From: Chitinophagaceae bacterium
GTDB lineage: Bacteria > Bacteroidota > Bacteroidia > Chitinophagales > Chitinophagaceae
DNA: 64,000 bases
NCBI GenBank assembly: GCA_019638615.1
Contig: JAHBTL010000007.1
Span: 124,001-188,000 of the forward strand
Direction: 5' to 3'
A program made the position numbers and the translations under genes. Under the pieces are notes generated by a model, which saw only the letters and a program-made list of their open reading frames with translations, ran no database searches and was not told the origin of the DNA. Positions 1 to 64,000 of this stretch are shown in pieces (the first letter of the stretch is position 1; each line of letters starts with the position of its first letter).

Positions 1-314
1 CCGAAAAAGCTGCAAAAGAAGCAGGATATGAGATTAAGGTGGGCAAATTTCCTTTCATGGCTTCAGGAAAAGCAAGCGCTGCCGGGGCCACGGAGGGGTT
101 TGTTAAAGTGATCTTTGACGCGAAATATGGAGAATTCCTGGGCGCGCACCTGATCGGATACAACGTAACCGAAAATATAGCTGAAGTATCGGTAGCACGC
201 AAACTGGAAACTACCTATCATGAAATATTGAATGCTTCCCATCCGCACCCCACGATCAGCGAGGGAATAAAAGAGGCTACCGCCGCCGCTTACGGAGAAG
301 CAATAGATATTTAG
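1..314 (+). CDS. lpdA: Dihydrolipoyl dehydrogenase, C-terminal part (5' end outside window)
   Basis: This is the C-terminal end of the FAD-dependent E3 subunit of 2-oxoacid dehydrogenase complexes, which reoxidises dihydrolipoamide with NAD+. The reading frame is open from base 3, so the gene enters from the left. The visible residues form the dimerisation domain: a KFPFMASGKA segment, GEFLGAHLIGYNVTENI, and the HPHPTISEGIKEA motif, whose first part holds the active-site His-Pro of the partner subunit. The GTG at base 39 is internal to the domain and is not a start. The stop codon is TAG at 312-314, followed by a stem-loop. Family identity is secure. I infer lpdA rather than another pyridine nucleotide-disulphide oxidoreductase from the HPHPT context. 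Confidence 0.9.
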   Translation, partial: EKAAKEAGYEIKVGKFPFMASGKASAAGATEGFVKVIFDAKYGEFLGAHLIGYNVTENIAEVSVARKLETTYHEILNASHPHPTISEGIKEATAAAYGEAIDI

Positions 315-342
315 CATTCAGGCTGGAAAAAATCTTCAAAGT

Positions 343-395
343 ATATCTCATCCCACTATGTTTTTTCAATAGCAGGGTGAGATATTTAATTTTAT
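343..395. terminator. Candidate terminator between lpdA and the convergent OstA-like gene
   Basis: ATATCTCATCCC at 343-354 pairs with GGGTGAGATAT at 375-385, with one bulged base. The loop is about 20 nt and a T-rich tract follows. It lies between two genes that end towards each other and could serve both, although the T-tract is interrupted. Confidence 0.5.
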
Positions 396-420
396 ATTCG
401 ATAAAGCTGATAAAGTGCAA

Positions 421-2352
421 TTACTCAAATAGTTCCAATTTTGTTTTGGGGCGTCTTTCTTCCTGCCATTTAAAACTCCTGAAGCGCTTTCTTTCCTCGG
501 GCACTTCACGAACAGGATAAAATCCGCCTGTTATCTCATTGATCCAGGTTATTCTCTGCAATTCCCGTTTGGCAAGATACAGATTGATCAAATCTGCCTG
601 TGCATAGTTTACGCCGGTATAAGCGCTGTCTTCGTCCTGCAGGTAATACAGGCTTTCTGCGCTGCCTTTTGCCCTGATATGCTCAATTTCCCCGTCCGCA
701 AAATAGCCGTTGATCACATTGCCTTTTAATTGATTAAAATATTCATCGTTGCTCTTGCTGATGCTGAAAGCATTTTCCCATACTTCTACCCGTTGCGGCT
801 TTTTATTTTTGGTATGCAGGAAAATTGTGTCGCCTGTTATCTGGCTTTCCTTTGCCCAAACCACAGGATCCGTAAATAGCCGGAAAACAGAATCAATACC
901 CGAAAAGTACATACTGTCGCATACTGCCTGCATCGAATCCGAAAATATTTTTACATGCCGGTAGGCCAGGAAAAAGCGAACACTGTCAATTTTTTCTATC
1001 TCCGGCGTTTTCACCTGCCTTACCGTATCCGGTTTCAGTTCGTCCTGCTTTGTTATGGTCATGCTGTCGTTGCTGGGTATAGTTGCCAGCGAATCTCCCC
1101 TTATTGTGAGCTTTAAAGAATCGTCGGCAGCAGGAAAGGAGGGGAGCGCAACAGCTGAATCTTTTGCCGGGGGATCAGGCAATTTCGAAATGTTCTTTGA
1201 CGAATCAGCCGGTAACATGTCTTTCCGCTTTGCTCCCGGAAGATTTCTTTTGCCCGGCAACATTTTGCCCGGAATGTCATTGCCGTCTGCCCCTGCAATA
1301 GCGGTATTTTTAGGAGCTATGCTGTTGGAAGCCGCCATTGCTTCTGCCAGGGAGTCCTTTTTAAACAATGTATCTACTTTAATACCCGAATAAAGGGTAT
1401 CGCCGGTTATGAATAAAGAATCATTGTCCTGCCTGATGATCATTACCGGTTTCAGCGTGGCAAGAAAAGTTTTCTTATCCCGGTTAAAAAAGCTTTTTTC
1501 TGCCAAAACAGTAACGCCCTGCGCGGTATCTGAATACACAAAATTTCCTTCTGCGTAGCCTTCGCCGCTATTTTTATCAAACGATATGTTTTCCGCTGTT
1601 ATACGTTGCGTGCTGTCCTGTATGACCGGGCGTTTGCCAAAATTCGCCTGTCCTTTTTCCATATCATAATATCCGTCCGACGTCCTGATAATGGACTTCC
1701 CGTCATTGATGGTAGTAGGAGAAACAAAAGTGGCTACCTGGCTGTCTGCATTGTATAACAAGGTATCGGTTGCCATGCTGTATTCCGGGTCAACAAGCTT
1801 AACGCCTGTTTTAAAATAAGCGTCCCGGGTCTCGGCATAATAATATCCTTCCTTGCTGGTAAGGGTAGATGTATTGGTCTTAATTTTTCCATTGTTGAGG
1901 TAGCTTCCTGTTTTTGTATTCAGATCGTACTCCAGCTCTTCTGTAGTGAGCGTTGCCTTGCCATCAGTAAGCTTTACTGCTTTTTTAAGATTTGCCAGCT
2001 TGGGATTACCATAGTAAATGAGGTATTGCGAATATACATCCACGCTGTCTGCATCATTGATGTGGATATTGCCAAACACTTCAATGATATTTTTCAGCTT
2101 GTTCATCACAATGCTGTCACCTTTAAAATAAGTATTTCCCTGCCTGAGCTGGGCATTGCCCACCAGTATTTGAAATTCTGTACTGTCGTCTTTTTTTTCA
2201 AGGCGTAAAACATCCGACCGGATCAGGTGAATTTCTCTTGTACTGTCTTTAGATACCGGGGCGCCGGGCACTGGCGGTGGCTGCTGTGCCGCTACCATTT
2301 GAGTGATGCAAAAAAAAATTACTGATAAAAAAATCCGCATAAGAATGTTCAT
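421..2352 (-). CDS. OstA-like / LptA-related periplasmic protein
   Basis: This is a Bacteroidota OstA-like protein of about 643 residues with a Sec signal peptide (MNILMRIF...TQMVAAQQ). Repeated beta-rich segments (residues about 45-330) resemble the LptA/OstA jelly-roll that shields lipid A during transport across the periplasm. A low-complexity Pro/Asp/Ser linker and a second beta-rich part follow. The first ATG is at 2352 and overlaps the stop of the upstream mlaD-like gene as TGATG, so the two are translationally coupled. A GTG one codon earlier is possible. Its neighbours MlaD, an amidase and a divergent LptD form a known envelope-biogenesis cluster, which supports a role in LPS or lipid export. 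The protein is much longer than E. coli LptA, as is usual in this phylum. Confidence 0.8.
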   Translation of the reverse strand: MNILMRIFLSVIFFCITQMVAAQQPPPVPGAPVSKDSTREIHLIRSDVLRLEKKDDSTEFQILVGNAQLRQGNTYFKGDSIVMNKLKNIIEVFGNIHINDADSVDVYSQYLIYYGNPKLANLKKAVKLTDGKATLTTEELEYDLNTKTGSYLNNGKIKTNTSTLTSKEGYYYAETRDAYFKTGVKLVDPEYSMATDTLLYNADSQVATFVSPTTINDGKSIIRTSDGYYDMEKGQANFGKRPVIQDSTQRITAENISFDKNSGEGYAEGNFVYSDTAQGVTVLAEKSFFNRDKKTFLATLKPVMIIRQDNDSLFITGDTLYSGIKVDTLFKKDSLAEAMAASNSIAPKNTAIAGADGNDIPGKMLPGKRNLPGAKRKDMLPADSSKNISKLPDPPAKDSAVALPSFPAADDSLKLTIRGDSLATIPSNDSMTITKQDELKPDTVRQVKTPEIEKIDSVRFFLAYRHVKIFSDSMQAVCDSMYFSGIDSVFRLFTDPVVWAKESQITGDTIFLHTKNKKPQRVEVWENAFSISKSNDEYFNQLKGNVINGYFADGEIEHIRAKGSAESLYYLQDEDSAYTGVNYAQADLINLYLAKRELQRITWINEITGGFYPVREVPEERKRFRSFKWQEERRPKTKLELFE

Positions 2353-3356
2353 CACCGTTTTTTATCTGTCTCTGGCAGCACTGTGGTAGAGTCGGGCAAG
2401 GGAATCATTAAAGGAGCGGATTTATCTTTTTTGCCAAATACCAGTCCGCCTGTATACCTGCGGGGATGTACCCTGAAGTCCTGCAACAGCACGTTCAGAC
2501 TATTGGCAGTAGAGTTTAAATTGTTGTACAATTTTTTATCGTTCATCAGCAGTCCCAAAGTACCCTCATTGCTGTTAATCTTGTTCAAGGTAGTACTAAG
2601 TTCACTTACGGCGGATTGCAGTTTTGTTAAAGTCTTATCCAGCTCCAGGTCAGACAGCTTGCCGGTTGTGGTTTTGAGATTGGAAAATATCCGGGTAATG
2701 GTATCATTGTTGTTTTTGAGGTTGCCTGTAAACCCGTTAAGGTTGGACAATGTATGCGCCAAAGCTCCGGTTTGGGTATTGAGCAGGCTGTTAAGATGAG
2801 CTGTTGAAACGGCAAGATTGGCAAAAATAGTTTGAAAATTATGCTGCGTACGGGGATCGAACACAGTTCCTATCAGTTTCAATACCGAATCAAGTGAGCT
2901 TAACGCTGCATTGATCTTTACAAGGCTCGGGTCAAGCGTGCCTTTTACCTGCGCCAGCAGACCCGGTGTAGAATTGGTTACCAGCGTATCTCCGTTTTTA
3001 ACATACTTTGTTTCCGTTCCCAGCTCAATGTTCAGTGTTGTATTGCCCAGCAAACTGCTGGAAATATGAGCTATTGAGTTTTTGGGTATGTTGATGCTTT
3101 TGTGAAGATTAATGGTAACGATGATACCGCTCAGGTTTTCATCCGTTTCCTGCATTTCATACACTTTCCCTACCTGGAGCCCGTTAATCATTACTGCATT
3201 GGAAACAGAAAGACCTTCCACAGAACTAAAAATAGTATACAGCTTAAAGCTTTTTTCGAAAACAGTTTTGCCTTTCAAAAAATTAAAGCCCAGGATAAGC
3301 AGTGTAATGGCGATAGCGGTTAAAGCGCCAACCTTGGTTTCATTTGAAATTTTCAT
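2352..3356 (-). CDS. MlaD/MCE-family lipid transport protein
   Basis: This 334-residue protein has one N-terminal membrane anchor (ALTAIAITLLILGFNFLKG, residues about 12-30) followed by an MCE domain (about 37-115) with the typical VEGLSVSNAVMINGLQVGKV segment. The remainder is a long helical, Asn/Leu/Thr-rich stalk. MCE proteins bind lipids and move them between the inner and outer membranes. Here the protein would sit in the inner membrane and face the periplasm. It is translationally coupled to the OstA-like gene downstream and probably shares a transcript with the amidase upstream. Its partner ABC permease and ATPase (MlaE/MlaF types) are not in this window. Confidence 0.85.
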   Translation of the reverse strand: MKISNETKVGALTAIAITLLILGFNFLKGKTVFEKSFKLYTIFSSVEGLSVSNAVMINGLQVGKVYEMQETDENLSGIIVTINLHKSINIPKNSIAHISSSLLGNTTLNIELGTETKYVKNGDTLVTNSTPGLLAQVKGTLDPSLVKINAALSSLDSVLKLIGTVFDPRTQHNFQTIFANLAVSTAHLNSLLNTQTGALAHTLSNLNGFTGNLKNNNDTITRIFSNLKTTTGKLSDLELDKTLTKLQSAVSELSTTLNKINSNEGTLGLLMNDKKLYNNLNSTANSLNVLLQDFRVHPRRYTGGLVFGKKDKSAPLMIPLPDSTTVLPETDKKR

Positions 3357-3612
3357 CCTTCTATCGTGTTTTTTGGTCGGACAATCTCATACACAAAAGT
3401 CTTTTAGTAATCCATTATCAGCAAGGTCACAATCAACCCGGCTTTACGCTAAAGGTTCATATACAGACCTTCAAAAACCCTGCTACAAATAAAACTTCAG
3501 GATGAACGATTATAACCTTCACTTATTATTCAGAATCAATACTTTCCTGCAAAAATAGGGTACTTGGGGCAAAGCGGCGGGGAAAGCTTTCAATGGGTGG
3601 GTTGGACGAATT

Positions 3613-4548
3613 TTATTTTTTTGTGGAACCTCTGTTTTCGGCAGGAGAGGAGGCTTCCTGGGCTCCGCTCCGTGTTCCGTCTAAAAGATTCTTGAACGAT
3701 ATGATAGCATTTACAATTGCCTGCGTCATTTCTTCCTGTCCTTTTTCGCTGTTCAGGTAATCTTCTTCTTCTTTGTTTGTAATAAAGCCGGTTTCAATTA
3801 ATACCGCAGGCATATTGGTAGCCTGCAGCACCCATATCCCTTTTTCGTTCCTCTGTAATACACCATCGCTTTTCCTGCCTATTTTCACAAACTCATCTTC
3901 TATCATGGTTGCCAGGCGCACACTGTTCTTGAAATATTTCTGTACCCACAAACGGCTTATCAACGATCCCTCCGGCGTATTAGGATCCGGCGCATCGGCT
4001 ACTTCTTCGCTTGATTCAAACCTTTCAGACACAGCATCTGCTTTTGCATTGCCCCTGTCCGCAGCCCATACATAGGTACCCGTTCCGTACCGCGGGTTTG
4101 GTGTGTACCAAACTTTGTATACAGGTTCTCTTTTGGTATGCTTTTTTCTTTTGGCGCCTTTACCGGTGTAGTAGGTTTTATTCCTGTAGCCTGTTATCTG
4201 CGAATGGCGGATGGCAGGGGCTGCATTTACGTGAATACAAATAAACAGGTCGCCTTTGTTCTCGTTCGCAAAAGCTGCTTTTTCTTTTACATTATTAAAA
4301 ATATCGGTAGTACGGCTTTGCAGGATTTTTGTCTGAGGCAATTCTTTCTCAAGCAATGCGGCTACTTTCATCGAAAGCCGCAATGTAATCTGGGCTTCGG
4401 TTGAGTAGGAACCTTTGGCGCCCTGGTCTGATCCTCCATGCCCTGCATCTACAATAATAGTTTTAATCCGGCTCTTATTTTGCGCAAAGCAAATGGAAAC
4501 AAACAGTGAACAGAAAATAAATGAGGAAGCAATGACTTTTTTGTACAT
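3613..4548 (-). CDS. N-acetylmuramoyl-L-alanine amidase (Amidase_3)
   Basis: This is a zinc-dependent periplasmic amidase that cleaves the amide bond between MurNAc and the L-Ala of the stem peptide. It has a signal peptide (residues 1-22, ending CFAQ). The zinc and catalytic residues are visible: His37 in DAGHGGSDQG, Glu51 in STEAQITLRL, His106 in CIHVNA and Glu252 in VLIETGFI. A roughly 70-residue basic and acidic insertion (about 115-195) separates the second His from the C-terminal half, as is common in Bacteroidota homologues and reminiscent of the regulatory insertion in AmiB/AmiC. It is transcribed towards mlaD and ostA and away from lptD, with 93 bp to the lptD start, so a shared divergent promoter region is likely. 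Confidence 0.9.
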   Translation of the reverse strand: MYKKVIASSFIFCSLFVSICFAQNKSRIKTIIVDAGHGGSDQGAKGSYSTEAQITLRLSMKVAALLEKELPQTKILQSRTTDIFNNVKEKAAFANENKGDLFICIHVNAAPAIRHSQITGYRNKTYYTGKGAKRKKHTKREPVYKVWYTPNPRYGTGTYVWAADRGNAKADAVSERFESSEEVADAPDPNTPEGSLISRLWVQKYFKNSVRLATMIEDEFVKIGRKSDGVLQRNEKGIWVLQATNMPAVLIETGFITNKEEEDYLNSEKGQEEMTQAIVNAIISFKNLLDGTRSGAQEASSPAENRGSTKK

Positions 4549-4641
4549 GCCGTTGTTAAAATTTAGTCAGGGTTAGTAATTCTGTTTCAATCTTCACGTT
4601 TTCTTACCGCTAATATGGCTATTTTTGTTGCCTACTGATGT

Positions 4642-7461
4642 ATGGAAAATAAGTATCGCAAATTTAAGCGAAATTATATATATACCTTTACCTTACTGCT
4701 GCTTACCATTGCAATAACGTATAATGGATGGGCAAAAAATCATTCTTCGCCGGCTTTTGACAATAATTTAACAGCACTAAAAGATACGACCCTGCCTGCA
4801 AAAGACACGCTGGTCCCTCCTGCATCAATAGCCGACACATCCAGACCTGAAAACGATACAACCCGGCCTGTTATTGCCGATTCGCTTCTTACCGACAGTA
4901 CCCGGCATATACAAACAGATACTTTTAATGTAAAAATTTCCAAAGATTCTATAGACGCGCCGGTAGAGTATAAAGCCAAAGATTCAATGGTGCTTGACGT
5001 GATCGCTAAAAAATTATACCTCTATGGCGAGACCCAGGTTAAATATAAAGACGTTGACCTTACAGCTCCGGAAATTGCATTCGACCAGCAGACCAATCTG
5101 GTAAAAGCGAAAATGAAGCTGGATACAGCAGGAAAGTCGTTGGGGCAGGCCAAACTGGTGCAGGCCGATATTATAACCGTTAGCGACAGTATAGAATTCA
5201 ACTTTAAAACGCAGAAAGGGCTTACCCACAGCAGTTATTTTCAGCAGAACGAATTATTTAATTATGCTGAAGTAGTAAAAAAAATAGATGCCAAAACCAT
5301 TTATGCTTACAAAGGCCGTTTTACTACCTGTAACCTGGATACGCCGCATTTTGCGTTCAGGGCAAAAAAAATAAAATACATCAGTCAAACCGTAGCGGTA
5401 ACCGGTCCGGTAGGTGTTGAGTTTGAAAATGTACCGGTGCTGCCTATTGCAGTGCCATTTGGCCTGTTCCCGTTGCAAAGAGGACGAAAGTCAGGCATAT
5501 TGCCACCTACTTTTACTGTAACAGATTTTGGGTTGGGGCTGGAACAAATGGGATATTACAAAGTGATCAACGATAACTTTGACTTTACCGTAAGAGGTGA
5601 TTTGTATTCATACGGCAGTTGGCGGATGAACCTGACCCCCACCTACCGCGTACGGTACCGTTACAGCGGCACGCTTAATTTCAGCTACCAGCGAACGCAT
5701 TACGGCATCAGCAAAGAGGATGAAGATTACAATTTGAACAAGAGTTTTTTTATAACCTGGAGTCACAGGATGGACAGCAAGGCAAGACCCGGGGTAAGTT
5801 TTTCTGCCAGTGTAAATGCAGGCTCCAGTAAATACATGCAACGTGTAAACAACAACTCTTATATCGATATTAATAACGGTAAAGGAGGCAGTTACTCGCA
5901 GCCGTTCAGTTTTACCAACCAGCTAAGCTCTTCCATTTCTTATCAAAAATCTTGGATCAATAAGCCTTACAATCTTTCTGTAAACCTTAATCACAACCAA
6001 AATACCAACTCAGGGATTGTAAACCTGAGCTTGCCGGATATCAATTTTAACGTGCAGACGCTCTATCCTCTGCAGCCTAAAGAAATGGTAGGCAGCGGCA
6101 AATGGTATCATAAATTAGGCATAGGATACACAACAAGCGTAAGAGGACAGGCATCGTTTTATGATTCGGCTTTTAATTTTAACCAGTTGATCGATACCTT
6201 TCAGTATGGAGCGCAGCATAATATACCCATTACACTTGCATTGCCTCAGATGGGACCTATTCAAATATCGCCCGGGTTCAGCTACCAGGAAAGATGGTAT
6301 TCGCAGAAAGTATTCAGAACCTGGGACGCTGCCAATAAAAGGGTGGACACCAGCATAGAAAAAGGGTTCTATACAGCCCGTGACATTTCAATGTCTATTT
6401 CTTTCAGCACATCTATGTTCGGAACCCTCAACTTTAAAAATAAAGATGCTAAAGTACAGGCGATCAGGCAGGTGATCCGGCCGCAGATGAGCATTGGCTA
6501 TAAGCCTGACCTGTCGAAGGCGTATTATAATCTTGTTCAAACGGATACTTTCGGAACACGAAGAATGTTGTCGCAGTTTGATGGGACTATTTATAGCTCA
6601 TTTGGTTACGGCCGATCGGGCAGTATAGGTTTCGGTATAGATAATTTTGTTGAAATGAAAGTGCGCAAGCTCCTTAAAGACAGTACATCGGTAGATGAGG
6701 ATGGCGAGGATGATGTTAAGAAAGTAAAACTGATCGATGGATATGGTATAACAGGCAGCTATAACCTGCTGGCGGATTCTTTCAAGCTTTCTAACTTTAA
6801 TTTGTATGCCCGAAGTACGCTGTTCGAAAAAATCAATATTACCGCCAGCGCCAATATTGATCCCTATCAAACAGATACTGTTACAGGTTTCAGGAAAAAC
6901 CGTTATGCCTGGCAGGACGGGAAACTGTCGCTGGGACGTATTACCAATGGAAGCCTGAACATTTCCACCAGCTTTAAAAGCAAGCCTAAAGATGAAAAAA
7001 AGGACGAGAAAGCGACGGCGGAATACAACAACTATGATAATCTTACGGCGGATGAAATGCAGTCGCAGATGGATTATATACGCAATAACCCATCCGAATT
7101 TGTTGACTTTAATATTCCCTGGTCGGTTAATATATCTTATTCCCTCAGTTTTAGTAAAGTGCTTAAAAGAGATTATTCGGGTTACGAAACCCGCTTTACT
7201 TCCAGCATGAATTTTAATGGCGATTTCAGTCTTACCGAGAAATGGAAGTTCGGGGCCAATGGCTATCTTGACGTCAAAACATTGAAAATACCTTCTTTCT
7301 CCATGTTCATTACCCGCGAGATGCACTGCTGGCAAATGTCTATTAACGTTACCCCTTTTGGATTGTGGCGTTCGTTCAATATCTCCATTTTTCCCAAATC
7401 GGGAATGCTGCGCGACCTGAAGATCAACCGCACACGTACTTTCAGAAGCACTGCATTGTAG
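4642..7461 (+). CDS. lptD: LptD-like LPS assembly outer-membrane protein
   Basis: This 939-residue protein has a hydrophobic signal segment (residues 14-31) and a Thr/Asp/Pro-rich linker. An OstA-like beta domain (about 100-270) contains the ETQVKYKDVDLTAPEI and ELFNYAEVVKK repeats. A long C-terminal region of alternating aromatic beta strands follows, as expected of the 26-strand LptD barrel that inserts LPS in the outer leaflet. The C-terminus ends FRSTAL rather than in a terminal aromatic, as in many Bacteroidota LptD-like proteins. It lies divergent from the amidase-MlaD-OstA operon and 9 bp from the convergent plsC. The LptE partner is not seen. The barrel itself is inferred from strand pattern only. 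Confidence 0.8.
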   Translation: MENKYRKFKRNYIYTFTLLLLTIAITYNGWAKNHSSPAFDNNLTALKDTTLPAKDTLVPPASIADTSRPENDTTRPVIADSLLTDSTRHIQTDTFNVKISKDSIDAPVEYKAKDSMVLDVIAKKLYLYGETQVKYKDVDLTAPEIAFDQQTNLVKAKMKLDTAGKSLGQAKLVQADIITVSDSIEFNFKTQKGLTHSSYFQQNELFNYAEVVKKIDAKTIYAYKGRFTTCNLDTPHFAFRAKKIKYISQTVAVTGPVGVEFENVPVLPIAVPFGLFPLQRGRKSGILPPTFTVTDFGLGLEQMGYYKVINDNFDFTVRGDLYSYGSWRMNLTPTYRVRYRYSGTLNFSYQRTHYGISKEDEDYNLNKSFFITWSHRMDSKARPGVSFSASVNAGSSKYMQRVNNNSYIDINNGKGGSYSQPFSFTNQLSSSISYQKSWINKPYNLSVNLNHNQNTNSGIVNLSLPDINFNVQTLYPLQPKEMVGSGKWYHKLGIGYTTSVRGQASFYDSAFNFNQLIDTFQYGAQHNIPITLALPQMGPIQISPGFSYQERWYSQKVFRTWDAANKRVDTSIEKGFYTARDISMSISFSTSMFGTLNFKNKDAKVQAIRQVIRPQMSIGYKPDLSKAYYNLVQTDTFGTRRMLSQFDGTIYSSFGYGRSGSIGFGIDNFVEMKVRKLLKDSTSVDEDGEDDVKKVKLIDGYGITGSYNLLADSFKLSNFNLYARSTLFEKINITASANIDPYQTDTVTGFRKNRYAWQDGKLSLGRITNGSLNISTSFKSKPKDEKKDEKATAEYNNYDNLTADEMQSQMDYIRNNPSEFVDFNIPWSVNISYSLSFSKVLKRDYSGYETRFTSSMNFNGDFSLTEKWKFGANGYLDVKTLKIPSFSMFITREMHCWQMSINVTPFGLWRSFNISIFPKSGMLRDLKINRTRTFRSTAL

Positions 7462-7470
7462 CGGATAGCA

Positions 7471-8226
7471 TTATTTTGAATAGATGGGAATATTCGCTTT
7501 ACTGTAATTGTACATGATCTCAAATACACGTTCTTTCAGCGAGGATACCGTATCATCGGGCTGTACCGAAACAGGAGAAAGAAAATGCATATGCATGGTA
7601 GCAGGCCACAGAAAAAAGGGCTTGGCGGGACCAGGCAAAACTTTTTTAGTATTGAACAGCAATACGGGTATAATGCTTTTGCCGGTATCCAGGGCCAGCT
7701 TAAAAGCGCCATCATGAAATGGCTTCAAAGGCTCCGCCGTTTTGTTGCGTGTTCCTTCAGGGTATATGCACATGTGCAGGCCCTGTTGCAAAACTTCTTT
7801 CATCTTGCCAAAGCTGTCTTTCCGGCTTTTTTCGCTTTTGCGATCCACTAATATAGACCCCCGTTGATAGATCAGCCCGAACAACGGCACTTTTGCCAAC
7901 TCTGCTTTTGCGATCGTTTTGTTGGGGCCGGGTATGAACGGGGTGGTGAGCGGTACATCCATATAAGAATTGTGGTTGCTGGTAACAATATAATTTTCAC
8001 CTTTTTTGAAGTGCTCTTTTCCTTTTACAATCAGCCTGCAGCCTACCAGGAAAAGAAAGAGCTGCATCCATGCTTTTGAAATTCTCCTGAAGATTTCTGT
8101 GCCAAGGGGTTCCTTTACAAAATTGGTAAGCCAGATGGGTATTACTACCACCAGTAAGGTGATAATAAAAATAACAGCTCCCCAAAAAGCCCATATACGA
8201 CCCAAAACATTTTTAATCAACAACAT
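7471..8226 (-). CDS. plsC: 1-acyl-sn-glycerol-3-phosphate acyltransferase (PlsC family)
   Basis: This membrane-bound acyltransferase would make phosphatidic acid from lysophosphatidic acid. The HX4D catalytic motif is NHNSYMD (His85-Asp90), and the substrate-binding motif YPEGTR is at 155-160. An N-terminal membrane segment spans residues 12-32. At 251 residues it is the normal length. It converges on lptD with only 9 bp between stops and no obvious terminator, so the transcripts probably overlap. An acyltransferase acting on another lysolipid (for example an aminolipid) cannot be excluded, because PlsC motifs are shared. Confidence 0.85.
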   Translation of the reverse strand: MLLIKNVLGRIWAFWGAVIFIITLLVVVIPIWLTNFVKEPLGTEIFRRISKAWMQLFLFLVGCRLIVKGKEHFKKGENYIVTSNHNSYMDVPLTTPFIPGPNKTIAKAELAKVPLFGLIYQRGSILVDRKSEKSRKDSFGKMKEVLQQGLHMCIYPEGTRNKTAEPLKPFHDGAFKLALDTGKSIIPVLLFNTKKVLPGPAKPFFLWPATMHMHFLSPVSVQPDDTVSSLKERVFEIMYNYSKANIPIYSK

Positions 8227-8397
8227 GGAGGCAAATTACTACATTTGGCGGAGCCTGCACAACTGTTAACCGGTGGTTTTGACCTGCAAATATCTTACCT
8301 TGAGAGCCTCCTTTTTTTGGGGGTGTAAAAAATAGTTACAACAGCGTACAACCTTTCTTTGAAAAAGCGACACTTAGTAAACTAAAAAACCAACAAT

Positions 8398-8964
8398 ATG
8401 TCAGACAATCTTTTTGATCTCGTAAAGCAATTTGCCGGCGACGCTGTTATTAATAATCCGGCTATACCCAACGAACGCAATGATGAGGTAATAGCTGCGG
8501 CTTCCGGTTCAATACAGGGAGGTTTCCAGGATTTATTATCGCAGGGAAATATTTCCGATGTTTTAAAATTATTTGGTGGCAGAGACAACGGTGGGGTTCA
8601 AAATAGCATCACGCAACAAATTTCAGGAGGATTGATAGAAAACCTTATCGGTAAATTCGGGTTGGACAAACAATCGGCAGGCGGCATTGCCGGAGGGCTT
8701 ATTCCGGCTGTGTTAAGTAACCTGGTCAGCAAAGCAAACGATCCGAACGACAGCAGCTTCGATGTACAATCGCTGCTAAACAACTTTTCGGGTGGTAAAA
8801 CCTCGGGGGTTGATGTGCAGGGATTATTGAATAAGGTAAGGGGCGGTGTGCTGGACCTGGATGGGGACGGAGATACCGATCTGCAGGACTTATTGCAACT
8901 GTTTAACCAGGGCAAAGGCGGCGGCGGATTGATGGATAAAATCAAAGGCATGTTCGGCTCCTAA
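8398..8964 (+). CDS. DUF937-like Gly-rich protein with a terminal calcium-loop motif
   Basis: This 188-residue soluble protein has no signal peptide. It resembles the DUF937/YidB-type family, with alternating amphipathic helices and Gly-Gly turns such as GGIAGGLIPAVLSNLV. Near the C-terminus, residues 153-164 read DLDGDGDTDLQD, a close match to a canonical EF-hand or dockerin calcium loop. A Gly-rich tail follows (KGGGGLMDKIKGMFGS). Function is unknown. The calcium loop is what can be seen; calcium binding is inferred. It is a single gene followed by a strong terminator. Confidence 0.7.
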   Translation: MSDNLFDLVKQFAGDAVINNPAIPNERNDEVIAAASGSIQGGFQDLLSQGNISDVLKLFGGRDNGGVQNSITQQISGGLIENLIGKFGLDKQSAGGIAGGLIPAVLSNLVSKANDPNDSSFDVQSLLNNFSGGKTSGVDVQGLLNKVRGGVLDLDGDGDTDLQDLLQLFNQGKGGGGLMDKIKGMFGS

Positions 8965-9003
8965 AGCACGTGCGGTATATTTTTGATCTCACTTTTTATA
9001 ACA

Positions 9004-9045
9004 GGGATTTGCAAAGCTGAAATAGTGCTTGCAAATCCCTTTTTT
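9004..9045 (+). terminator. Rho-independent terminator after the DUF937-like gene
   Basis: GGGATTTGCAAAGC at 9004-9017 pairs with GCTTGCAAATCCC at 9027-9039, with one bulged A. The loop is 9 nt and a run of six T follows. Confidence 0.85.
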
Positions 9046-9168
9046 AATTGTTATCTTAGTAGCACAGCCCAATAACGCTTCTGCAAGGAAACCTTCGCTT
9101 TTTAATCTTCGCACCGGTTCTGTTATTCTTAGAAAACCTGTACATATTCATCTTAAAATATAACAGGT

Positions 9169-10746
9169 ATGCCACTATTTGATTTTCATGTACATCCTAC
9201 TTTAAAATGTATGTTTTCGGAAGCGGATGCCAAAACCAGTCCCTGGATCAATATTGACGTAACAAAAATTCACTGGCTGCTTCGCTGGTGCACTGAATTC
9301 CCGTATATATTGGGCTCGCAGGCAAACCTGCTTCAGTTGGGATCTGATGGACCGGATATCATCTGTGCCGCTATTTTTGTTCCTGAACGGGGTATGACCA
9401 ATAATAAGCTGATTCTGAAACAGGCAGAGGGCAGCTTGCAAACCTATCTTAATCCTTCACGGCTAAAAAAAATAAATGATGAAACCTTAAAACCTTACCC
9501 CGACCTGGTACAGGAAGATCTTGATGTGCTGTTGAATGCCGAACGGTTTGGTATAACAGGCAAAAAAGTAAAGATACTTTCAAAGCAAACGCCTTACGAC
9601 CCCGAAGATAAATCTTCAATATACATAATATTCAGCGTGGAAGGTTGCCACTCGCTTTCTTCAACATTGGATAAGGATCGCATATCTAAAGATGAAATCA
9701 TCCGGAATATGGATGAGATAGCAGATAAATACCCGCTTGTTTCGGTAAATGTTACACACCTGGAGCAATACCCTTTCTGCAATCATGCCTATGGCATACA
9801 GTTTATTGCCAACGAAGATTTCAGACCCACGCATAACCGTATTTCGGAGGATGGATTAGCGATCATCCGGCACTGTTATGAAAGAGGCATTATGGTAGAT
9901 ATAAAACACCTTAGCCTGGCATCCCGCAGAATGCTGACAGAGGATATCAGGAACCGGCCTGATTTTTTACCAATTAACCAGCCGTTGATTTGTACGCATG
10001 CCGGGTTTACAGGATTATCGTATAAAGATATTCCTGATTATATGATGGACTTTAATAAGCAAAGAGGAAAGGAGTATAGTTATATACTTTGGGCTAAGCC
10101 TAAAATATATAATACTATCAACGGACTGATGACTGCATTTAACCCCAGCAGCATCAATCTTTACAACGAAGATATAATGGCAATTATACGTTCCGGGGGC
10201 ATGATAGGATTAAATCTTGACAAGAGAATTTTGGGATATACCGAAGGTGACAGCCTCCCCGCAGCTATGAACGATTTTGCTTTTGAAGAAGAATATATAT
10301 CCAATGCCGAGAAGGACGTATACCTTACAAAAAGAAAAATCGGAACCAAAGTAAACGACTTTAATTGCATTACCATGCAGGAAGTGCTGGAAGGAGGGGA
10401 GGTGAACCCCGCGCTGGCTGAATATCATCTTTGTCATTTTATGTCGCACGTGTTGCATTTTATAAGGGTTGTGCAACAGGCGGGAGATTATGATGTGCGA
10501 CAGGCATTAACACAAATTTGTATCGGTTCCGATTTCGATGGATTGATCAACCCGGTGAGATGCTGTATGACTGTAACGGACATTAATAAGCTGAAAAGCG
10601 ATTTCAGGAAACGCTTTATGGCTTATGCCCGTGAAAATAAAGAGCTGGTAAAGCTTCCGGCAGATTTTAATATTGACAGTTTTACCGAACAATTATTTTT
10701 TGAGAACGGAAAGAATTTTATTTTGAAAAGATTACAGTTGCAATAA
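9169..10746 (+). CDS. Membrane dipeptidase-like metallohydrolase (peptidase M19-type)
   Basis: This 525-residue protein of the amidohydrolase fold is most like the M19 renal dipeptidase family. Metal-ligand motifs appear in order: FDFHVHP (His7, His9), the bridging Glu158 in SVEGCHS, VTHLEQ (His197), VDIKHLS (His247), CTHAGFTG (His277), and IGSDFDG near the C-terminal end of the barrel. No signal peptide is visible, so a cytoplasmic location is likely. It is longer than a typical M19 enzyme (about 350-400), with extra loops around residues 60-150 and 290-420. Substrate is unknown; dipeptides are inferred from the family. It converges exactly on the small gene at 10747, with no spacer. Confidence 0.75.
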   Translation: MPLFDFHVHPTLKCMFSEADAKTSPWINIDVTKIHWLLRWCTEFPYILGSQANLLQLGSDGPDIICAAIFVPERGMTNNKLILKQAEGSLQTYLNPSRLKKINDETLKPYPDLVQEDLDVLLNAERFGITGKKVKILSKQTPYDPEDKSSIYIIFSVEGCHSLSSTLDKDRISKDEIIRNMDEIADKYPLVSVNVTHLEQYPFCNHAYGIQFIANEDFRPTHNRISEDGLAIIRHCYERGIMVDIKHLSLASRRMLTEDIRNRPDFLPINQPLICTHAGFTGLSYKDIPDYMMDFNKQRGKEYSYILWAKPKIYNTINGLMTAFNPSSINLYNEDIMAIIRSGGMIGLNLDKRILGYTEGDSLPAAMNDFAFEEEYISNAEKDVYLTKRKIGTKVNDFNCITMQEVLEGGEVNPALAEYHLCHFMSHVLHFIRVVQQAGDYDVRQALTQICIGSDFDGLINPVRCCMTVTDINKLKSDFRKRFMAYARENKELVKLPADFNIDSFTEQLFFENGKNFILKRLQLQ

Positions 10747-11079
10747 TTATGCATTTAACAGCGATTGTATAAAGAGAGAAGATGTAAGCTCAGTTACTTC
10801 CATTGAGAAAAAATAATCAGCGCCCAGCATGATATTCTTTGAATCCTGCTGTACCGGGCGGAGCTTTTTAATGATATCCCGTTCTATTTCAATTTCCCAG
10901 TGCTGGGTACTGTTTACAAAATAGTATCGCGCTTTTTCAGTAAGCACAATTTTACCGGCATATATTCTTATATCACCTGCCGGGCCAATATTGGAAATTA
11001 CCAACGCTATTTTTTTTCTGCATATGGATTGAAATTCATACATAGGCCTGGTTTTGGCTGCACTAATAAAATACCTCAC
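10747..11079 (-). CDS. Small protein of unknown function coupled to the FtsX-type permease
   Basis: I do not recognise this 110-residue protein. It is predicted soluble with mixed beta strands and short helices. The GTG start overlaps the permease stop as GTGA. An ATG start at 11043 would give about 98 residues and begin MYEFQSICRKK. The coupling and coding-like composition favour a real gene. The stop abuts the stop of the M19-type gene on the other strand. No cysteine or catalytic motif stands out. Confidence 0.5.
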   Translation of the reverse strand: MRYFISAAKTRPMYEFQSICRKKIALVISNIGPAGDIRIYAGKIVLTEKARYYFVNSTQHWEIEIERDIIKKLRPVQQDSKNIMLGADYFFSMEVTELTSSLFIQSLLNA

Positions 11080-13454
11080 TCTGTACGGAGCGACTTTACA
11101 GGATTCGAAATGGCCGCTTTAACAGCCTGGTAGCTCACTGTTAATAAGGCTACTGCTACCGTTAAAATACAGGACAAAGCAAATACCCACCATTGAATAG
11201 CGACCCGGTACTCAAAATTCTGTAGCCAGTGATGCATGCCCCAATAAGACATTGGCGCGGCAATAAGAAAGGAAATCATTACAAGCTTTACAAAGTCTTT
11301 AGATAACAAGGCAGTTATACCGGTTACCGAAGCGCCTAATACCTTACGCACACCTATTTCCTTTATACGGCTCTCAGCCATTGAAGTGGCCAGGCCAAAT
11401 AGCCCCAGGCATGAAATAAAAATGGTTAACCCTGCAAATAAAGCAGCCAAAGTTCCCTGTGTTTGTACGTTTTCAAATTTCTGCGCATAAGCCTCATCTA
11501 CAAACTTTATTTCAAATGGATAATCAGGATTATACTTTTTGAAAATAGCTTCTGTCTTCTTAAGATTCCCCGCCAGAGCATTTTCTCCATTAAATTTTAT
11601 CTGCACCACGTTAAAGGTCATAAACTGGCTTTTGGCGCCGCAGATCAGTATTGGTCTTGTAGGTTGATAAGGGCTCGTAAGAATAAAATCTTTTATTACA
11701 CCTATAATATGCCAGTCTATTCCAAGGTCTCCAACAACTTTGCCGATAGGATTTTTGAACTTCATTATTTTCAGAGCTGATTCATTTATAATCAAGCCTG
11801 TTGAATCCGTGGGGAATTTTTTCAGATCGAAGTCCCGTCCCTCAATAAAATGCAACCCCGCCGTTGTACCTAAACCTTCATCGGCCAGGTAACGGTCGAA
11901 AGAGATATTATTATTAGGATCCTTTCCATCCCAGGTTTGCCCCCATCCATTGCTCCATCTTTCAGTAAGAGGTGAGTTGGTTTTGGTAATTGACAAGGCA
12001 ATACCGGATGACAGCAATTCATTCTTGATTAAAGGATAACTACGCGAAATATCACCTGTCATGAAATGGTATACAAGATTATTTTTATTATAACCTGCAT
12101 CGCGGGACTGTGCATAGTCAAGCTGTTGTTTTACTATAATGGTGCAGATGATAAGCAGGGTTGCAAATGTATATTGAAACACAACCAGCACCTTGCGCGG
12201 CGTAATCAATGCATTTACTTTTTTAAATGTTCCCTTCAACACTTTAACCGGCCGGAATGAAGAAAGGAAAAAAGCAGGGTAGCTCCCGGCTAATAAACCT
12301 GTAAACAGTACAAAGCCGGTAAATGTGATCCAGGTATAAATGTTTCCAAAGTTTATTCCCAAATTTTTACCAATAAGCTGGTTGTAAGCAGGCAGGCTTA
12401 GCTGAACCAATAGAATAGCCAGTATTCCGGCAAGAAAAGCAAACAGCACAGATTCTCCTATAAACTGGCCAATAAGCGAAGTTTTATGAGCGCCTACCAC
12501 TTTTCGGATACCCACTTCTTTTGCACGCTTTTCACTGCGGGCAGTACTTAAGTTCATAAAATTGATGCAGGCAATCAATAGTATAAAGCCCGCTGTAATA
12601 CCGAACAGTGTAATGAACAGGCTCAATCCCCTGCCATCTTCCACTCCATTGGTAAAACTGGAATACAAATGCCAGCGTTCAAGAGGGTATAGAAAAAACT
12701 CCCAATTCATTGTTTTAGCTTCTTCGCTATATTGCTGTTTCAGTGTTTTTATTTTAGCAGCAACTGAAGTATAATTTGCATTGTCTTTTAGCAGTACATA
12801 AGTAGGTGTACTGTTATCGCTCCAACCCAGATCCTGTCCTGCGCCATACTTTATATATGACCTGGGAAGCAGGTATTCAAAATTAAACCTTGTATTGGGC
12901 GGAGGGTCTTGCACAACACCCGTTACAGTAAAGTTTTCCTTATTGTCAATCCTGATAATTTTCCCCATAGCATCATCATCGCCAAAAAGGCTTCGGGCAG
13001 TGCTTTGTGTGAGTACTACCGAATGCTGGTCATTCAATGCAGTAACGGGGTTGCCTTTCAGCATAGGGAAGCTGAACACCTGAAGAAAGCCGGTATCCAC
13101 GATACTGCCTGATTTTACTAATTTTTTATCTCCTGTGGAAAGCAGTACGTTATTAATCTCATTTACCCTCACAGCCCGTTCAATTTCGGGCAGTTCTTTT
13201 TCCAGCACACGGGCAAGCGGCCCGGATACACCATTCCCCGTACTTATTTTTCCATCGAAGGATACCTTATTCCATACTTCATAAATTCTGCTTTTATTAG
13301 TATGGAATTTATCGAAGGATATTTCATTGTGAATCCATAACAAAATAAGTATTGCAGCCGCCATTCCTGTTGCAAGACCTGTGATGTTGATGGTTGAGAA
13401 CCCTTTATTCCTGACAATATTCCGATAGGCAACTTTGAAGAAATTTTTAATCAT
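11076..13454 (-). CDS. FtsX/MacB-type ABC transporter permease
   Basis: This 792-residue double-FtsX permease belongs to the type abundant in Bacteroidota. It has an N-terminal membrane segment (about 20-42), a MacB-type periplasmic domain (about 50-240), and a first FtsX block of three helices (about 285-410, including RAKEVGIRKVVGAHK). A second periplasmic domain (about 440-660) and a second FtsX block (about 675-790, including RIKEIGVRKVLGASV) follow. These proteins act with a separate ATPase in mechanotransmission or export of lipoproteins or peptides. The ATPase gene is not adjacent, which is common for this subfamily. A 240-bp gap upstream separates it from purB. Confidence 0.9.
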   Translation of the reverse strand: MIKNFFKVAYRNIVRNKGFSTINITGLATGMAAAILILLWIHNEISFDKFHTNKSRIYEVWNKVSFDGKISTGNGVSGPLARVLEKELPEIERAVRVNEINNVLLSTGDKKLVKSGSIVDTGFLQVFSFPMLKGNPVTALNDQHSVVLTQSTARSLFGDDDAMGKIIRIDNKENFTVTGVVQDPPPNTRFNFEYLLPRSYIKYGAGQDLGWSDNSTPTYVLLKDNANYTSVAAKIKTLKQQYSEEAKTMNWEFFLYPLERWHLYSSFTNGVEDGRGLSLFITLFGITAGFILLIACINFMNLSTARSEKRAKEVGIRKVVGAHKTSLIGQFIGESVLFAFLAGILAILLVQLSLPAYNQLIGKNLGINFGNIYTWITFTGFVLFTGLLAGSYPAFFLSSFRPVKVLKGTFKKVNALITPRKVLVVFQYTFATLLIICTIIVKQQLDYAQSRDAGYNKNNLVYHFMTGDISRSYPLIKNELLSSGIALSITKTNSPLTERWSNGWGQTWDGKDPNNNISFDRYLADEGLGTTAGLHFIEGRDFDLKKFPTDSTGLIINESALKIMKFKNPIGKVVGDLGIDWHIIGVIKDFILTSPYQPTRPILICGAKSQFMTFNVVQIKFNGENALAGNLKKTEAIFKKYNPDYPFEIKFVDEAYAQKFENVQTQGTLAALFAGLTIFISCLGLFGLATSMAESRIKEIGVRKVLGASVTGITALLSKDFVKLVMISFLIAAPMSYWGMHHWLQNFEYRVAIQWWVFALSCILTVAVALLTVSYQAVKAAISNPVKSLRTE

Positions 13455-13694
13455 TCCCGGATCATTTTAAATGCATGATAGAAAAATTATAAAAACAGTA
13501 TATGCCAGAAAAATGCCATCTTTTTAAATAGTGGTTCTCAGTGTATTAGATGCCCGCTGTCTAGATATATGTACGTTTTTGCAACAAAAAGTGTTCGCTT
13601 TTGATACAGCTTTGACAGATGACAAATTGAAATATCCCTTTTGAGTAGGGCGGGCTTGAAATGATGATAGCGGTATAACAACCGGTTGCAAAAA

Positions 13695-15041
13695 TCAATA
13701 CTTATTATTAACCCCGGTATAATTATGCGGTGTAATGGCTTTCAGCTCTTTTTTCAACGCCTGGGAAATTTTAAGTGAATTGATAAACGCATGCATGCTT
13801 TTTTGTGTAATCCCCTCCGCGCCCCTTGTCAGATCCTTCAGCGCTTCATAAGGATTGGGATAGTTTTCCCTTCTTAAAATGGTTTGTATGGCTTCGGCTA
13901 CTACCGCCCAGTTGTCCTCCAGGTCCTGAACGATCTGCTTTTTGTTAAGCAAAAGTTTGCCTGTGCCTTTGTCGATCGATTTAAGCGCCAGGATGGTGTG
14001 TGCGAACGGAACGCCCACATTTCTCAGCACGGTAGAATCAGTCAGGTCGCGCTGCAGGCGGGAAACCGGTAGTTTACCTGCCAGGTGTTCCAGCAATGCG
14101 TTGGCTATTCCTAAATTTCCCTCCGCATTCTCAAAATCAATGGGATTTACCTTGTGTGGCATGGCTGAAGAACCTACTTCTCCTTTCTTTACTTTTTGTT
14201 TAAAGTACTCCATTGAAATATAGGTCCATATATCCCGGCAAAAATCAATCAGTATGCTGTTGATCCGCTTCATACCATCAAAATGCGCTGCAAGGTTATC
14301 ATAATGTTCTATCTGCGTGGTGAACTGCTGCCGTTGCAAACCCAGTGAATTGTTGCAGAATTCATTGGCAAATTTTATCCAGTCGGTTTTTGGATAAGCA
14401 ACGTGATGCGCGTTAAAGTTGCCGGTTGCACCTCCGAATTTGCAGGAATAAGGAACCGATTGCAGCAATGTCAACTGCTGCTCCAGGCGCTCGGCAAATA
14501 CCATTATTTCCTTACCCAAACGGGTAGGCGAAGCCGGTTGCCCGTGCGTACGCGCCAGCAGGGGGATGTCTTTCCATTCCGCGGCCAGCTTTTTTAATTG
14601 TAATATAAGCGTTGCAATGGCAGGATAATATTCATGCTCAAGCGATTCTTTCCAAAGTAAGGGAACAGCGGTATTGTTAACATCCTGCGAGGTTAAGCCA
14701 AAGTGAACCCATTCTTTCAAATGTCCCAGCTTCAATGCATCAAGCTCTCTTTTAATAAAATATTCAACCGCTTTTACATCGTGGTTGGTGATTTTTTCAA
14801 TGCTTTTGATATCCTGCGCCTTATCGGTGGTAAATTGCTCATAGATATCCTGTAATGGCTTTATAAAGGCAGGTTTCAGGCTGAATAATTTTTTTTCTCC
14901 CAGGGCTATAAAATATTTGATTTCAACCAATATCCTGTAACGGATCAAAGCATATTCTGAAAAGTACTGATCCAGGTGCTGAAGCTGGTTCCTGTATCTG
15001 CCGTCTATCGGGGAAATGGCTGTAAGCGCTGATAAATCCAT
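13695..15041 (-). CDS. purB: Adenylosuccinate lyase
   Basis: This cytoplasmic fumarase/aspartase-superfamily lyase is used twice in purine synthesis, to split SAICAR and adenylosuccinate and release fumarate. At 448 residues it has the normal length. The family signature GSSAMPHKVNPIDFENAEGN is present at about residue 280, with the catalytic Ser in the flexible loop. The HGQPASPTRLGKE segment carries another active-site His. It starts with MDLSALTAISPIDGRYR, typical of the long bacterial PurB subfamily. It stands alone, divergent from mqnA across 139 bp. Confidence 0.95.
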   Translation of the reverse strand: MDLSALTAISPIDGRYRNQLQHLDQYFSEYALIRYRILVEIKYFIALGEKKLFSLKPAFIKPLQDIYEQFTTDKAQDIKSIEKITNHDVKAVEYFIKRELDALKLGHLKEWVHFGLTSQDVNNTAVPLLWKESLEHEYYPAIATLILQLKKLAAEWKDIPLLARTHGQPASPTRLGKEIMVFAERLEQQLTLLQSVPYSCKFGGATGNFNAHHVAYPKTDWIKFANEFCNNSLGLQRQQFTTQIEHYDNLAAHFDGMKRINSILIDFCRDIWTYISMEYFKQKVKKGEVGSSAMPHKVNPIDFENAEGNLGIANALLEHLAGKLPVSRLQRDLTDSTVLRNVGVPFAHTILALKSIDKGTGKLLLNKKQIVQDLEDNWAVVAEAIQTILRRENYPNPYEALKDLTRGAEGITQKSMHAFINSLKISQALKKELKAITPHNYTGVNNKY

Positions 15042-15180
15042 AAACTCTTTTCTTTCTGTTGAACTGTTAAAAAAGGGGATTATACCCTACATTTGCGGGC
15101 AAACCTACATGAAAAAGTTGAGAATTTTTCTGTAGCAGAATGCCTGGTCCTGGAATCAAAGCTGGTCTAAACGGGAAGAG

Positions 15181-15945
15181 ATGCGAAACAAAATCAAGGT
15201 TGGTATTATTAACTACCTGAACGTAAAGCCCTTTTTATACGGCATACAAAGATCGCCGGTTTTGCAGCAGATAGAGATGGTTGAAACCTATCCTTCGAAG
15301 CTGGCGGAAATGTTGCTGAACGATGAGGTGGATGTTGGGATTGTGCCGGTAGCCGTTATTCCCGAATTGAAGGAATCCTACATCATTTCGGATTACTGTA
15401 TCGGTTGCGATGGTCCCGTAGCTTCTGTTTGCCTGTTCAGCGAAGTGCCTGTGCACCGGGTTGAACGGGTTTTGCTAGATTATCAATCCCGTACTTCTGT
15501 AGTACTGGCACAAATTTTATTAAAGAATTACTGGGGAATACAGCCTGTGTTCGAGGATACTCAGGGTGAATCGTTCAGGCATCTTATTCATGGTACCACA
15601 GGCGGACTTGTAATTGGAGATCGTGCTTTTGAACAGAGGAAGCAGTCTACTTATATTTACGACCTGGGGGAAGCCTGGAAAGCGTATACCGGTTTAAATT
15701 TTGTATTTGCTGCCTGGGTAGCCAATAAAAAATTACCCCGAAGCTTTCTGGAAGCATTTAACAGGGCAAACGCGTTGGGAGTGCGGCACATTGATGAAGT
15801 GGTAAAGGATACAGCCTATCCTTTGTTTGATCTGAACGCGTATTACAGGTACAATATTAATTATGTGCTGGATGAAAAAAAGCAGGCCGGTCTGGAAGAG
15901 TTCCTGTTCCAGTTGAAACGGCTGCATACCCAGCCAGTATATTAA
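15181..15945 (+). CDS. mqnA: Chorismate dehydratase (menaquinone synthesis, futalosine pathway)
   Basis: This 254-residue MqnA-type protein has a periplasmic-binding-protein-like fold and dehydrates chorismate to 3-enolpyruvylbenzoate, the first step of futalosine menaquinone synthesis. It opens with KVGIINYLNVKPFLYGI, followed by the NDEVDVGIVPVAVIPEL and TSVVLAQILLKNYWGIQP segments. A purine-rich GGAAGAG lies just before the ATG, which is stronger than usual for this phylum. The other mqn genes are not in the window. Identity rests on overall family resemblance; MqnD is related but differs in its opening motif. Confidence 0.88.
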   Translation: MRNKIKVGIINYLNVKPFLYGIQRSPVLQQIEMVETYPSKLAEMLLNDEVDVGIVPVAVIPELKESYIISDYCIGCDGPVASVCLFSEVPVHRVERVLLDYQSRTSVVLAQILLKNYWGIQPVFEDTQGESFRHLIHGTTGGLVIGDRAFEQRKQSTYIYDLGEAWKAYTGLNFVFAAWVANKKLPRSFLEAFNRANALGVRHIDEVVKDTAYPLFDLNAYYRYNINYVLDEKKQAGLEEFLFQLKRLHTQPVY

Positions 15946-15980
15946 ACAATTTCAAATCTCAAATTTCAAATCTATAGTCA

Positions 15981-16736
15981 ATGGAATGGCTTACTAGTCC
16001 CGAAGCATGGATATCGCTCCTCACGCTTACTGTTCTGGAAATAGTGCTGGGTATAGACAACATTGTATTTATATCCATTATTTCGGGCAAGCTGCCCGCT
16101 GGCAAGCAAAGAAAAGCACGCAGGCTGGGACTGATGCTTGCTATGATCACACGCGTGCTGCTGTTATTATCCATCAGTTGGATCATGACGCTTACCGCAC
16201 CCATTTTCAATATAGCTTCTGCCATAGGGATCCATGAGGGAGAGTGGTTTGAAAAGCTGAAAATCTCCGGACGGGATATTATTTTAATAGTAGGAGGGCT
16301 TTTCCTGATCTATAAGAGCACTACAGAAATCCATGAAAAGCTGGAAGGACACCATGAAAGTACGGATAAAGCTCCCCGCATTGTTTCGTTCGGCAGGGTA
16401 ATTTTGGAAATAATATTGCTGGATGTGGTTTTCTCGCTGGATTCCGTGATTACCGCGGTGGGCATGGCCGACCACATTGAAGTAATGATCGCGGCGGTTA
16501 TTATAGCGGTGCTGATCATGCTGGTTTCCGCGGAGAGCATCAGCCGTTTTGTAAATGATCACCCAACGGTAAAAATGCTCGCATTGTCTTTCCTGCTGCT
16601 GATTGGTATATCATTGATAGCCGAAGGGCTCGACCAGCATATACCGAAAGGATATATTTATTTCGCGATGGCGTTCTCGGTTTTCGTTGAAATGCTGAAC
16701 CTGAGGGTGGCTAAAAAGAATAAGGCTAAAATATAA
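15981..16736 (+). CDS. TerC-family integral membrane protein
   Basis: This 251-residue polytopic membrane protein has about seven helices. Two TerC hallmarks are visible: EIVLGIDNIVFISIISGKLP near residues 18-37 and LLDVVFSLDSVITAVGM near 130-146, each with acidic residues inside a membrane helix. TerC/Alx-type proteins take part in metal (manganese, calcium) efflux, co-translational metal loading or tellurite resistance. It lies 35 bp after mqnA and is probably co-transcribed. Two copies of ATTTCAAATCT sit in that spacer, 14 bp apart. Confidence 0.85.
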   Translation: MEWLTSPEAWISLLTLTVLEIVLGIDNIVFISIISGKLPAGKQRKARRLGLMLAMITRVLLLLSISWIMTLTAPIFNIASAIGIHEGEWFEKLKISGRDIILIVGGLFLIYKSTTEIHEKLEGHHESTDKAPRIVSFGRVILEIILLDVVFSLDSVITAVGMADHIEVMIAAVIIAVLIMLVSAESISRFVNDHPTVKMLALSFLLLIGISLIAEGLDQHIPKGYIYFAMAFSVFVEMLNLRVAKKNKAKI

Positions 16737-16737
16737 T

Positions 16738-16768
16738 TTTGCATTTAAGGGCATTGCTGTTACCTTTG
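16738..16768 (+). promoter_or_regulatory. Bacteroidota-type promoter of rpmE2
   Basis: TTTG at 16738-16741 and TACCTTTG at 16761-16768 are separated by 19 bp. This matches the Bacteroidota primary-sigma consensus of a TTTG -33 box and a TAnnTTTG -7 box. It begins 2 bp after the terC stop and lies about 50 bp before the rpmE2 ATG. Confidence 0.7.
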
Positions 16769-16821
16769 CACCTCTTTAATAACGTACGGCAAAATCCGTG
16801 CACCATAAAACATTGATTATC

Positions 16822-17070
16822 ATGAGACAAGATATCCATCCCAAGGCATACCGGTTTGTAGTTTTCAAAGATATGAGCAATGGGCATACCTTCTTAACCC
16901 GTTCCACTGCGGCTTCCAAGGAAACTATTAAATGGGAAGACGGCAATGAATACCCTTTGATCAAGCTAGAAATTTCAAATACTTCGCATCCTTTCTTTAC
17001 CGGGCAAAAAATGCTCGTAGATACGGCAGGACGTATTGATAAGTTCAACAAGAAATACGCCAAGAAGTAA
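16822..17070 (+). CDS. rpmE2: Ribosomal protein L31, type B
   Basis: This 82-residue 50S subunit protein belongs to the zinc-free (type B) L31 class. It begins [20 protein letters not shown] and ends with a basic tail. No CxxC pair is present, which distinguishes it from zinc-binding type A. The ATG at 16822 is chosen because the family starts at MRQDIHP; an in-frame upstream start would add eight unrelated residues. It has its own promoter and a strong terminator, so it forms a one-gene unit. Confidence 0.95.
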
Positions 17071-17100
17071 GATTACGTTTACTGTAAATATTTATATTTA

Positions 17101-17137
17101 AAAATCCCCCCGCTTTCAACCGGGGGGATTTTTTTGC
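17101..17137. terminator. Bidirectional terminator between rpmE2 and the DUF2911 gene
   Basis: AATCCCCCCG at 17102-17111 pairs with CGGGGGGATT at 17121-17130. Seven T follow on the plus strand and an A-run precedes on the other side. The element serves both convergent genes. Confidence 0.9.
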
Positions 17138-17160
17138 CCATACCTTGCAAAAGAAAACAT

Positions 17161-17682
17161 TTATTTCACGGTAAAATCTACCTGGTTATCTCCCCACAAT
17201 AAGCTAACCTTGCCATCGGGATTGGCGGTAATGGTAAGCTTTTCCGAAAAGGCCGGAGCTTTGGTAACAGGAGCTTTCACCCTTAGTGCATCATCGGCTT
17301 CTTTGTATTTGAACGCGCCCCATTGCTTCCAGGTTTTATTGAAAATGATCGTCCATTCATTATCGCCTGACAATGTAAAGAATCCATATTTGCCGGCGGG
17401 CAATGTTTGTCCCTCAATAGTTACATCCTTATCGGTTTCAAAAACCGATGCTTCATTGGCTCCCGTGCGCCAAACCTCTCCTGGCTTAGGTTCCAGGTCT
17501 TTTCCAATCGTTCTGCCTTTAACGGAAGGTTGTCCATAATTAATTGTAATAGTAGCGCCACTGGCTATGGTTGCTGTTGTGGAAGCAGGCGGACTGGCTA
17601 CTGGTTTTTGGTCCTGGCTCATCACTGCGTTTGCGGTGAGCAACAATCCTGCAACAACCGGAAATAATAAGGCTCTTTTCAT
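17161..17682 (-). CDS. DUF2911 family secreted protein
   Basis: This 173-residue protein has a clear signal peptide (MKRALLFPVVAGLLLTANAVMSQ). The DUF2911 body carries the family's GQPSVKGRTIGKDLEPKPGEVWRTG region, the ETDKDVTIEGQTLPAGKYGFF segment and the WTIIFNKTWKQWG segment. The domain is beta-rich, probably periplasmic, and of unknown function. It is common in Bacteroidota. It is a single gene ending at the shared terminator with rpmE2. Confidence 0.85.
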   Translation of the reverse strand: MKRALLFPVVAGLLLTANAVMSQDQKPVASPPASTTATIASGATITINYGQPSVKGRTIGKDLEPKPGEVWRTGANEASVFETDKDVTIEGQTLPAGKYGFFTLSGDNEWTIIFNKTWKQWGAFKYKEADDALRVKAPVTKAPAFSEKLTITANPDGKVSLLWGDNQVDFTVK

Positions 17683-17740
17683 AATTGTAGTTTTTAAAAC
17701 AGCTTTAAATCAATATTCATGCCATGGGATCCGGCATACA

Positions 17741-18472
17741 TTATTCATCCTTGAGCTGCCTTTTATACAATTGCACGGTGTTTTCCAATCCCAGGTACAA
17801 TGCATCTGATATCAATGCATGTCCAATTGATACTTCGTCCAGCCAGGGGATATGTTGTTTAAACCATCCCAGGTTTTGCAGATCCAGGTCATGGCCCGCA
17901 TTCAGTCCAAGTCCCAGCTCTTTTGCTTTACGGGCCGCTGTTATATAGGGTGCTACCGCTTTATTCTTATCAACCAAAAAATGTTTTGCATATCCTTCGG
18001 TATACAGCTCAATCCTGTCTGTTCCGGTAGCTGCCGCGCCTTCCACCATTTCTACTGCCGGGTCTACAAAAATCGACACTCTTATCCCGGCATCCCGGAA
18101 AAGGCGGATCATTCCTGTTAAATAATCTTTATGTTTGATGGTGTCCCAGCCATGATCGCTGGTGATCTGGCCCAGTTCATCGGGCACCAGCGTTACCTGG
18201 TGCGGTTTTGTTTCAAGCACCAGGTCAACAAATTTCTGTTCCCTGCAATTGCCTTCTATATTGAATTCGGTGGTAATTGCTTTTTTAATGGAGCGTACAT
18301 CGCTGTAACGGATATGACGTTCATCCGGGCGGGGGTGGACGGTAATGCCATCGGCACCAAACCTTTCAATGTCCAGTGCCACTTTTAATACATCCGGGTT
18401 GTTTCCGCCACGGCTGTTACGGAGCGTGGCTATTTTGTTTATGTTTACGGAAAGTTTAGTTGAGTAATGCAT
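17741..18472 (-). CDS. pdxJ: Pyridoxine 5'-phosphate synthase
   Basis: This TIM-barrel enzyme condenses 1-deoxyxylulose-5-phosphate with aminoacetone-3-phosphate to make pyridoxine 5'-phosphate (DXP-dependent vitamin B6 route). It has 243 residues, the expected length. Signature segments are [33 protein letters not shown] (substrate-binding His and Arg), a barrel Glu in FNIEGN, and [10 protein letters not shown] near the C-terminus. The neighbouring dxs or pdxA genes are not seen. Upstream is an AT-rich 144-bp divergent region shared with the DUF5690 gene. Confidence 0.95.
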
Positions 18473-18616
18473 GCCGCAAAATTACAGTGTTATCATTACC
18501 TCAAATTTTAATTGTACGAGCTTTATTGGTATATTTTTTATATATTTACAAATACTAAACAAAGTTTAATAAATATATATTAAGCCGGCCGCCGTTTTGA
18601 TCATTAAAACCTGCGT

Positions 18617-19924
18617 ATGAGCGTCGTTAAGAAACTGCTTACATCTTCAAAGCCTTTTTTCATTGTATGGTGCATGCTGGCTGCTTTTGGCACCTACTTC
18701 TGCATGTATGCTTTCAGAAAGCCTTTTAACGCCGGTGTATATGAAGGACTTTCACTTTGGGGTATCCACTATAAGGTCATTCTTATTATTTCGCAGGTAT
18801 TCGGCTACATGCTGTCCAAGTTTATTGGCATCAAAGTAATATCCGAATTGAAGGCGGCCAGCCGCTCAAAGCTCATCATCGGGTTAATTTTATTTGCAGA
18901 AGTGGCGTTACTGTTTTTCGGACTGGTGCCCCACCCGTATAACTTTATCTTTTTGTTTTTGAATGGATTGCCCTTAGGAATGATATGGGGCATTGTATTC
19001 AGCTATCTTGAAGGCAGAAGATTCACGGAGATACTTGCTATTGGATTAAGCATCAGCCTCATCGTTTCTTCCGGTGTGTTAAAAACCATTTATTTTGATG
19101 TGCACGAGTGGTTCCCTGCCTTATCGGAGTTTTGGATGCCTTTTGTAATGGGCCTGCTTTTCTTACCCTTGTTTTTTTTGTTTGTATGGATGTTATCGGT
19201 GGTGCCGGCACCGAGCAAAGAAGACGTAATTGCCCGTTCGCCACGGCTGCCGATGACCAATGCAGACAAGCGAAACGTATTCAAACAATATGGATGGGGC
19301 GTTGTATCATTTATTATACTCTATACCTTCCTTGCAACCCTGCGCGATTTCCGCGACAACTTCGCCGTTGAAATATGGCAGGAAATTGATCCGGGCTGGA
19401 ATAAAAATGTATTTACACAAACCGAAGCCATTACCAGCCTCATTGTATTAGCTGTAGTAGGCAGTCTTTCGGTTATTAAAAGCAATTTAAAAGGTTTCTG
19501 GGCGGTAAACGGGATCATTGCTGCCGGTTTTTTGATCAGTGGGGTAGCAACGCTTTTATTTCAGCTCAAAGCAATTTCTCCTTTCTGGTGGATGCTCCTG
19601 CTGGGTACGGGGTTGTTTCTTTCTTATATGCCCATGCAAATTGCATTGTTTGAACGCATGATCGCCTATTTCAGGATCAAAGCCAATGCAGGCTTTTTCG
19701 TATATATGTGTGATTCGATTGGTTACCTGGGCAGCGTTGTGCTCATGTTGTATAAAGAATTTTTTATGAAAGACCTCAACTGGTCGGTAGTGCTGATAAA
19801 GTTTACTTACCTGCAATCTGTACTGGCAGGGTTGTTGTTGCTGGTGGCCTGTATCTTTTTTTACAGGATTGCTTCAAAAGGTAAACCGGAACCGCAGGGT
19901 GTGCCGGCAGGCATTACACAATAA
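18617..19924 (+). CDS. DUF5690-like / MFS-like membrane transporter, linked to phnW
   Basis: This 435-residue polytopic membrane protein has roughly 12 hydrophobic segments and an MFS-like layout. It is most like the Bacteroidota DUF5690 family (MAYRKPFNAG-type start and FLNGLPLGMIWGIVFSYLEGRR motif). Substrate is unknown. The 34-bp spacing to phnW suggests one operon, so uptake of 2-aminoethylphosphonate or a related compound is a reasonable inference. A perfect 11-bp tandem duplication, ATTACACAATA, spans its stop codon (19913-19934). Confidence 0.75.
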   Translation: MSVVKKLLTSSKPFFIVWCMLAAFGTYFCMYAFRKPFNAGVYEGLSLWGIHYKVILIISQVFGYMLSKFIGIKVISELKAASRSKLIIGLILFAEVALLFFGLVPHPYNFIFLFLNGLPLGMIWGIVFSYLEGRRFTEILAIGLSISLIVSSGVLKTIYFDVHEWFPALSEFWMPFVMGLLFLPLFFLFVWMLSVVPAPSKEDVIARSPRLPMTNADKRNVFKQYGWGVVSFIILYTFLATLRDFRDNFAVEIWQEIDPGWNKNVFTQTEAITSLIVLAVVGSLSVIKSNLKGFWAVNGIIAAGFLISGVATLLFQLKAISPFWWMLLLGTGLFLSYMPMQIALFERMIAYFRIKANAGFFVYMCDSIGYLGSVVLMLYKEFFMKDLNWSVVLIKFTYLQSVLAGLLLLVACIFFYRIASKGKPEPQGVPAGITQ

Positions 19925-19958
19925 TTACACAATAAAATAATTACAAAACAGAAAAATC

Positions 19959-21065
19959 ATGTCTCAGTCTTTGTTGTTCACACCGGGACCTTTGTCTACC
20001 TCATTAACGGTAAAACAGGCCATGTTAAAAGACATGGGGTCGCGCGATCATGCTTTTATGGAAGCTGTAAAAGAAATAAGAGAAGGCCTGCTGCGACTGG
20101 CGCACGCTCCGAAAGAAGAAGGGTATGAATGTGTGATCATCCAGGGGTCCGGCACATTTGGCGTTGAAAGCGTGATCAGCAGCGTGTTGGGTGAAAACGA
20201 CCGGCTGCTGATACTTGCCAATGGCGCTTATGGCGAACGCATTGTGAAAATGGCTAAAATACACAAGCTGGATCACGAAATATTGAGATTTGAAGAAGAC
20301 GCCATCACCAGTCCGGATGAAGTAGCCAACTACCTGGCACAACATACAGCTATTACCCATGTAGCATGTATTCATAGTGAAACAACTACCGGCCTGTTCA
20401 ATCCTGTTGGAGAGATAGGGGAGATATGCAAAAAATACAACAAGGTATTTATTGTAGATGCGATGAGCAGCTTTGGCGGTGTAACGATGGATATGGTTGC
20501 AATGAACATTGATTTTTTGATTTCTTCCTCTAACAAATGCATTGAAGGCGTGCCCGGCTTTGCTTTTGCCCTGTGCAAAAAAAAGGAGCTGGAAAAAGCA
20601 AAAGGGCAGGCGAGGAGCCTGAGTCTTGATTTATACGACCAATGGGCCGGACTGGAAGCGAACGGCCAGTTCCGGTTCACGCCGCCCACATTGAGTCTTA
20701 TGGCTTTCAGGCAGGCCATGCAAGAGCTGCAGGAAGAAGGCGGCATAGCTGCAAGAGAAGCGCGTTACAAAGCCAATAAAAAAATCCTTGATGAAGGGAT
20801 GCACCAGATGGGTTTCAGACAATACCTGGAACCGGAGATCCAGGGACATATTATCACTTCTTTTTTATATCCATCGTCGCCGGATTTTAAGTTTGAAAGA
20901 TTTTATGAAAAGCTCAATCAAAGAGGATTCGTTATTTATCCCGGCAAGCTCAGCAAAGCAGATGCTTTCCGTATAGGCAATATCGGCCAGATATTTCCCG
21001 ATGATGTGCGGGCATTGCTAAAGGCCATAGCTGAAGTATTACACGAGGAAGGAATAGCGGTTTAG
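19959..21065 (+). CDS. phnW: 2-aminoethylphosphonate--pyruvate transaminase
   Basis: This 368-residue PLP enzyme of aminotransferase class V converts 2-aminoethylphosphonate and pyruvate to phosphonoacetaldehyde and alanine. It opens with LLFTPGPLSTSLTVKQAML and the GSRDHAF motif typical of PhnW. PLP-site segments are IVDAMSSFGG (Asp) and SSSNKCIEGVPGF, with the Schiff-base Lys in SNK. The substrate-pocket segment FRIGNIGQI lies near the C-terminus. No phnX, phnA or phnY follows, and the next 1.3 kb is repeat-rich with a Xer-type site. A paralogous class V aminotransferase is the alternative, but the motifs favour PhnW. Confidence 0.9.
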   Translation: MSQSLLFTPGPLSTSLTVKQAMLKDMGSRDHAFMEAVKEIREGLLRLAHAPKEEGYECVIIQGSGTFGVESVISSVLGENDRLLILANGAYGERIVKMAKIHKLDHEILRFEEDAITSPDEVANYLAQHTAITHVACIHSETTTGLFNPVGEIGEICKKYNKVFIVDAMSSFGGVTMDMVAMNIDFLISSSNKCIEGVPGFAFALCKKKELEKAKGQARSLSLDLYDQWAGLEANGQFRFTPPTLSLMAFRQAMQELQEEGGIAAREARYKANKKILDEGMHQMGFRQYLEPEIQGHIITSFLYPSSPDFKFERFYEKLNQRGFVIYPGKLSKADAFRIGNIGQIFPDDVRALLKAIAEVLHEEGIAV

Positions 21066-21292
21066 ATGGTTTGTTGTTTAGGGTTTATAGCTTTATAACC
21101 ACAAACCACGAAACTTCAAACCAGAAACCTGTAACAAATCTACGCTGTGCGTGGCGTCCCTGACTGCCATGCCTGCGGCAAGTAAACCGTCAGGCAGGTT
21201 CGCCGCGCATAATTGTCTTGTTGCCTCTGACAACGAAGAGAATGCTGTGCTATGTCGGGGAAAGAAGAGTGAGGGTAAATCGGAAAAAAATT

Positions 21293-21320
21293 ATTTAACA
21301 TAATATAAATTATAGGACAA
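21293..21320. other. dif: dif-like XerC/XerD recombination site
   Basis: ATTTAACATAA (21293-21303), TATAAA (21304-21309) and TTATAGGACAA (21310-21320) form an 11-6-11 site. The left arm is identical to the reverse complement of the XerD arm of E. coli dif (TTATGTTAAAT). The right arm reads TTGTCCTATAA on the other strand, close to the XerC arm of Firmicutes dif sites. It could be the chromosomal dif or an integrated element's copy. Confidence 0.7.
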
Positions 21321-21410
21321 AAATATCAACCGCTCAAAGACAATAAGTTGAATATCAATACTGTATGATTTTCCCGATCCTTGTCCTATAATTTGACATT
21401 ATGTGTAAAT
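21293..21410. repeat. Inverted pair of dif-like sites
   Basis: The 28-bp site at 21293-21320 is followed, 60 bp later, by an inverted copy at 21381-21410. That copy has a perfect 11-bp XerC-type arm TTGTCCTATAA, a 7-bp centre TTTGACA and a degenerate XerD-type arm TTATGTGTAAAT. The layout resembles the paired C/D sites of plasmid pdif modules. A further exact XerD-type arm (ATTTAACATAA) is at 21911-21921 without a matching partner arm. Confidence 0.6.
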
Positions 21411-22350
21411 AGCCGCTGCACCCACGTTGTTTGCTTGCAAAATTTTAATGTGTCGAACTGAAAACTTACACATTCAATTTTGCTGTACAAAGCCAACGCA
21501 CAGGCTCTGCATTTAATTTTTTTGCCAACGCACAGAAAAGAAAATTTTTATTTGATTCGGAGTTTTTAATTTTTTCTGATGGACTCATCGAACTTCGTTT
21601 CGTGGCGTTCGCTGGCATACAAAAAATGCGTATGTGCCTTACAGGCTTTTATTCCGCATTTTTCTATGCTGACGCTCACGAATTTATCTATATGTTCTTT
21701 TGCTCCCGCCAATGCGGGACAAAAGAACCAAAAAATCAAGACTGTGATGCCTTCGCTAAAAATGGATTGCGTTCCGCTAAAATGCCTGAACTTGCTCCGG
21801 CTGCGCCTGCGCTTCGGACAACAGGCATTTTTTAACGCTGCACTTCATCCATTTTCTTAACGCTCACGCATCAAGGCCGATTAAATACTAACAAGTAATC
21901 AGGATTTCTTATTTAACATAATATTTTCGAGCCAATATTTCTCTGCGAGTATCGGAATAGTATTTTTTTAAATATTAATACCCCAAGACGGTTTATTACG
22001 GGAATAATCGGAACTGTCTGTAAACAATTCATCTGGTGTACGTCAGACTATGGACGGTATCAAATAGAATATCGGCTCACGCTCATCCAAATGCTCAGCA
22101 TATTTCTGAAATTGAAGACTGCTAAAGTTTGAGCAATCGTATTACAGGACGATGTTGGAAACATATTACATCATATTTCAGTTCCTGCAAGTGTAATTAT
22201 ACTGTACAAAGTAGGTGCACCTCAGATTAATTTGATTTTAATACAAGATAAATTTACACTACTCGTTACTTCCGATTACTTCTGCATTTTATTTTCTTCT
22301 TCATCTTGTTGGCAAAATCCTGTTCCTCGTCATCTTCTTCCTGTTTTAAC
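21411..22350. repeat. Gene-free region with dispersed Bacteroidota repeat
   Basis: I see no credible gene here. The stretch 21575-21860 looks like a widespread Bacteroidota intergenic repeat that produces spurious ORFs on both strands. It contains a strong hairpin at 21694-21728: GTTCTTTTG-C-TCCCGC pairs with GCGGGA-CAAAAGAAC across a CAAT loop, with one bulged C. A shorter motif, TTTGCCAACGCAC, at about 21521 also occurs in the repeats at 27.9 and 29.0 kb. The segment 21900-22340 is AT-rich with no recognised feature apart from the lone Xer-type arm at 21911. Confidence 0.6.
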
Positions 22351-22351
22351 C

Positions 22352-22415
22352 GTAAAATGTTTCATTCTTACCGTTAAATGTTTTCATAAGTCGTAGTCCT
22401 ATTATTCTAATTTTG
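22352..22415 (+). promoter_or_regulatory. AraC-type tandem operator and promoter, copy A (araC gene)
   Basis: Half-site GTAAAATGTTTCA at 22352-22364 is repeated as GTTAAATGTTTTC at 22373-22385, exactly 21 bp later. A TAATTTTG -7 box is at 22408-22415, starting 35 bp after the second half-site begins. No TTTG -33 box is present where expected; the second half-site overlaps that position. Copies B (25644) and C (31482) have identical spacing. Confidence 0.8.
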
Positions 22416-22441
22416 TACATTTAAAATTACAGCATTTTGGA

Positions 22442-23290
22442 ATGAGCAAAATTTATAACATACCGTCTTTTCTGAAATATATCAACGTTAACGGTACTAA
22501 CAGTGATATGATACAGGTTGTACACTATGATGAGCATCCCGATATTTTACTGAAATCGCTTCCCGCTGAAATTGACTTTTATTTATTGGCACTAAAAGAT
22601 AAAATCGAAGTACAGTCGCCTGTTGAAAGTATGTCCGACAGTTATCTGTATCTTGACAAACCCGGGAATAAGATTGAATGGGATTTAAAAAATCCTTTTT
22701 CAGGTTATGCAATTTTTGTAAACGAAAAGCTGTTGAGCAAAACGATTAAGGACATTTCTTTTGCCAATTATGATCGGCACGAAGCCCTATTTTTAACACC
22801 TGAAGAAAAAGACACCTTGTATGATTTGTTTTCAAAATCCTATAAGGAATATCAGAAAGGAAACTTTTCCAAAGAAGTATTAATTTCCTATACCTCATTG
22901 ATTATTTCTTATACACAAATCTATTATGAACGTCAGTTTGAAGCCCGAAGTAAAATATATAACAAAGTAGTTGCCGATTTTTACCAACAATTAGATGCCT
23001 TTCTTAATAACGAAAATGGATTGTCCGAGCTTCCGTCCGTAACGTATTTTGCAGAAAAAGCCAACCTGTCCACCAATTATTTCGGGGATTTAATTAAACA
23101 TTTCACAGGCACTTCCCCGATTGACCATATTCACGAAGGAATTATACAATTAGCTAAAAACAAATTACGGCAGCCAAAGCTATCCGTAAGTGAAATTGCT
23201 TACAGTTTGGGATTCGATTACCCAACTTACTTCACGAGGTTCTTTCGCCAGAAAACAGGCATATCCCCCAAAGTATTCAGAAACCAGTGA
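22442..23290 (+). CDS. AraC-family transcriptional regulator
   Basis: This 282-residue protein has an N-terminal sensor-like domain of unknown ligand (about 1-170) and a C-terminal double helix-turn-helix (about 190-282). VTYFAEKANLSTNYFGDLIK is the first HTH and VSEIAYSLGFDYPTYFTRFF the second, followed by the usual KTGISPKVFR end. Its promoter carries a 21-bp-period tandem operator that also precedes two other transcription units in the island, so autoregulation and control of those units are inferred. The poor -33 box at all three suggests activation. It is translationally coupled to a secreted flavodoxin (TGATG overlap). The effector is unknown. Confidence 0.9.
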   Translation: MSKIYNIPSFLKYINVNGTNSDMIQVVHYDEHPDILLKSLPAEIDFYLLALKDKIEVQSPVESMSDSYLYLDKPGNKIEWDLKNPFSGYAIFVNEKLLSKTIKDISFANYDRHEALFLTPEEKDTLYDLFSKSYKEYQKGNFSKEVLISYTSLIISYTQIYYERQFEARSKIYNKVVADFYQQLDAFLNNENGLSELPSVTYFAEKANLSTNYFGDLIKHFTGTSPIDHIHEGIIQLAKNKLRQPKLSVSEIAYSLGFDYPTYFTRFFRQKTGISPKVFRNQ

Positions 23291-23835
23291 TGAAATATCT
23301 TATCTTAATTTGCCTGTTTGTATTTCAGGCGTTCAACACTAATGCACAGACAATGACGAACAATAAAACGCTTATCATTTATTTTTCCCATTCCAACAAC
23401 ACGAAGCAAATAGTGGAATGGATACAGGAGAAAACAAAGGCAGATATTATCCGTATTGAGCCGGAAACGCCTTATCCGTCAGGCTATCAGGAAACCATAG
23501 ATGAGATGTCCAGACAAAATAAAGGGAAAATATTACCGCCTTTTAAAAAAGTTGATATAAACATTCAAGAGTATGATACTATTTTCTTTGGTCATCCTGT
23601 TTGGGATATGCGGTTACCACCGGTAGTGAGGACATTTTTACGGAATAATGATTTCAGCGGAAAGACGATTATTCCGTTCAATACCCACGCAGGTTATGGT
23701 ACAGGAAAGAGCGTAAACGAAATCAAAGAGTTTGCACCCAAAGCAACCGTAATGGAAGCCCTTTCCATAACGGACAGCAATGTCAAAAACGCAAAACCCG
23801 AAGTGGAAAAGTGGGTGGAAAAGGTGCTGAATTAA
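23290..23835 (+). CDS. Exported flavodoxin-like protein
   Basis: This 181-residue protein has a Sec signal peptide (MKYLILICLFVFQAFNTNAQ) and a flavodoxin fold. The FMN phosphate loop is YFSHSNNTKQI (residues about 31-41), followed by FFGHPVWDMRLPP and FNTHAGYGTGKS segments typical of flavodoxin_4-type NAD(P)H-quinone or electron-transfer proteins. Export of a flavodoxin is unusual and points to periplasmic electron transfer. The ATG at 23290 overlaps the araC stop (TGATG); a GTG one codon earlier is possible. A second membrane-anchored flavodoxin lies at 32223 under the same predicted operator. Confidence 0.8.
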   Translation: MKYLILICLFVFQAFNTNAQTMTNNKTLIIYFSHSNNTKQIVEWIQEKTKADIIRIEPETPYPSGYQETIDEMSRQNKGKILPPFKKVDINIQEYDTIFFGHPVWDMRLPPVVRTFLRNNDFSGKTIIPFNTHAGYGTGKSVNEIKEFAPKATVMEALSITDSNVKNAKPEVEKWVEKVLN

Positions 23836-23880
23836 AATTTAGTCTATTTGTTTAATAATTTTACTCATTGACCATTAAAA

Positions 23881-24402
23881 ATGAACGTAAAAATCAGACA
23901 GGAAACACAGGACGACTTCAATGTCGTTTTTGAGGTAAATAAACTCACTTTCGGACAGGAAAACGAAGCAAAACTTGTTGAATTATTACGACAAAGCAAT
24001 GCTTTTGTTGCCGAACTTTCGTTAGTGGCAACGGTTGATAATAAAATTATCGGACACATTCTTTTTTCAAAAATCATCATTGTTGATGACAACCATAATG
24101 AATTTGAAAGTTTGGCACTCGCTCCAATGGCGGTTATACCGGAATTTCAGCAAAAAGGAATTGGCGGACAGCTTATCAGAAGCGGGCTTGACAAGGCAAA
24201 AGAACTGCAATACCAATCCGTAATTGTATTGGGACACGAGCATTATTACCCGAAATTTGGTTTTGTGCCTGCTGACAAATGGAATATTAAAGCACCTTTT
24301 GACGTTCCGGCAAATGTTTTTATGGGAATTGAATTAACCACTGACGGGCTTAAAGACGTAAGCGGAACGGTAAAATACCCGAAAGCGTTTGAAGCCGTGT
24401 AG
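23881..24402 (+). CDS. GNAT-family N-acetyltransferase
   Basis: This 173-residue acetyltransferase has the acetyl-CoA-binding motif QQKGIGGQLIRSGL after the beta-4 strand LAPMAVIPEF. The YhbS-like segment VLGHEHYYPKFGF is near the C-terminus. The substrate is unknown. It lies 45 bp after the flavodoxin gene with no terminator between, so it probably belongs to the araC-flavodoxin transcript. A terminator follows at 24435. Confidence 0.85.
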   Translation: MNVKIRQETQDDFNVVFEVNKLTFGQENEAKLVELLRQSNAFVAELSLVATVDNKIIGHILFSKIIIVDDNHNEFESLALAPMAVIPEFQQKGIGGQLIRSGLDKAKELQYQSVIVLGHEHYYPKFGFVPADKWNIKAPFDVPANVFMGIELTTDGLKDVSGTVKYPKAFEAV

Positions 24403-24434
24403 AAAATATGACCCGGAATATTTAGAAAAAACAC

Positions 24435-24462
24435 AGCCCTGATTTTCGGGGCTTTATTTTTT
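24435..24462 (+). terminator. Terminator of the araC-flavodoxin-GNAT unit
   Basis: AGCCCTGA pairs with the downstream TCGGGGCT across a short T loop, with one G-T pair, and a T-rich tract follows. Confidence 0.75.
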
Positions 24463-24513
24463 ACATAACTTTTAAGACGCTGACACTTCTTTTCAAAAAT
24501 AATCGCTCTGATA

Positions 24514-24546
24514 TTTGGGTTATTACTTAGTGACTATTTATCTTTG
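24514..24546 (+). promoter_or_regulatory. Bacteroidota-type promoter of the marR gene
   Basis: TTTG at 24514-24517 and TATCTTTG at 24539-24546 are separated by 21 bp. The ATG lies about 20 bp downstream of the -7 box, leaving a very short leader. Confidence 0.6.
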
Positions 24547-24565
24547 TATCTAAGATATTTAGGTG

Positions 24566-25033
24566 ATGAGTAAAAAAGACAAAGACAATTTGCTCTTGCA
24601 ATTCAGAAACGCAAGCCGGCAATATTCGGACGCTTCAATCTTTATGCACGAAGCTATTGCACGTAAAGCGGGGCTGTCAGGCTCTGACCACAAATATTTG
24701 GGGCTTATTCTGCAACATAAGGAATTAACAGCAGGCAACCTTTCAAAACTTACAGGACTGACAACAGGTGCGGTAACAGGCTTAATTGACCGCTTGGAAA
24801 AAAAGAAATTACTCAAAAGGCAATTTACCAAAGACGACAGGAGAAAAGTAATCATCGTTCCAAATGTTGAGAACAGTATGAAACTTTTGCAACCGATTTT
24901 TAGTGAGCTTCAGGAAAAAACGGCAAGCCTTATTCATACCTTTTCAGAAGATGAAATACAGACTATTGAACGCTATTTTATTGAAGCGACAAGCATAATG
25001 AAAGAAACAACCGAAAAATTAAACAACAGATAA
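24566..25033 (+). CDS. MarR-family transcriptional regulator
   Basis: This 155-residue winged-helix regulator has the recognition region GNLSKLTGLTTGAVTGLIDRL and the wing KRQFTKDDRRKVIIV (about residues 55-100), flanked by dimerisation helices. The ATG at 24566 is preferred over a GTG one codon earlier. MarR proteins usually repress their own operon and respond to small aromatic or oxidising ligands. Here the only co-transcribed partner is the 4-helix membrane protein that follows 1 bp after the stop, the likely target. Confidence 0.9.
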   Translation: MSKKDKDNLLLQFRNASRQYSDASIFMHEAIARKAGLSGSDHKYLGLILQHKELTAGNLSKLTGLTTGAVTGLIDRLEKKKLLKRQFTKDDRRKVIIVPNVENSMKLLQPIFSELQEKTASLIHTFSEDEIQTIERYFIEATSIMKETTEKLNNR

Positions 25034-25034
25034 A

Positions 25035-25547
25035 ATGATAAAAATGGAAAATATTACTGCGAACTATCTGACAAGAGCCGAAATATGGCTTTGCATTACA
25101 ACGCTCATTTATTTTTTACTGAATGGGGCACAGATTTTTGAAACGTTTGTTTTCGTTCCAAAATGGGTTGCTTCGCCACCTGACAACTTTAATTTGTTAT
25201 TGGATGGACGAGGAGCAAGTTTAAAATTCTTTTGGATAATATTCCATTCGTTGCACGAAATCACTTTTATACTTGCGATTATTTTTTGTTGGAAAATTGA
25301 CCCCGTTAGAAATTGGTTGCTCATCTTATTTTTCATTCATTTTGCCGTAAGAGTTTGGACACTTACCTATTTTGCCCCCAATATTATTGACTTTCAAAAA
25401 GTAGCGGAAAATCCATCTGTTGCAAAAGACCTGATAAACCGAACTTCACTTTGGCAGACACTCAACTATGTAAGAGTTGCCATTTTCATAGCTGTTTCTA
25501 TTGGGCTTGTTCCATTATGTATAAAGTTGTTTAATCTGCGACATTAA
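25035..25547 (+). CDS. Four-helix membrane protein, DUF1772/anthrone-oxygenase-like
   Basis: This 170-residue protein has four predicted membrane helices (about 15-35, 70-90, 97-115 and 145-165). The arrangement, and the YFAPNIIDFQ and WQTLNYVRVAIF segments, resemble the DUF1772 family, some members of which are annotated as anthrone oxygenase-like. That resemblance is from memory of the family and is moderate. It begins 1 bp after the marR stop, so it is likely MarR-controlled. Function is unknown. Confidence 0.6.
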   Translation: MIKMENITANYLTRAEIWLCITTLIYFLLNGAQIFETFVFVPKWVASPPDNFNLLLDGRGASLKFFWIIFHSLHEITFILAIIFCWKIDPVRNWLLILFFIHFAVRVWTLTYFAPNIIDFQKVAENPSVAKDLINRTSLWQTLNYVRVAIFIAVSIGLVPLCIKLFNLRH

Positions 25548-25577
25548 CAATATTAATACGTATTTATAACTTAAACC

Positions 25578-25682
25578 ACAGCCCCGAAATCATGGCTTTT
25601 TATTTGCCGTTTCGTTTTACAACACACCTAAAATCCCAAATCCGTAAAATGTTTCATTTTTAGAGTGATATGTTTTCGTTTA
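25578..25682 (+). repeat. About 105-bp duplicated terminator-plus-operator block, copy 1
   Basis: This block is nearly identical to 31415-31519 apart from a few substitutions and a small indel. It contains a weak stem AGCC...GGCT with T-tail ending the previous unit, the GTTTTACAACAC segment, and the whole AraC-type tandem operator. Similarity stops just before the -7 region. Confidence 0.8.
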
Positions 25683-25707
25683 CCCCCTTTTGCCTGATAT
25701 AATTTTG
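25644..25707 (+). promoter_or_regulatory. AraC-type tandem operator and promoter, copy B (DLH-like hydrolase)
   Basis: Half-sites GTAAAATGTTTCA (25644-25656) and GTGATATGTTTTC (25665-25677) are 21 bp apart. The -7 box TAATTTTG is at 25700-25707, 35 bp from the second half-site start, exactly as in copies A and C. The hydrolase ATG is 37 bp further on. Confidence 0.8.
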
Positions 25708-25743
25708 TACTATCAAAAAGTATAATCATAAAAAGTAAATATT

Positions 25744-26664
25744 ATGTCACAAGAAAAAATCAGTATCAAAAACGGAAACGGACAAGGAATTACCCTTGCG
25801 GCAATTATCAATTTCCCTGAAGGATTTGATAAGAACAAAAAATATGCTTCAGTAATTGTTTCTCACCCGGGTGGCGGCGTGAAGGAGCAGACCGCAGGCT
25901 TATACGCTAAAAAATTAGCAGAAAACGGATTTGTAACCATAGCTTACGATGCTTCTTACCAGGGCGAAAGCACAGGCGAGCCACGCCAGTTGGAAAACCC
26001 TTATATCCGTACAGAAGATGTAAGTGCAGTGGTTGATTATTTAACTACACTTCCTTATATCGATACAGAAAATATCGGAGCTATGGGTATCTGTGCAGGA
26101 GCAGGTTATACTGCCAATGCAGCCATTAACGACCACCGTATCAAAGCAGTGGGAATGGTAAGTGCAGTAAATATCGGTTCTATGTTCCGTAACGGTTGGG
26201 AAAACAATGTGAAAGATGCCGATGCGATGCCTTATTTATTGGCAGGTGCAAACGCAAGAACTGCCGATGCAAAAGGCGGCAATCAAACAATGCCATTGGC
26301 TCCGATGAAAGAGGAAGATGCCCCTAACGAAGAGTTGAGAGAAGCGTGGGAATATTACCACACCAATCGTTGCCAATACCCAACGGCACCGGGTTGGACA
26401 ACATTGAGAAACCTGACACAAATCATCACATATGATGCATACAACAAAGCAGAAGCATTCTTCACGCAACCGTTATTGGCAGTAGTAGGAAGCAATGCAG
26501 GAAGTGCGTGGATGAGCGACGACCTGATTGAGCGTGCCGCTTCAACAGACAAAACAAAATACGTGGTAGAAGGTGCCAACCATATGTCCTTGTACGATGG
26601 CGAAAACTATGTAAAGGAAGCCGTATCGCAATTAGCACCGTTCTTCAAAAAGAACTTAGCATAA
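25744..26664 (+). CDS. Dienelactone-hydrolase-like alpha/beta hydrolase with Cys nucleophile
   Basis: This 306-residue cytoplasmic alpha/beta hydrolase (YcjY/DLH-like) has no signal peptide. The nucleophile elbow is GICAG, with Cys117 in place of Ser, as in dienelactone hydrolase. The oxyanion region is SHPGGGVKEQ (about 40-49), the acid is probably in WMSDD (about 257) and the general base is His280 in GANHMSLYDG. Its promoter carries the AraC-type tandem operator. Possible roles are hydrolysis of lactones, thioesters or electrophilic esters; the substrate cannot be read from sequence. A second Cys-nucleophile hydrolase follows. Confidence 0.85.
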   Translation: MSQEKISIKNGNGQGITLAAIINFPEGFDKNKKYASVIVSHPGGGVKEQTAGLYAKKLAENGFVTIAYDASYQGESTGEPRQLENPYIRTEDVSAVVDYLTTLPYIDTENIGAMGICAGAGYTANAAINDHRIKAVGMVSAVNIGSMFRNGWENNVKDADAMPYLLAGANARTADAKGGNQTMPLAPMKEEDAPNEELREAWEYYHTNRCQYPTAPGWTTLRNLTQIITYDAYNKAEAFFTQPLLAVVGSNAGSAWMSDDLIERAASTDKTKYVVEGANHMSLYDGENYVKEAVSQLAPFFKKNLA

Positions 26665-26687
26665 GTATTAGATCAGCAATAAAAATT

Positions 26688-26726
26688 AAAGCCGGGCGGT
26701 GCTGATGAAGCCTGTTCCGGCTTTTT
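26688..26726 (+). terminator. Terminator between the two Cys-type hydrolase genes
   Basis: AAAGCCGG pairs with CCGGCTTT across a loop of about 20 nt, with T-run TTTTT. It sits only 27 bp before the next ATG, so the second hydrolase probably depends on partial read-through from the first. Confidence 0.7.
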
Positions 26727-26753
26727 AATTTCTAACAATAAATATTTTATAAA

Positions 26754-27776
26754 ATGGAAAATCAGGTAAACCTTGCCGGATCGGCTTTTCAGTCAACCGG
26801 TAAAGCAAGAATTTCAAAAGAGAATTTAGAAAAAGCTGTTGAGCAATTAAATAGTATTTCAGCAGAAGATTACGAAAAAGTACAGGGAATGGTAGGCGTT
26901 GTAAAACGCGATTTCAGAAGTATCCTGCACAAAACACCCGATGATTACGGTATGCAAAACTGGGAGGATATTTTCTTTCCCGCAGCAGATGGTGTGCCGT
27001 TGAGTGGGTGGTACATCCCCGCAGCAGGAGGAGAAAGCGACAAGCTGATTATTTATAACCATGCCCTGCCAATGTCCCGTGCAGGTTTTCAGGGTCATTT
27101 GGGTGAGCCATTCAGCAATTTTGATAACGTGGAAATCGACTTTGTTATCCAGATGAAACACCTTACTGATGCAGGATACAATGTACTGGCTTACGACATC
27201 CGTAACCACGGGCAAAGCGGAGCGGCAAACAACGGTATGAGCGGCATCGGGCTTTTGGAGTGGCGGGATTGTGTAGGCGTTAAAAACTATGTGGATAGTC
27301 ATCCGAGATTGAGCAAAATGAAAGTAGGTCTGTTCAGCCAGTGTATGGGCGGATGTTCGCAATATGTGGCTATTGACAAACGCCCTGAACTGTTTGAAAA
27401 TGTGCTGTGCCTCGCAAGTCCATTAGTACCGTCTATGGAAGCTATCTATCAGGCGTTTTCAGAATTGCAGGGTGTATCGCAATACCTGGAACTATTGGAT
27501 TTGGAGCTTGTGAAAGCGGGAGGCTTCACCAGAGCAGAAATGGACCCGAAATTATACACAAAGAACATCAAGATGCCACTTTTAATGTGGCAGGTGAAAG
27601 AGGATGCGTGGACAAAAAACCCTGAAGATGCACAGGCAACTTTTGATACTATTCCAAGTGCTGAAAAGGAATTACATTGGATTGAGGGAACACCTCACAG
27701 ATTTAAGGACGGTTACAATTATTTCGGCAGAACACCGGAAAAAGTAATCGCATTCTTTGACAAGCATATGAAGTAA
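26754..27776 (+). CDS. Alpha/beta hydrolase with Ser-x-Cys-x-Gly elbow
   Basis: This 340-residue alpha/beta hydrolase starts with a roughly 65-residue helical N-terminal extension. It then shows LIIYNHALPMSRAG (oxyanion region, about 98-111), YDIRNHGQSG (about 148-156) and the nucleophile elbow FSQCMGG with Cys197 where Ser is usual. The likely general base is His in EGTPHRFKDG near the C-terminus. It follows the DLH-like gene after a terminator and shares the Cys nucleophile, suggesting a functional pair. The substrate is unknown. The family is common in Bacteroidota next to AraC regulators, but I cannot name a characterised member. Confidence 0.75.
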   Translation: MENQVNLAGSAFQSTGKARISKENLEKAVEQLNSISAEDYEKVQGMVGVVKRDFRSILHKTPDDYGMQNWEDIFFPAADGVPLSGWYIPAAGGESDKLIIYNHALPMSRAGFQGHLGEPFSNFDNVEIDFVIQMKHLTDAGYNVLAYDIRNHGQSGAANNGMSGIGLLEWRDCVGVKNYVDSHPRLSKMKVGLFSQCMGGCSQYVAIDKRPELFENVLCLASPLVPSMEAIYQAFSELQGVSQYLELLDLELVKAGGFTRAEMDPKLYTKNIKMPLLMWQVKEDAWTKNPEDAQATFDTIPSAEKELHWIEGTPHRFKDGYNYFGRTPEKVIAFFDKHMK

Positions 27777-27788
27777 ATATTTTTATAA

Positions 27789-27828
27789 AACAACAGGGGA
27801 TACAACGAAATTTTCCTCTGTTGTTTTT
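27789..27828 (+). terminator. Terminator after the second hydrolase
   Basis: ACAACAGGGGA pairs with TCCTCTGTTGT, with one G-T pair. The loop is about 12 nt and a T-run follows. Confidence 0.85.
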
Positions 27829-27873
27829 ACAAATTAGAATACAACAGGCAGAAAATTTAGCATTAGATTTTTA

Positions 27874-28019
27874 TTTGGGCGTGCCCCCTTTGCATTTTTG
27901 CCAACGCACAATAGCCCAATACAAAAAATGCAAGCGGGTCGGGCTATCCGCTGCAAGTCCTCGCTACGTTTCACTTCGCTGTGGGCTTTCCGCTTCTATC
28001 CCCAAAGCGAAACGCATAA
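27874..28019. repeat. Bacteroidota intergenic repeat, copy 1
   Basis: GGGCGTG...GGGTCGGGCT-type repeat with internal palindromic pairing (GCATTTTTGCC region against AAAAAATGCAAGCGGG). A related copy lies at 28952-29092 in the same orientation. The two frame the ECF sigma gene. The family recurs in many Bacteroidota intergenic regions. Confidence 0.7.
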
Positions 28020-28050
28020 AACAATAAAGTTGAAGCATTTTCTCAAAACC

Positions 28051-28078
28051 TGTCACATTATTACCTTTGAAATTGTCT
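28051..28078 (+). promoter_or_regulatory. ECF41-type promoter P1 (sigma gene itself)
   Basis: TGTCACA at 28051-28057, 15 bp, then TTGTCT at 28073-28078. The shared core TTTGAAATTGTCT is identical at P2 (30493) and P3 (30992). The ATG is 18 bp downstream of the -10 element. Confidence 0.8.
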
Positions 28079-28095
28079 AACTCTAAAATCAAAAA

Positions 28096-28932
28096 ATGGA
28101 CGATTTAAACATATTGAACAAAAAACTATTTCCTTATGCTTACAACATTTTGGGAAATATTGACGATTGCCAAGACGTAATTCAAGACGTTTTAATAAAA
28201 TTCAATGAAAAAGAGGTTAGTTCAATCTCTAATCAAAATGCGTATCTGATAAAATCGGTCATTAACCAATCCATAAATCTGAAAAAGAAAAACGACAGAG
28301 AAAGGCAACAAAAAATCACATTGCCTGAACCAATCGTTACCAATCAAGGCGAAAGCAAAATTGAATTAGATGAAATACTTAACTATTCAATGTTCGTTTT
28401 ACTCGATACTTTGAATACCAAAGAAAGAGCCGTTTTCTTACTCAAAGAAGCGTTTGATTACGAACACGATGAAATTGCTGAAATATTAGAAATTTCCGTA
28501 GAAAATTCAAGGCAACTACTCACAAGAGCCAAAAAGAAATTGAAGTTGCGAAAACCCGAAATCGCAACTTCGCCTGCAAAAGACCGAAAATATTTAGAAA
28601 AATATGTGAACGCAATCCGCAAAGGCGATGTGAAAACGTTGGAACAAATGCTGTCTGACGAAGTGCAGGTTCTGGCAGATGCAGGAAGCAAATTACAGGC
28701 TGTTGCTGAAATGACTTCGGGAATTGACGACACCATTAAGCTGATGACATATATTTTTGAATACTATCAAAAAGACCTTGAAATAAAAATCGAAGAAATC
28801 AATCATCAATCTGCATTACTGTTTTACAGAGGCACAACCTTGATAAACTGTCAGATATTTGAGCTAAACCCAGACGGAAAAATCACAAGTATTTTTTCTG
28901 TCGTTGACCCTGACAAACTGATGAAGATATAA
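28096..28932 (+). CDS. ECF41-type RNA polymerase sigma factor with SnoaL-like C-terminal domain
   Basis: This 278-residue sigma factor has region 2 (about 5-65, including GNIDDCQDVIQDVLIKF), region 4 (about 95-150, including LLDTLNTKERAVFLLKEAF and the IAEILEISVENSRQLLTRAKK HTH) and a C-terminal SnoaL-like domain (about 165-278). ECF41 factors carry a DGGGK motif in the linker and NPDKL at the C-terminus; here DAGSK (195-199) and DPDKL (271-275) occupy those places. In this group the C-terminal domain regulates activity in place of a separate anti-sigma factor, and none is seen nearby. A TGTCACA promoter precedes it (autoregulation). Confidence 0.88.
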   Translation: MDDLNILNKKLFPYAYNILGNIDDCQDVIQDVLIKFNEKEVSSISNQNAYLIKSVINQSINLKKKNDRERQQKITLPEPIVTNQGESKIELDEILNYSMFVLLDTLNTKERAVFLLKEAFDYEHDEIAEILEISVENSRQLLTRAKKKLKLRKPEIATSPAKDRKYLEKYVNAIRKGDVKTLEQMLSDEVQVLADAGSKLQAVAEMTSGIDDTIKLMTYIFEYYQKDLEIKIEEINHQSALLFYRGTTLINCQIFELNPDGKITSIFSVVDPDKLMKI

Positions 28933-28951
28933 AACAATACATTTAAAATAT

Positions 28952-29092
28952 TTTGGGCGTGTCCCTTTGCATTTTTGCCAACGCACGAAAACCCAACGCA
29001 AAAAATGCAAAGGGTCGGGCTTTACGTTCCAATCTTTTTGTTCGTTCCTCACAAAAAGGATTTCCACTGCAATCCCTCACGCAAAGCGAACA
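28952..29092. repeat. Bacteroidota intergenic repeat, copy 2
   Basis: Same family and orientation as 27874-28019. It starts TTTGGGCGTG, carries TTTGCCAACGCAC, and includes TGCAATCCCTCACGCAAAG near its end. It lies between the sigma gene and the convergent hxlR gene. Confidence 0.7.
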
Positions 29093-29103
29093 GTAGAAAA
29101 AAA

Positions 29104-29427
29104 TCACTTTTTCAAACCTTGATGATACAATCCCCATTTTTCCAATTCGTTCATCATCGGTTTTATGGACTTGCCGACTTTTGACAGTTTATACTCAACG
29201 GTTGGCGGAACGGTTGCGTAAACTTTTCGTTCAACCAAACCGTCTGTTTCCAAACTTTTTAACTGCATTGAAAGCATTTTGGGCGTAATACCGACAATCA
29301 TTCTTTCCAATTCTTTAAAACGAACAATGTCATTTCTAACCAATGCGTGAATGATTGGCAACTTCCATTTTCCTCCTAAAAGTTGGACGGAATGTTCTAT
29401 CGGACAAATTTTTTCATTTTTTTTCAT
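29104..29427 (-). CDS. HxlR-family transcriptional regulator
   Basis: This 107-residue winged-helix protein is of full family length. The N-terminal CPIEHSVQLLGGKWKLPII carries the conserved Cys, followed by the RFKELERMIVGITPKMLSMQLK recognition helix and the VERKVYATVPPTVEYKLS wing. HxlR proteins often sense electrophiles or oxidants through the N-terminal Cys and repress divergently transcribed genes. Here it is divergent from an exported esterase, with two palindromes in the shared promoter region. Confidence 0.92.
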   Translation of the reverse strand: MKKNEKICPIEHSVQLLGGKWKLPIIHALVRNDIVRFKELERMIVGITPKMLSMQLKSLETDGLVERKVYATVPPTVEYKLSKVGKSIKPMMNELEKWGLYHQGLKK

Positions 29428-29459
29428 ACGCTCAACTATTGAATTATCAAAAAACTATA

Positions 29460-29523
29460 CAAAAGTAAACTAATATACTTTATTCTCACTACTTTCAAAA
29501 GTATATTTTTAAAATTACTTTTG
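29460..29523. promoter_or_regulatory. Divergent hxlR/esterase promoter region with two palindromic operators
   Basis: AAAGTA-N8-TACTTT (29462-29481) and TACTTT-CA-AAAGTA (29490-29503) are palindromes. -7-like TACTTTTG boxes lie at 29516-29523 (plus strand, esterase), and at 29467-29460 and 29503-29496 (minus strand, hxlR). The palindromes overlap both hxlR -7 boxes, fitting autorepression. The esterase ATG is 18 bp after its -7 box. Confidence 0.65.
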
Positions 29524-29541
29524 CAAAAAAATAGAGATACA

Positions 29542-30420
29542 ATGCGAACAACAATTAAAATTCTTTTAACCCTCTTAATTTCAACAACAATGAATGCTCA
29601 AACAACAAGCGTATTAGAGAAAGTAAATAACGACAGACAGTTTTTTGAAACACTCGGAAACATTTATCCTGTCAGCAAAAACGTGAAAATTTCGGACACG
29701 CAGATTACCAATGTGAAATGTTATTGGTTTCAGCCAAAGACTGAAAAGAACGAAAATATCATCGTCTATTTACACGGTGGTTCTTTTGCATTGGGAAGTA
29801 TCAATTCTCACAAAGCAATGGTTAGCCAAATTGCTGAAACAACCAACTCAAAAATCCTTTTTATCGAATATTCCCTTGCACCCGAAAACCCTTTTCCTGT
29901 TGCAATAAACGAAATAGTAAACGTGTATAAAGCGTTGCTAAAAAGCTATCCGAAAAGTAAAATTATATTTATGGGCGATAGTGCAGGTGGTGGTTTGGCG
30001 GTTTCGGGCATTCATTCCATTGCCGAAAATAAATTACAACTTCCGTCTTCCGTGATTTTGCTTTCGCCTTGGATTAACCTGAAATGCAATACCAATTCGT
30101 ACAAAACACGACAAAAAACTGACCCGATTTTAACCAAACAAAATTTATTGGAATACGCTGAATATTATTTGGACAGCTCGGCAAATGCAGACCCGAATGA
30201 ACTTGTTTTTGAGCATTTTCCGCCTGTTTTTGTATTGGTCGGAAGCAATGAAATTTTATTTGACGATGCCCGAAATTTCTATGATTACATAAAAACAATC
30301 CAACCCAATGCAAAATTCAAAGAATACGAAAATCAAACCCACGTTTGGTTATTGACGAATATCAGTAGCGAAAAATCAAAAGAAACATTGGACGATATAA
30401 AGGATTTAGTAAATAATTAA
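29542..30420 (+). CDS. Exported HSL-type esterase/lipase (alpha/beta hydrolase)
   Basis: This 292-residue enzyme has a signal peptide (MRTTIKILLTLLISTTMNAQ). It is of the hormone-sensitive-lipase family: HGGSFALGS (His78-Gly-Gly oxyanion motif), SLAPENPFP, nucleophile Ser147 in GDSAGGG, an acidic residue in NEILFDD, and the base His in ENQTHVW near the C-terminus. A TTG start 21 bp upstream is less likely than the ATG because the signal peptide begins at the ATG. Divergence from hxlR makes HxlR control probable. The substrate is an acyl ester, otherwise unknown. Confidence 0.88.
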   Translation: MRTTIKILLTLLISTTMNAQTTSVLEKVNNDRQFFETLGNIYPVSKNVKISDTQITNVKCYWFQPKTEKNENIIVYLHGGSFALGSINSHKAMVSQIAETTNSKILFIEYSLAPENPFPVAINEIVNVYKALLKSYPKSKIIFMGDSAGGGLAVSGIHSIAENKLQLPSSVILLSPWINLKCNTNSYKTRQKTDPILTKQNLLEYAEYYLDSSANADPNELVFEHFPPVFVLVGSNEILFDDARNFYDYIKTIQPNAKFKEYENQTHVWLLTNISSEKSKETLDDIKDLVNN

Positions 30421-30432
30421 GCATTACAAATC

Positions 30433-30458
30433 AAGCCCCGAAAAAATCGGGACTTTTT
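30433..30458 (+). terminator. Terminator after the esterase
   Basis: AGCCCCGA pairs with TCGGGACT across an AAAA loop, with one mismatch, followed by five T. Confidence 0.65.
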
Positions 30459-30492
30459 CTTTTACTCTTTCATTTCAGAAAAAATCCTTTTC

Positions 30493-30520
30493 TGTCACGC
30501 TTCGGAATTTGAAATTGTCT
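30493..30520 (+). promoter_or_regulatory. ECF41-type promoter P2 (ABM-like gene)
   Basis: TGTCACG at 30493-30499, 15 bp, then TTGTCT at 30515-30520. It has the same TTTGAAATTGTCT core as the sigma gene's own promoter. Confidence 0.8.
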
Positions 30521-30538
30521 TGTAAGAAATTAAAGAAA

Positions 30539-30967
30539 ATGAACAGACAAATTTTAACTTTCGTAAGCACTCTTTTGGTTAGTGCAATTTTGGGAACAAG
30601 TATTTCTTATGCCCAAAATTCAAAACAAAACAATTTATCAACTTCAAAAACAACAGAAAAAATGATTATAGTAAAAGTTACTTATATCGTAAATGACGAG
30701 TATGTAAACACAAACAAAGAACTAATACAAGCGTTTCTAACGGATTTCAAAAAGTTAGACAAAACTCAATTTTTGTATTCAGTTTTTCAAAGTGAAGACG
30801 GAAAAATATTTATCCATACTTCACAATACAAAAACAAAGACATACAACAAATTTTACTGAATACTCCGAGTTTTCTATATTTCCAAGAACAACGGGATAA
30901 AAATCTTGCTTCTGAACCAACAATCGAACTTCTTAATTATGTTGGAGCGTCAAAAGAAGTGTTTTAA
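30539..30967 (+). CDS. Exported small protein, ABM-like fold suspected
   Basis: This 142-residue protein has a signal peptide (MNRQILTFVSTLLVSAILGTSISYAQ). The mature part is about 115 residues with the strand-helix-strand pattern MIIVKVTYIV...ELIQAFLTDF...IFIHTSQYKN, reminiscent of the dimeric alpha+beta barrel (ABM, quinol monooxygenase-like) fold. No domain is named with certainty. The ATG at 30539 is chosen over a TTG 30 bp upstream that falls inside the promoter. It lies under an ECF41-type promoter, so it is a predicted target of the sigma factor at 28096. Confidence 0.7.
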   Translation: MNRQILTFVSTLLVSAILGTSISYAQNSKQNNLSTSKTTEKMIIVKVTYIVNDEYVNTNKELIQAFLTDFKKLDKTQFLYSVFQSEDGKIFIHTSQYKNKDIQQILLNTPSFLYFQEQRDKNLASEPTIELLNYVGASKEVF

Positions 30968-30991
30968 AAGTTCTCAAAAACAAATCTTATC

Positions 30992-31019
30992 TGTCACGTT
31001 TCGCAATTTGAAATTGTCT
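30992..31019 (+). promoter_or_regulatory. ECF41-type promoter P3 (YCII-like gene)
   Basis: TGTCACG at 30992-30998, 15 bp, then TTGTCT at 31014-31019. The core sequence is nearly identical to P2, including CAATTTG/GAATTTG before AAATTGTCT. Confidence 0.8.
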
Positions 31020-31047
31020 TGTATGAAATAATTAAATTTTATAGACA

Positions 31048-31392
31048 ATGAAAGAATTTGTATTGATTTTCAGATTAAAAGACATTTCCGATTTCAGACC
31101 AACGCCTGAACAAATGCAGGAACGTATGAATTGGTTGGCAGGTATTGCTTCACAAAACAAATTAGCGGACAAAGGCAACACGCTTTTGCCATTTGCAGGA
31201 AGTGCAAAAACCATAAAAGCTAACAACGAAGTAACAGACGGATTTCACACCGAAATCAAAGAATTTGTTAGCGGCTACGTTGTTGTAAAAGCCGATACTA
31301 TTGATGAAGCAGTAGAAATGGCAAAAGACAATCCGATTTTTGACCAAGTAAGTGGAAATATCGAAGTGAGAGAAGTTTTGAAGAGAGATTGA
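31048..31392 (+). CDS. YCII-related protein
   Basis: This 114-residue cytoplasmic protein has a ferredoxin-like dimeric alpha+beta fold typical of the YciI/YCII family: MKEFVLIFRLKDI at the N-terminus, RMNWLAGIASQNKLADKG, FVSGYVVVKADTIDEAVEMAKDNP, and a final EVREVLKRD strand. YCII-like genes are frequent partners of ECF sigma factors. Here an ECF41-type promoter lies directly upstream. Biochemical function is unknown. A strong terminator follows. Confidence 0.85.
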   Translation: MKEFVLIFRLKDISDFRPTPEQMQERMNWLAGIASQNKLADKGNTLLPFAGSAKTIKANNEVTDGFHTEIKEFVSGYVVVKADTIDEAVEMAKDNPIFDQVSGNIEVREVLKRD

Positions 31393-31414
31393 AATTTACA
31401 AAATAATAAAAATT

Positions 31415-31519
31415 CAGCCCCGATTTCGGGGCTTTTTATTTGCCATTTCGTTTTACAACACGCTCAATTAAATCAAAATCCGTAAAATGTTTCATTTTTA
31501 GCGTGATATGTTTTCGTTT
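31415..31519 (+). repeat. About 105-bp duplicated terminator-plus-operator block, copy 2
   Basis: Second copy of the block at 25578-25682. It contains the YCII gene terminator, GTTTTACAACAC and the full AraC-type tandem operator. The duplication explains how two separate units came under the same operator. Confidence 0.8.
31416..31437 (+). terminator. Terminator after the YCII-like gene
   Basis: AGCCCCGA-TT-TCGGGGCT is a perfect stem followed by five T. It is part of the 105-bp block shared with 25578-25682. Confidence 0.9.
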
Positions 31520-31545
31520 ATCCGATGTATCGGTAGTTAATTTTG
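31482..31545 (+). promoter_or_regulatory. AraC-type tandem operator and promoter, copy C (SDR-flavodoxin-SDR operon)
   Basis: Half-sites GTAAAATGTTTCA (31482-31494) and GTGATATGTTTTC (31503-31515) are 21 bp apart. The -7 box TAATTTTG is at 31538-31545, 35 bp from the second half-site start. The ATG lies 26 bp after the -7 box. Confidence 0.8.
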
Positions 31546-31571
31546 CTATATCAAAATCATAACATTCAGAT

Positions 31572-32207
31572 ATGGCAACAAAAGTATTGGTGTTAGGGGC
31601 AAACGGAGCAATTGCACAACACGTCATCACATTTCTTAGTAAGAAAGAGAATATAGAATTAACGTTGTTTGCAAGAGATACTAAACCTATAAAACAGCTT
31701 GAAACAACTACAAAAATCATTGAAGGCGATGTGTTGAACACAAACGATTTGAACGAAGCTGTCAAAGGACAGGATATTGTTTATGCCAACCTTTCGGGAG
31801 CGGTAGATAAAATGGCAAAAGAAATTGTATTGGCAATGAATGCCAACGGTATAAAACGCCTGATATTCGTTACCTCGTTAGGTATTTATAAAGAAGTAGC
31901 CGGAAAATTCGGAGAATGGAACGAAAGGATGATTGGCTCTGATTTAATCCCTTACCGTAAAGCGGCTGACCTTATCGAAAAGTCAGGTTTGGACTATACC
32001 GTTGTCCGCCCCTCTTGGCTAACCAATAATGATGAAACAGATTACGAAACCACGCAGAAAGGCGAACCGTTCAGAGGTACGGAAGTGGCAAGAAAAGCAG
32101 TAGCGGCATATATTTCGGATATTATCGAAAATCCCGAAAAAGATGTAAAAGCAAGTGTGGGCGTCAATAAACCGGGCGTTTATGGCAACAAGCCCGCTTT
32201 TTATTAG
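31572..32207 (+). CDS. NAD(P)H-binding atypical SDR (NmrA-like)
   Basis: This 211-residue Rossmann protein has the dinucleotide-binding loop VLGANGAIAQHV at the N-terminus, the ARDTKPIKQL segment after beta-2 (NADP phosphate recognition likely), EGDVLN, FVTSLGIY and YTVVRPSWLTN. The catalytic YxxxK pair is not evident, so it may be a redox sensor or atypical reductase. It is the first gene of a three-gene operon (16 bp and 1 bp spacers) controlled by the AraC-type operator. Confidence 0.85.
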   Translation: MATKVLVLGANGAIAQHVITFLSKKENIELTLFARDTKPIKQLETTTKIIEGDVLNTNDLNEAVKGQDIVYANLSGAVDKMAKEIVLAMNANGIKRLIFVTSLGIYKEVAGKFGEWNERMIGSDLIPYRKAADLIEKSGLDYTVVRPSWLTNNDETDYETTQKGEPFRGTEVARKAVAAYISDIIENPEKDVKASVGVNKPGVYGNKPAFY

Positions 32208-32222
32208 GGTCATTTTTAGATA

Positions 32223-32855
32223 ATGAAACGAAAGTATAAAAAGATGATATGGATAATAACTGGCTTGGTTTTATTAACCATAACGGGTTTTGCCATTGCG
32301 ATTGTCAGTATTGATAATTCCCAATATAAGCGAAACAAGAGGATAATTGAAAAATTAAAGGCCGACAATGCTTCAGGTAATACATTGGTGGTCTTTTTTT
32401 CAAGGTCGGGCAATACGGAGCTGATGGCAAGAAAGATAGCGGAACTCAAAAAGGCACACGTCATTCCCATTCAGTCCGAAAGAAATCAAATAGGTTTCAG
32501 AGGATGGATAGAAGCATTAACGGATGCAAGAAAGACAACAACCGAAATAAGTCCGTCAAAAGTTGATTTATCTAAATACGACACCATTTATATCGGTTCG
32601 CCAATATGGCTGTACAGCCCCGCACCACAGGTTTTTGAATTTGCTAAAAACAATGACTTTACAGGCAAAAATGTTATTTTGTTCAACTCGATGAACAGCA
32701 AATTTGAGCAAAAATATATTGATGATTTCAAAACCGTCATTGAGAAAAACGGAGGAACATTTGAAAAGCATATTTATATCATTCGAGGCAGAATGACACA
32801 GCAGATAGATACCGATAGCTTTTTGAAAGAGGTGGAGAAATTAATAAAGAATTAA
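32223..32855 (+). CDS. Membrane-anchored flavodoxin
   Basis: This 210-residue protein has an uncleaved-looking N-terminal membrane helix (WIITGLVLLTITGFAIAIV) and a flavodoxin domain: VVFFSRSGNTELMARKI (FMN phosphate loop, about 55-71), YIGSPIWLYSPAP and LFNSMNSKF. Orientation is probably periplasmic, as with the exported flavodoxin at 23290. Both flavodoxins sit under the same operator type. It is followed 1 bp later by an NAD-dependent epimerase-like gene, and an electron-transfer chain from NAD(P)H is a plausible but unproven reading. Confidence 0.82.
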   Translation: MKRKYKKMIWIITGLVLLTITGFAIAIVSIDNSQYKRNKRIIEKLKADNASGNTLVVFFSRSGNTELMARKIAELKKAHVIPIQSERNQIGFRGWIEALTDARKTTTEISPSKVDLSKYDTIYIGSPIWLYSPAPQVFEFAKNNDFTGKNVILFNSMNSKFEQKYIDDFKTVIEKNGGTFEKHIYIIRGRMTQQIDTDSFLKEVEKLIKN

Positions 32856-32856
32856 A

Positions 32857-33423
32857 ATGAAAATCAAAGTAATCATCACAGGAGCCACCGGAATGGTAGG
32901 CGAAGGCGTATTGCAGGAATGTATTGCTAATCCCAAAGTGGAAAAAATATTACTGATTAACCGTAAGCCAAGCGGTTATTCCAACTCCAAAATCGAAGAA
33001 ATCATTCATTCGGATTTGAGCGATATTTCGACCATTGCCGAAAAAATAAACGGTTATGATGCCTGTTATTTTTGTGCAGGTGTTTCTGCCGTAGGGATGA
33101 GCGAGGAGCAATACACTAAAGTAACCTATAATTTGACACTGGCTTTTGCAAAAATATTACTTGAAATAAGTCCTCAAATGACGTTCTGTTATGTATCGGG
33201 AGCGAGTACCGACAGTACCGAAAAAGGAAAACAAATGTGGGCAAGGGTGAAAGGCAAAACGGAAAATGATTTGATGAAGCTGACTTTTAAAGCGGTTTAT
33301 AATTTTCGTCCTGCCTTTATGAAACCATCTAAAGGAGCAAAGAATGTAAAAGGATTTTATAAAGTCATCAATGCCTTGTTCCCATTTTTCAGGTTGTTCA
33401 GCAAAACGTATCTGCCGAAATAA
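32857..33423 (+). CDS. NAD-dependent epimerase/dehydratase-like protein, C-terminus altered
   Basis: This 188-residue Rossmann protein has the loop ITGATGMVGEGVLQE at the N-terminus, LINRKPSGYS after beta-2, and CYVSGASTDSTEKG and VKGKTENDLMKL in the catalytic region. Homologues I recall run somewhat longer after the NALFPFFR segment. Here the frame ends soon after, in SKTYLPK, precisely where a helicase fragment begins on the other strand. The end therefore looks truncated at a recombination junction and function may be impaired. It is the last gene of the AraC-controlled operon. Confidence 0.75.
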   Translation: MKIKVIITGATGMVGEGVLQECIANPKVEKILLINRKPSGYSNSKIEEIIHSDLSDISTIAEKINGYDACYFCAGVSAVGMSEEQYTKVTYNLTLAFAKILLEISPQMTFCYVSGASTDSTEKGKQMWARVKGKTENDLMKLTFKAVYNFRPAFMKPSKGAKNVKGFYKVINALFPFFRLFSKTYLPK

Positions 33424-33649
33424 TGAGCCTGTCCAGCATTTCATTGGCAGCATTTCTGGTAAAAGTAATAGCCAGAATATTGGACGGATTGATACCTTTC
33501 TCTTCGATAAGGTAAATGAGTTTTTGAAGGAGTGTCTTTGTCTTTCCGGAGCCTGCGCCCGCCAGAACCAAAAGTCTTTTACACTCACTAACAACCGCCT
33601 GACGTTGTTTTTCATTCAATCTGCTTAAATCAGTTTGGATTTCAGACAT
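33398..33649 (-). pseudogene. UvrD/Rep-like helicase, N-terminal fragment only
   Basis: About 80 residues of an SF1 helicase remain: the Q-motif region RLNEKQRQAVVSE, Walker A LAGAGSGKTKTLLQKL and motif Ia NILAITFTRNAANEML. Then the frame runs into unrelated sequence and stops. The remaining roughly 600 or more residues are absent on either side of the island. The break lies at about 33400-33425, coincident with the altered end of the epimerase-like gene. It is 4 bp after the DNA-binding-domain gene at 33654, which was its operon partner. Confidence 0.85.
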
Positions 33650-33653
33650 CTTA

Positions 33654-34391
33654 TCATTTTTGATTTTGATAGATCAACTTTTCTCCACGGCGCTCAATGG
33701 CAGTCAGCCCCCTTTGAAAGAGACCCGATAACAGGTTGAGGTCATTTGTTTTCTGTAAAGCTTCCGATAAAAGCCCATCTTCCATCTCTGTCCAGGGCTC
33801 ATGGGATCTGGGATACTTTACCCTCACTTTTTGAATATAGTCGGCCAGGTTCTCTGTTTTAATAATTCCCAATTCGTTTATCTTTTCTTTTAGCTGATCA
33901 ATAGCTTCTTCCGATAAGCTATTGAATACTTCCTTTTGGAAAAAATCAGGCCCTTCTGAAAGCTCTTTCTTCCTTATCCTTTTTCCATGTTTTGAATAGT
34001 CATGATCCAATAAATAAGCAGAAAAGAAATTCAGCAACTGACCTTTCTGATATGAACCTTTGTGCTTCCCGTAAAGCTTATGAGAAGTAAGAAGATCTTT
34101 TTTAAATGAACGGGCGGCTAAGAAGAAGCCCGTTAACCTGCTATAGGTGGGCGACATATTGCATTCTCTGAAAAGCCGGATGGCCGTTTGAATATCTTCA
34201 TCATCAATATCAACATCGGAATGATCCCGTGGAGTATCATCTCTTGGTTTAAGGTGGTCAATGGCACATTGAAGGGCGCGGATCACATCGCGTTCATTTA
34301 ATACACTTTCGGCATTAAGCACCTCTCCCGTTTCAGGAGAGCGTCCGGAAACAAGGGCTTCCAGTATTGCTATTGTTTTATGAATGTCCAT
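33654..34391 (-). CDS. Putative DNA-binding protein with C-terminal SANT/Myb-like domain
   Basis: This 245-residue protein has an N-terminal module, ALVSGRSPETGEVLNAESVL followed by VIRALQCAIDHL, seen in various bacterial proteins of unknown role. The middle is helical and basic (about 75-170). The C-terminal segment PWTEMEDGLLSEAL...RGLTAIERRGEKL resembles the (x)WTxEED...GRxxGAIxxRL Myb/SANT-like fold. The ATG at 34391 is preferred over a TTG 48 bp upstream. It was paired with a UvrD-like helicase that is now truncated, so it may be an orphan of a DNA-repair or defence module. That role is inference only. Confidence 0.65.
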   Translation of the reverse strand: MDIHKTIAILEALVSGRSPETGEVLNAESVLNERDVIRALQCAIDHLKPRDDTPRDHSDVDIDDEDIQTAIRLFRECNMSPTYSRLTGFFLAARSFKKDLLTSHKLYGKHKGSYQKGQLLNFFSAYLLDHDYSKHGKRIRKKELSEGPDFFQKEVFNSLSEEAIDQLKEKINELGIIKTENLADYIQKVRVKYPRSHEPWTEMEDGLLSEALQKTNDLNLLSGLFQRGLTAIERRGEKLIYQNQK

Positions 34392-34566
34392 AGCAGGCTT
34401 TTGAAATAGGCGGAAGGATCTCCCAGTCAAATTGACCAAACGCTCACATTAAGACAAAGTTCTGAAAAAATGTATTTCGCATGGTTTTTAAAGCTAACAC
34501 CATACGCCTGGCATTTCTAAACATCCGGCAGCAAAAGTGAGACTTTAAGAAGTTCTACTTAACATA

Positions 34567-34986
34567 ATGTTTGACCCATTCCGTGACAAAGCAGCCAGTT
34601 GCCGCGAAGGTTTTATTAAGTTCTATTCACCAAAAACGGGAATGGACGAACGGGCAAAGCGCCACGGGTATATCCGCGGATGGGTAAAAACGGATACAAA
34701 CGGGCGATACATGATCAGAACAATTCGTCCTGCCCCCTACCCGGATGATGTGTTGCCGGCGCATATTCATTTGTCCGTCAAAGAGCCGGATGTAGCGAAT
34801 GAATATTACACCGACGAGATCAATTTTGACGATGATACACTGCTGATCCCGCACTTCAAAAGATACCCTCAGGAAAACCGTGGCGGAAGCGGCGTTGTAA
34901 GGGTATTGCTCAAAGACAGCCTGCAGATAGCTGAACACGATATGATCCTCGGTCTCAACATTCCCGGCTACCAGAAGAAAAACTGA
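34567..34986 (+). pseudogene. Intradiol ring-cleavage dioxygenase, N-terminally truncated
   Basis: These 139 residues correspond to the C-terminal half of an intradiol (catechol/protocatechuate-type) dioxygenase: GYIRGWVKTDTNGRYMIRTI, then PYPDDVLPAHIHLSV, with a ligand Tyr and the His-x-His iron ligands. The N-terminal part carrying the usual VxGRVxDxxGxPVPGAxVEIWQ strands is missing, and an in-frame TAA lies at 34546-34548. The ATG sits within ACTTAACATAA, a 10/11 match to the XerD-type arm at 21293. It is probably inactive, although a short functional variant cannot be excluded. Confidence 0.65.
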
Positions 34987-35079
34987 CCTGCAACTCACAC
35001 CGGAGAATTTCAATGCAATCTCTTACGGCCTGTTTCTTGACAGAACATTTTCATCATGCAGGCCTTCGAAGAGGTACCC

Positions 35080-35226
35080 CAAAAAGAAAAGCATCAAGTT
35101 TAATAATGCTTCCGGCTTTCACCTTACGCTTTACTTAACCCGATGCTTTCGTGAGAAATTCCATCTTTTTACAGATTTTCATTTCTCCTGTCACCTATTT
35201 CCGTTGCCGGAGAATTGGATAACGTT
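35080..35226 (-). ncRNA. Candidate structured small RNA, copy 2
   Basis: This is a minus-strand RNA of about 147 nt inferred from its promoter (-33 TTTG at 35265-35262, 21 bp, -7 TATCTTTA at 35240-35233) and a 3' stem ending in a T-rich run. Predicted 5'-to-3' structure: TTCTCC/GGAGAA arm enclosing CCG-GCAA-CGG; GAGAAAT/ATTTCTC arm enclosing ATCT/AGAT; then AAAGCATCGGGTTAAGT pairing with ACTTGATGCTTT. Copy 1 at 44409 has the same layout with different paired bases. The region contains no credible ORF. It could be a 6S-type RNA, but I cannot confirm the family. Confidence 0.65.
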
Positions 35227-35232
35227 GTTCTA

Positions 35233-35312
35233 TAAAGATACTATCAGCTATATGCTATCTCCAAATTTTTATGGCTTAAGATATACATAGGTTAAGCACA
35301 TAGTTATGCACA
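35233..35312 (-). promoter_or_regulatory. Promoter and upstream boxes of small RNA copy 2
   Basis: TTTG-N21-TATCTTTA on the minus strand. About 27 bp upstream are TTAAGCACA (35292-35300) and TTATGCACA (35304-35312), 12 bp apart; the second matches the DnaA-box consensus TTATNCACA. Copy 1 has the same promoter spacing and similar boxes. Confidence 0.6.
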
Positions 35313-35448
35313 GTGCGGAACTCCGGTACTTACGAAATAATTTATCTTCCATGTTCCACCCGGCCTTATAGTCCCACGATATAGACAATAAAGAGGAACC
35401 CATTTAAAACTTATGGCTGTTTTTTTAACTTAGATGCCATAAAAAAGA

Positions 35449-35913
35449 ATGAAGAAAAACCTGGCAACAGCGATCCTTACGACCGGCTTGCTCGCGGGAA
35501 CTCTCGATATACTTATGGCATTCGCGAATGCATGGTGGAGCGCCGGTGTTTCCCCGGGCAGGGTATTGCGGTTTATCGCCAGCGGGCTTATAGGCATAAA
35601 AGCATTCAACGGCCCGCAAACCATAACGCTGCTGGGACTGATCCTGCATTTTGTTATTGCTTTTTTCTGGACGGCCATTTTCTTCCTGCTATATCCGAAA
35701 TTATCACGCATTGTTCGGAGCAAAATTCTACAGGCGATTTTGTGCGGTATGATTGTGTGGGTGATCATGAACCTGGTTGTATTGCCTGCCAGCAGGGTTC
35801 CTGCTTCCGGTTTCAGCTGGAGCGTGATGCTGAAAGCGATGTTGATACTGACTATTGCAATAGGTTGGCCGCTGGCCCATTTTGCCGGCAGATACTGGAA
35901 AGAAAACCGCTGA
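35449..35913 (+). CDS. Small four-helix membrane protein of unknown function
   Basis: This 154-residue protein has four predicted helices (about 8-28, 57-82, 93-115 and 124-145) and a short charged C-terminus, RYWKENR. The pattern resembles the YagU/DUF1440-like group of small inner-membrane proteins, but I would not assign it. The gene stands alone between a small RNA locus and a convergent gene. ATG 35449 follows a purine-rich AAAAAGA. Confidence 0.7.
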   Translation: MKKNLATAILTTGLLAGTLDILMAFANAWWSAGVSPGRVLRFIASGLIGIKAFNGPQTITLLGLILHFVIAFFWTAIFFLLYPKLSRIVRSKILQAILCGMIVWVIMNLVVLPASRVPASGFSWSVMLKAMLILTIAIGWPLAHFAGRYWKENR

Positions 35914-35979
35914 CTCCGAGATGAATTCGCTGTTTGATCTCTGTAAAATGCAGATGGTTCTTCTTAAAAATCAGCCTCC

Positions 35980-36981
35980 CTATTTCAACGGTTCCAAATA
36001 TTTGTATCGCCCATTCTCGTTAATCAAAACATAGCTTTTCCAAAAATGATCGTCATCAAGTGTACAGGAGGAATTGAGGTAGGTATGATCATTCCAGTAA
36101 CACAATGTTGACAGGTCATTTATGATTTCCTGTGAATAATGAAAAGAGCTATGATAAGTCTCCGGATTAAAATAGTTCCACCTGTACATTTTCTTTTCAT
36201 CACCATGCCGGAAAAACCAATTAATATGATATTCCTCTTTTGCGTTCTTTACCATTATGGGTGTCAATACAAAATTCCTGCAGGTTGAAAATATCAATGT
36301 TGGCTCCAGGGAATAAAGCGTGATGAATTCGGTGTACGCTTCAAAATATTCCGCTCGTAAGCGGTCCATCATGGGCTTGAAAGTTTCCAGGTACAGGTAG
36401 TGTGAATGTGCTTTTAGCAGCGCCTGTTTTTCTTCCTGTTTGATATATGCAACCAACTCCGGCATTCCTACAAATTCAAGGAACTCCACTCCCCTGCTCA
36501 TCGGCTCTTCATTAGGAATCCATTGTGGAAAACAGGATTCCATAGGTTCGTAATAGGAACTGCTTAAAATAGCATTGTTTTCAATGCGCTCCGATAAATA
36601 TTTCAGGGCCTCTTCCCTGCTCATGAGCTCACCGAAGTACATGAGCTCTTTAGCTATATACCAACAGCCTTTATAAAAAGAACCATACAACTTCAGGGAA
36701 AATGCTTTATAAACGCCTTCCTGTGCACATTGTGTGGCGTCCTTGTGCTGATAGCATTTTCCGTCATCTATGTAAATCCTGGTTTTTTCTTCATCAAAGC
36801 CGGTTGAGGTATATCCCCAATCGGGGTAATCATTTTGAAATGTTACAGGGTCTATGTCAACAAGGGTAAATGCGTACAACCTGCTGTTGGCTTCATTTAT
36901 AATACCAGATGAATAACCATGCAACATAGCAGCCGGCAAATGCTTTTGCAGAATGGAATAAACGACAGACCGGTGAGTCAT
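35980..36981 (-). CDS. Protein of unknown function, 333 residues
   Basis: I do not recognise this soluble protein, which is rich in aromatic residues (many Tyr, Phe and Trp). The start at 36981 gives MTHRSVVYSILQKHLP and no signal peptide. An upstream in-frame start near 37071 would add a hydrophobic stretch and abut the preceding stop. Candidate secondary structure is mixed. It ends ENGRYKYLEPLK. It follows the TPR gene and could be co-transcribed. No catalytic motif is evident. Confidence 0.6.
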   Translation of the reverse strand: MTHRSVVYSILQKHLPAAMLHGYSSGIINEANSRLYAFTLVDIDPVTFQNDYPDWGYTSTGFDEEKTRIYIDDGKCYQHKDATQCAQEGVYKAFSLKLYGSFYKGCWYIAKELMYFGELMSREEALKYLSERIENNAILSSSYYEPMESCFPQWIPNEEPMSRGVEFLEFVGMPELVAYIKQEEKQALLKAHSHYLYLETFKPMMDRLRAEYFEAYTEFITLYSLEPTLIFSTCRNFVLTPIMVKNAKEEYHINWFFRHGDEKKMYRWNYFNPETYHSSFHYSQEIINDLSTLCYWNDHTYLNSSCTLDDDHFWKSYVLINENGRYKYLEPLK

Positions 36982-37077
36982 AGATACCAAAAATATGAAA
37001 AACGAATGGATGCGTTCAACCCAGCCAACAAAAAAGGAGGCATATAGCCTCCCTTTTAAAATGTTGTGCAAAAGCAG

Positions 37078-38343
37078 TTACTTGTTATCTGCTTCGTCGT
37101 ACTTCTTCTGGTAGAAATCTGATTTTGCCTTATCCTTCTTCCTGTCGTAACAATATGCAAGGTTATTACAGGCTGATTTATATTCCGACTTTTCAGCCAG
37201 CTTTAATTTGTCTTTTTGATCCAGGGTATTGAATACTATTTCAAACGGAGGAATGGCTTTATCGCAAAGAGCAACTACCTGCGCTTTCAGCTCATCTTTT
37301 TTCTTCACATCTTCCGGCTTGGCACCTTTAATTTTGTTGGCATCTTCCTCAATAAATAAAGCCTGGTTGAAATAGTGTTTGGCCAGGTTAAGGTTGGCTT
37401 CCAGTGCATCGGGCTTTAAAGCCAGGGCCTGTTTATACAAGCCTTCTATCTTCTCTATGCGCTCATTATAGTCTGCAGGTCTGTCTTTAACATCGCTTAC
37501 ATGTGTTTCATTAAACAGCTCGTTCGCGTAATCAACGATCATCTCAAAATTTTCCGGGTTACTTTTAATCAGCTCTTCATATTTGGCGTAGATCGCTTTT
37601 TTGTCGCCCTGGTTACGCAGGTAATCAAATTCTACCAATGGCAGGTAGTCATCTTTCGGATAGAACCCGGTACCCTGTTTAATGTATTTCTGCATATTGG
37701 GAATATCTTTTTTATCCAGGTAGTACTTGGCCAGGTACCGGTAAATGGTCACATGCTCAGGTGCTGCAGCGATATTAGCATTTGCCAGCTTTTGGAATGC
37801 CGCAAGCGCCGCATCATCGTTTTTGGCGTTCATGGCAGCCAGGGCAGTGTAATAGGTCGCCAACGTATCCAACTCAGATAGACCCCACCCTTGCGAGAAT
37901 ATATATTTGCTTACAGTTCCAGCTTTTTGGAAGCTCTCTAATGCGTCGGCGTATTTTTCTGTGTTGAACTGTGCAGCGCCCAGGTCAAAATAACCACTGT
38001 ATAAGTCGTATACCGGCTTGTAGTTATCCAGCGTCAGGTAAGTCGTGGTCTGGTTTTTATCAATTTCAACCGCCTTTTTAATGGCCTCAAATGCGTCGAC
38101 CCTGCCGTCTGGTACCAGTGTTTTAAACTGGTCGCTGGCGGCTATAGCGCCATATATCTTGGCTTTTGTAAACCATACTTCGGCATTTTTCTGCTGCTTG
38201 GGGTTGGTAAGCAGTTGTTCAATTCCGTCTTTGGCTTTATCCAGTTCATTGTTCTTAAGCATGTCTTTTACCTTGTTCAGGTTTTGAGCCGACAGGCTTA
38301 AGGCGAAACCCGCAACCAGGGTTGTCAATATTGCTTTCTTCAT
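37078..38343 (-). CDS. Exported tetratricopeptide-repeat protein
   Basis: This 421-residue protein has a signal peptide (MKKAILTTLVAGFALSLSAQ) and consists largely of TPR-like helical pairs, for example AAQFNTEKYADALESFQKA and PENFEMIVDYANELF. Such proteins act as periplasmic scaffolds; a partner is not evident. The ATG at 38343 is chosen because the signal peptide starts there; an in-frame start 21 bp upstream is less likely. It lies 43 bp downstream of gyrA on the same strand and may be read from the same transcript. Confidence 0.8.
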   Translation of the reverse strand: MKKAILTTLVAGFALSLSAQNLNKVKDMLKNNELDKAKDGIEQLLTNPKQQKNAEVWFTKAKIYGAIAASDQFKTLVPDGRVDAFEAIKKAVEIDKNQTTTYLTLDNYKPVYDLYSGYFDLGAAQFNTEKYADALESFQKAGTVSKYIFSQGWGLSELDTLATYYTALAAMNAKNDDAALAAFQKLANANIAAAPEHVTIYRYLAKYYLDKKDIPNMQKYIKQGTGFYPKDDYLPLVEFDYLRNQGDKKAIYAKYEELIKSNPENFEMIVDYANELFNETHVSDVKDRPADYNERIEKIEGLYKQALALKPDALEANLNLAKHYFNQALFIEEDANKIKGAKPEDVKKKDELKAQVVALCDKAIPPFEIVFNTLDQKDKLKLAEKSEYKSACNNLAYCYDRKKDKAKSDFYQKKYDEADNK

Positions 38344-38386
38344 GTTGATTGTTTTAAGATACATTAATCTATTGATTTTTAATAGA

Positions 38387-40951
38387 TTATATTAAGGGAT
38401 TTAAATTTTCATTTGATGTTTCTCCTTCCGGTTCAACCCCGCCGTTTTCCGATTCATATCTTGCCAGTTGGGTAATTGCCGCAATAGCGTCGTCTTCATC
38501 CAGCCTTATTAATTTAACCCCCTGGGTAGCCCTGCCCTGCTCGCTTACCTGGCTAACCGCCATCCGGATGGTGATCCCGGATTTACAGGTAATCATAAGA
38601 TCCTCCTTTTCGCTTACATCCAGTATTCCCACCAGTGAGCCGGTTTTTTCAGTTACATGGATGGTTTTTACCCCTTTGCCTCCGCGGTTTGTGATACGGT
38701 AATTGTCTTCGCCTGCTTCGTCCGTAATGGGGGTACGTTTGCCAAACCCTTTTTCACTTACCACCAGTACTGTCCTCGATTTGTCGTCTTTTTTGACACA
38801 AATCATGCCAACCACTTCATCGTTTGCGTCATCCACTTCAATACCGGCTACCCCAATGGCGCCGCGCCCTGTCGGGCGTACCTTGTCTTCCGGGAAACGG
38901 ATAGCCCTGCCGCTTTTAACCGCCATCATAATTTCACTGTTGCCGTCGGTCATCCTGGCTTCCAGCAACTGGTCTCCTTCTACGATCGTGATAGCATTCA
39001 CACCGGTTGCACGCGGTCTGCTAAAATCTTCTAAAAGCGTTTTCTTGATAATTCCTTTCCGTGTACAAAGCACAATATAATTATTCTTAACAAACGCTTC
39101 GTCTTCTAAATTTTTTACATCAATAATCGCCCTTACTTTATCATCCTGAGGCAGTTGCACCAGGTTCTGAATCGCCCTGCCTTTGCTGTTTTTGTCGCCC
39201 TCAGGCAATTGATACACTTTTAGCCAGTAACACCTTCCCTTTTCAGTAAAAAACAACATCGTATGATGGGTAGACGCCACAAACAAATGCTCAATCCAGT
39301 CTTCCTCCTTGGTACGTCCGCCTATAGCACCTCTCCCTCCCCGGTTCTGCTGGCGGTATTCGTTGGCGGATGTACGTTTGATATAGCCCTGGTGACTGAT
39401 AGTGATCACCACATCTTCTTCCTCTATCAGGTCCTCGATCCTCATTTCATCCGCCAGGTATTGTATCTCTGACCTGCGTTCATCGCCAAACCTGTCTTTT
39501 ATTTCCGTTAGCTCAGCTTTGATTACATCATATCTTTTACCCTCATCACCCAGCAAATCTTTAAGGTAAGCGATCTGGCTCATGATCTCGTCATACTCCT
39601 CTTTGATCTTTTCACGCTCCATGCCGGTCAGGCGCTGCAGCCTCAATTCGAGTATCGCCCTGGCCTGTATTTCATCCAGTCCCCACCCGGCATTGATCAG
39701 GTTTTCCCTGGCTATTTCAGGAGTGGATGAGCTGCGGATCAGCGATATTACTTCGTCCAGGTGATCAAGGGCTATCAGATAACCCTGTAAAATATGCGCT
39801 TTCTTTTCGGCTTCTCTCAGCTCGTATTTTGTACGGCGCACCACCACCTCGTGCCTGAACTCAATGAATTCACTGATCAGGTCTTTGAGATTTAATGTTT
39901 TAGGCCTTCCTTTTACAATAGCTACATTGTTGATGCCGTAAGAAGTCTGTAATTCTGTATGCTTGTACAGATGATTGATCACTACATTGGCAATGGCATC
40001 TCTTTTCAAGTCTACCACAATACGGGTTCCTTCTTTTTCGGTAGACTCGTTGTTTACATGGGCAATGCCATCAATTATTTTTTCATTTACCAGCTCGCCG
40101 ATCCGGTTGGTAAGCACATCGCGGCTCACCTGGTAAGGAACAGACGTGATGATGATCTGCTCCCTGCCGCTGGGTTTGGTATCTACATGCACTTTGCCGC
40201 GCAGTACTACCCTGCCACGGCCGGAATGCATAGCGGCGCGAACACCTTCATAACCATAAATAATGCCGCCGGTAGGAAAATCAGGGGCTTTTACATGCTT
40301 TATCAGTTCATCAATCGTTATTTCCCTGTTATCAATACAGGCAATGCAGCCATCAATTACCTCGCTGAGGTTATGCGGCATCATATTGGTAGCCATCCCT
40401 ACCGCAATGCCGCTTGAACCGTTCACCAGCAACTGGGGGATGCGTGTGGGAAGGATCGTCGGCTCTTTTTCCGAGTCGTCAAAATTGAGCTGGAAGTCTA
40501 CGGTATCTTTTTCAATATCGTCCAGCATATGCTCAGCCAAACGCTGCAGGCGGGCTTCTGTATAACGCATAGCCGCCGGGTCGTCGCCGTCCTGGTTACC
40601 GAAATTCCCTTGTTTGTCTATCAGCGTATAGCGCATGTTCCATTCCTGTGCCATACGCACCATTGCATCATATACCGAGCTGTCGCCGTGGGGATGGTAT
40701 TTGCCCAGCACTTCGCCCACCACACGAGCCGATTTTTTAAACGGCTTGTTGTAATTGATACCCAGTTCGTTCATTGCAAACAGGATCCGCCGGTGTACAG
40801 GCTTCAATCCGTCCCGTACGTCAGGCAGGGCACGGCCTACGATTACACTCATCGAATAATCGATGTAGGCCTTTTTCATCTGTTCCTCAATGTTGATCTG
40901 GATAATGCGGTTGCTGTCGTTGGTCTCCTGGGGCGTTAAATTATCTTCCAT
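38387..40951 (-). CDS. gyrA: DNA gyrase subunit A
   Basis: This 854-residue type IIA topoisomerase subunit breaks and rejoins DNA to introduce negative supercoils with GyrB. The catalytic Tyr130 is in [12 protein letters not shown]. The quinolone-determining region [12 protein letters not shown] keeps Ser91 and Asp95 (E. coli Ser83 and Asp87), the usual sensitive residues. The C-terminal beta-pinwheel (about 520-830) contains repeated RGGKG/RGAIG-type blades and a GyrA-box-like QQNRGGRGA. The acidic tail [15 protein letters not shown] is short. Standalone ParC would lack such a regular pinwheel, so gyrA is preferred. Confidence 0.95.
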
Positions 40952-41121
40952 AGCTGTTTTCGCTTCTTATTTCTTTACTTTTTACTGCATTTTAAAAATA
41001 CCTGCAAATGTACCGCTTTTACAGGGCTTTTCCTGTAAAAGATGATGGTTTATACAGCCTTTTTTTCCACGAATGTGCATAGCTTTTTGGGTACAGGCAA
41101 TGAATGGGGTTGTTGCGGCAT

Positions 41122-41341
41122 TTAATGTCTTTTGGGCTCCATGCCTGTGTGTCTTATCCTGAGCACACGAATGATATTTTTTTGATAGCGATAAACAATT
41201 CGGTAACGATGTTTTTCAAAAGCTCTGTAACTGCCATCGTTATTTGTTTTATATTTGTCTGGATTATAATACGCAGGATTGGTACAACGCTATCATATGC
41301 TGTTGAGAACGCCTGGTCCAGACTAATTTATTTTTTGCCAT
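41122..41341 (-). pseudogene. RelE/ParE-type toxin, internally deleted and frameshifted
   Basis: An ATG at 41341, overlapping the antitoxin end, begins MAKNKLVWTRRSQQHM, typical of a ParE/RelE toxin, and soon hits a stop. The family's C-terminal part continues in another frame: NPDKYKTNNDGSYRAF, then HRYRIVYRYQKNIIRVLR and IRHTGMEP, ending at TAA (41124-41122). About 30-40 central codons are missing compared with a normal roughly 95-100-residue toxin. The antitoxin next to it remains intact. Confidence 0.8.
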
Positions 41342-41556
41342 TGCCTCAGTTTCTTTTTCATGGCTGCATTACTGATATAATCGCCTTTTGCAAACTCCGC
41401 TTCCGCTTCTGCCAATTCTTTATTGTACTGTTTAATATCTATACGCCCTTCCTGCTCAATATCATCTTTCACAAGCGCATAAATGGCTTTTACTTTCTGT
41501 GCTTCCGCTACTTGCAAATAGGACACTAATTTTTTCCGGATGACCGTTGCTGTCAT
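41323..41556 (-). CDS. Antitoxin of a ParD/RelE-type toxin-antitoxin pair
   Basis: This 77-residue protein matches the common Bacteroidota antitoxin pattern: an N-terminal MTATVIRKKLVSYLQVAEAQKVKAIYALV, which resembles a dimerisation helix pair, and a charged C-terminus with YNKELAEAEAEFAKGDYISN that would wrap the toxin. The gene order antitoxin-toxin with a short overlap is typical. The toxin is broken, so the antitoxin persists as an orphan or could counter a related toxin elsewhere. It starts just upstream of the divergent saccharopine dehydrogenase-like gene. Confidence 0.85.
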   Translation of the reverse strand: MTATVIRKKLVSYLQVAEAQKVKAIYALVKDDIEQEGRIDIKQYNKELAEAEAEFAKGDYISNAAMKKKLRQWQKIN

Positions 41557-41681
41557 ATTTATATGATTTTACACTCAAATTTACTCTTTTATTCCTTATC
41601 CGGGGAGGATACCTGCTCAACCGATCCTACCGGAATAACCGGAAAATCGCTTACATTGCCGTACAGAAAATTCGAAAGCCG

Positions 41682-42968
41682 GTGAAAAAAATTTTGTTGC
41701 TCGGAGCTGGCAAATCCGCCACTGTTCTTATTGAGTATCTGAAAAAAAAATGCATTGTATACCATTGGCATCTGACCGTTGCGGATAACGACCTTCAACT
41801 GGTGGAAAGCAAGCTCAAAGGAGCACAAAATACCACTGCGGCAGCCATTAACATTCATGATGAAGAACAAAGAAAATCCTTTATCAGGGAGGCGGATACA
41901 GTGATTTCCATGCTGCCGGCATCGCTGCACTTTTTAGTGGCAAAAACCTGCATTGAAACCGGCAGGCATTTGCTTACGGCTTCGTATGTTGACGAAAATA
42001 TCCGGGCATCGGCACCGGCTATAAAAGAAAAGGGCTTATTGTTTTTATGTGAAATAGGACTTGACCCGGGCATTGACCACATGAGCGCCATGCAGTTGAT
42101 CCATCGCATCCAAAATAATGGCGCTAAAATTACTTCTTTTCATTCTCATTGCGGGGGACTGGTGGCCCCGGAAAGCGATGACAATCCCTGGCATTACAAG
42201 ATCAGCTGGAATCCCAGGAATATTATATTAGCCGGTAAAGCCGGGGCAGTGTATAAAGAAAATGGTCTTGAAGCTACAATGCCTTATGAGCGATTGTTTG
42301 ATGAAACAAGAAGCGTCGAAATACCGGGATATGGCGCATATTCCTGGTACCCGAACAGGGATTCGTTAAGCTACAGCAGGCTGTACGGGCTGGAAGATGC
42401 CGGCACTTTTATCCGCACTACATTGCGCCACCCGGATTTTTGTTACGGCTGGAAAAAAGTGGTTGAACTGAAGCTTACGGATGAGGATAAGCGCTATGAT
42501 ACGGATAACCTGTCTTATCTGTCATTTTTTAACCAACACCTTGCCGCCCACGAATTAGCCGACACCTCTTCTTCAAAACAAAAAGAAATGCTGGCTTACC
42601 TTGATTTATATAGTGATAAAATCATTGGTAAAGGAGTGCTTGCTTCCGCTGAAATAGTACAGCACTGCGCTGAACAAAAATTGATTTTACGCGCTCAGGA
42701 TCATGATATGATCATTATGATGCATGAAATAGGGTATGAAGAAAACGGAGATAAAAAGAAACTGCAAAGCACTTTAGTTGTAAAAGGAGATAATAACCTT
42801 GAGACCGCGATGGCAAAAACCGTTGGACTCCCGTTAGGCATAGCTGCTGTAATGGTATTGAACGACGAAATAAAGCTGAGGGGCCTGCAGATACCGGTAT
42901 TGAAGGAAATATACGAACCGGTATTGAGCGCATTGAGAGAAGAGGGAATTGTTTTCCAGGAAAAGTAA
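41682..42968 (+). CDS. Saccharopine dehydrogenase-like oxidoreductase
   Basis: This protein of about 428 residues has an N-terminal Rossmann loop KKILLLGAGKSATVLIEYL and the substrate-domain motifs GLDPGIDHMSAMQLI, SHCGGLVAPESDDNP and WHYKISWNPRN typical of saccharopine reductase/dehydrogenase (L-glutamate-forming). The GTG at 41682 is chosen because family proteins begin at this Rossmann strand. The frame is open further upstream, to a TTG at 41547 that overlaps the antitoxin start. A role in lysine metabolism is inferred from family only; homologues include carboxynorspermidine-type enzymes. Confidence 0.85.
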   Translation: MKKILLLGAGKSATVLIEYLKKKCIVYHWHLTVADNDLQLVESKLKGAQNTTAAAINIHDEEQRKSFIREADTVISMLPASLHFLVAKTCIETGRHLLTASYVDENIRASAPAIKEKGLLFLCEIGLDPGIDHMSAMQLIHRIQNNGAKITSFHSHCGGLVAPESDDNPWHYKISWNPRNIILAGKAGAVYKENGLEATMPYERLFDETRSVEIPGYGAYSWYPNRDSLSYSRLYGLEDAGTFIRTTLRHPDFCYGWKKVVELKLTDEDKRYDTDNLSYLSFFNQHLAAHELADTSSSKQKEMLAYLDLYSDKIIGKGVLASAEIVQHCAEQKLILRAQDHDMIIMMHEIGYEENGDKKKLQSTLVVKGDNNLETAMAKTVGLPLGIAAVMVLNDEIKLRGLQIPVLKEIYEPVLSALREEGIVFQEK

Positions 42969-43098
42969 GCAGCGCTATAAAATCACCGGAGGCAATAAGA
43001 CAGGCGTGTTAAGCGAACCTGTCTGACGATTTATCTGCCGCAGGCATACTTAACACAGCAATAAATTGTTTTTAGTGAAGCATACTATCATCTGATTT

Positions 43099-43791
43099 TC
43101 ACAATGTGCTTAATCGCTTTACCAGCTCCCCTACCCCTTCCGTTGCAGGCTTTTCAATAGCAGTTACTCCATGCAATGCAGACAGGTAAGGTATTTTTTT
43201 ATCAATGATGAATTTGGGTATGCCGGATGGAGCATAATTTACCAGTCCGGCGGCGGGGTACACCACGAGCGAGGTGCCTACCACTACAAATATTTCCGCT
43301 GTATCCATTACTGCTATGGCTTTTTCTATCATGGGCACCGGCTCTTCAAACCACACGATATGCGGACGCAACTGCGCGCCGTCTTCCGCTCTGTCTCCCC
43401 AATTGATATCGGCTTTTATATCATACACCAGCCGCTCATTTTTTTCGCTCCTCATTTTAAATATTTCACCATGCAGGTGCAGCACTTTCGTGGAACCTGC
43501 CCTTTCGTGGAGATCATCAATATTCTGGGTAATAATGTGCACGTCAAAATTTTTTTCAAGCTGAGCCAGGCCGAAATGTGCAGCATTGGGTTGAGCTTCC
43601 AGCACGTTTTGTCTGCGCATATTGTAAAAACGGAGCACCAGTTCCGGGTCTTTCTTCCAGGCACGGGGCGTTGCCACATCTTCCACATTGTACCCCTCCC
43701 ATAACCCGTCACTATCCCTGAAAGTTTTCAAACCGCTTTCCGCGCTGATACCTGCGCCGGTCAATACAACCAGTTTCTTTTTTACAGCCAT
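43099..43791 (-). CDS. cobB: Sirtuin-type NAD-dependent protein deacylase without zinc cysteines
   Basis: This 230-residue Sir2-family enzyme has the NAD motif TGAGISAESGLKTFR (11-25), TQNIDDLHERAGS, catalytic His107 in HLHGE, and RPHIVWFEE. Tyr56 and Arg59 (FYNMRR) match the class III Tyr-x-x-Arg that favours desuccinylation and demalonylation. Strikingly, the protein contains no cysteine at all, so the usual structural zinc site (two Cys-x-x-Cys pairs) is absent; the region 110-140 is charged instead. It is likely cytoplasmic and acts on acyl-lysines. Confidence 0.9.
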   Translation of the reverse strand: MAVKKKLVVLTGAGISAESGLKTFRDSDGLWEGYNVEDVATPRAWKKDPELVLRFYNMRRQNVLEAQPNAAHFGLAQLEKNFDVHIITQNIDDLHERAGSTKVLHLHGEIFKMRSEKNERLVYDIKADINWGDRAEDGAQLRPHIVWFEEPVPMIEKAIAVMDTAEIFVVVGTSLVVYPAAGLVNYAPSGIPKFIIDKKIPYLSALHGVTAIEKPATEGVGELVKRLSTL

Positions 43792-43840
43792 ACATTATCC
43801 GATATCGTAAACAAAAAACAATGCCTGAAACTTACTATGC

Positions 43841-44314
43841 TTATTTCCTTGCGGTAAATCCTGCGGGAATATAAAGATCTCCTTTATCGTACATGTTGAT
43901 GTAAATGCTAACGGTATCTTTGCTTCCTTCCCACCATACCCGGTATATATCCAGTAACCCCATATTGTTCAGCAGGCCATTAGGTGTTTTAAAGCTACAG
44001 CAGCTGCCTGCGCGAAAATAAGCGATCGGTTCGCCATTGGGCCCCAGTAATGCATTCAGGAATCTCCTTTCACTAACAGGCCCGATTCTTTCCCTGTTCC
44101 CTCCTGTTTTTACAGGATTTTCTTTTGTATAGCCATAGGTTTTATCAGTTGAAGTTTCTGTGAGCAGATAGGTATCTTCATCAATGAATTCAACTGTATA
44201 CGTGCGCGTATCGCCAATGCCGGGATCTTTATCTTCAGCCTGCGATACCATTTTCTTTTGCGATGAACAGGCAATGAACAGGCAGGCGATGCCTGTAAAA
44301 AAGTATTTCCTCAT
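43841..44314 (-). CDS. Lipoprotein of a Bacteroidota family often mislabelled KDO8P aldolase
   Basis: This 157-residue lipoprotein carries the lipobox LFIAC near residue 16. It shows the family pattern TYLLTETSTDKTYGYTKENP, RRFLNALLGPNGEPIAYFR, SCCSFKTPNG, GLLDIYRVWWEG and INMYDKGDLYIPAGF. Homologues are sometimes named 2-dehydro-3-deoxyphosphooctonate aldolase, but nothing here resembles that TIM-barrel enzyme. The ATG at 44314 is chosen because the signal peptide begins there. A conserved CC pair is visible. Function is unknown. Confidence 0.8.
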   Translation of the reverse strand: MRKYFFTGIACLFIACSSQKKMVSQAEDKDPGIGDTRTYTVEFIDEDTYLLTETSTDKTYGYTKENPVKTGGNRERIGPVSERRFLNALLGPNGEPIAYFRAGSCCSFKTPNGLLNNMGLLDIYRVWWEGSKDTVSIYINMYDKGDLYIPAGFTARK

Positions 44315-44408
44315 GGGGTTATCATTGTTGTTTGCCGCTAAAGATAAATTTTTTGTATACAAAGAAAGAGGAAAGTTAACAGGCAGATGAGATCAGGAAT
44401 AAGCGCAT

Positions 44409-44555
44409 AAAAAAAGCATCAAGTTTAGTTTTCTTTTCCTGCTTTCGCATTCCTTTAATAACTTAACCCGATGCTTTCGTGAGATGCTTCCATCTTCTGA
44501 CGGATTTCCGCGTCTCGAATGTTGCTTCCCTCTGTTTCCAGCTATCAGCAACGAT
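44409..44555 (-). ncRNA. Candidate structured small RNA, copy 1
   Basis: This is a minus-strand RNA of about 147 nt with promoter -33 TTTG (44594-44591), 21 bp, -7 TATCTTTA (44569-44562) and a terminal stem ending in seven T. Predicted pairing: GTTGCT/AGCAAC enclosing CTG-GAAA-CAG, then GAGA/TCTC, then AAAGCATC/GATGCTTT extended by GTTAAGTT/AACTAAACT with one mismatch. Copy 2 at 35080 keeps the arms with compensatory changes and shares AAGCATCGGGTTAAGT. No convincing ORF lies here. Confidence 0.68.
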
Positions 44556-44561
44556 GTACAG

Positions 44562-44683
44562 TAAAGATACGTCAGCCAGACCAGGTTTTCCAAATATTCC
44601 GGCAGCTTACTATGCACCAGCTTTGCACCTGTTTATGCACCTAAAACGGGCATAAACGCAGGTTAAAAGACAGGTTATGCACA
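44562..44683 (-). promoter_or_regulatory. Promoter and TATGCAC iteron-like boxes of small RNA copy 1
   Basis: Promoter as described for copy 1. Upstream are TATGCACC (44611), TTTGCACC (44622) and TATGCACC (44634), spaced 11 and 12 bp apart, and TTATGCACA (44675-44683). The last fits the DnaA-box consensus and is followed by a segment similar to one upstream of copy 2. Confidence 0.55.
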
Positions 44684-44901
44684 TATTCGGCCATGGGATG
44701 AATGCTTGCTTTTTCCTTTTAAAGCGTATTCCAAATTAGCCTCGCGGGCGGGCCCGCAAATTATAGGATATACCCCGGATTTTTTAGCCGCAGATGTACA
44801 GATTAAATCTGCGCATCTGCGGCAGTTTGCCCTCACCCCTTTATCCCCTCCATGGCGAGAGGAATAATGGTGCGAAAATTTGCAATGCACCCTCCTTTTA
44901 A
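44684..44901. repeat. Intergenic region with a long palindrome
   Basis: GCCGCAGATG (44787-44796) pairs with CATCTGCGGC (44814-44823), and CAGAT/ATCTG continues the stem after a 2-nt internal loop. A small GCGGGC-GG-GCCCGC palindrome lies at about 44744. No T-tract follows the larger stem, so it looks like a REP-type repeat rather than a terminator. I see no gene here. Confidence 0.55.
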
Positions 44902-45339
44902 TTATATGGTAGAATGTATATAATTATGCAACTGATCTATCGTTTCCTGTTGAGCCAGGATGGTTTCTTTTACGATATCCAGCACTGATATGACCCCATA
45001 AAAATCATTATCGGTAAAAACCGGCAGGTAACGGATATTGTGTGCGGTCATGATGGTCATACAATCTTCCAAAGTATGCTCAAGCGCTACTTTAGGTAAA
45101 TGCTCAAGCATGATTTCGCTTACCGGGGTGGCATTCGATGATTTACCTAACAGGATCACCTTGCGCGCATAATCTCTTTCCGTAGCCAGCCCGCAATACC
45201 GCCCGTCATAATCAACTACAATTACGGAGCCGATATTTTTTTCAGACATGATCTTCAAGGCTTCAAGCACCGTCGTATCCGGTGTAATGGTAACATTATG
45301 GCGTCCTTTCCTGTGGAAGATGTGAGCAACCGTCCTCAT
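44902..45339 (-). CDS. Two-CBS-domain protein
   Basis: This 145-residue soluble protein consists of two CBS modules: about 12-65 (TVLEALKIMSEKNIGSVIVV, GRYCGLATERDYARKVIL) and about 78-140 (TLEDCMTIMTAHNIRYLPVF, DFYGVISVLDIVKETI). CBS pairs bind adenosine nucleotides and sense energy state. The ATG at 45339 is chosen; an in-frame start 33 bp upstream would add unrelated residues. It is a single gene with no effector domain, so it probably acts in trans on a partner not identifiable here. Confidence 0.9.
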   Translation of the reverse strand: MRTVAHIFHRKGRHNVTITPDTTVLEALKIMSEKNIGSVIVVDYDGRYCGLATERDYARKVILLGKSSNATPVSEIMLEHLPKVALEHTLEDCMTIMTAHNIRYLPVFTDNDFYGVISVLDIVKETILAQQETIDQLHNYIHSTI

Positions 45340-45751
45340 TGTTTTTAGTTTTAGTGGATAAATTCCTGGCAAACAGGGTATATTCTCTGCAAAAAGTTAC
45401 GATAAATCAACGAATTGTATCCAAAATATTGCCAAAAGTTTTACACCGCCATACAGCTATTAAATTTTCGCTGTCTTTCTTTGAAACAGCATCATTGCCT
45501 GCACAAGAATATTCACCTGTTGTGTTAGCATATATCAATCAAATCAAAGTCATAACATCATATACCTGAAATGCAGGCGGCTGGCGGGTTGAAAACCGGA
45601 TTTATCATACAATAAATTCGGATATAATAAGTTAATGTACATGCCGAACGATCATACAATTGCAGAAGATATGGAGCAGAAGCATAAAGGCAATTGACAT
45701 TTGATAATCCGATTTAAAACCAATATTCCAAACCCTACCTATCCTGATATC
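45340..45751. other. Intergenic region, 412 bp, nothing identified
   Basis: AT-rich divergent spacer between the CBS gene and the type IX secretion operon. It must contain promoters for both, but I could not find a convincing TTTG/TAnnTTTG pair and no ORF in it looks real. Confidence 0.5.
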
Positions 45752-47245
45752 ATGAAGAACCGCTACCGCTTTATTTGTTGGCTGTGCTGTATGCTGGTAG
45801 GTATTACAGTGAGCAGGGGCCAGGATTTTCAGCCTTTTTTTGCAAAAGCTGAACCAGTTAATTCAGCCTCGTCCTTACATGCCGGTACGCCCACTGGATC
45901 CTTTTCCTTAAATAGCTTGTCCTTACTGACCGAAGAAAATCCTGAAAAAGCGGAAGGCTGGGCAATCGGCAGTAATCTCATTATCAGCAATCAAACTATT
46001 TGTGAAAATGCAACACCTGCCAGCTTAACCGGTACCTTGCCAACCGGTGGTACCGGTACGTTTGATTATCAGTGGCAAAGCAGTACGGCTTCCGGTACTT
46101 CCGGGTTTTCCAATATACCACTGGCTGCCAGCCAGCATTATGCACCACCGGCCTTAACAACAACAACATGGTACCGCAGGGTGGTGGTTTCAGGAGCGGA
46201 AAGCGATACCTCAGCCTCCATTCAGATCACAGTAAAACCATCGGTCATTAACCTGGTTATTACCAATCCTGATCCTGTCTGCGCACCCCAGGCGGTGGAC
46301 ATCACAGTTCCGGCTATTACCGCCGGCAGCACACCGGGATTAACGCTTACTTATCACACTACATCAACGGGTGGCGCAGTATTAGCAAATCCAAATTCAA
46401 TCAGTGCTGCCACAAGCCTTAATAAAGACTATTATATAAAAGGAACCAACGGGTGCCAAATTGGAGTTGTAAAACCCGTGCGTGTTGTTATCAACAAACA
46501 ACCTACCGTCTCTATCTCATCTCCACCCGGCCCTGTTTGCAAATATTCACCTGTTGTATTAATGGCATTTTCAATCGATGCCGGTACTACAACAACCTGG
46601 CAGAATATCGGCCCGGGTCCTATGGTAACGGTATACCCGCAAGAAACCACCACTTATACTTCGGTTGTAACCATGCCGGTAACAGGGTGTCAGCGGGTAG
46701 TGCCGGTAACAGTAAATGTGAAAGAATTCTCCATGTCCCTGGCTGCCAGTCCGCAGCCTGTAATTGCAGGCAACCCGGTAACATTCACTCCTGGCAGCGC
46801 CACCAGCTTTACTGTAACCGGGTGGCTGCCTGAAAACCTGTTTCCGAGTCAAATCGCTGCCACTCAAACCATTGCTATTCAAGATACTACCCGCACGTTT
46901 TCTGTTATAGGACGCTCGGAAGACGGGTGCCTGGACACGGCAAGCGTAAAAGTAAATATGGACGTAAACACAACAGATGTATTTGTTCCCAACGCGTTTA
47001 CACCTAATAACGATGGCAAGAACGACATTTTCAAAGTGTATGGATCGTCCATTAAAAATATTGAAATGAAGATTTTTGACCAGTGGGGCAGAGCTATTCA
47101 TGAAACCAATAACAACTCAACGGGCTGGGATGGCAACCATAATGGCAAACTGCAACCTGCCGGTACGTATATGTATGTTATCAAAATAAGACTGGAGAAT
47201 GAAGACAGCTTCATAAGGAAAGGAACCATTCATCTGATAAGATAA
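45752..47245 (+). CDS. Type IX secretion cargo with CHU_C (type B) sorting domain
   Basis: This 497-residue secreted protein has a signal peptide (MKNRYRFICW...GITVSRG). Ig/PKD-like beta repeats fill the middle, each centred on VCxPQAVDITVP or VCKYSPVVLMAF-type strands. The C-terminal gliding-motility-associated CHU_C domain is complete: FVPNAFTPNNDGKNDIFKVY, MKIFDQWGRAIHE, GWDGNHNGKLQPAGTYMYVI. This type B domain directs export by the Por/type IX system and retention at the cell surface with a PorP/SprF partner, which is the next gene. It is probably adhesive or structural. No catalytic domain is seen. Confidence 0.9.
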   Translation: MKNRYRFICWLCCMLVGITVSRGQDFQPFFAKAEPVNSASSLHAGTPTGSFSLNSLSLLTEENPEKAEGWAIGSNLIISNQTICENATPASLTGTLPTGGTGTFDYQWQSSTASGTSGFSNIPLAASQHYAPPALTTTTWYRRVVVSGAESDTSASIQITVKPSVINLVITNPDPVCAPQAVDITVPAITAGSTPGLTLTYHTTSTGGAVLANPNSISAATSLNKDYYIKGTNGCQIGVVKPVRVVINKQPTVSISSPPGPVCKYSPVVLMAFSIDAGTTTTWQNIGPGPMVTVYPQETTTYTSVVTMPVTGCQRVVPVTVNVKEFSMSLAASPQPVIAGNPVTFTPGSATSFTVTGWLPENLFPSQIAATQTIAIQDTTRTFSVIGRSEDGCLDTASVKVNMDVNTTDVFVPNAFTPNNDGKNDIFKVYGSSIKNIEMKIFDQWGRAIHETNNNSTGWDGNHNGKLQPAGTYMYVIKIRLENEDSFIRKGTIHLIR

Positions 47246-47282
47246 TTTATCTGAGCAACCTCTTATGGGTAAAAAAGAAGGA

Positions 47283-48284
47283 ATGAAAATTAAATCTTTA
47301 CACATCATTTTTACGGCACTGACAATGGCGGGTAGCTGGTGTACAAATGTTTTGCATGCCCAGGTGGATCCGCATTTTTCCCAGTATTTCATTCAGCCTA
47401 TGTCGCTGAACCCCGCGCTTACCGGCGCCATAGAAGGCGATTACAGGGTATCTGCCGTATGGCGCACGCAATATGCCAATACGTTCTCTACCAAAGGAAT
47501 TTCGGCTGAAATGCCCACCAGCAAGAACATGAATTTCGGCTTAAATATTTTCAATCAATCTTCGTCCGACGGCGCCTACAGCTACACCAATGGCTATATC
47601 AGCATGGCGTATACGGGGGTACGCTTCAAAGATCATTATCTGGTGATGGGAATGCAGGCGGGCATGATCAACCGGAGGTTCAATATAAGCAAGCTGCAGT
47701 TCGGCGATCAGTGGGTTTCGGGAGTAGGATACGATCCCTCCGCGCAAACAACAGAAGTATTTTACAAACCTTCCATATCATCAGTAGACATCAGCGCCGG
47801 GCTTGCCTATTACGATGCTACACCCGATAAAAAGGTAAACGTTTTTGCAGGCGTATCGGCTTATCATCTTACCAAACCGGACGGGCCTTTTATTTCAAAA
47901 GACAGCAAATCTATTTTGCCGATGCGCTACAGCGCTCATGCCGGGGCAAGGATTATGGTAAATGATTTTTTTAATATCGTACCCAACGTTTTGTATATGC
48001 GGCAGGGAAATGTGGACGAGAAAATGGTAGGCGCCTACCTGCAGATCAATGCCAGTGAAAAAACGGACCTGATGCTGGGAGCCAACCTCAGGTTGAATGA
48101 TGCATTGTCTCCGTTTGCAGGGTTTTACTACAAAGGGTTAACGTTCGGACTGAGTTATGATGTTACGGCTTCTACCAAAAATGCAATGGCCATTAACCGC
48201 AACAGCCTTGAAGTGTCTGTATCATACACCTGGTGGAAGAAAAACTCGATACAAACCAAACCATTCTACTGTCCCCGCTTTTAA
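47283..48284 (+). CDS. PorP/SprF-family type IX secretion membrane protein
   Basis: This 333-residue outer-membrane beta-barrel protein has a signal peptide (MKIKSLHIIF...NVLHAQ). The PorP/SprF start QVDPHFSQYFIQPMSLNPALTG is followed by alternating strands to a terminal WWKKNSIQTKPFYCPRF. PorP/SprF proteins anchor CHU_C-type cargo, matching the gene before it. The ATG at 47283 directly follows an AAGGA; a start at 47265 is also possible. A perfect CCGCTTTT/AAAAGCGG palindrome spans its stop and may attenuate read-through into the next gene. Confidence 0.9.
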   Translation: MKIKSLHIIFTALTMAGSWCTNVLHAQVDPHFSQYFIQPMSLNPALTGAIEGDYRVSAVWRTQYANTFSTKGISAEMPTSKNMNFGLNIFNQSSSDGAYSYTNGYISMAYTGVRFKDHYLVMGMQAGMINRRFNISKLQFGDQWVSGVGYDPSAQTTEVFYKPSISSVDISAGLAYYDATPDKKVNVFAGVSAYHLTKPDGPFISKDSKSILPMRYSAHAGARIMVNDFFNIVPNVLYMRQGNVDEKMVGAYLQINASEKTDLMLGANLRLNDALSPFAGFYYKGLTFGLSYDVTASTKNAMAINRNSLEVSVSYTWWKKNSIQTKPFYCPRF

Positions 48285-48307
48285 AAGCGGTTTAAAAATA
48301 ATTAGTT

Positions 48308-50392
48308 ATGTACAAGAATATAGGATGGCATAATGCAAACGGAAAAAATACACTGAAGTTCACCTCAGCCCTGTTCCTGTTTTTTCTTTTGGTATCTGCT
48401 ACTTCCCTCCGGGCACAGGGAGGGAAAGCCGGATACTTTATACAGGCAGAAAAACTCTTCAGCGAAAAAAAATATTACGAAGCCATACAGCATTACGAAA
48501 AGTACCTGAGCACGGAAACCAGCATCGCAGCGCGATCCACTCCTTTTGCTGTAAGAAAAAAATCTCCGGGTAAATCAAACCTGAGCATGCACAACGAGGC
48601 GGTGTATCACCTGGCAGAAAGTTACCGGCATATGAACGATTGGGCCAAGGCCGAGAAATTATACAAAGAAGCTACCGGGTTTTCCAACAGGGCATATCCT
48701 GCAAGTCAGTACTGGTACGGCGTAAGCCTGAGAGCCAATAACAAGCCCGAAGAGGCGCTGGCTGCCTTTACAAGCTTCCAGGAAACATATTATACGATGG
48801 ATGAATTGCTGGTAGGAGCCGATAAAGAGCTTGAAAACCTTAAGTTCCAGCAGGAAGAAAAATCAAAACTGAAAAACGGCTTCTTTGTAACAAAGCAGCC
48901 GGGCGCAGAAAATACGTCAACCTACGCTGCTGCTATTGACGGCGACAGCGTATATTTTACATCTATTTATAAAGATGCGGTCGCGGAAAAACAAGGTAAG
49001 GATTATTTTGTTGCAAGATTGTACAGGTCTACGGGCTATGATGACAATATCGCGGCGAATCCTGAAAAAGTAACTATCCCGGGAGAAGAAGGATCTCATA
49101 TCGGGTTAGCAACTTTTACTCCTGAAGGTAAAAAAATGTTTTTCACCAGGTGGATGGTAGAAAACGGGGCAACGATATCTGCCATATTCAGTTCTGATAA
49201 AACAGATACCGGCTGGTCGAAGCCTGTAAAATTAGACGAGCCTGTTAATATGCCCGGATCTAACAGTACACAGCCTTTTGTTACCACCGATGGCAATTTC
49301 CTGCTGTTCTCGTCTAACCGGCCGGGTGGCGTGGGCAAATACGATTTATGGTATGCCACGCTGGATAGTAACGCCAATGTATTGCTTGTAACCAACATGG
49401 GCAATATCATTAATACTGCCGGGGATGAATTTTCTCCTTCGTATCATACCCTGTACAGGCATCTTTTTTATTCAAGCAACGGGCGTATAGGCATGGGAGG
49501 TTTTGATATATATTATGCAAAAGGAGATTTCCAGTTGTCTAACTGGGAAAAGGTTTCAAATGCCGGAAGCCCCATCAACTCCTCCAAAGATGATTTGTAT
49601 TACGTTCCTACCGATCCTGATAATGTATGGAACACGGGCTTGCTGAGCTCAGACCGTGATACGGATTGCTGCCTGGATGTGTTTAGCGTACGGCAGGACA
49701 ACGCGCAATATGTATCAGGAACTGTAATTGATTGTAAAACAAAGCAACCATTACAGGGTGTATCGCTCATCGTAAAAGACAGTAAAAAAGGAAAAACTGT
49801 ACTCTCGCAGGAAACGGATGCGGAGGGGAAATACAATTTCCAGTTGAAGAATACTTCGCGGTTTGATATAGTGGCCAATAAGCAGGGGTATGAGGAAGCT
49901 ACCGGTAATTACCTGGTTACCATGATTACCGGGAGAGATACCATACAGAATGACGCATTGTGTCTTTCTTTCATCGTTGCCAATCCTTCTAACCCCGAGC
50001 TGGACAACGCGCTCGAAGCATTAAACGAAACTTCTACACTGGCTAAATTCTCTTACAACAAATCCTATGTAGAGGGCAGCTATTACGAAAAGCTGGATTC
50101 ACTTGCCAGACTGATGGAACGTTATCCGGATATTGTCATTGAAATTGGCGGACATACCGACTCAAGAGGTAAAGAATCATATAACCTGATCCTTGCGCAA
50201 AAACGTGTGGACGCGTGTATAAAATATCTCGCTAAGAAAGGCATCAGCAAAGACCGCCTGGTGGGCAAAGCCTATGGTGAATGCTGCCCGCTTGAGCCCG
50301 AAACAATCAACGGCCAGGATAACCCTGCTGCACGTGAAAGGAACAGGAGGGTGGAATACAAGCTGCTGAAAGGCAAAGTGAATGAACAATAG
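48308..50392 (+). CDS. OmpA-family protein with TPR and PD40 repeats (PorE-like)
   Basis: This 694-residue envelope protein has a signal segment (about 18-36), N-terminal TPR pairs (about 40-180), and PD40/WD40-like beta-propeller strands (about 200-440, including LFSSNRPGGVGKYDLWYA and FYSSNGRIGMGGFDIYYA). A carboxypeptidase-regulatory-like Ig domain (about 465-540) and a C-terminal OmpA peptidoglycan-binding domain (IEIGGHTDSRGKESYN, SKDRLVGKAYGECCP) follow. This order matches PorE-like linkers of the type IX system. It completes the CHU_C-PorP/SprF-OmpA operon. Confidence 0.9.
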   Translation: MYKNIGWHNANGKNTLKFTSALFLFFLLVSATSLRAQGGKAGYFIQAEKLFSEKKYYEAIQHYEKYLSTETSIAARSTPFAVRKKSPGKSNLSMHNEAVYHLAESYRHMNDWAKAEKLYKEATGFSNRAYPASQYWYGVSLRANNKPEEALAAFTSFQETYYTMDELLVGADKELENLKFQQEEKSKLKNGFFVTKQPGAENTSTYAAAIDGDSVYFTSIYKDAVAEKQGKDYFVARLYRSTGYDDNIAANPEKVTIPGEEGSHIGLATFTPEGKKMFFTRWMVENGATISAIFSSDKTDTGWSKPVKLDEPVNMPGSNSTQPFVTTDGNFLLFSSNRPGGVGKYDLWYATLDSNANVLLVTNMGNIINTAGDEFSPSYHTLYRHLFYSSNGRIGMGGFDIYYAKGDFQLSNWEKVSNAGSPINSSKDDLYYVPTDPDNVWNTGLLSSDRDTDCCLDVFSVRQDNAQYVSGTVIDCKTKQPLQGVSLIVKDSKKGKTVLSQETDAEGKYNFQLKNTSRFDIVANKQGYEEATGNYLVTMITGRDTIQNDALCLSFIVANPSNPELDNALEALNETSTLAKFSYNKSYVEGSYYEKLDSLARLMERYPDIVIEIGGHTDSRGKESYNLILAQKRVDACIKYLAKKGISKDRLVGKAYGECCPLEPETINGQDNPAARERNRRVEYKLLKGKVNEQ

Positions 50393-50441
50393 CTACAAAA
50401 GGTTGCCGTGCGGCTCTTCTGCGCTGCAAACCTTACCCGCT

Positions 50442-50585
50442 GTGTGAAGCGCCCTCGCTTCACACATAAATGATGTAGCCTCCGGCTACGGCTATAATCG
50501 CCGGAGGCGATAAGATAGCTGTGCGAGGCGAGGACGCCTCGCACAGCAAGGCGATAATACAGTGGTACGAAGCGAGGACGCTTCG
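50442..50585. repeat. Cluster of four palindromic repeats
   Basis: Four hairpins lie in series. GTGTGAAGCG/CGCTTCACAC has a CCCT loop (50442-50465). GCCTCCGGC/GCCGGAGGC spans 50478-50508. A 13-bp GCTGTGCGAGGCG/CGCCTCGCACAGC has an AGGA loop (50518-50547). CGAAGCG/CGCTTCG also has an AGGA loop (50568-50585). The shared loops suggest a REP-like family. They lie between two convergent genes and may also terminate transcription. Confidence 0.8.
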
Positions 50586-50602
50586 CTCAGCAAAGACCAA
50601 TA

Positions 50603-52333
50603 TCAATAAGCAGATACTACAGGCATAAGATCAGCGGCGGAAAATGAATACAGGTAACGGGCTTTGATTTCTTTTGCCTCCTGTGCTTTGTGCTGCGCTT
50701 CGAGCGAGTGATACAGCCCTGATAAGGACCACCCGTTGCCCGGATTCCAGATCAGATCCTCCCGGTATGTCTTTTCCGCTTCTTCCGGTTGACCCATCTG
50801 CAAAAGAAAAGCGCCCAGGTACTGACGGGCAGGCAGCATCCACAACTTGGGTTCCGTATAGATCAGCCTGTCCTCTGCAGCAATCGCTTTCCTGATGGCT
50901 TTAAGTGCATCATTGTATTTTCCCTGGGAGAACTTAATATTGGCAAGCAAAACATGCTCCGCCACAACAGAACATTCATAAGGACTGCTCATATGAGGAA
51001 CAAACCGTTCCTTCAAATTACTATCCTTTTGCTTTTGCCTGAGTTGTTCCAGACACTTTGTGGCTTGCACATAGTCTCGGTTTTTGGCATAAGCCATTCC
51101 TTTTGCAAAATCATTCAAAAGGCCGGCATAGCTCCATCCGGTATCAATGAATGTACTGTCCTGCAGTATATCCTGCCATTTGCCCGTTCTTACCATCGCC
51201 AGTGTTGGGAACATGTACAGGTATTGATCGTAAGTATTGCCGGCCGACGGATTAACATTCCTGCGCAACAATTCAGCTCTTTGGATAGCAGTACTGTACA
51301 TAGCGCCGCTTAAAGCACAATAGGCGCCTACGGCATAATAGTGATTGCTGTGCTTCATTAAGTTCAGCTCGTTTTCCAGCAAAGCATACTGTCCCAGGCT
51401 TTTATCTGCCGCTTCATTTACCTGAACGCCTTTTTCAAAATATCCTATACGCTCGTATTCATGACTCGACATGTGCACCATGTGTGCAACACCCGGGAAT
51501 AATTTACATAATGAATCTGCATTAGGCAATGCGACTTCGGGGTTGCGGGAAGCTTCGGTCAAATGAATATAGTAATGCAAACCGGCAGGATGTTGGGCAT
51601 TTTGTCTTAAAACAGCTTCACAGCGCTGCACGAGCTCAGGGGTCCAGGGTTTGGGAACACCATCATTGTTCCAGAAATCCCAGGGATGTACCAGCATCTG
51701 CGCATCGATATACAAAGCTTGTACATCGGGGTCATTGGTATACTTTACCGCAAGCGGTTGCATGGCTTGCGCATAATCCACATTCCGCTGTTTTCTTTGT
51801 TCATCTTTCCTGTCGTTCATGTTATACCGGGTGTTCATCGCCCGGATCAGGTCCTGCTCTTTTTCAGATGCCTGTTCCCTGTATTCATTCATCCGTTGCA
51901 GTACGCCCGGTACTTCCTCACTCATCATATAACCATGTCCATAATTGTAAGTGGGACCCATTGCCAGCGCCTGCGCCCAATACAATATGGCACAGGCACT
52001 GTCGAACCTGGCCGCTTCCCTGAACGAAGCCAGCGCCTCTTTTGAATGATAGCTGTAGTACATGGTCAGCCCCTGGTTAAAATACAACTGCGCACTGTCG
52101 TTGCCGGTGCTGATCTTATAGAAATGATTTCCCCAGCCTGGCAAAACAGATATAAACTTTCCACTTTTATTCGCACGGATTTTTTCATTGACAACCGGGG
52201 CGCAACTTACCACAGCGGATATTTCCTGCGGATCCTCCTGCACGATAGCAGGATTGCTATGGCTTGTATTCATCCACGCCATCATTGTTTCCGCAAAAAG
52301 TAAAAACCCTAAGATGCATATACTCTTTTTCAT
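50603..52333 (-). CDS. Exported TPR-like protein with conserved His motif
   Basis: This protein of about 576 residues has a signal peptide (MKKSICILGFLLFAETMMAW). Helical TPR-like repeats include EALASFREAARFDSACAILY and DALKAIRKAIAAEDRLIY. Conserved His-rich stretches GLHYYIHLTEAS and HMVHMSSHEYERIGYF suggest a metal or haem site, but I know no characterised homologue. It is the last gene on this strand before the palindrome cluster and lies downstream of the SusCD-type locus, separated from it by 361 bp, so membership of that locus is uncertain. Confidence 0.7.
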   Translation of the reverse strand: MKKSICILGFLLFAETMMAWMNTSHSNPAIVQEDPQEISAVVSCAPVVNEKIRANKSGKFISVLPGWGNHFYKISTGNDSAQLYFNQGLTMYYSYHSKEALASFREAARFDSACAILYWAQALAMGPTYNYGHGYMMSEEVPGVLQRMNEYREQASEKEQDLIRAMNTRYNMNDRKDEQRKQRNVDYAQAMQPLAVKYTNDPDVQALYIDAQMLVHPWDFWNNDGVPKPWTPELVQRCEAVLRQNAQHPAGLHYYIHLTEASRNPEVALPNADSLCKLFPGVAHMVHMSSHEYERIGYFEKGVQVNEAADKSLGQYALLENELNLMKHSNHYYAVGAYCALSGAMYSTAIQRAELLRRNVNPSAGNTYDQYLYMFPTLAMVRTGKWQDILQDSTFIDTGWSYAGLLNDFAKGMAYAKNRDYVQATKCLEQLRQKQKDSNLKERFVPHMSSPYECSVVAEHVLLANIKFSQGKYNDALKAIRKAIAAEDRLIYTEPKLWMLPARQYLGAFLLQMGQPEEAEKTYREDLIWNPGNGWSLSGLYHSLEAQHKAQEAKEIKARYLYSFSAADLMPVVSAY

Positions 52334-52694
52334 GCATTTCATATTCATGATTTTTACAAGTAACAAGAGAAATTACATTCCATCTCAAGGCAGGGCAACT
52401 TGCTTTTCGCGTATTAAATATACAAATGTTTTATAGCAGGGAAAAGGGGATGCAATCTGATATCCAATGAAGTTTTACAAAGCTTGCTGTATACTGCATT
52501 TAAAAGAAAGACCTCCAACCGGGGCAGATCGAAATTAAAACGAAGTAACGGGACCCCGGCTGCCATATAGTATTTATGCCTACTATCCAGGCACCAGGAG
52601 ATTTATATTACATTCAGAATATAATAATCAATTATAGATAAATTATCATACTGCAAGGGCCATGTATGAGCTCCTGATAAACTGACAGTTTAAT
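52334..52694. other. Intergenic region, 361 bp, nothing identified
   Basis: AT-rich spacer between two minus-strand genes. I see no ORF, stable hairpin or clear promoter. Confidence 0.5.
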
Positions 52695-54347
52695 TTAGAA
52701 ATGAAATTGAATAATATTTTTCTTTGGGTTCATCCGCAAAACAGCTCCGTTGGAAGGTTTGGAAAAACTGCCCTTTCTTATCCGGATGGTATACGGCATT
52801 CCTTCAAAGCTGCAATCAATCTGCTTTGTTCCCATAGCCCCAAAAGGAAGCTGAACACCTTCTGCCGTTGTGAGATCAAGGAACCAATTGACAGGTAAAG
52901 GAGTTGTCACTTGTGTTGTCATTTTTTTCTCCGACAGCTCAATTTCTACAGTTCCCTGTATGTTTTTTAATGGCCAGCTGATATGGATACTGGCCATCCC
53001 GCTTTTTGTAAACTCCGGATCGCCTCCTTCAAGCAATTCCTCTTTTCCTCCGATAATAGCCTTTAACCTTAGCCCTGCCAGTTGCTGAGGCTTGCTCCAG
53101 ATATATCCGTCCACAAAAGGCAATGTAAAAAATTTACACTCGTTTTCTGTTACAGGTTGTTGTTCATAAGCAGACGGGAAATGCTCATTGAATATATGAA
53201 TATCCCTTATCCTGAGTGTGCCATTCTCCCAAAGCAGGTTGGTTCTGTAAAAGCGGCTGTTGAACCAGATCGTTTTGAGATCGCTACCCTCAATATCTTT
53301 GCTAACAGAAAAGCTGGTGGCCGGGGTAACTTTAAATTGCTGCCGGAACCACCTGCCGGAAGTTTCCAGCGTCTCAACGCGTATCTTGTTCTCATCGCGT
53401 AAACGGGCGATAAGCGGCATCTGTATCTCAAAACCTTTTGACATGGCATCCCAGGTAAAAGAATTCTCCTGTCCTGCCTGTACGTAATTGAACCCGAGAG
53501 ACGCGTCATCCACCAGAGTGTTGAAAAACCAATTGACCCAGGCAGCATCGCCACCTCCGAACTTGTATACAGGTTCAAGAGTGATTACTCCCTGTCGCCC
53601 TGAGCCCAGTCCATGATCATATTGCCTGACCGGATCGCTTCCCAGCATTCTGAAAACAGGAACAGGTATTTGTTGGGCCGCGTGCTGGGCAGGCATATAA
53701 GAATTGATTTTGCTGGGATAATAGGCCTGGTTCCAATAGCCTCCCCAAAGCGTGTACCCATCCGTGCCATACTGGTCTTTACAATTGGCTGATGCTATGA
53801 TATGATATTTCCTGTACATATAGTTTAAACTATGTGCATCAATAAACCAGGATGCCACAGATTTAGGATAATAGCCAAAAATGCTTTTAAAATCATTCAT
53901 ATAAACATCTATCAGTTGCTCACGCTGCTGTGGCGTATATCCTGTCGAAAAACCAACATCCGCATGCCAGTCCCATGGATATCGCCCCCGCCACTTGAGT
54001 CCCGCTTTTTCAACAAGCAGTTGCGGGAGCTCCCACCAGGCTCCTATTTCAAAAGAATCTGCCGGCAAACTTTTCAGCAGCAATTGATACCTGCTATCCA
54101 TCAATGCATCGTACTGCAATAAAAAAGTACCGCTCAGTTTGTATTGCTTCATAATCTTCACCTGTTGCACTACTGTTTGGTATAATACCTCTTCAGTGAT
54201 TTTAGCATCGCGTGGTTCCAAAAGCCGGATAAAATTTATGATGTTTACGATTTTGGGCGGTTCACTAAAGGAGCTCATGCAGGTAAGGCAGAACAAACAG
54301 GTAGCAATAACCCACGCAGATCTTTTTTTGTATACAGAGATATTCAT
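52695..54347 (-). CDS. Secreted protein with possible GH57/NodB-like barrel, in a SusCD-type locus
   Basis: This 550-residue protein has a signal peptide (about 1-27). The N-terminal 330 residues look like a (beta/alpha) barrel: NIINFIRLLEPRD, GTFLLQYDALMDSRYQLLL, FEIGAWWELPQ, YPWDWHADVGFSTGYTPQQR, YPKSVASWFIDAHSL. These resemble GH57/GH38 or polysaccharide-deacetylase folds by eye only. A C-terminal beta-rich region (about 360-550) follows. Acidic and His residues in WWEL, DWHAD and FIDAH are candidate active-site positions. Its place after SusD makes it the only candidate catalytic protein of this locus. Family assignment is uncertain. Confidence 0.5.
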   Translation of the reverse strand: MNISVYKKRSAWVIATCLFCLTCMSSFSEPPKIVNIINFIRLLEPRDAKITEEVLYQTVVQQVKIMKQYKLSGTFLLQYDALMDSRYQLLLKSLPADSFEIGAWWELPQLLVEKAGLKWRGRYPWDWHADVGFSTGYTPQQREQLIDVYMNDFKSIFGYYPKSVASWFIDAHSLNYMYRKYHIIASANCKDQYGTDGYTLWGGYWNQAYYPSKINSYMPAQHAAQQIPVPVFRMLGSDPVRQYDHGLGSGRQGVITLEPVYKFGGGDAAWVNWFFNTLVDDASLGFNYVQAGQENSFTWDAMSKGFEIQMPLIARLRDENKIRVETLETSGRWFRQQFKVTPATSFSVSKDIEGSDLKTIWFNSRFYRTNLLWENGTLRIRDIHIFNEHFPSAYEQQPVTENECKFFTLPFVDGYIWSKPQQLAGLRLKAIIGGKEELLEGGDPEFTKSGMASIHISWPLKNIQGTVEIELSEKKMTTQVTTPLPVNWFLDLTTAEGVQLPFGAMGTKQIDCSFEGMPYTIRIRKGSFSKPSNGAVLRMNPKKNIIQFHF

Positions 54348-54535
54348 GAATAAAATTAAAATAATAAAAAATGGGGCCGACTAAAAAGATCTTCATTGAC
54401 ATCTGCCCTGGCGAAGAAGCAATCTAAAAATACTTAAATATTTATCATTCAATGAGATTGGTTTCCTACCACAAGCGGGATTTCTCCCTAACAAAAATGT
54501 TCAATGACCTTTTTGTCGGCCCTATGTAAAGATGA

Positions 54536-56230
54536 TTACCAGCCAGGGTTCTGCTGCAATTCAAATCCATTGGTGGTATAAAATGCAACTTCTCTTGTTG
54601 GTAATGGCTGCAGGTAATTCCTGTTAGCGTTGAATGTCCTGTTGGTTTCAGTGATCAAAAAGCCATCCGCATCTGTTCTGTTCTGATAAACAGCATCACT
54701 GTACAATGGATAGCTTTGCCAGGCAGATCCTTTGATTTTGATGCCTTTTATATCCTGCGCCAGTTCTGTTTCTGCAGTTTTCCACCTGCGGAGATCGTCA
54801 TAACGAAATCCTTCCAACGCCAGTTCTATCGTTCTTTCACGGCGGATCTCTGTTCTCATATCCAAACCATGGGTAGCAGCGAATGCATTGGTAAGATAAG
54901 GCATTCCTGCCCTGTCTCTGATAACATTGATTGAAAGGTTCAGATCTGCATCTGAAATAGATTCATTCTTCTCAAAAACAGCTTCCGCGTAGATCAGCAA
55001 TACTTCTGCATAACGGATCAGGTGTTTATCAAAATCAAATAAACTTGCGTCCCCCATTTGTCCGCTGTTGTTGGCAACCGGGTCTTCACTCATGTATTTA
55101 TAGAGTATATACCCGGTATTAAAATTTCGTTGCGGCTTGTCCGGATAGTTGGCAATTTTTGTTACAGAAAAGAATACACGATTGGTAAGCGTTCCCGGAA
55201 TGATCATTGTCATAGTCATCCGGGGATCTCTTTTCTCAAACTCGGAAGTCATCGTTGCATATCCCCGGAATACGGAGCCGGGGTTCGTAATGGGCAAACC
55301 GGTTGTATCGAGGTACATATCGGCCAGCTTTTTAGTAGGATTATAACCCGAGCCATCGTATTGGTATGGCATATCATGACCAAGAATATTTCTTGCATAC
55401 CTGCGGTCAAAGATGCATTCCTGAGAATCGTCTCCGGCTTCTATAAAAAGATAACGATAGCTTTGCGCACCGCTTCCGGTATATAATGCGTATGTTCCCC
55501 CGGAGATTACCACATTGGATGATGCAATTGCAATATCAAGATATTTACCTGCGTCTGCACCTCCTCTGAATTTTTCCCAGGTACCCTGATACAGAGCCAC
55601 TCTTGCACGCAGCGACAAAGCCGCGCCTTTGGTAATCCTGCCAATGTCGGGGTTGGAAAGATCGGATCTTACCGGCAGGTCGTTTTGAGCTTCATCAAGG
55701 TCTTTCAGAATGAAGTCAGCCGTGGCCACCTGAGAAGAACGTGATGTAAACAAGTCCGGGTCTTCTGTATTCAACACGGTTGTAATGAGTGGCACCCCAC
55801 CATACAACCGAAGCAGTTTCCAGTAATACCACGCGCGAAAGAACTTTGCTTCTGCAACATATCTTTTAATACTATTGTCTGAGGAAGCTGCAGCCTTTTC
55901 AATGATATTGTTGCAGGCGCGGATAAAATTATAGCTATTGTTCCAGGTGGTTGAAGTTTCAGATACTGTAAGGGTACTGTTGCTTACACTGTTTGGAAAA
56001 TTAAAAGCAATGTCCGACTCGGTATCTTCAAAGCCGAAACGATCAAGTCCCTGGTAAAGCCGGTTGGCAGCCAGTTTGAAATCATTGGCGGTTTTCCAAA
56101 AAGTAGCATCCGTGATATTTTCTTCCGAAACGAGTTCTAACTGCTTCGCACAACTTAACGATGCTAATGCGATGATCGTCACACATAAATACTGGTACGA
56201 TCTTATATTCAAGATATTTATGATTTTCAT
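54536..56230 (-). CDS. SusD/RagB-family outer-membrane lipoprotein
   Basis: This 564-residue nutrient-binding lipoprotein has a lipobox in LASLSC (Cys about 27). SusD features are FWKTANDFKLAANRLYQGL near the N-terminus, FFRAWYYWKLLRLYGGVPL in the TPR core, RYAEVLLIYAEAVFEKNE, and LALEGFRYDDLRRWK near the C-terminus. It caps the SusC barrel and captures oligosaccharide or another ligand at the cell surface. It lies 11 bp downstream of the SusC-like gene in the same operon. Confidence 0.95.
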   Translation of the reverse strand: MKIINILNIRSYQYLCVTIIALASLSCAKQLELVSEENITDATFWKTANDFKLAANRLYQGLDRFGFEDTESDIAFNFPNSVSNSTLTVSETSTTWNNSYNFIRACNNIIEKAAASSDNSIKRYVAEAKFFRAWYYWKLLRLYGGVPLITTVLNTEDPDLFTSRSSQVATADFILKDLDEAQNDLPVRSDLSNPDIGRITKGAALSLRARVALYQGTWEKFRGGADAGKYLDIAIASSNVVISGGTYALYTGSGAQSYRYLFIEAGDDSQECIFDRRYARNILGHDMPYQYDGSGYNPTKKLADMYLDTTGLPITNPGSVFRGYATMTSEFEKRDPRMTMTMIIPGTLTNRVFFSVTKIANYPDKPQRNFNTGYILYKYMSEDPVANNSGQMGDASLFDFDKHLIRYAEVLLIYAEAVFEKNESISDADLNLSINVIRDRAGMPYLTNAFAATHGLDMRTEIRRERTIELALEGFRYDDLRRWKTAETELAQDIKGIKIKGSAWQSYPLYSDAVYQNRTDADGFLITETNRTFNANRNYLQPLPTREVAFYTTNGFELQQNPGW

Positions 56231-56241
56231 GATTGTTGTAA

Positions 56242-59200
56242 TTAAAATTTTACATTAAGACCAACGGAATACACTTTGCTGAAAGGGTATGTTCCTTCAT
56301 TTCTGAACCCGTCTTCAGGATCGAAATTGCCACCAAGCGTACCTTTGGAAAAGGTGAGCAGATCCTGTCCGCTGATATAAATGCGCAGTGAAGTAATCCT
56401 GAGTCTTTGCAGCAAAGCCGGAGAGAGATTATAGCCCAGTGTAATGGTCTTAAATCTCAGATAAGCGGCGTTTTGCATGGTAAGTGTAGAAGTACGGTAG
56501 TTATAGTTTCTTATACCGTCGTATCCAACGGAGCCGGGCAGATAGCGTGGATATGGTGCATCGGGACGATCCGGTGTCCATGTCTTTCCGTAATAATAGG
56601 TAAGAGAAGGCCAGAAAAAAGTATTGGGAGTTGCAATAGCACCCTGGTATTGTATATTCCGTTTTCCCACCCCCTGTAAAAAAATACTCAGGTCGAATTG
56701 CCTGTAAGCCACGTTAATGGTAGAAGAATAAGTGTAGCGCGGAAGAAGGTTCCCTAAATATACCATGTCTCCTGCAAGACCTTTTGACTGATCGCCGAAA
56801 GCTGTCAAAGCTCCGTCGCCATCCACATCTTTGTACATTACATCCCCAACGGCGATGTTTGACGGAACCCCCTGAAGGGTTTTGTACTTGTCCAGTTGGT
56901 CCTGGGTCTTGATAATTCCTTCGTATACATACCCGAAATAAGAATAGATAGAATATCCTTTTCTTACAAAGTTCAGACCCTCACTATAGGAGTCACTGTT
57001 TTTTAGTTCTACCAGTTTGTTTTTACTGTCGCTCAGTTGCACCGAAATGCTGTACCGGAAATCACGGAACTGATCTTTCCATGTAATGATGGTTTCGAAC
57101 CCTTTGGTTTCAAGTTTTCCCTGGTTAGAAGTTGGCGGCGTACCGCCATAGGTAGCAGGCACAGCTATTTTGACGAGCATATCATTGTTGGTCTTATTAA
57201 AGTAATCAAAGGAGAAGGACAACCTTGATTTAAGCATCTGCAGATCAATACCAACATTTCTGTTTTCAATGGTTTCCCAGGTTCTGTCTGCAGATGCAGG
57301 GTTGGCCAGAGCTCCCGGAACACCTGCATTAGGAGATCCCAGCGGGTACACTCCACCTATATTGATCAGGGGAATATAATCGTATAATCCCAGTGAAGGA
57401 ATTTCCTGGTTACCCATCTTTCCCCAGGAAACCCGCAGTTTTAACAAATCAAACAATCGCATGTCTCTTATGAATTTCTCGTCCGACAAATTGTAGGCGA
57501 TAGCCGCGGACGGGAACAAAGCGCTCCAGCGTTTACTTGGAGCAAATTTCGAGCTGCCGTCAGCCCTGGCAGTAACATCCAGCACCAGCTTTTGCTTAAA
57601 CGTATAGCTGGCCCGCCCAAAGTACGAATTCAACGCCTGTGCCTGTTGCAGGCCAGTAAAATTAGCATAGGCAACATTGGTTCGATCTGCCAGGTTCAAT
57701 GTAAAAATGTCGTTGCTCGGGAAGTTGTAGCCTGTAGTTGTTTGTCCTTCATAGTTTGTTTGCTCCAGAGATGTACCCGCTGTAAGATTAACAGAATGAT
57801 CTGAGCCCAGTTGCTTATTGTAATCTGCATATACCTGGTACAGCCTGTACAGTGTTTTTTTATTTTGATAGGAAGCAGAATTGGGGGTATTGCGAATATC
57901 CTGGATGCTTCCTGCATAATTATATCTTGTAAATGTACGGTTGATACCATTGTCATTGAAGTAATCAAATCTCACGGCAACCTGCCCGGTAAGCGTTAGC
58001 CCGTCAATGATTTTATAATCTAATTTAAAATTCGAATTAATCCTTGAAAGGCTGTATTTTCTTGTTCCCGCTTCTGTAAGTGACTGGGCAGGATTTTCAT
58101 AGCCCTGGTATCCATAAAACTGCCCGAGTGGGTTGTAAACGGGCTGGTAAGGGAACTGACGGGTTACATTGGTTAACGCATTGTCCAGCATATTGGGCTC
58201 CTCTGTTGCAGTATGCTCAAAACTGGTACGCGTATCCAAATGCAATTTTCTCGACAGGCGGAAATTGTAATTCAGGCGTAAGTTATATCTGTCTGATTTA
58301 TTTTTGCCAAAACGCAACAGCCCATCATCATGGTTATACCCGAGTGAAACCAGGTAATTGTTATTTTCTCCACCGCCCGATACAGAAACATTATGCAATT
58401 GCTGCACGGCATTTTTGTAAACAACATCGTTCCAGTTGGTATATCCGTAGAAACCAGGATAGCTGGTAATGCCATAATTCCATCCCTGATCAAGATCCGG
58501 TGCCGCATTTGCCCTGATTTTTTCAAATACCTCTTCCGGGAATCCTGCAATGCCTGCGTTCCGTAAGCCTTCATCCTGGAACTCGGCATATTGCAGTGTA
58601 TTCTGTATCTTCCTCAGATAAGCAGGGGTTTTCAGACCTATGTTAACAGTGTAATCAATGACCGGCGTGCCTCTTCTGCCATTTTTTGTTGTAACCAGGA
58701 TTACGCCATCTGCTGCCCTGGCACCATAAATAGATGCGGCTGCGTCTTTCAAAACGGATATTTGTACAATATCGTTGGGGTTGGTGGTTGTCAGATCGCC
58801 GGGTATACCATCTATCAACACCAGCGGTTGGTTCCCGTTGGCAGAAGATACCGCATTGTCGGTACTAATGGAAGAATAACCCCTTACCTGAAGCGTATAG
58901 CCCTGCTCGCCTGGTTGTCCACTGGCACGTGTAATGGTCATGCCTGGTATGGCGCCCTGCAGGGCATCAAAGGAATTGTTCAGCGGCCTGTTTTCAAAAA
59001 CGTCGCTCTTTACCGTGTAAATAGCCCCGGTAACGGCTCCTTTTGTACGGGTACCGTATCCTACCATTACAATTTCGCTCAATTTTGCATCGGCAATTTC
59101 CAGCGAAATGCTTAAGCCTTTTCCCTGTTTTACTACGTTCTCGGTCAGCTTGTATTCTTTAGCTACATATCCAACAAAAGAGATCACCAGTATATCTCCC

Positions 59201-59793
59201 TGCTTTGCATCAATAGCAAAAGATCCGTCTTCAGCAGTTATGGCTGAAGCGCCTGTTCCCTTAACAGTAACGGAAGCGCCGGCAAGTGGCTTCCCGTCGG
59301 GATCACGGACTATACCGCGAACAGACGGCGCCACCTGCACACTGTCCCGGAAAAAAGGACTAAGTACTACAGGAATTTTCTTCTCAAATAAAACAATGGT
59401 CTTATCTTTTATCAGGAAGTCTATTGGCTGGTCTTTGAGCACTGTCTTCAGTAATTCAGTTAAGTCCATCTGATATGCACTGATGGAAACAGGTTTACTG
59501 ACAGATATAACTTCCGTATTGCCGAATACAACATATCCTGTCTGTGCTTCAATAGCAGCAATGATTTTTTTCATTGGCAGGCGCTGTCCTCGTATAGACA
59601 CATGTTGCGCGATACCCGAAGCCTGTACCTGGATGAAAGCTGCCGTTAGTAAGACAATCGTTAATTTCATAGCAATCAGTGTTTTGGCCATGTTGCCGGG
59701 TAATCCGGGAAACCATTTCCCGTTTTTCTTGCGGGATGTAACGTGCCCGGGAACTGGCATAAAATCCCCGGCCCTGAACGCATTTTTTTGCAT
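56242..59793 (-). CDS. SusC/RagA-family TonB-linked outer-membrane transporter with STN domain
   Basis: This 1183-residue TonB-dependent transporter has, in order, a signal segment, an STN signalling domain (about 60-135, with MKKIIAAIEAQTGYVVFGN), a carboxypeptidase-like Ig domain (about 155-230, GIVRDPDGKPLAGASVTVKG), a plug (about 245-370, NAVSSANGNQPLVLIDGIPG and DAAASIYGARAADGVILVTTK) and a beta barrel ending SVGLNVKF. The STN domain marks it as a trans-envelope regulated type that talks to the FecR-like anti-sigma factor next door. The ATG at 59793 is preferred over a TTG nine bases upstream. Confidence 0.95.
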   Translation of the reverse strand: MQKNAFRAGDFMPVPGHVTSRKKNGKWFPGLPGNMAKTLIAMKLTIVLLTAAFIQVQASGIAQHVSIRGQRLPMKKIIAAIEAQTGYVVFGNTEVISVSKPVSISAYQMDLTELLKTVLKDQPIDFLIKDKTIVLFEKKIPVVLSPFFRDSVQVAPSVRGIVRDPDGKPLAGASVTVKGTGASAITAEDGSFAIDAKQGDILVISFVGYVAKEYKLTENVVKQGKGLSISLEIADAKLSEIVMVGYGTRTKGAVTGAIYTVKSDVFENRPLNNSFDALQGAIPGMTITRASGQPGEQGYTLQVRGYSSISTDNAVSSANGNQPLVLIDGIPGDLTTTNPNDIVQISVLKDAAASIYGARAADGVILVTTKNGRRGTPVIDYTVNIGLKTPAYLRKIQNTLQYAEFQDEGLRNAGIAGFPEEVFEKIRANAAPDLDQGWNYGITSYPGFYGYTNWNDVVYKNAVQQLHNVSVSGGGENNNYLVSLGYNHDDGLLRFGKNKSDRYNLRLNYNFRLSRKLHLDTRTSFEHTATEEPNMLDNALTNVTRQFPYQPVYNPLGQFYGYQGYENPAQSLTEAGTRKYSLSRINSNFKLDYKIIDGLTLTGQVAVRFDYFNDNGINRTFTRYNYAGSIQDIRNTPNSASYQNKKTLYRLYQVYADYNKQLGSDHSVNLTAGTSLEQTNYEGQTTTGYNFPSNDIFTLNLADRTNVAYANFTGLQQAQALNSYFGRASYTFKQKLVLDVTARADGSSKFAPSKRWSALFPSAAIAYNLSDEKFIRDMRLFDLLKLRVSWGKMGNQEIPSLGLYDYIPLINIGGVYPLGSPNAGVPGALANPASADRTWETIENRNVGIDLQMLKSRLSFSFDYFNKTNNDMLVKIAVPATYGGTPPTSNQGKLETKGFETIITWKDQFRDFRYSISVQLSDSKNKLVELKNSDSYSEGLNFVRKGYSIYSYFGYVYEGIIKTQDQLDKYKTLQGVPSNIAVGDVMYKDVDGDGALTAFGDQSKGLAGDMVYLGNLLPRYTYSSTINVAYRQFDLSIFLQGVGKRNIQYQGAIATPNTFFWPSLTYYYGKTWTPDRPDAPYPRYLPGSVGYDGIRNYNYRTSTLTMQNAAYLRFKTITLGYNLSPALLQRLRITSLRIYISGQDLLTFSKGTLGGNFDPEDGFRNEGTYPFSKVYSVGLNVKF

Positions 59794-59922
59794 AAATTGC
59801 AATTGATTTGGTTGTTAATAAAAGTGGTTCGTCTATCCTTTTACGTCAACTGAATTGTAACCGGAAGTGTGGCAACGCTTTCGGTTTTTTTGACGCAATC
59901 TGATACTGTTATAGGGGTGCTA

Positions 59923-61131
59923 TCAAGGTTTAACAATAATTTTTCGGCCGTCAATTTGAAAATGCACTTTCGATTTTTCCAGGATCAGCAACAGGTCATT
60001 CAATGTGATATTTTTTGTCATCTTTCCAAAGAAGCGGATATCCGGAATATTTTTTTCATAGGTAACCTCAATATCGTACCAGCGTTCCAACTGCTGCATC
60101 GCCTCTCTTAATCCAGCATCGTTAAAGTCGAAGAGACCATCCTTCCAGGCAATCACCCTGGCTGTTTCTACATCGCTGCTTGTTGTTAGCTCAAGCGTTT
60201 CATTATTCAATTTCGTTTGCTCGCCCGGGCGTAGTACCTTATTTTTTCTCCCCAAAGCATCATTTTTAATACTGAACCTGACGCTGCCTTCCAATAAGGT
60301 AGTTGTAATAGCAGGCTCGTTGCTATAGGCATTCACGTTGAAATGTGTTCCTATTACTTCTATTTCTGCCTGCTGGTTTAGTTTTACTTTAAAGGGATGC
60401 GAGGGATCTTTTGCTACTTCAAAATAAGCTTCGCCTGTCACTTCAACTACCCTGTCCTGACCAGTGAAAACCGTGGGATAATGTATGGAGCTTGCTGCAT
60501 TGAGCCACACCTTTGTACCATCGTGTAATTGTATATGATATTGGCGTCCTTTAGGAGTACTCAACGTATTATAGGCTATTTGGTCTATATGTTCTCCTGC
60601 GGTCATATAAGCCAGCTTACCTTGCTGAATAACAATATCGGCGCCATTCTGACCAGAGATCTTCTCTGCGCTGCCGGAGCTATCCAGTACAATGGTCGAA
60701 CCGTCTGCCAGTGTAAGAAGCGCGCCGTTTTGGCCGGGCAGGATTACGGAAGGTGCGGGCGCATCTGCCTCTGCAATTGCCGGAATGACATTTCTTTGCT
60801 TCCCGAAGTATATTCGAACTGATAACAATAATAAAATGCACGCAGCCGCGGCTGCCCATCCATACCATCGCCTCCTTCCCGGCACAAACGGAACGGGTTC
60901 CGGACTGATAAATTTATGACGCTCTAACGCACGGTCGGCCAATTCTTCGTATCGAAGTAAGTCTTCGTTACTAAGTGTACTGCCATCCTTCATCTGGTCC
61001 ATCATAACTTCGGAAAACAATTCGTAATCCTCTGAACTGCCTGTAAAGGCAGATAGCTCTTCGAGCTCGGACGGTGTCGCAGTATTATCACTATATCGCT
61101 GTATCAGGTATAACAGTCTTGATCTGTTCAT
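59923..61131 (-). CDS. FecR-family anti-sigma factor
   Basis: This 402-residue protein has an N-terminal cytoplasmic sigma-binding part (about 1-85), one membrane helix (about 88-109, WYGWAAAAACILLLLSVRIY), a periplasmic FecR domain (about 185-300, TPKGRQYHIQLHDGTKVWLN, AYFEVAKDPSHPF, VIGTHFNVNAYS) and a C-terminal DUF4974-type domain that includes ITLNDLLLILEKSKV. It senses the STN domain of the SusC-like transporter and controls the adjacent ECF sigma factor. The gene order sigma-FecR-SusC-SusD is classical. Confidence 0.95.
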   Translation of the reverse strand: MNRSRLLYLIQRYSDNTATPSELEELSAFTGSSEDYELFSEVMMDQMKDGSTLSNEDLLRYEELADRALERHKFISPEPVPFVPGRRRWYGWAAAAACILLLLSVRIYFGKQRNVIPAIAEADAPAPSVILPGQNGALLTLADGSTIVLDSSGSAEKISGQNGADIVIQQGKLAYMTAGEHIDQIAYNTLSTPKGRQYHIQLHDGTKVWLNAASSIHYPTVFTGQDRVVEVTGEAYFEVAKDPSHPFKVKLNQQAEIEVIGTHFNVNAYSNEPAITTTLLEGSVRFSIKNDALGRKNKVLRPGEQTKLNNETLELTTSSDVETARVIAWKDGLFDFNDAGLREAMQQLERWYDIEVTYEKNIPDIRFFGKMTKNITLNDLLLILEKSKVHFQIDGRKIIVKP

Positions 61132-61223
61132 ATCTTATGATTACTGTTATAGACCCTGGAAAACTGAAAAAGGCCCCCATATAGACAAATAAAAATTTTC
61201 GGAACCGGCAGATAAAAAGAGGC

Positions 61224-61829
61224 TTATTCAAAAACGATGAGCAAAATACACATCAGAAGATAGGTTTTACCGGATCTCATCAGGTCACGCCGGATATTGT
61301 GCAGCGCAACAGTTAACGTCTTTTTTACATACTTGTTTGATAATCCGAGTTTTATGGCTATCTCGGAAATCTTTAGTCCTTGTTCGCGGCTCAAGCTATA
61401 AATTTCTCTTTGGCGTGGAGACAGAGACGTTACGGCATGATGAATGATCTTATGAGTTTCCCGCATAGAACAAGCCTGTTCTGTACTGTTGGAAAAGTTT
61501 GTTGTATGAATATCAGTGATATAGTCGAGAGAGACATGTTGAAGTCCGTATTTTTTCAGATACCTGAAACATTCATTGCTAAATATACGATATACCCAGG
61601 CGCGTACAGAATCAACGCCACGTAATTTCTCCCGATGCATCCATAGCCTGATGAGTGATTCCTGGATGACTTCAGAAACCAGCTCTTCCGATTTAAGGAT
61701 CTTCCTTCCCGAATTAACAAGATTAGGAAGAAACCTCAGATATAACTCTTTAAAAGCTCTTTCGTCTCCGTCAGCAATCAACAATGCGAGTTCTTTTTCG
61801 CTTTTTTCATTATATGGACTGTAAGACAT
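61224..61829 (-). CDS. ECF sigma factor (FecI-like)
   Basis: This 201-residue sigma-70 ECF factor has region 2 (about 22-85, DERAFKELYLRFLPNLV, SEVIQESLIRLWMHREKLRGV) and region 4 (about 130-185, TSLSPRQREIYSLSREQGLKISEIAIKLGLS). The C-terminal tail YLLMCILLIVFE is hydrophobic, a trait of many FecI-like factors in this phylum. The ATG at 61829 is chosen over a TTG one codon before. It should drive the susC-susD operon under FecR control. Confidence 0.95.
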   Translation of the reverse strand: MSYSPYNEKSEKELALLIADGDERAFKELYLRFLPNLVNSGRKILKSEELVSEVIQESLIRLWMHREKLRGVDSVRAWVYRIFSNECFRYLKKYGLQHVSLDYITDIHTTNFSNSTEQACSMRETHKIIHHAVTSLSPRQREIYSLSREQGLKISEIAIKLGLSNKYVKKTLTVALHNIRRDLMRSGKTYLLMCILLIVFE

Positions 61830-62082
61830 CAACCGTTACTTAGTTAATTCAAATACAAAATTAACATTTCCACCAATTTGAAGTAGCAGGCAAAGTTACT
61901 CGACTTTAGAAAATTAATGATAGTTAATCGTTTGTTTTACGCGATTTCAAAAAATTTGGGATGCCCCAGCCAAAGCGGAGAGTTGCATTCTTTGATATTT
62001 TTTATTCTGTGGGGTATCAAAGATCAACCAGCCGGTTATAATGGTAACCGTACCTTATTTTTTCATTTTTAAATCTTCCAAC

Positions 62083-62472
62083 ATGAATGAGTTATTGCTG
62101 ATACTGCTGATCGTATTTACCCTGATGACATTTTTGTCTTTAAACCGGAAAATGGGAAATCATTCAGCAGCTACTCCTGTTCCGCTACCGGCATTACAAC
62201 CGGAGTTCATAAAAGAAACAAAGGTTTTGTATTCCTCCACGGAAAAAGAATACAACAGGTCATGGTCGGTAACGTCTGTTGCAGGAGACTTTGTTTCGGA
62301 CGCAAAAAAAGAAATGAAGGTAATATATCACCAGCTATGCAAAAACAACAATCAGTTTCCTTATCTCCCGGCTGACAGTGAAATAGAATTCATGCAGGAT
62401 GTTTGTGTGATCTCTTCTATCAGCGATCTGCAGTATCATCATGTACTGCTGCCGGCGGACTTTACAATTTAA
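62083..62472 (+). CDS. Small membrane-anchored protein of unknown function
   Basis: This protein of about 129 residues has one N-terminal membrane helix (LLLILLIVFTLMTFLSL) and a soluble part of about 105 residues including VTSVAGDFVSDAKKEMKVIYHQL and PADSEIEFMQDVCVISSISDLQYHHVLLP. I do not recognise the family. The ATG at 62083 is chosen because the hydrophobic helix begins there; an earlier in-frame ATG at 62041 is possible. It is divergent from the sigma gene and convergent on the acetoacetyl-CoA synthetase. Confidence 0.6.
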   Translation: MNELLLILLIVFTLMTFLSLNRKMGNHSAATPVPLPALQPEFIKETKVLYSSTEKEYNRSWSVTSVAGDFVSDAKKEMKVIYHQLCKNNNQFPYLPADSEIEFMQDVCVISSISDLQYHHVLLPADFTI

Positions 62473-62487
62473 CTTTTCCCGGCTTGC

Positions 62488-64000
62488 TTATTTTCTATCA
62501 TTAATGGTTTGTGCGAACCGGATAAAAAAAGCAAGCGACTCGGGGTTTCTTACCGATCCCCGGTTGACAGATTTTTCTGCTGGTTTTCCCATCAATATCT
62601 TTTTAACCGGCGTCTCCATTTTTTTCCCGCTGATGGTATAGGGTATGTCCTCTGTCTCAATGATCTCGTCGGGCACATGCCGGGGAGAACAGGCACTGCG
62701 CAAAGTGTTTTTAATGGAAAGCTTCACTTCGTCACTTAACTTTTCTCCTTCCTTCATTACAACAAATAGTGGCATATAATCACCGCCGCCCGGTTGTTCT
62801 ATATTCACCACCAGGCTGTCTTTTACCTGGCTAATATTATCTATCGCCCTGTATACCTCGGCTGTTCCTATCCGCACCCCCTGCCTGTTAAGCGTGGCAT
62901 CGGATCTTCCCAGGATCACCACTCCTCCCCGCGGCGTTATTTTTACCCAATCGCCATGGCGCCATACCCCGGCATATGTATCGAAATAACTCTCATTGTA
63001 TTTTTTAAACCCGGGATCATTCCAGAAAAAGACGGGCATAGAAGGCATGGCTTTCGCGATCACCATCTCCCCTACCTCATCCTCCATTGCATTTCCATCA
63101 TCGTCGTATGCATATAACTCGCACCCCAAGGCCCTTCCCTGTATTTCCCCTTCATATACGGGCGCCCAGGGATTACCTCCCACAAAGGCCGTGCACACAT
63201 CGGTACCTCCGCTCATACTGCAAAGCCACACATCCTTTTTTATATTTTCATATACATACTCAAATCCTTCGGGCGGCAACGGCGACCCGGTTGAGCTGAC
63301 AGACCGCAACGCCGACAGGTTAAAAGAATGTTCCGGGCTGATCCCGGATTTTTTGCATGCCATAATATAAGGAGCGCTTGTACCGAAATGCTGCACAGAG
63401 GCTGTTTCCGCCAGCTTCCACAACACGTCAAGGCCGGGATAACCGGGACTGCCATCGTACAGCACAATGGTTGCACCGGCCAACAAAGCCGCATTGATAA
63501 AATTCCACATCATCCAACCAGTAGTGGTAAACCAGAAAAAATGTTCCCCTTTCTTTACATCGTTTTGCAGTACCAGGTACTTGTAATGTTCCAGCAACAC
63601 GCCTCCGTGGCTATGTGTAATGGCTTTAGGCATTCCGGTTGTACCTGAAGAATACAGGATCCATGCGGGATGATCGAAAGCCACCGGTATAAATCTTAAC
63701 GGTTCCTTCACCGGCCGGATCACGTCATCCCACAGAACAGTATTACTCCATGTATCAACCTGCAATCCTTTGTCAAGATAAGGTACAAGCACTGTTTTTT
63801 TCAATGATGGAATGGAAGCGGCTATTTTTCGAACATCTTCTTTCCGGTCGAACCGTTTTCCATTGTAGGTATATCCATCTACTGCTATCAGTATAGACGG
63901 TTCAACCTGTTGAAACCTGTCCATAACGCTGCCGGAGCCAAAATCAGGAGAACAGCTTGTCCATACAGCGCCAAGCGATAAGGCCGCCAGCAGGCAAATG
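62488..64000 (-). CDS. Acetoacetyl-CoA synthetase, C-terminal part (5' end outside window)
   Basis: This ANL-superfamily ligase activates acetoacetate to acetoacetyl-CoA with ATP. The frame stays open to the right edge (LSLGAVWTSCSPDFGSGSV), so the first about 150 residues lie outside. Visible motifs are A3 YSSGTTGMPKAI, FFWFTTTGWMMWNF, the A5-type SGGTDVCTAFVGGNP, the A7-A8 hinge GDWVKITPRGGVVILGR and A10 PYTISGKKMETPVKK with the catalytic Lys. These details favour acetoacetyl-CoA over acetyl-CoA synthetase. It ends 15 bp from the convergent small gene. Confidence 0.92.
   Translation of the reverse strand, partial: ICLLAALSLGAVWTSCSPDFGSGSVMDRFQQVEPSILIAVDGYTYNGKRFDRKEDVRKIAASIPSLKKTVLVPYLDKGLQVDTWSNTVLWDDVIRPVKEPLRFIPVAFDHPAWILYSSGTTGMPKAITHSHGGVLLEHYKYLVLQNDVKKGEHFFWFTTTGWMMWNFINAALLAGATIVLYDGSPGYPGLDVLWKLAETASVQHFGTSAPYIMACKKSGISPEHSFNLSALRSVSSTGSPLPPEGFEYVYENIKKDVWLCSMSGGTDVCTAFVGGNPWAPVYEGEIQGRALGCELYAYDDDGNAMEDEVGEMVIAKAMPSMPVFFWNDPGFKKYNESYFDTYAGVWRHGDWVKITPRGGVVILGRSDATLNRQGVRIGTAEVYRAIDNISQVKDSLVVNIEQPGGGDYMPLFVVMKEGEKLSDEVKLSIKNTLRSACSPRHVPDEIIETEDIPYTISGKKMETPVKKILMGKPAEKSVNRGSVRNPESLAFFIRFAQTINDRK

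What the first reader, a model, noticed from the sequence alone, without database searches (positions are those of the whole stretch)
22352..31545. Three island promoters share a tandem AraC-type operator with identical spacing
GTAAAATGTTTCA and a second half-site (GTTAAATGTTTTC or GTGATATGTTTTC) occur 21 bp apart at 22352/22373, 25644/25665 and 31482/31503. In all three the second half-site starts exactly 35 bp before a TAATTTTG -7 box, and the expected TTTG -33 box is missing at each. AraC-family activators commonly bind tandem sites about two helical turns apart that overlap the -35 region. The three promoters drive araC-flavodoxin-GNAT, the DLH-like hydrolase, and the SDR-flavodoxin-SDR operon. 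I infer one autoregulated regulon.
Basis: partly seen in the sequence, partly recalled or inferred. Interest (0 to 1): 0.8.

Follow-up and report, generated by a model that had tools for sequence, protein, structure and literature searches.

The report
Transferable AraC regulon with tandem operators
Three promoters in a gene island carry the same paired docking site, most likely for the island's own AraC-type switch protein, and the site is kept before matching genes in distant bacteria that hold related copies of the switch and its enzymes.

Summary
With up to 3 mismatches the motif occurs in the 7.18-Mb genome only here. Sites 2 and 3 are one duplicated ~140-bp promoter, so the window alone gives two independent examples; orthologous loci give the rest. 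Of 19 araC genes of the clade examined (50-100% identity), 16 have the operator at their own promoter, and it recurs before YcjY-like hydrolase, second-hydrolase and redox genes. In 31 of 34 catalogued operators an exact TAnnTTTG lies 34 or 35 bp from half-site 2, and at no other distance from 25 to 45. Half-site 1 is 90% identical between promoters whose upstream flanks are 27-34% identical. Among 298 genomes of the order, the motif is in exactly the two with the regulator. Best reading: an autoregulated, horizontally transferred AraC regulon with class II activation; binding and activation are inferred, not tested. New member of a known kind. A wider 21/35 layout with other half-site letters shows at many distant AraC loci, less clearly in the host genome.

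The parts
22352..22385 (+). tandem operator of araC (half-sites 22352-22364 and 22373-22385)
   Evidence: sequence; 46.5 bits with the matrix from non-window operators
22408..22415 (+). TAATTTTG -7 box of the araC promoter, 35 bp from the start of half-site 2
22442..23290 (+). AraC-family regulator, 282 aa
   Evidence: HTH_18 9.9e-19; relatives of 74-91% identity
23287..23835 (+). flavodoxin (Flavodoxin_4), overlapping the araC stop
   Evidence: ortholog also directly behind araC in L006 and L093
23881..24402 (+). GNAT acetyltransferase, probably last gene of the operon (terminator-like stem 24435-24453)
25644..25677 (+). tandem operator of the YcjY-like hydrolase gene
   Evidence: 47.1 bits
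25679..25682 (+). TTTA in the place of a -33 TTTG, 17 bp before the -7 box
   Evidence: TTTG at this place in 4 of 18 target promoters
25700..25707 (+). TAATTTTG -7 box
25744..26664 (+). alpha/beta hydrolase, YcjY ortholog ('DLH1')
   Evidence: 71.6% to E. coli YcjY; 5xb6 E 1.1e-146
26754..27776 (+). second alpha/beta hydrolase ('ABH2'); a terminator-like stem lies before it at 26707-26724, so at most partly read from the operator upstream
   Evidence: relatives have their own operator in L009, L015, L016 and L017
31482..31515 (+). tandem operator of the SDR operon, duplicate of the one at 25644
   Evidence: 47.2 bits; duplication 25579-25718 / 31415-31556
31517..31520 (+). TTTA in the place of a -33 TTTG, 17 bp before the -7 box
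31538..31545 (+). TAATTTTG -7 box
31572..32207 (+). NAD(P)-binding SDR-like reductase ('SDR1', NAD_binding_10)
   Evidence: 56% to the SDR next to ycjY in E. coli
32223..32855 (+). flavodoxin 2
32857..33423 (+). second SDR-like protein

Best explanation
The island encodes an AraC-family activator that binds tandem 13-bp half-sites (about GTAAWNTGTTTCA-N8-GTDAWNTGTTTYN), 21 bp apart and so on one face of the DNA, as a dimer. With the -7 box placed at -12 to -5, half-site 2 lies at about -47 to -35 and half-site 1 at about -68 to -56, so the promoter-proximal subunit sits against the sigma factor at a promoter with a weak or absent -33 element: class II activation. On an unknown inducer, probably a toxic small molecule, it switches on its own operon (araC-flavodoxin-GNAT), the YcjY-like hydrolase and the SDR-flavodoxin-SDR operon. 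The regulator, its operators and core enzymes move together between bacteria. Shown by sequence: the sites, their conservation, their fixed geometry and their co-occurrence with the regulator. Inferred: that AraC is the protein that binds, that it activates, and that the enzymes detoxify.
For: Exact geometry in the window; unique in the genome. Same operator at the promoter of 16 of 19 araC genes of the clade and at 18 catalogued target promoters (two of them the window's duplicate pair): exact TAnnTTTG at 34 bp (9) or 35 bp (22) in 31 of 34, at no other distance between 25 and 45; the box was not used to pick the sites, except for L112 (found by a pattern with the box) and L092 and the two of L102 (by eye). 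A pattern that allowed six spacings to the box found 12 sites in 11 of 17 regulator genomes, all 12 with the same spacing, none for the reversed control; one, G306:C4:159254, lay outside the fetched loci and stands before a YcjY-like gene. Footprint: half-site 1 identity 0.90-0.91 against 0.27-0.34 in the 60 bp upstream, for 12 of the 16 araC and 13 of the 18 target operators. Co-occurrence: 2 of 298 order genomes carry the regulator and the same 2 carry the motif. Transfer: AraC 86-91% identical in four genomes whose GyrA is 59-78% identical, and only 79% in one whose GyrA is 94%. A paralog in the same genome (51-52%) has its own diverged operator with the same 21/35 geometry. AraC-type HTH domain; the DNA-binding part of the model matches AraC-type structures.
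Against: No binding or expression data. 3 of 19 araC genes (L013 first copy, L016, L017) have no operator of their own, so autoregulation is not universal. Three araC promoters have an imperfect -7 box, one YcjY promoter in L010 has a 22-bp period and no exact box, and the araC sites of L013, L018 and L092 score 14.7-17.7, inside the range of the background (99% at 10.6, maximum 22.7). Activation is argued from position only. The strict motif with 3 mismatches missed 8 of 14 regulator genomes, and the pattern missed 6 of 17. In the phylum set the motif turned up once without regulator (G505, 2 mismatches, no -7 box at 34-35 bp) and was missing in G563, whose regulator is 50% identical and whose half-sites differ.
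Confidence: 0.84

Rival explanations
1. The tandem site is an operator of the AraC protein, but the protein represses these promoters, or represses without and activates with inducer.
For: AraC-type proteins can do both (recalled). The araC promoters have a more varied half-site 2 and more often 34 bp instead of 35 bp to the box (8 of 13 with exact box, against 1 of 18 targets), so own and target promoters may be handled differently.
Against: The sites end about 22 bp upstream of the -7 box and leave it free; the -33 element is weak or absent, which suits need of an activator.
Confidence: 0.1
2. Another regulator of the island (MarR 24563, HxlR 29104, or the SigJ-like ECF factor 28096) reads the tandem site.
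For: These genes lie between the operators.
Against: L005, L007, L010 and L093 have the operator with araC, hydrolase and SDR genes but no blastp match (E up to 1e-5) to these three proteins among the ORFs of the stretch fetched. Direct tandem repeats before a housekeeping -7 box do not suit an ECF factor (inference).
Confidence: 0.04
3. The likeness of the three promoters is only the result of recent promoter duplication, with no regulator behind it.
For: Sites 2 and 3 share about 140 bp.
Against: Site 1 shares only a 36-bp stretch, the operator, with the others, and the operator is kept in loci of other orders whose flanks are unlike.
Confidence: 0.02

Closest known systems
CphR / XylS-type operators (cphA2A1 promoter of Rhodococcus)
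   Same: [quoted passage not shown] here about -35 to -68
   Different: other half-site letters, Bacteroidota -7 box, different enzymes; no binding data here
AraC-family rhamnose regulators of Bacillales, Bacteroides and Enterococcus
   Same: unique DNA motifs with a direct repeat of 21-bp periodicity, inferred by comparative genomics (PMC3870299, passages)
   Different: sugar catabolism, other regulators; the distance to the -7 box is not mentioned in the passages seen
E. coli pgrR-ycjY-SDR region and the same module on proteobacterial plasmids
   Same: YcjY (71.6-73.8%) and SDR (55-56%) orthologs in the same order, with a second hydrolase in Klebsiella and Rhizobium
   Different: there a divergent LysR-type gene stands before the module; here an AraC-type gene
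E. coli YqhC-YqhD
   Same: regulator of reductase genes answering to aldehydes (PMC6115493, start of the abstract in a search listing)
   Different: only an analogy of gene kinds; no homology was tested

Membership tests
AraC/XylS transcription factors | C-terminal double helix-turn-helix domain | tested here: met
   HTH_18 67.9 bits over cut-off 33.6, HTH_AraC 39.7 over 26.6; DNA-binding part aligned to AraT, AdpA, SoxS, MarA and AraC domain structures
AraC/XylS transcription factors | N-terminal sensing and dimerisation domain of the AraC kind | tested here: inconclusive
   model pLDDT 86.8 with strands and two long helices; full-length hits CsvR, Rns, ToxT have TM about 0.3, and AraC arm-domain structures match only at E about 0.01
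AraC-type class II operator | tandem direct half-sites about 21 bp apart | tested here: met
   among periods 14-30, 21 stands out at 62 distant AraC loci (33 loci against 0-12)
AraC-type class II operator | promoter-proximal half-site next to the -35/-33 element at a fixed distance from the -7/-10 box | tested here: met
   34 or 35 bp in 31 of 34 operators
AraC-type class II operator | bound by the regulator and needed for activation | not testable with these tools
   needs footprint and reporters
Bacteroidota housekeeping promoter | TAnnTTTG at -7 | tested here: met
   position -12 to -5 from PMC9723704 (passage)
Bacteroidota housekeeping promoter | TTTG at about -33 | tested here: not met
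   absent in the three window promoters; TTTA in two; TTTG in 4 of 18 target promoters
Autoregulated regulon | operator at the regulator's own promoter, kept in orthologs | tested here: met
   16 of 19 araC genes; missing in 3
Autoregulated regulon | expression of araC and targets depends on the regulator | not testable with these tools
   needs an araC deletion

The most novel reading that the evidence does not exclude
The three promoters are one instance of a general layout for a large set of Bacteroidota AraC regulators: half-site 2 starts about 35 bp before TAnnTTTG and half-site 1 a further 21 bp upstream, while the letters of the half-site change with the regulator. Then a regulator's operator can be read from its neighbourhood by self-similarity alone, giving a recognition table for many regulators. 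Support: 33 of 62 distant AraC loci have such a pair at period 21 against 0-12 loci at other periods, with several unlike half-site sequences; a diverged paralog and a diverged ortholog keep the geometry. Against: many of the 62 loci are close kin and I did not check which gene each pair stands before; in the window's own genome only 8 of 59 other AraC neighbourhoods show it at 9 of 13 matches (other periods 0-3) and 4 of 59 at 10 of 13 (other periods 0-1), while 1 of 16 control stretches of the window also has one at 10 of 13. In addition the AraC regulator seems to stand where Proteobacteria have a LysR-type one before the YcjY module.
Probability: 0.4. Interest if true: 0.62.

Novelty: new member of a known kind. 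Interest (0 to 1): 0.45.

Why it matters
It gives a testable operator, unique in its genome, for an uncharacterised AraC regulator, with predicted targets in about ten named genera, and indicates that regulator, operator and enzymes travel as a unit between orders of Bacteroidota. The fixed geometry offers a simple way to predict operators of AraC proteins in this phylum and to ask which residues set the half-site letters. It also links the YcjY-SDR module to two different kinds of regulator.

Tried and rejected
Rejected: chance; duplication alone; another island regulator. Void: my pattern had a spacing of 8 instead of 9, so its zero means nothing. One search had one wrong-strand row (L112); corrected, whose numbers are used. 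The G505 match (L115) was looked at as a possible regulator-free site: no -7 box at 34-35 bp in the printed stretch. A candidate target of the paralog at L092:9142 (period 21, box at 35) has no called gene of at least 70 aa behind it on its strand; left open. A plasmid search for the regulator (E up to 1e-30) gave 16 records, all under 60% identity, so no vehicle was found. No tRNA in the window. Of 33 plasmid records with a YcjY relative I looked at 4. A look for a helicase remnant left of the island, by eye on the longest open stretch of each of six frames, showed nothing clear.

Searches for print: 'GTAAAATGTTTC' anywhere, 3 papers, all on other subjects; AraC family, flavodoxin, dienelactone hydrolase, Bacteroidetes, horizontal gene transfer, at least 4 of 5 terms, 2 papers, unrelated by title; AraC-type, direct repeats, Bacteroidetes, autoregulat, activator, operator, at least 5 of 6, 1 paper, PMC3870299; TAnnTTTG with Bacteroidetes, promoter, AraC, 1 review. 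Further listings: (of the last, 46 and 51 only 12, 12 and 10 of many papers were listed). I did not find this regulon in print in these listings; the library holds open-licence papers only.
Full report
Observation. The three places read exactly as described. A scan of the window and 84 loci with a half-site consensus at period 21 (up to 4 mismatches over both halves) finds these three with no mismatch and, for each, TAATTTTG 35 bp after the start of half-site 2. The genome (7,180,285 bases, 87 contigs) has three matches to the full motif with up to 3 mismatches, all here; the reversed pattern has none. A shorter pattern (ATGTTTY twice, 14 apart) has four places, three of them here, and two for the reversed control.

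Independence. Local alignment shows that 25579-25718 and 31415-31556 are copies, terminator stem included, while the araC promoter shares only 36 bp with either. In seven orthologous loci with SDR1 behind a hydrolase gene (L005, L007, L010, L011, L012, L014, L093) no operator was found before SDR1, so the window's third site probably arose when that promoter was copied in front of a relocated SDR1 (inference).

Comparative evidence. One scan of genome contigs (84,980 species) found 94 stretches with a relative and kept 80 loci; 14 (L005-L018) hold relatives of at least 50% identity, from Proteiniphilum, Pedobacter, Niabella, Elizabethkingia, Myroides, Sphingobacterium, Flavihumibacter, Winogradskyella, Galbibacter, Aquimarina, a Chitinophagaceae and a Catalimonadaceae. 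I read 18 of the 80 (L005-L022) gene by gene and scanned all 80 for the motif. In that scan hits with a -7 box at 34 or 35 bp occurred in L005-L012 and L022; the hits in L015, L036, L044, L053, L056 and L079 had no exact box. Upstream regions of genes chosen after looking were then scored with a matrix from the window half-sites, box not used: promoters later listed as operators scored 14.7-35.3 (L102 and L112 were not scored there); random stretches of the same length had a median of -2.5, a 99th percentile of 10.6 and a maximum of 22.7 (n 5352). Other genes of the island (ABH2, GNAT, marR, sigJ, ABH3) scored below 0.

Geometry. The catalogue has 16 araC operators and 18 target operators, window included. 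Exact TAnnTTTG lies at 34 bp in 8 and 35 bp in 5 of the araC operators, with 3 imperfect boxes; at 35 bp in 17 and 34 bp in 1 of the target operators. No exact box lies at any other distance from 25 to 45. L112 was found by a pattern that contains the box; L092 and the two of L102 were picked by eye with the box in view; for the others the box was not used. Left out of the catalogue: three araC genes without operator (L013 first copy, L016, L017), the L010 hydrolase promoter with a 22-bp period, and L019-L022 (38-40% identical regulators), where a site of the same kind stands before an SDR-araC operon (the SDR was confirmed for L019, L020 and L022). Targets and own promoters differ: half-site 2 is near GTRATNTGTTTTC in most targets and more varied at araC; the 34 against 35 split has Fisher p 0.0012, not corrected for kinship.

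Footprint. For 12 of the 16 araC and 13 of the 18 target operators in fixed register, mean pairwise identity is 0.27 and 0.34 in the 60 bp upstream, 0.91 and 0.90 in half-site 1, 0.53 and 0.52 in the spacer, 0.66 and 0.85 in half-site 2, 0.61 and 0.86 in the -7 region.

Blind pattern. Half-sites plus a box at any of six spacings, searched in 17 regulator genomes, gave 12 sites in 11 genomes, all with one spacing, and none for the reversed pattern; 6 of 17 genomes had none, and of the window's three sites it catches the two target sites. The site at G306:C4:159254 lies outside locus L013, about 12 kb away if C4 is the same contig (inference), and stands before a gene that reads like YcjY.

Co-occurrence and transfer. 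In 298 genomes of the order, 2 have a regulator at E up to 1e-60 (G000, G159) and the same 2 have the motif with up to 3 mismatches; the reversed control matched once each in G043 and G116. The protein search scored at most 8 candidates a genome. In 392 genomes of the phylum the regulator was found in G000 and G563 (at most 6 candidates scored) and a looser motif with up to 2 mismatches in G000 and G505. G505's match has no -7 box at 34-35 bp. G563's regulator (50%) has diverged operators, GTAAAAATTGAAA/GTGAAAACTTAAA at araC (34 bp) and GTAAATAGTTAAA/GTAATTACTTTAA before a hydrolase-like gene (35 bp). AraC is 88, 88, 86 and 91% identical in L005, L006, L010 and G159, whose genomes have GyrA 59, 62, 60 and 78% identical; L007's genome has GyrA 94% but AraC 79%. 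I read this as horizontal transfer. Most of the island is also poorer in G+C: 0.32-0.44 per kb from 22 to 34 kb, against 0.43-0.46 from 14 to 21 kb; the two hydrolase genes at 26-28 kb are not poor (0.43-0.44).

A second pair in the same genome. G000:C23:237124 encodes a 51-52% identical regulator with GTAAAAAGTATCC and TTAAAAAGTATCC at period 21 and TATTTTTG at 35 bp. A search with its letters finds that site with 1 mismatch and the araC site of the window with 3.

What it regulates. The hydrolase is a YcjY ortholog. On plasmids of Klebsiella and Rhizobium, and on an E. coli record filed as plasmid, the YcjY gene and the SDR follow a divergent LysR-type gene (pgrR in E. coli), with a second hydrolase between them in Klebsiella and Rhizobium; Agrobacterium has the LysR-type gene and two hydrolases. 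In L018 the target genes are a Flavodoxin_2 protein and an adh_short SDR. A detoxifying role is my inference.

Mechanism. With the -7 box at -12 to -5 (PMC9723704, passage) the operator spans about -68 to -35. CphR, an AraC/XylS-type activator, uses two direct repeats at -35 to -69 (PMC6205950, passages). A 21-bp direct repeat is reported for AraC-family rhamnose regulators in Bacillales, Bacteroides and Enterococcus (PMC3870299, passages). So the layout is known in kind.

Wider layout. Without any letter pattern, pairs of 13-mers at least 10 of 13 alike, 33-40 bp before TAnnTTTG, were counted by period in the 62 loci L023-L084, both strands: 33 loci at period 21; 12 at 15, 8 at 18, and 0-4 at the other periods from 14 to 30 (grid). 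The half-sites fall into several unlike kinds (GTTTGATTTTCTT, TAAAAAAGGTANG and others). Many loci are close kin, so 33 overstates the number of independent cases, and I did not check which gene each pair stands before. In 59 other AraC neighbourhoods of the window's genome (from 66 HTH_18 matches) the count at period 21 is 8 at 9 of 13 matches and 4 at 10 of 13, against 0-3 and 0-1 for other periods; but 1 of 16 stretches of the window outside the island also has one at 10 of 13. So the excess over other periods is there, the excess over ordinary stretches is not shown in this genome.

Noticed in passing
window 29009-29092 (-): Flavo-1 RNA (RF01705), 58.1 bits, just downstream of the HxlR gene on the same strand.
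   Followed up: no
window 33398-33649 (-): An 83-aa UvrD-helicase N-terminal piece overlaps the end of the second SDR gene at the right border of the island; it may mark where the island interrupted a helicase gene.
   Followed up: partly
G000:C23:237033-237066 and 237124-237975 (L092): Second regulator-operator pair with diverged half-sites and the same 21/35 geometry.
   Followed up: partly
L092:9142 (+): A further site with half-site letters like the paralog's, period 21 and TACATTTG at 35 bp, with no clear gene behind it.
   Followed up: partly
window 28096-28929 (+): SigJ/SigX4-like ECF sigma factor with a C-terminal extension, without the tandem operator at its promoter.
   Followed up: no
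L014 about 5858-6180: The operator behind araC stands before what looks, by eye, like a broken start of a YcjY gene, followed by the second hydrolase.
   Followed up: no
L116, L118, L119: The YcjY-SDR module beside LysR-type genes, in Rhizobium next to integrases and an IS21 element.
   Followed up: partly
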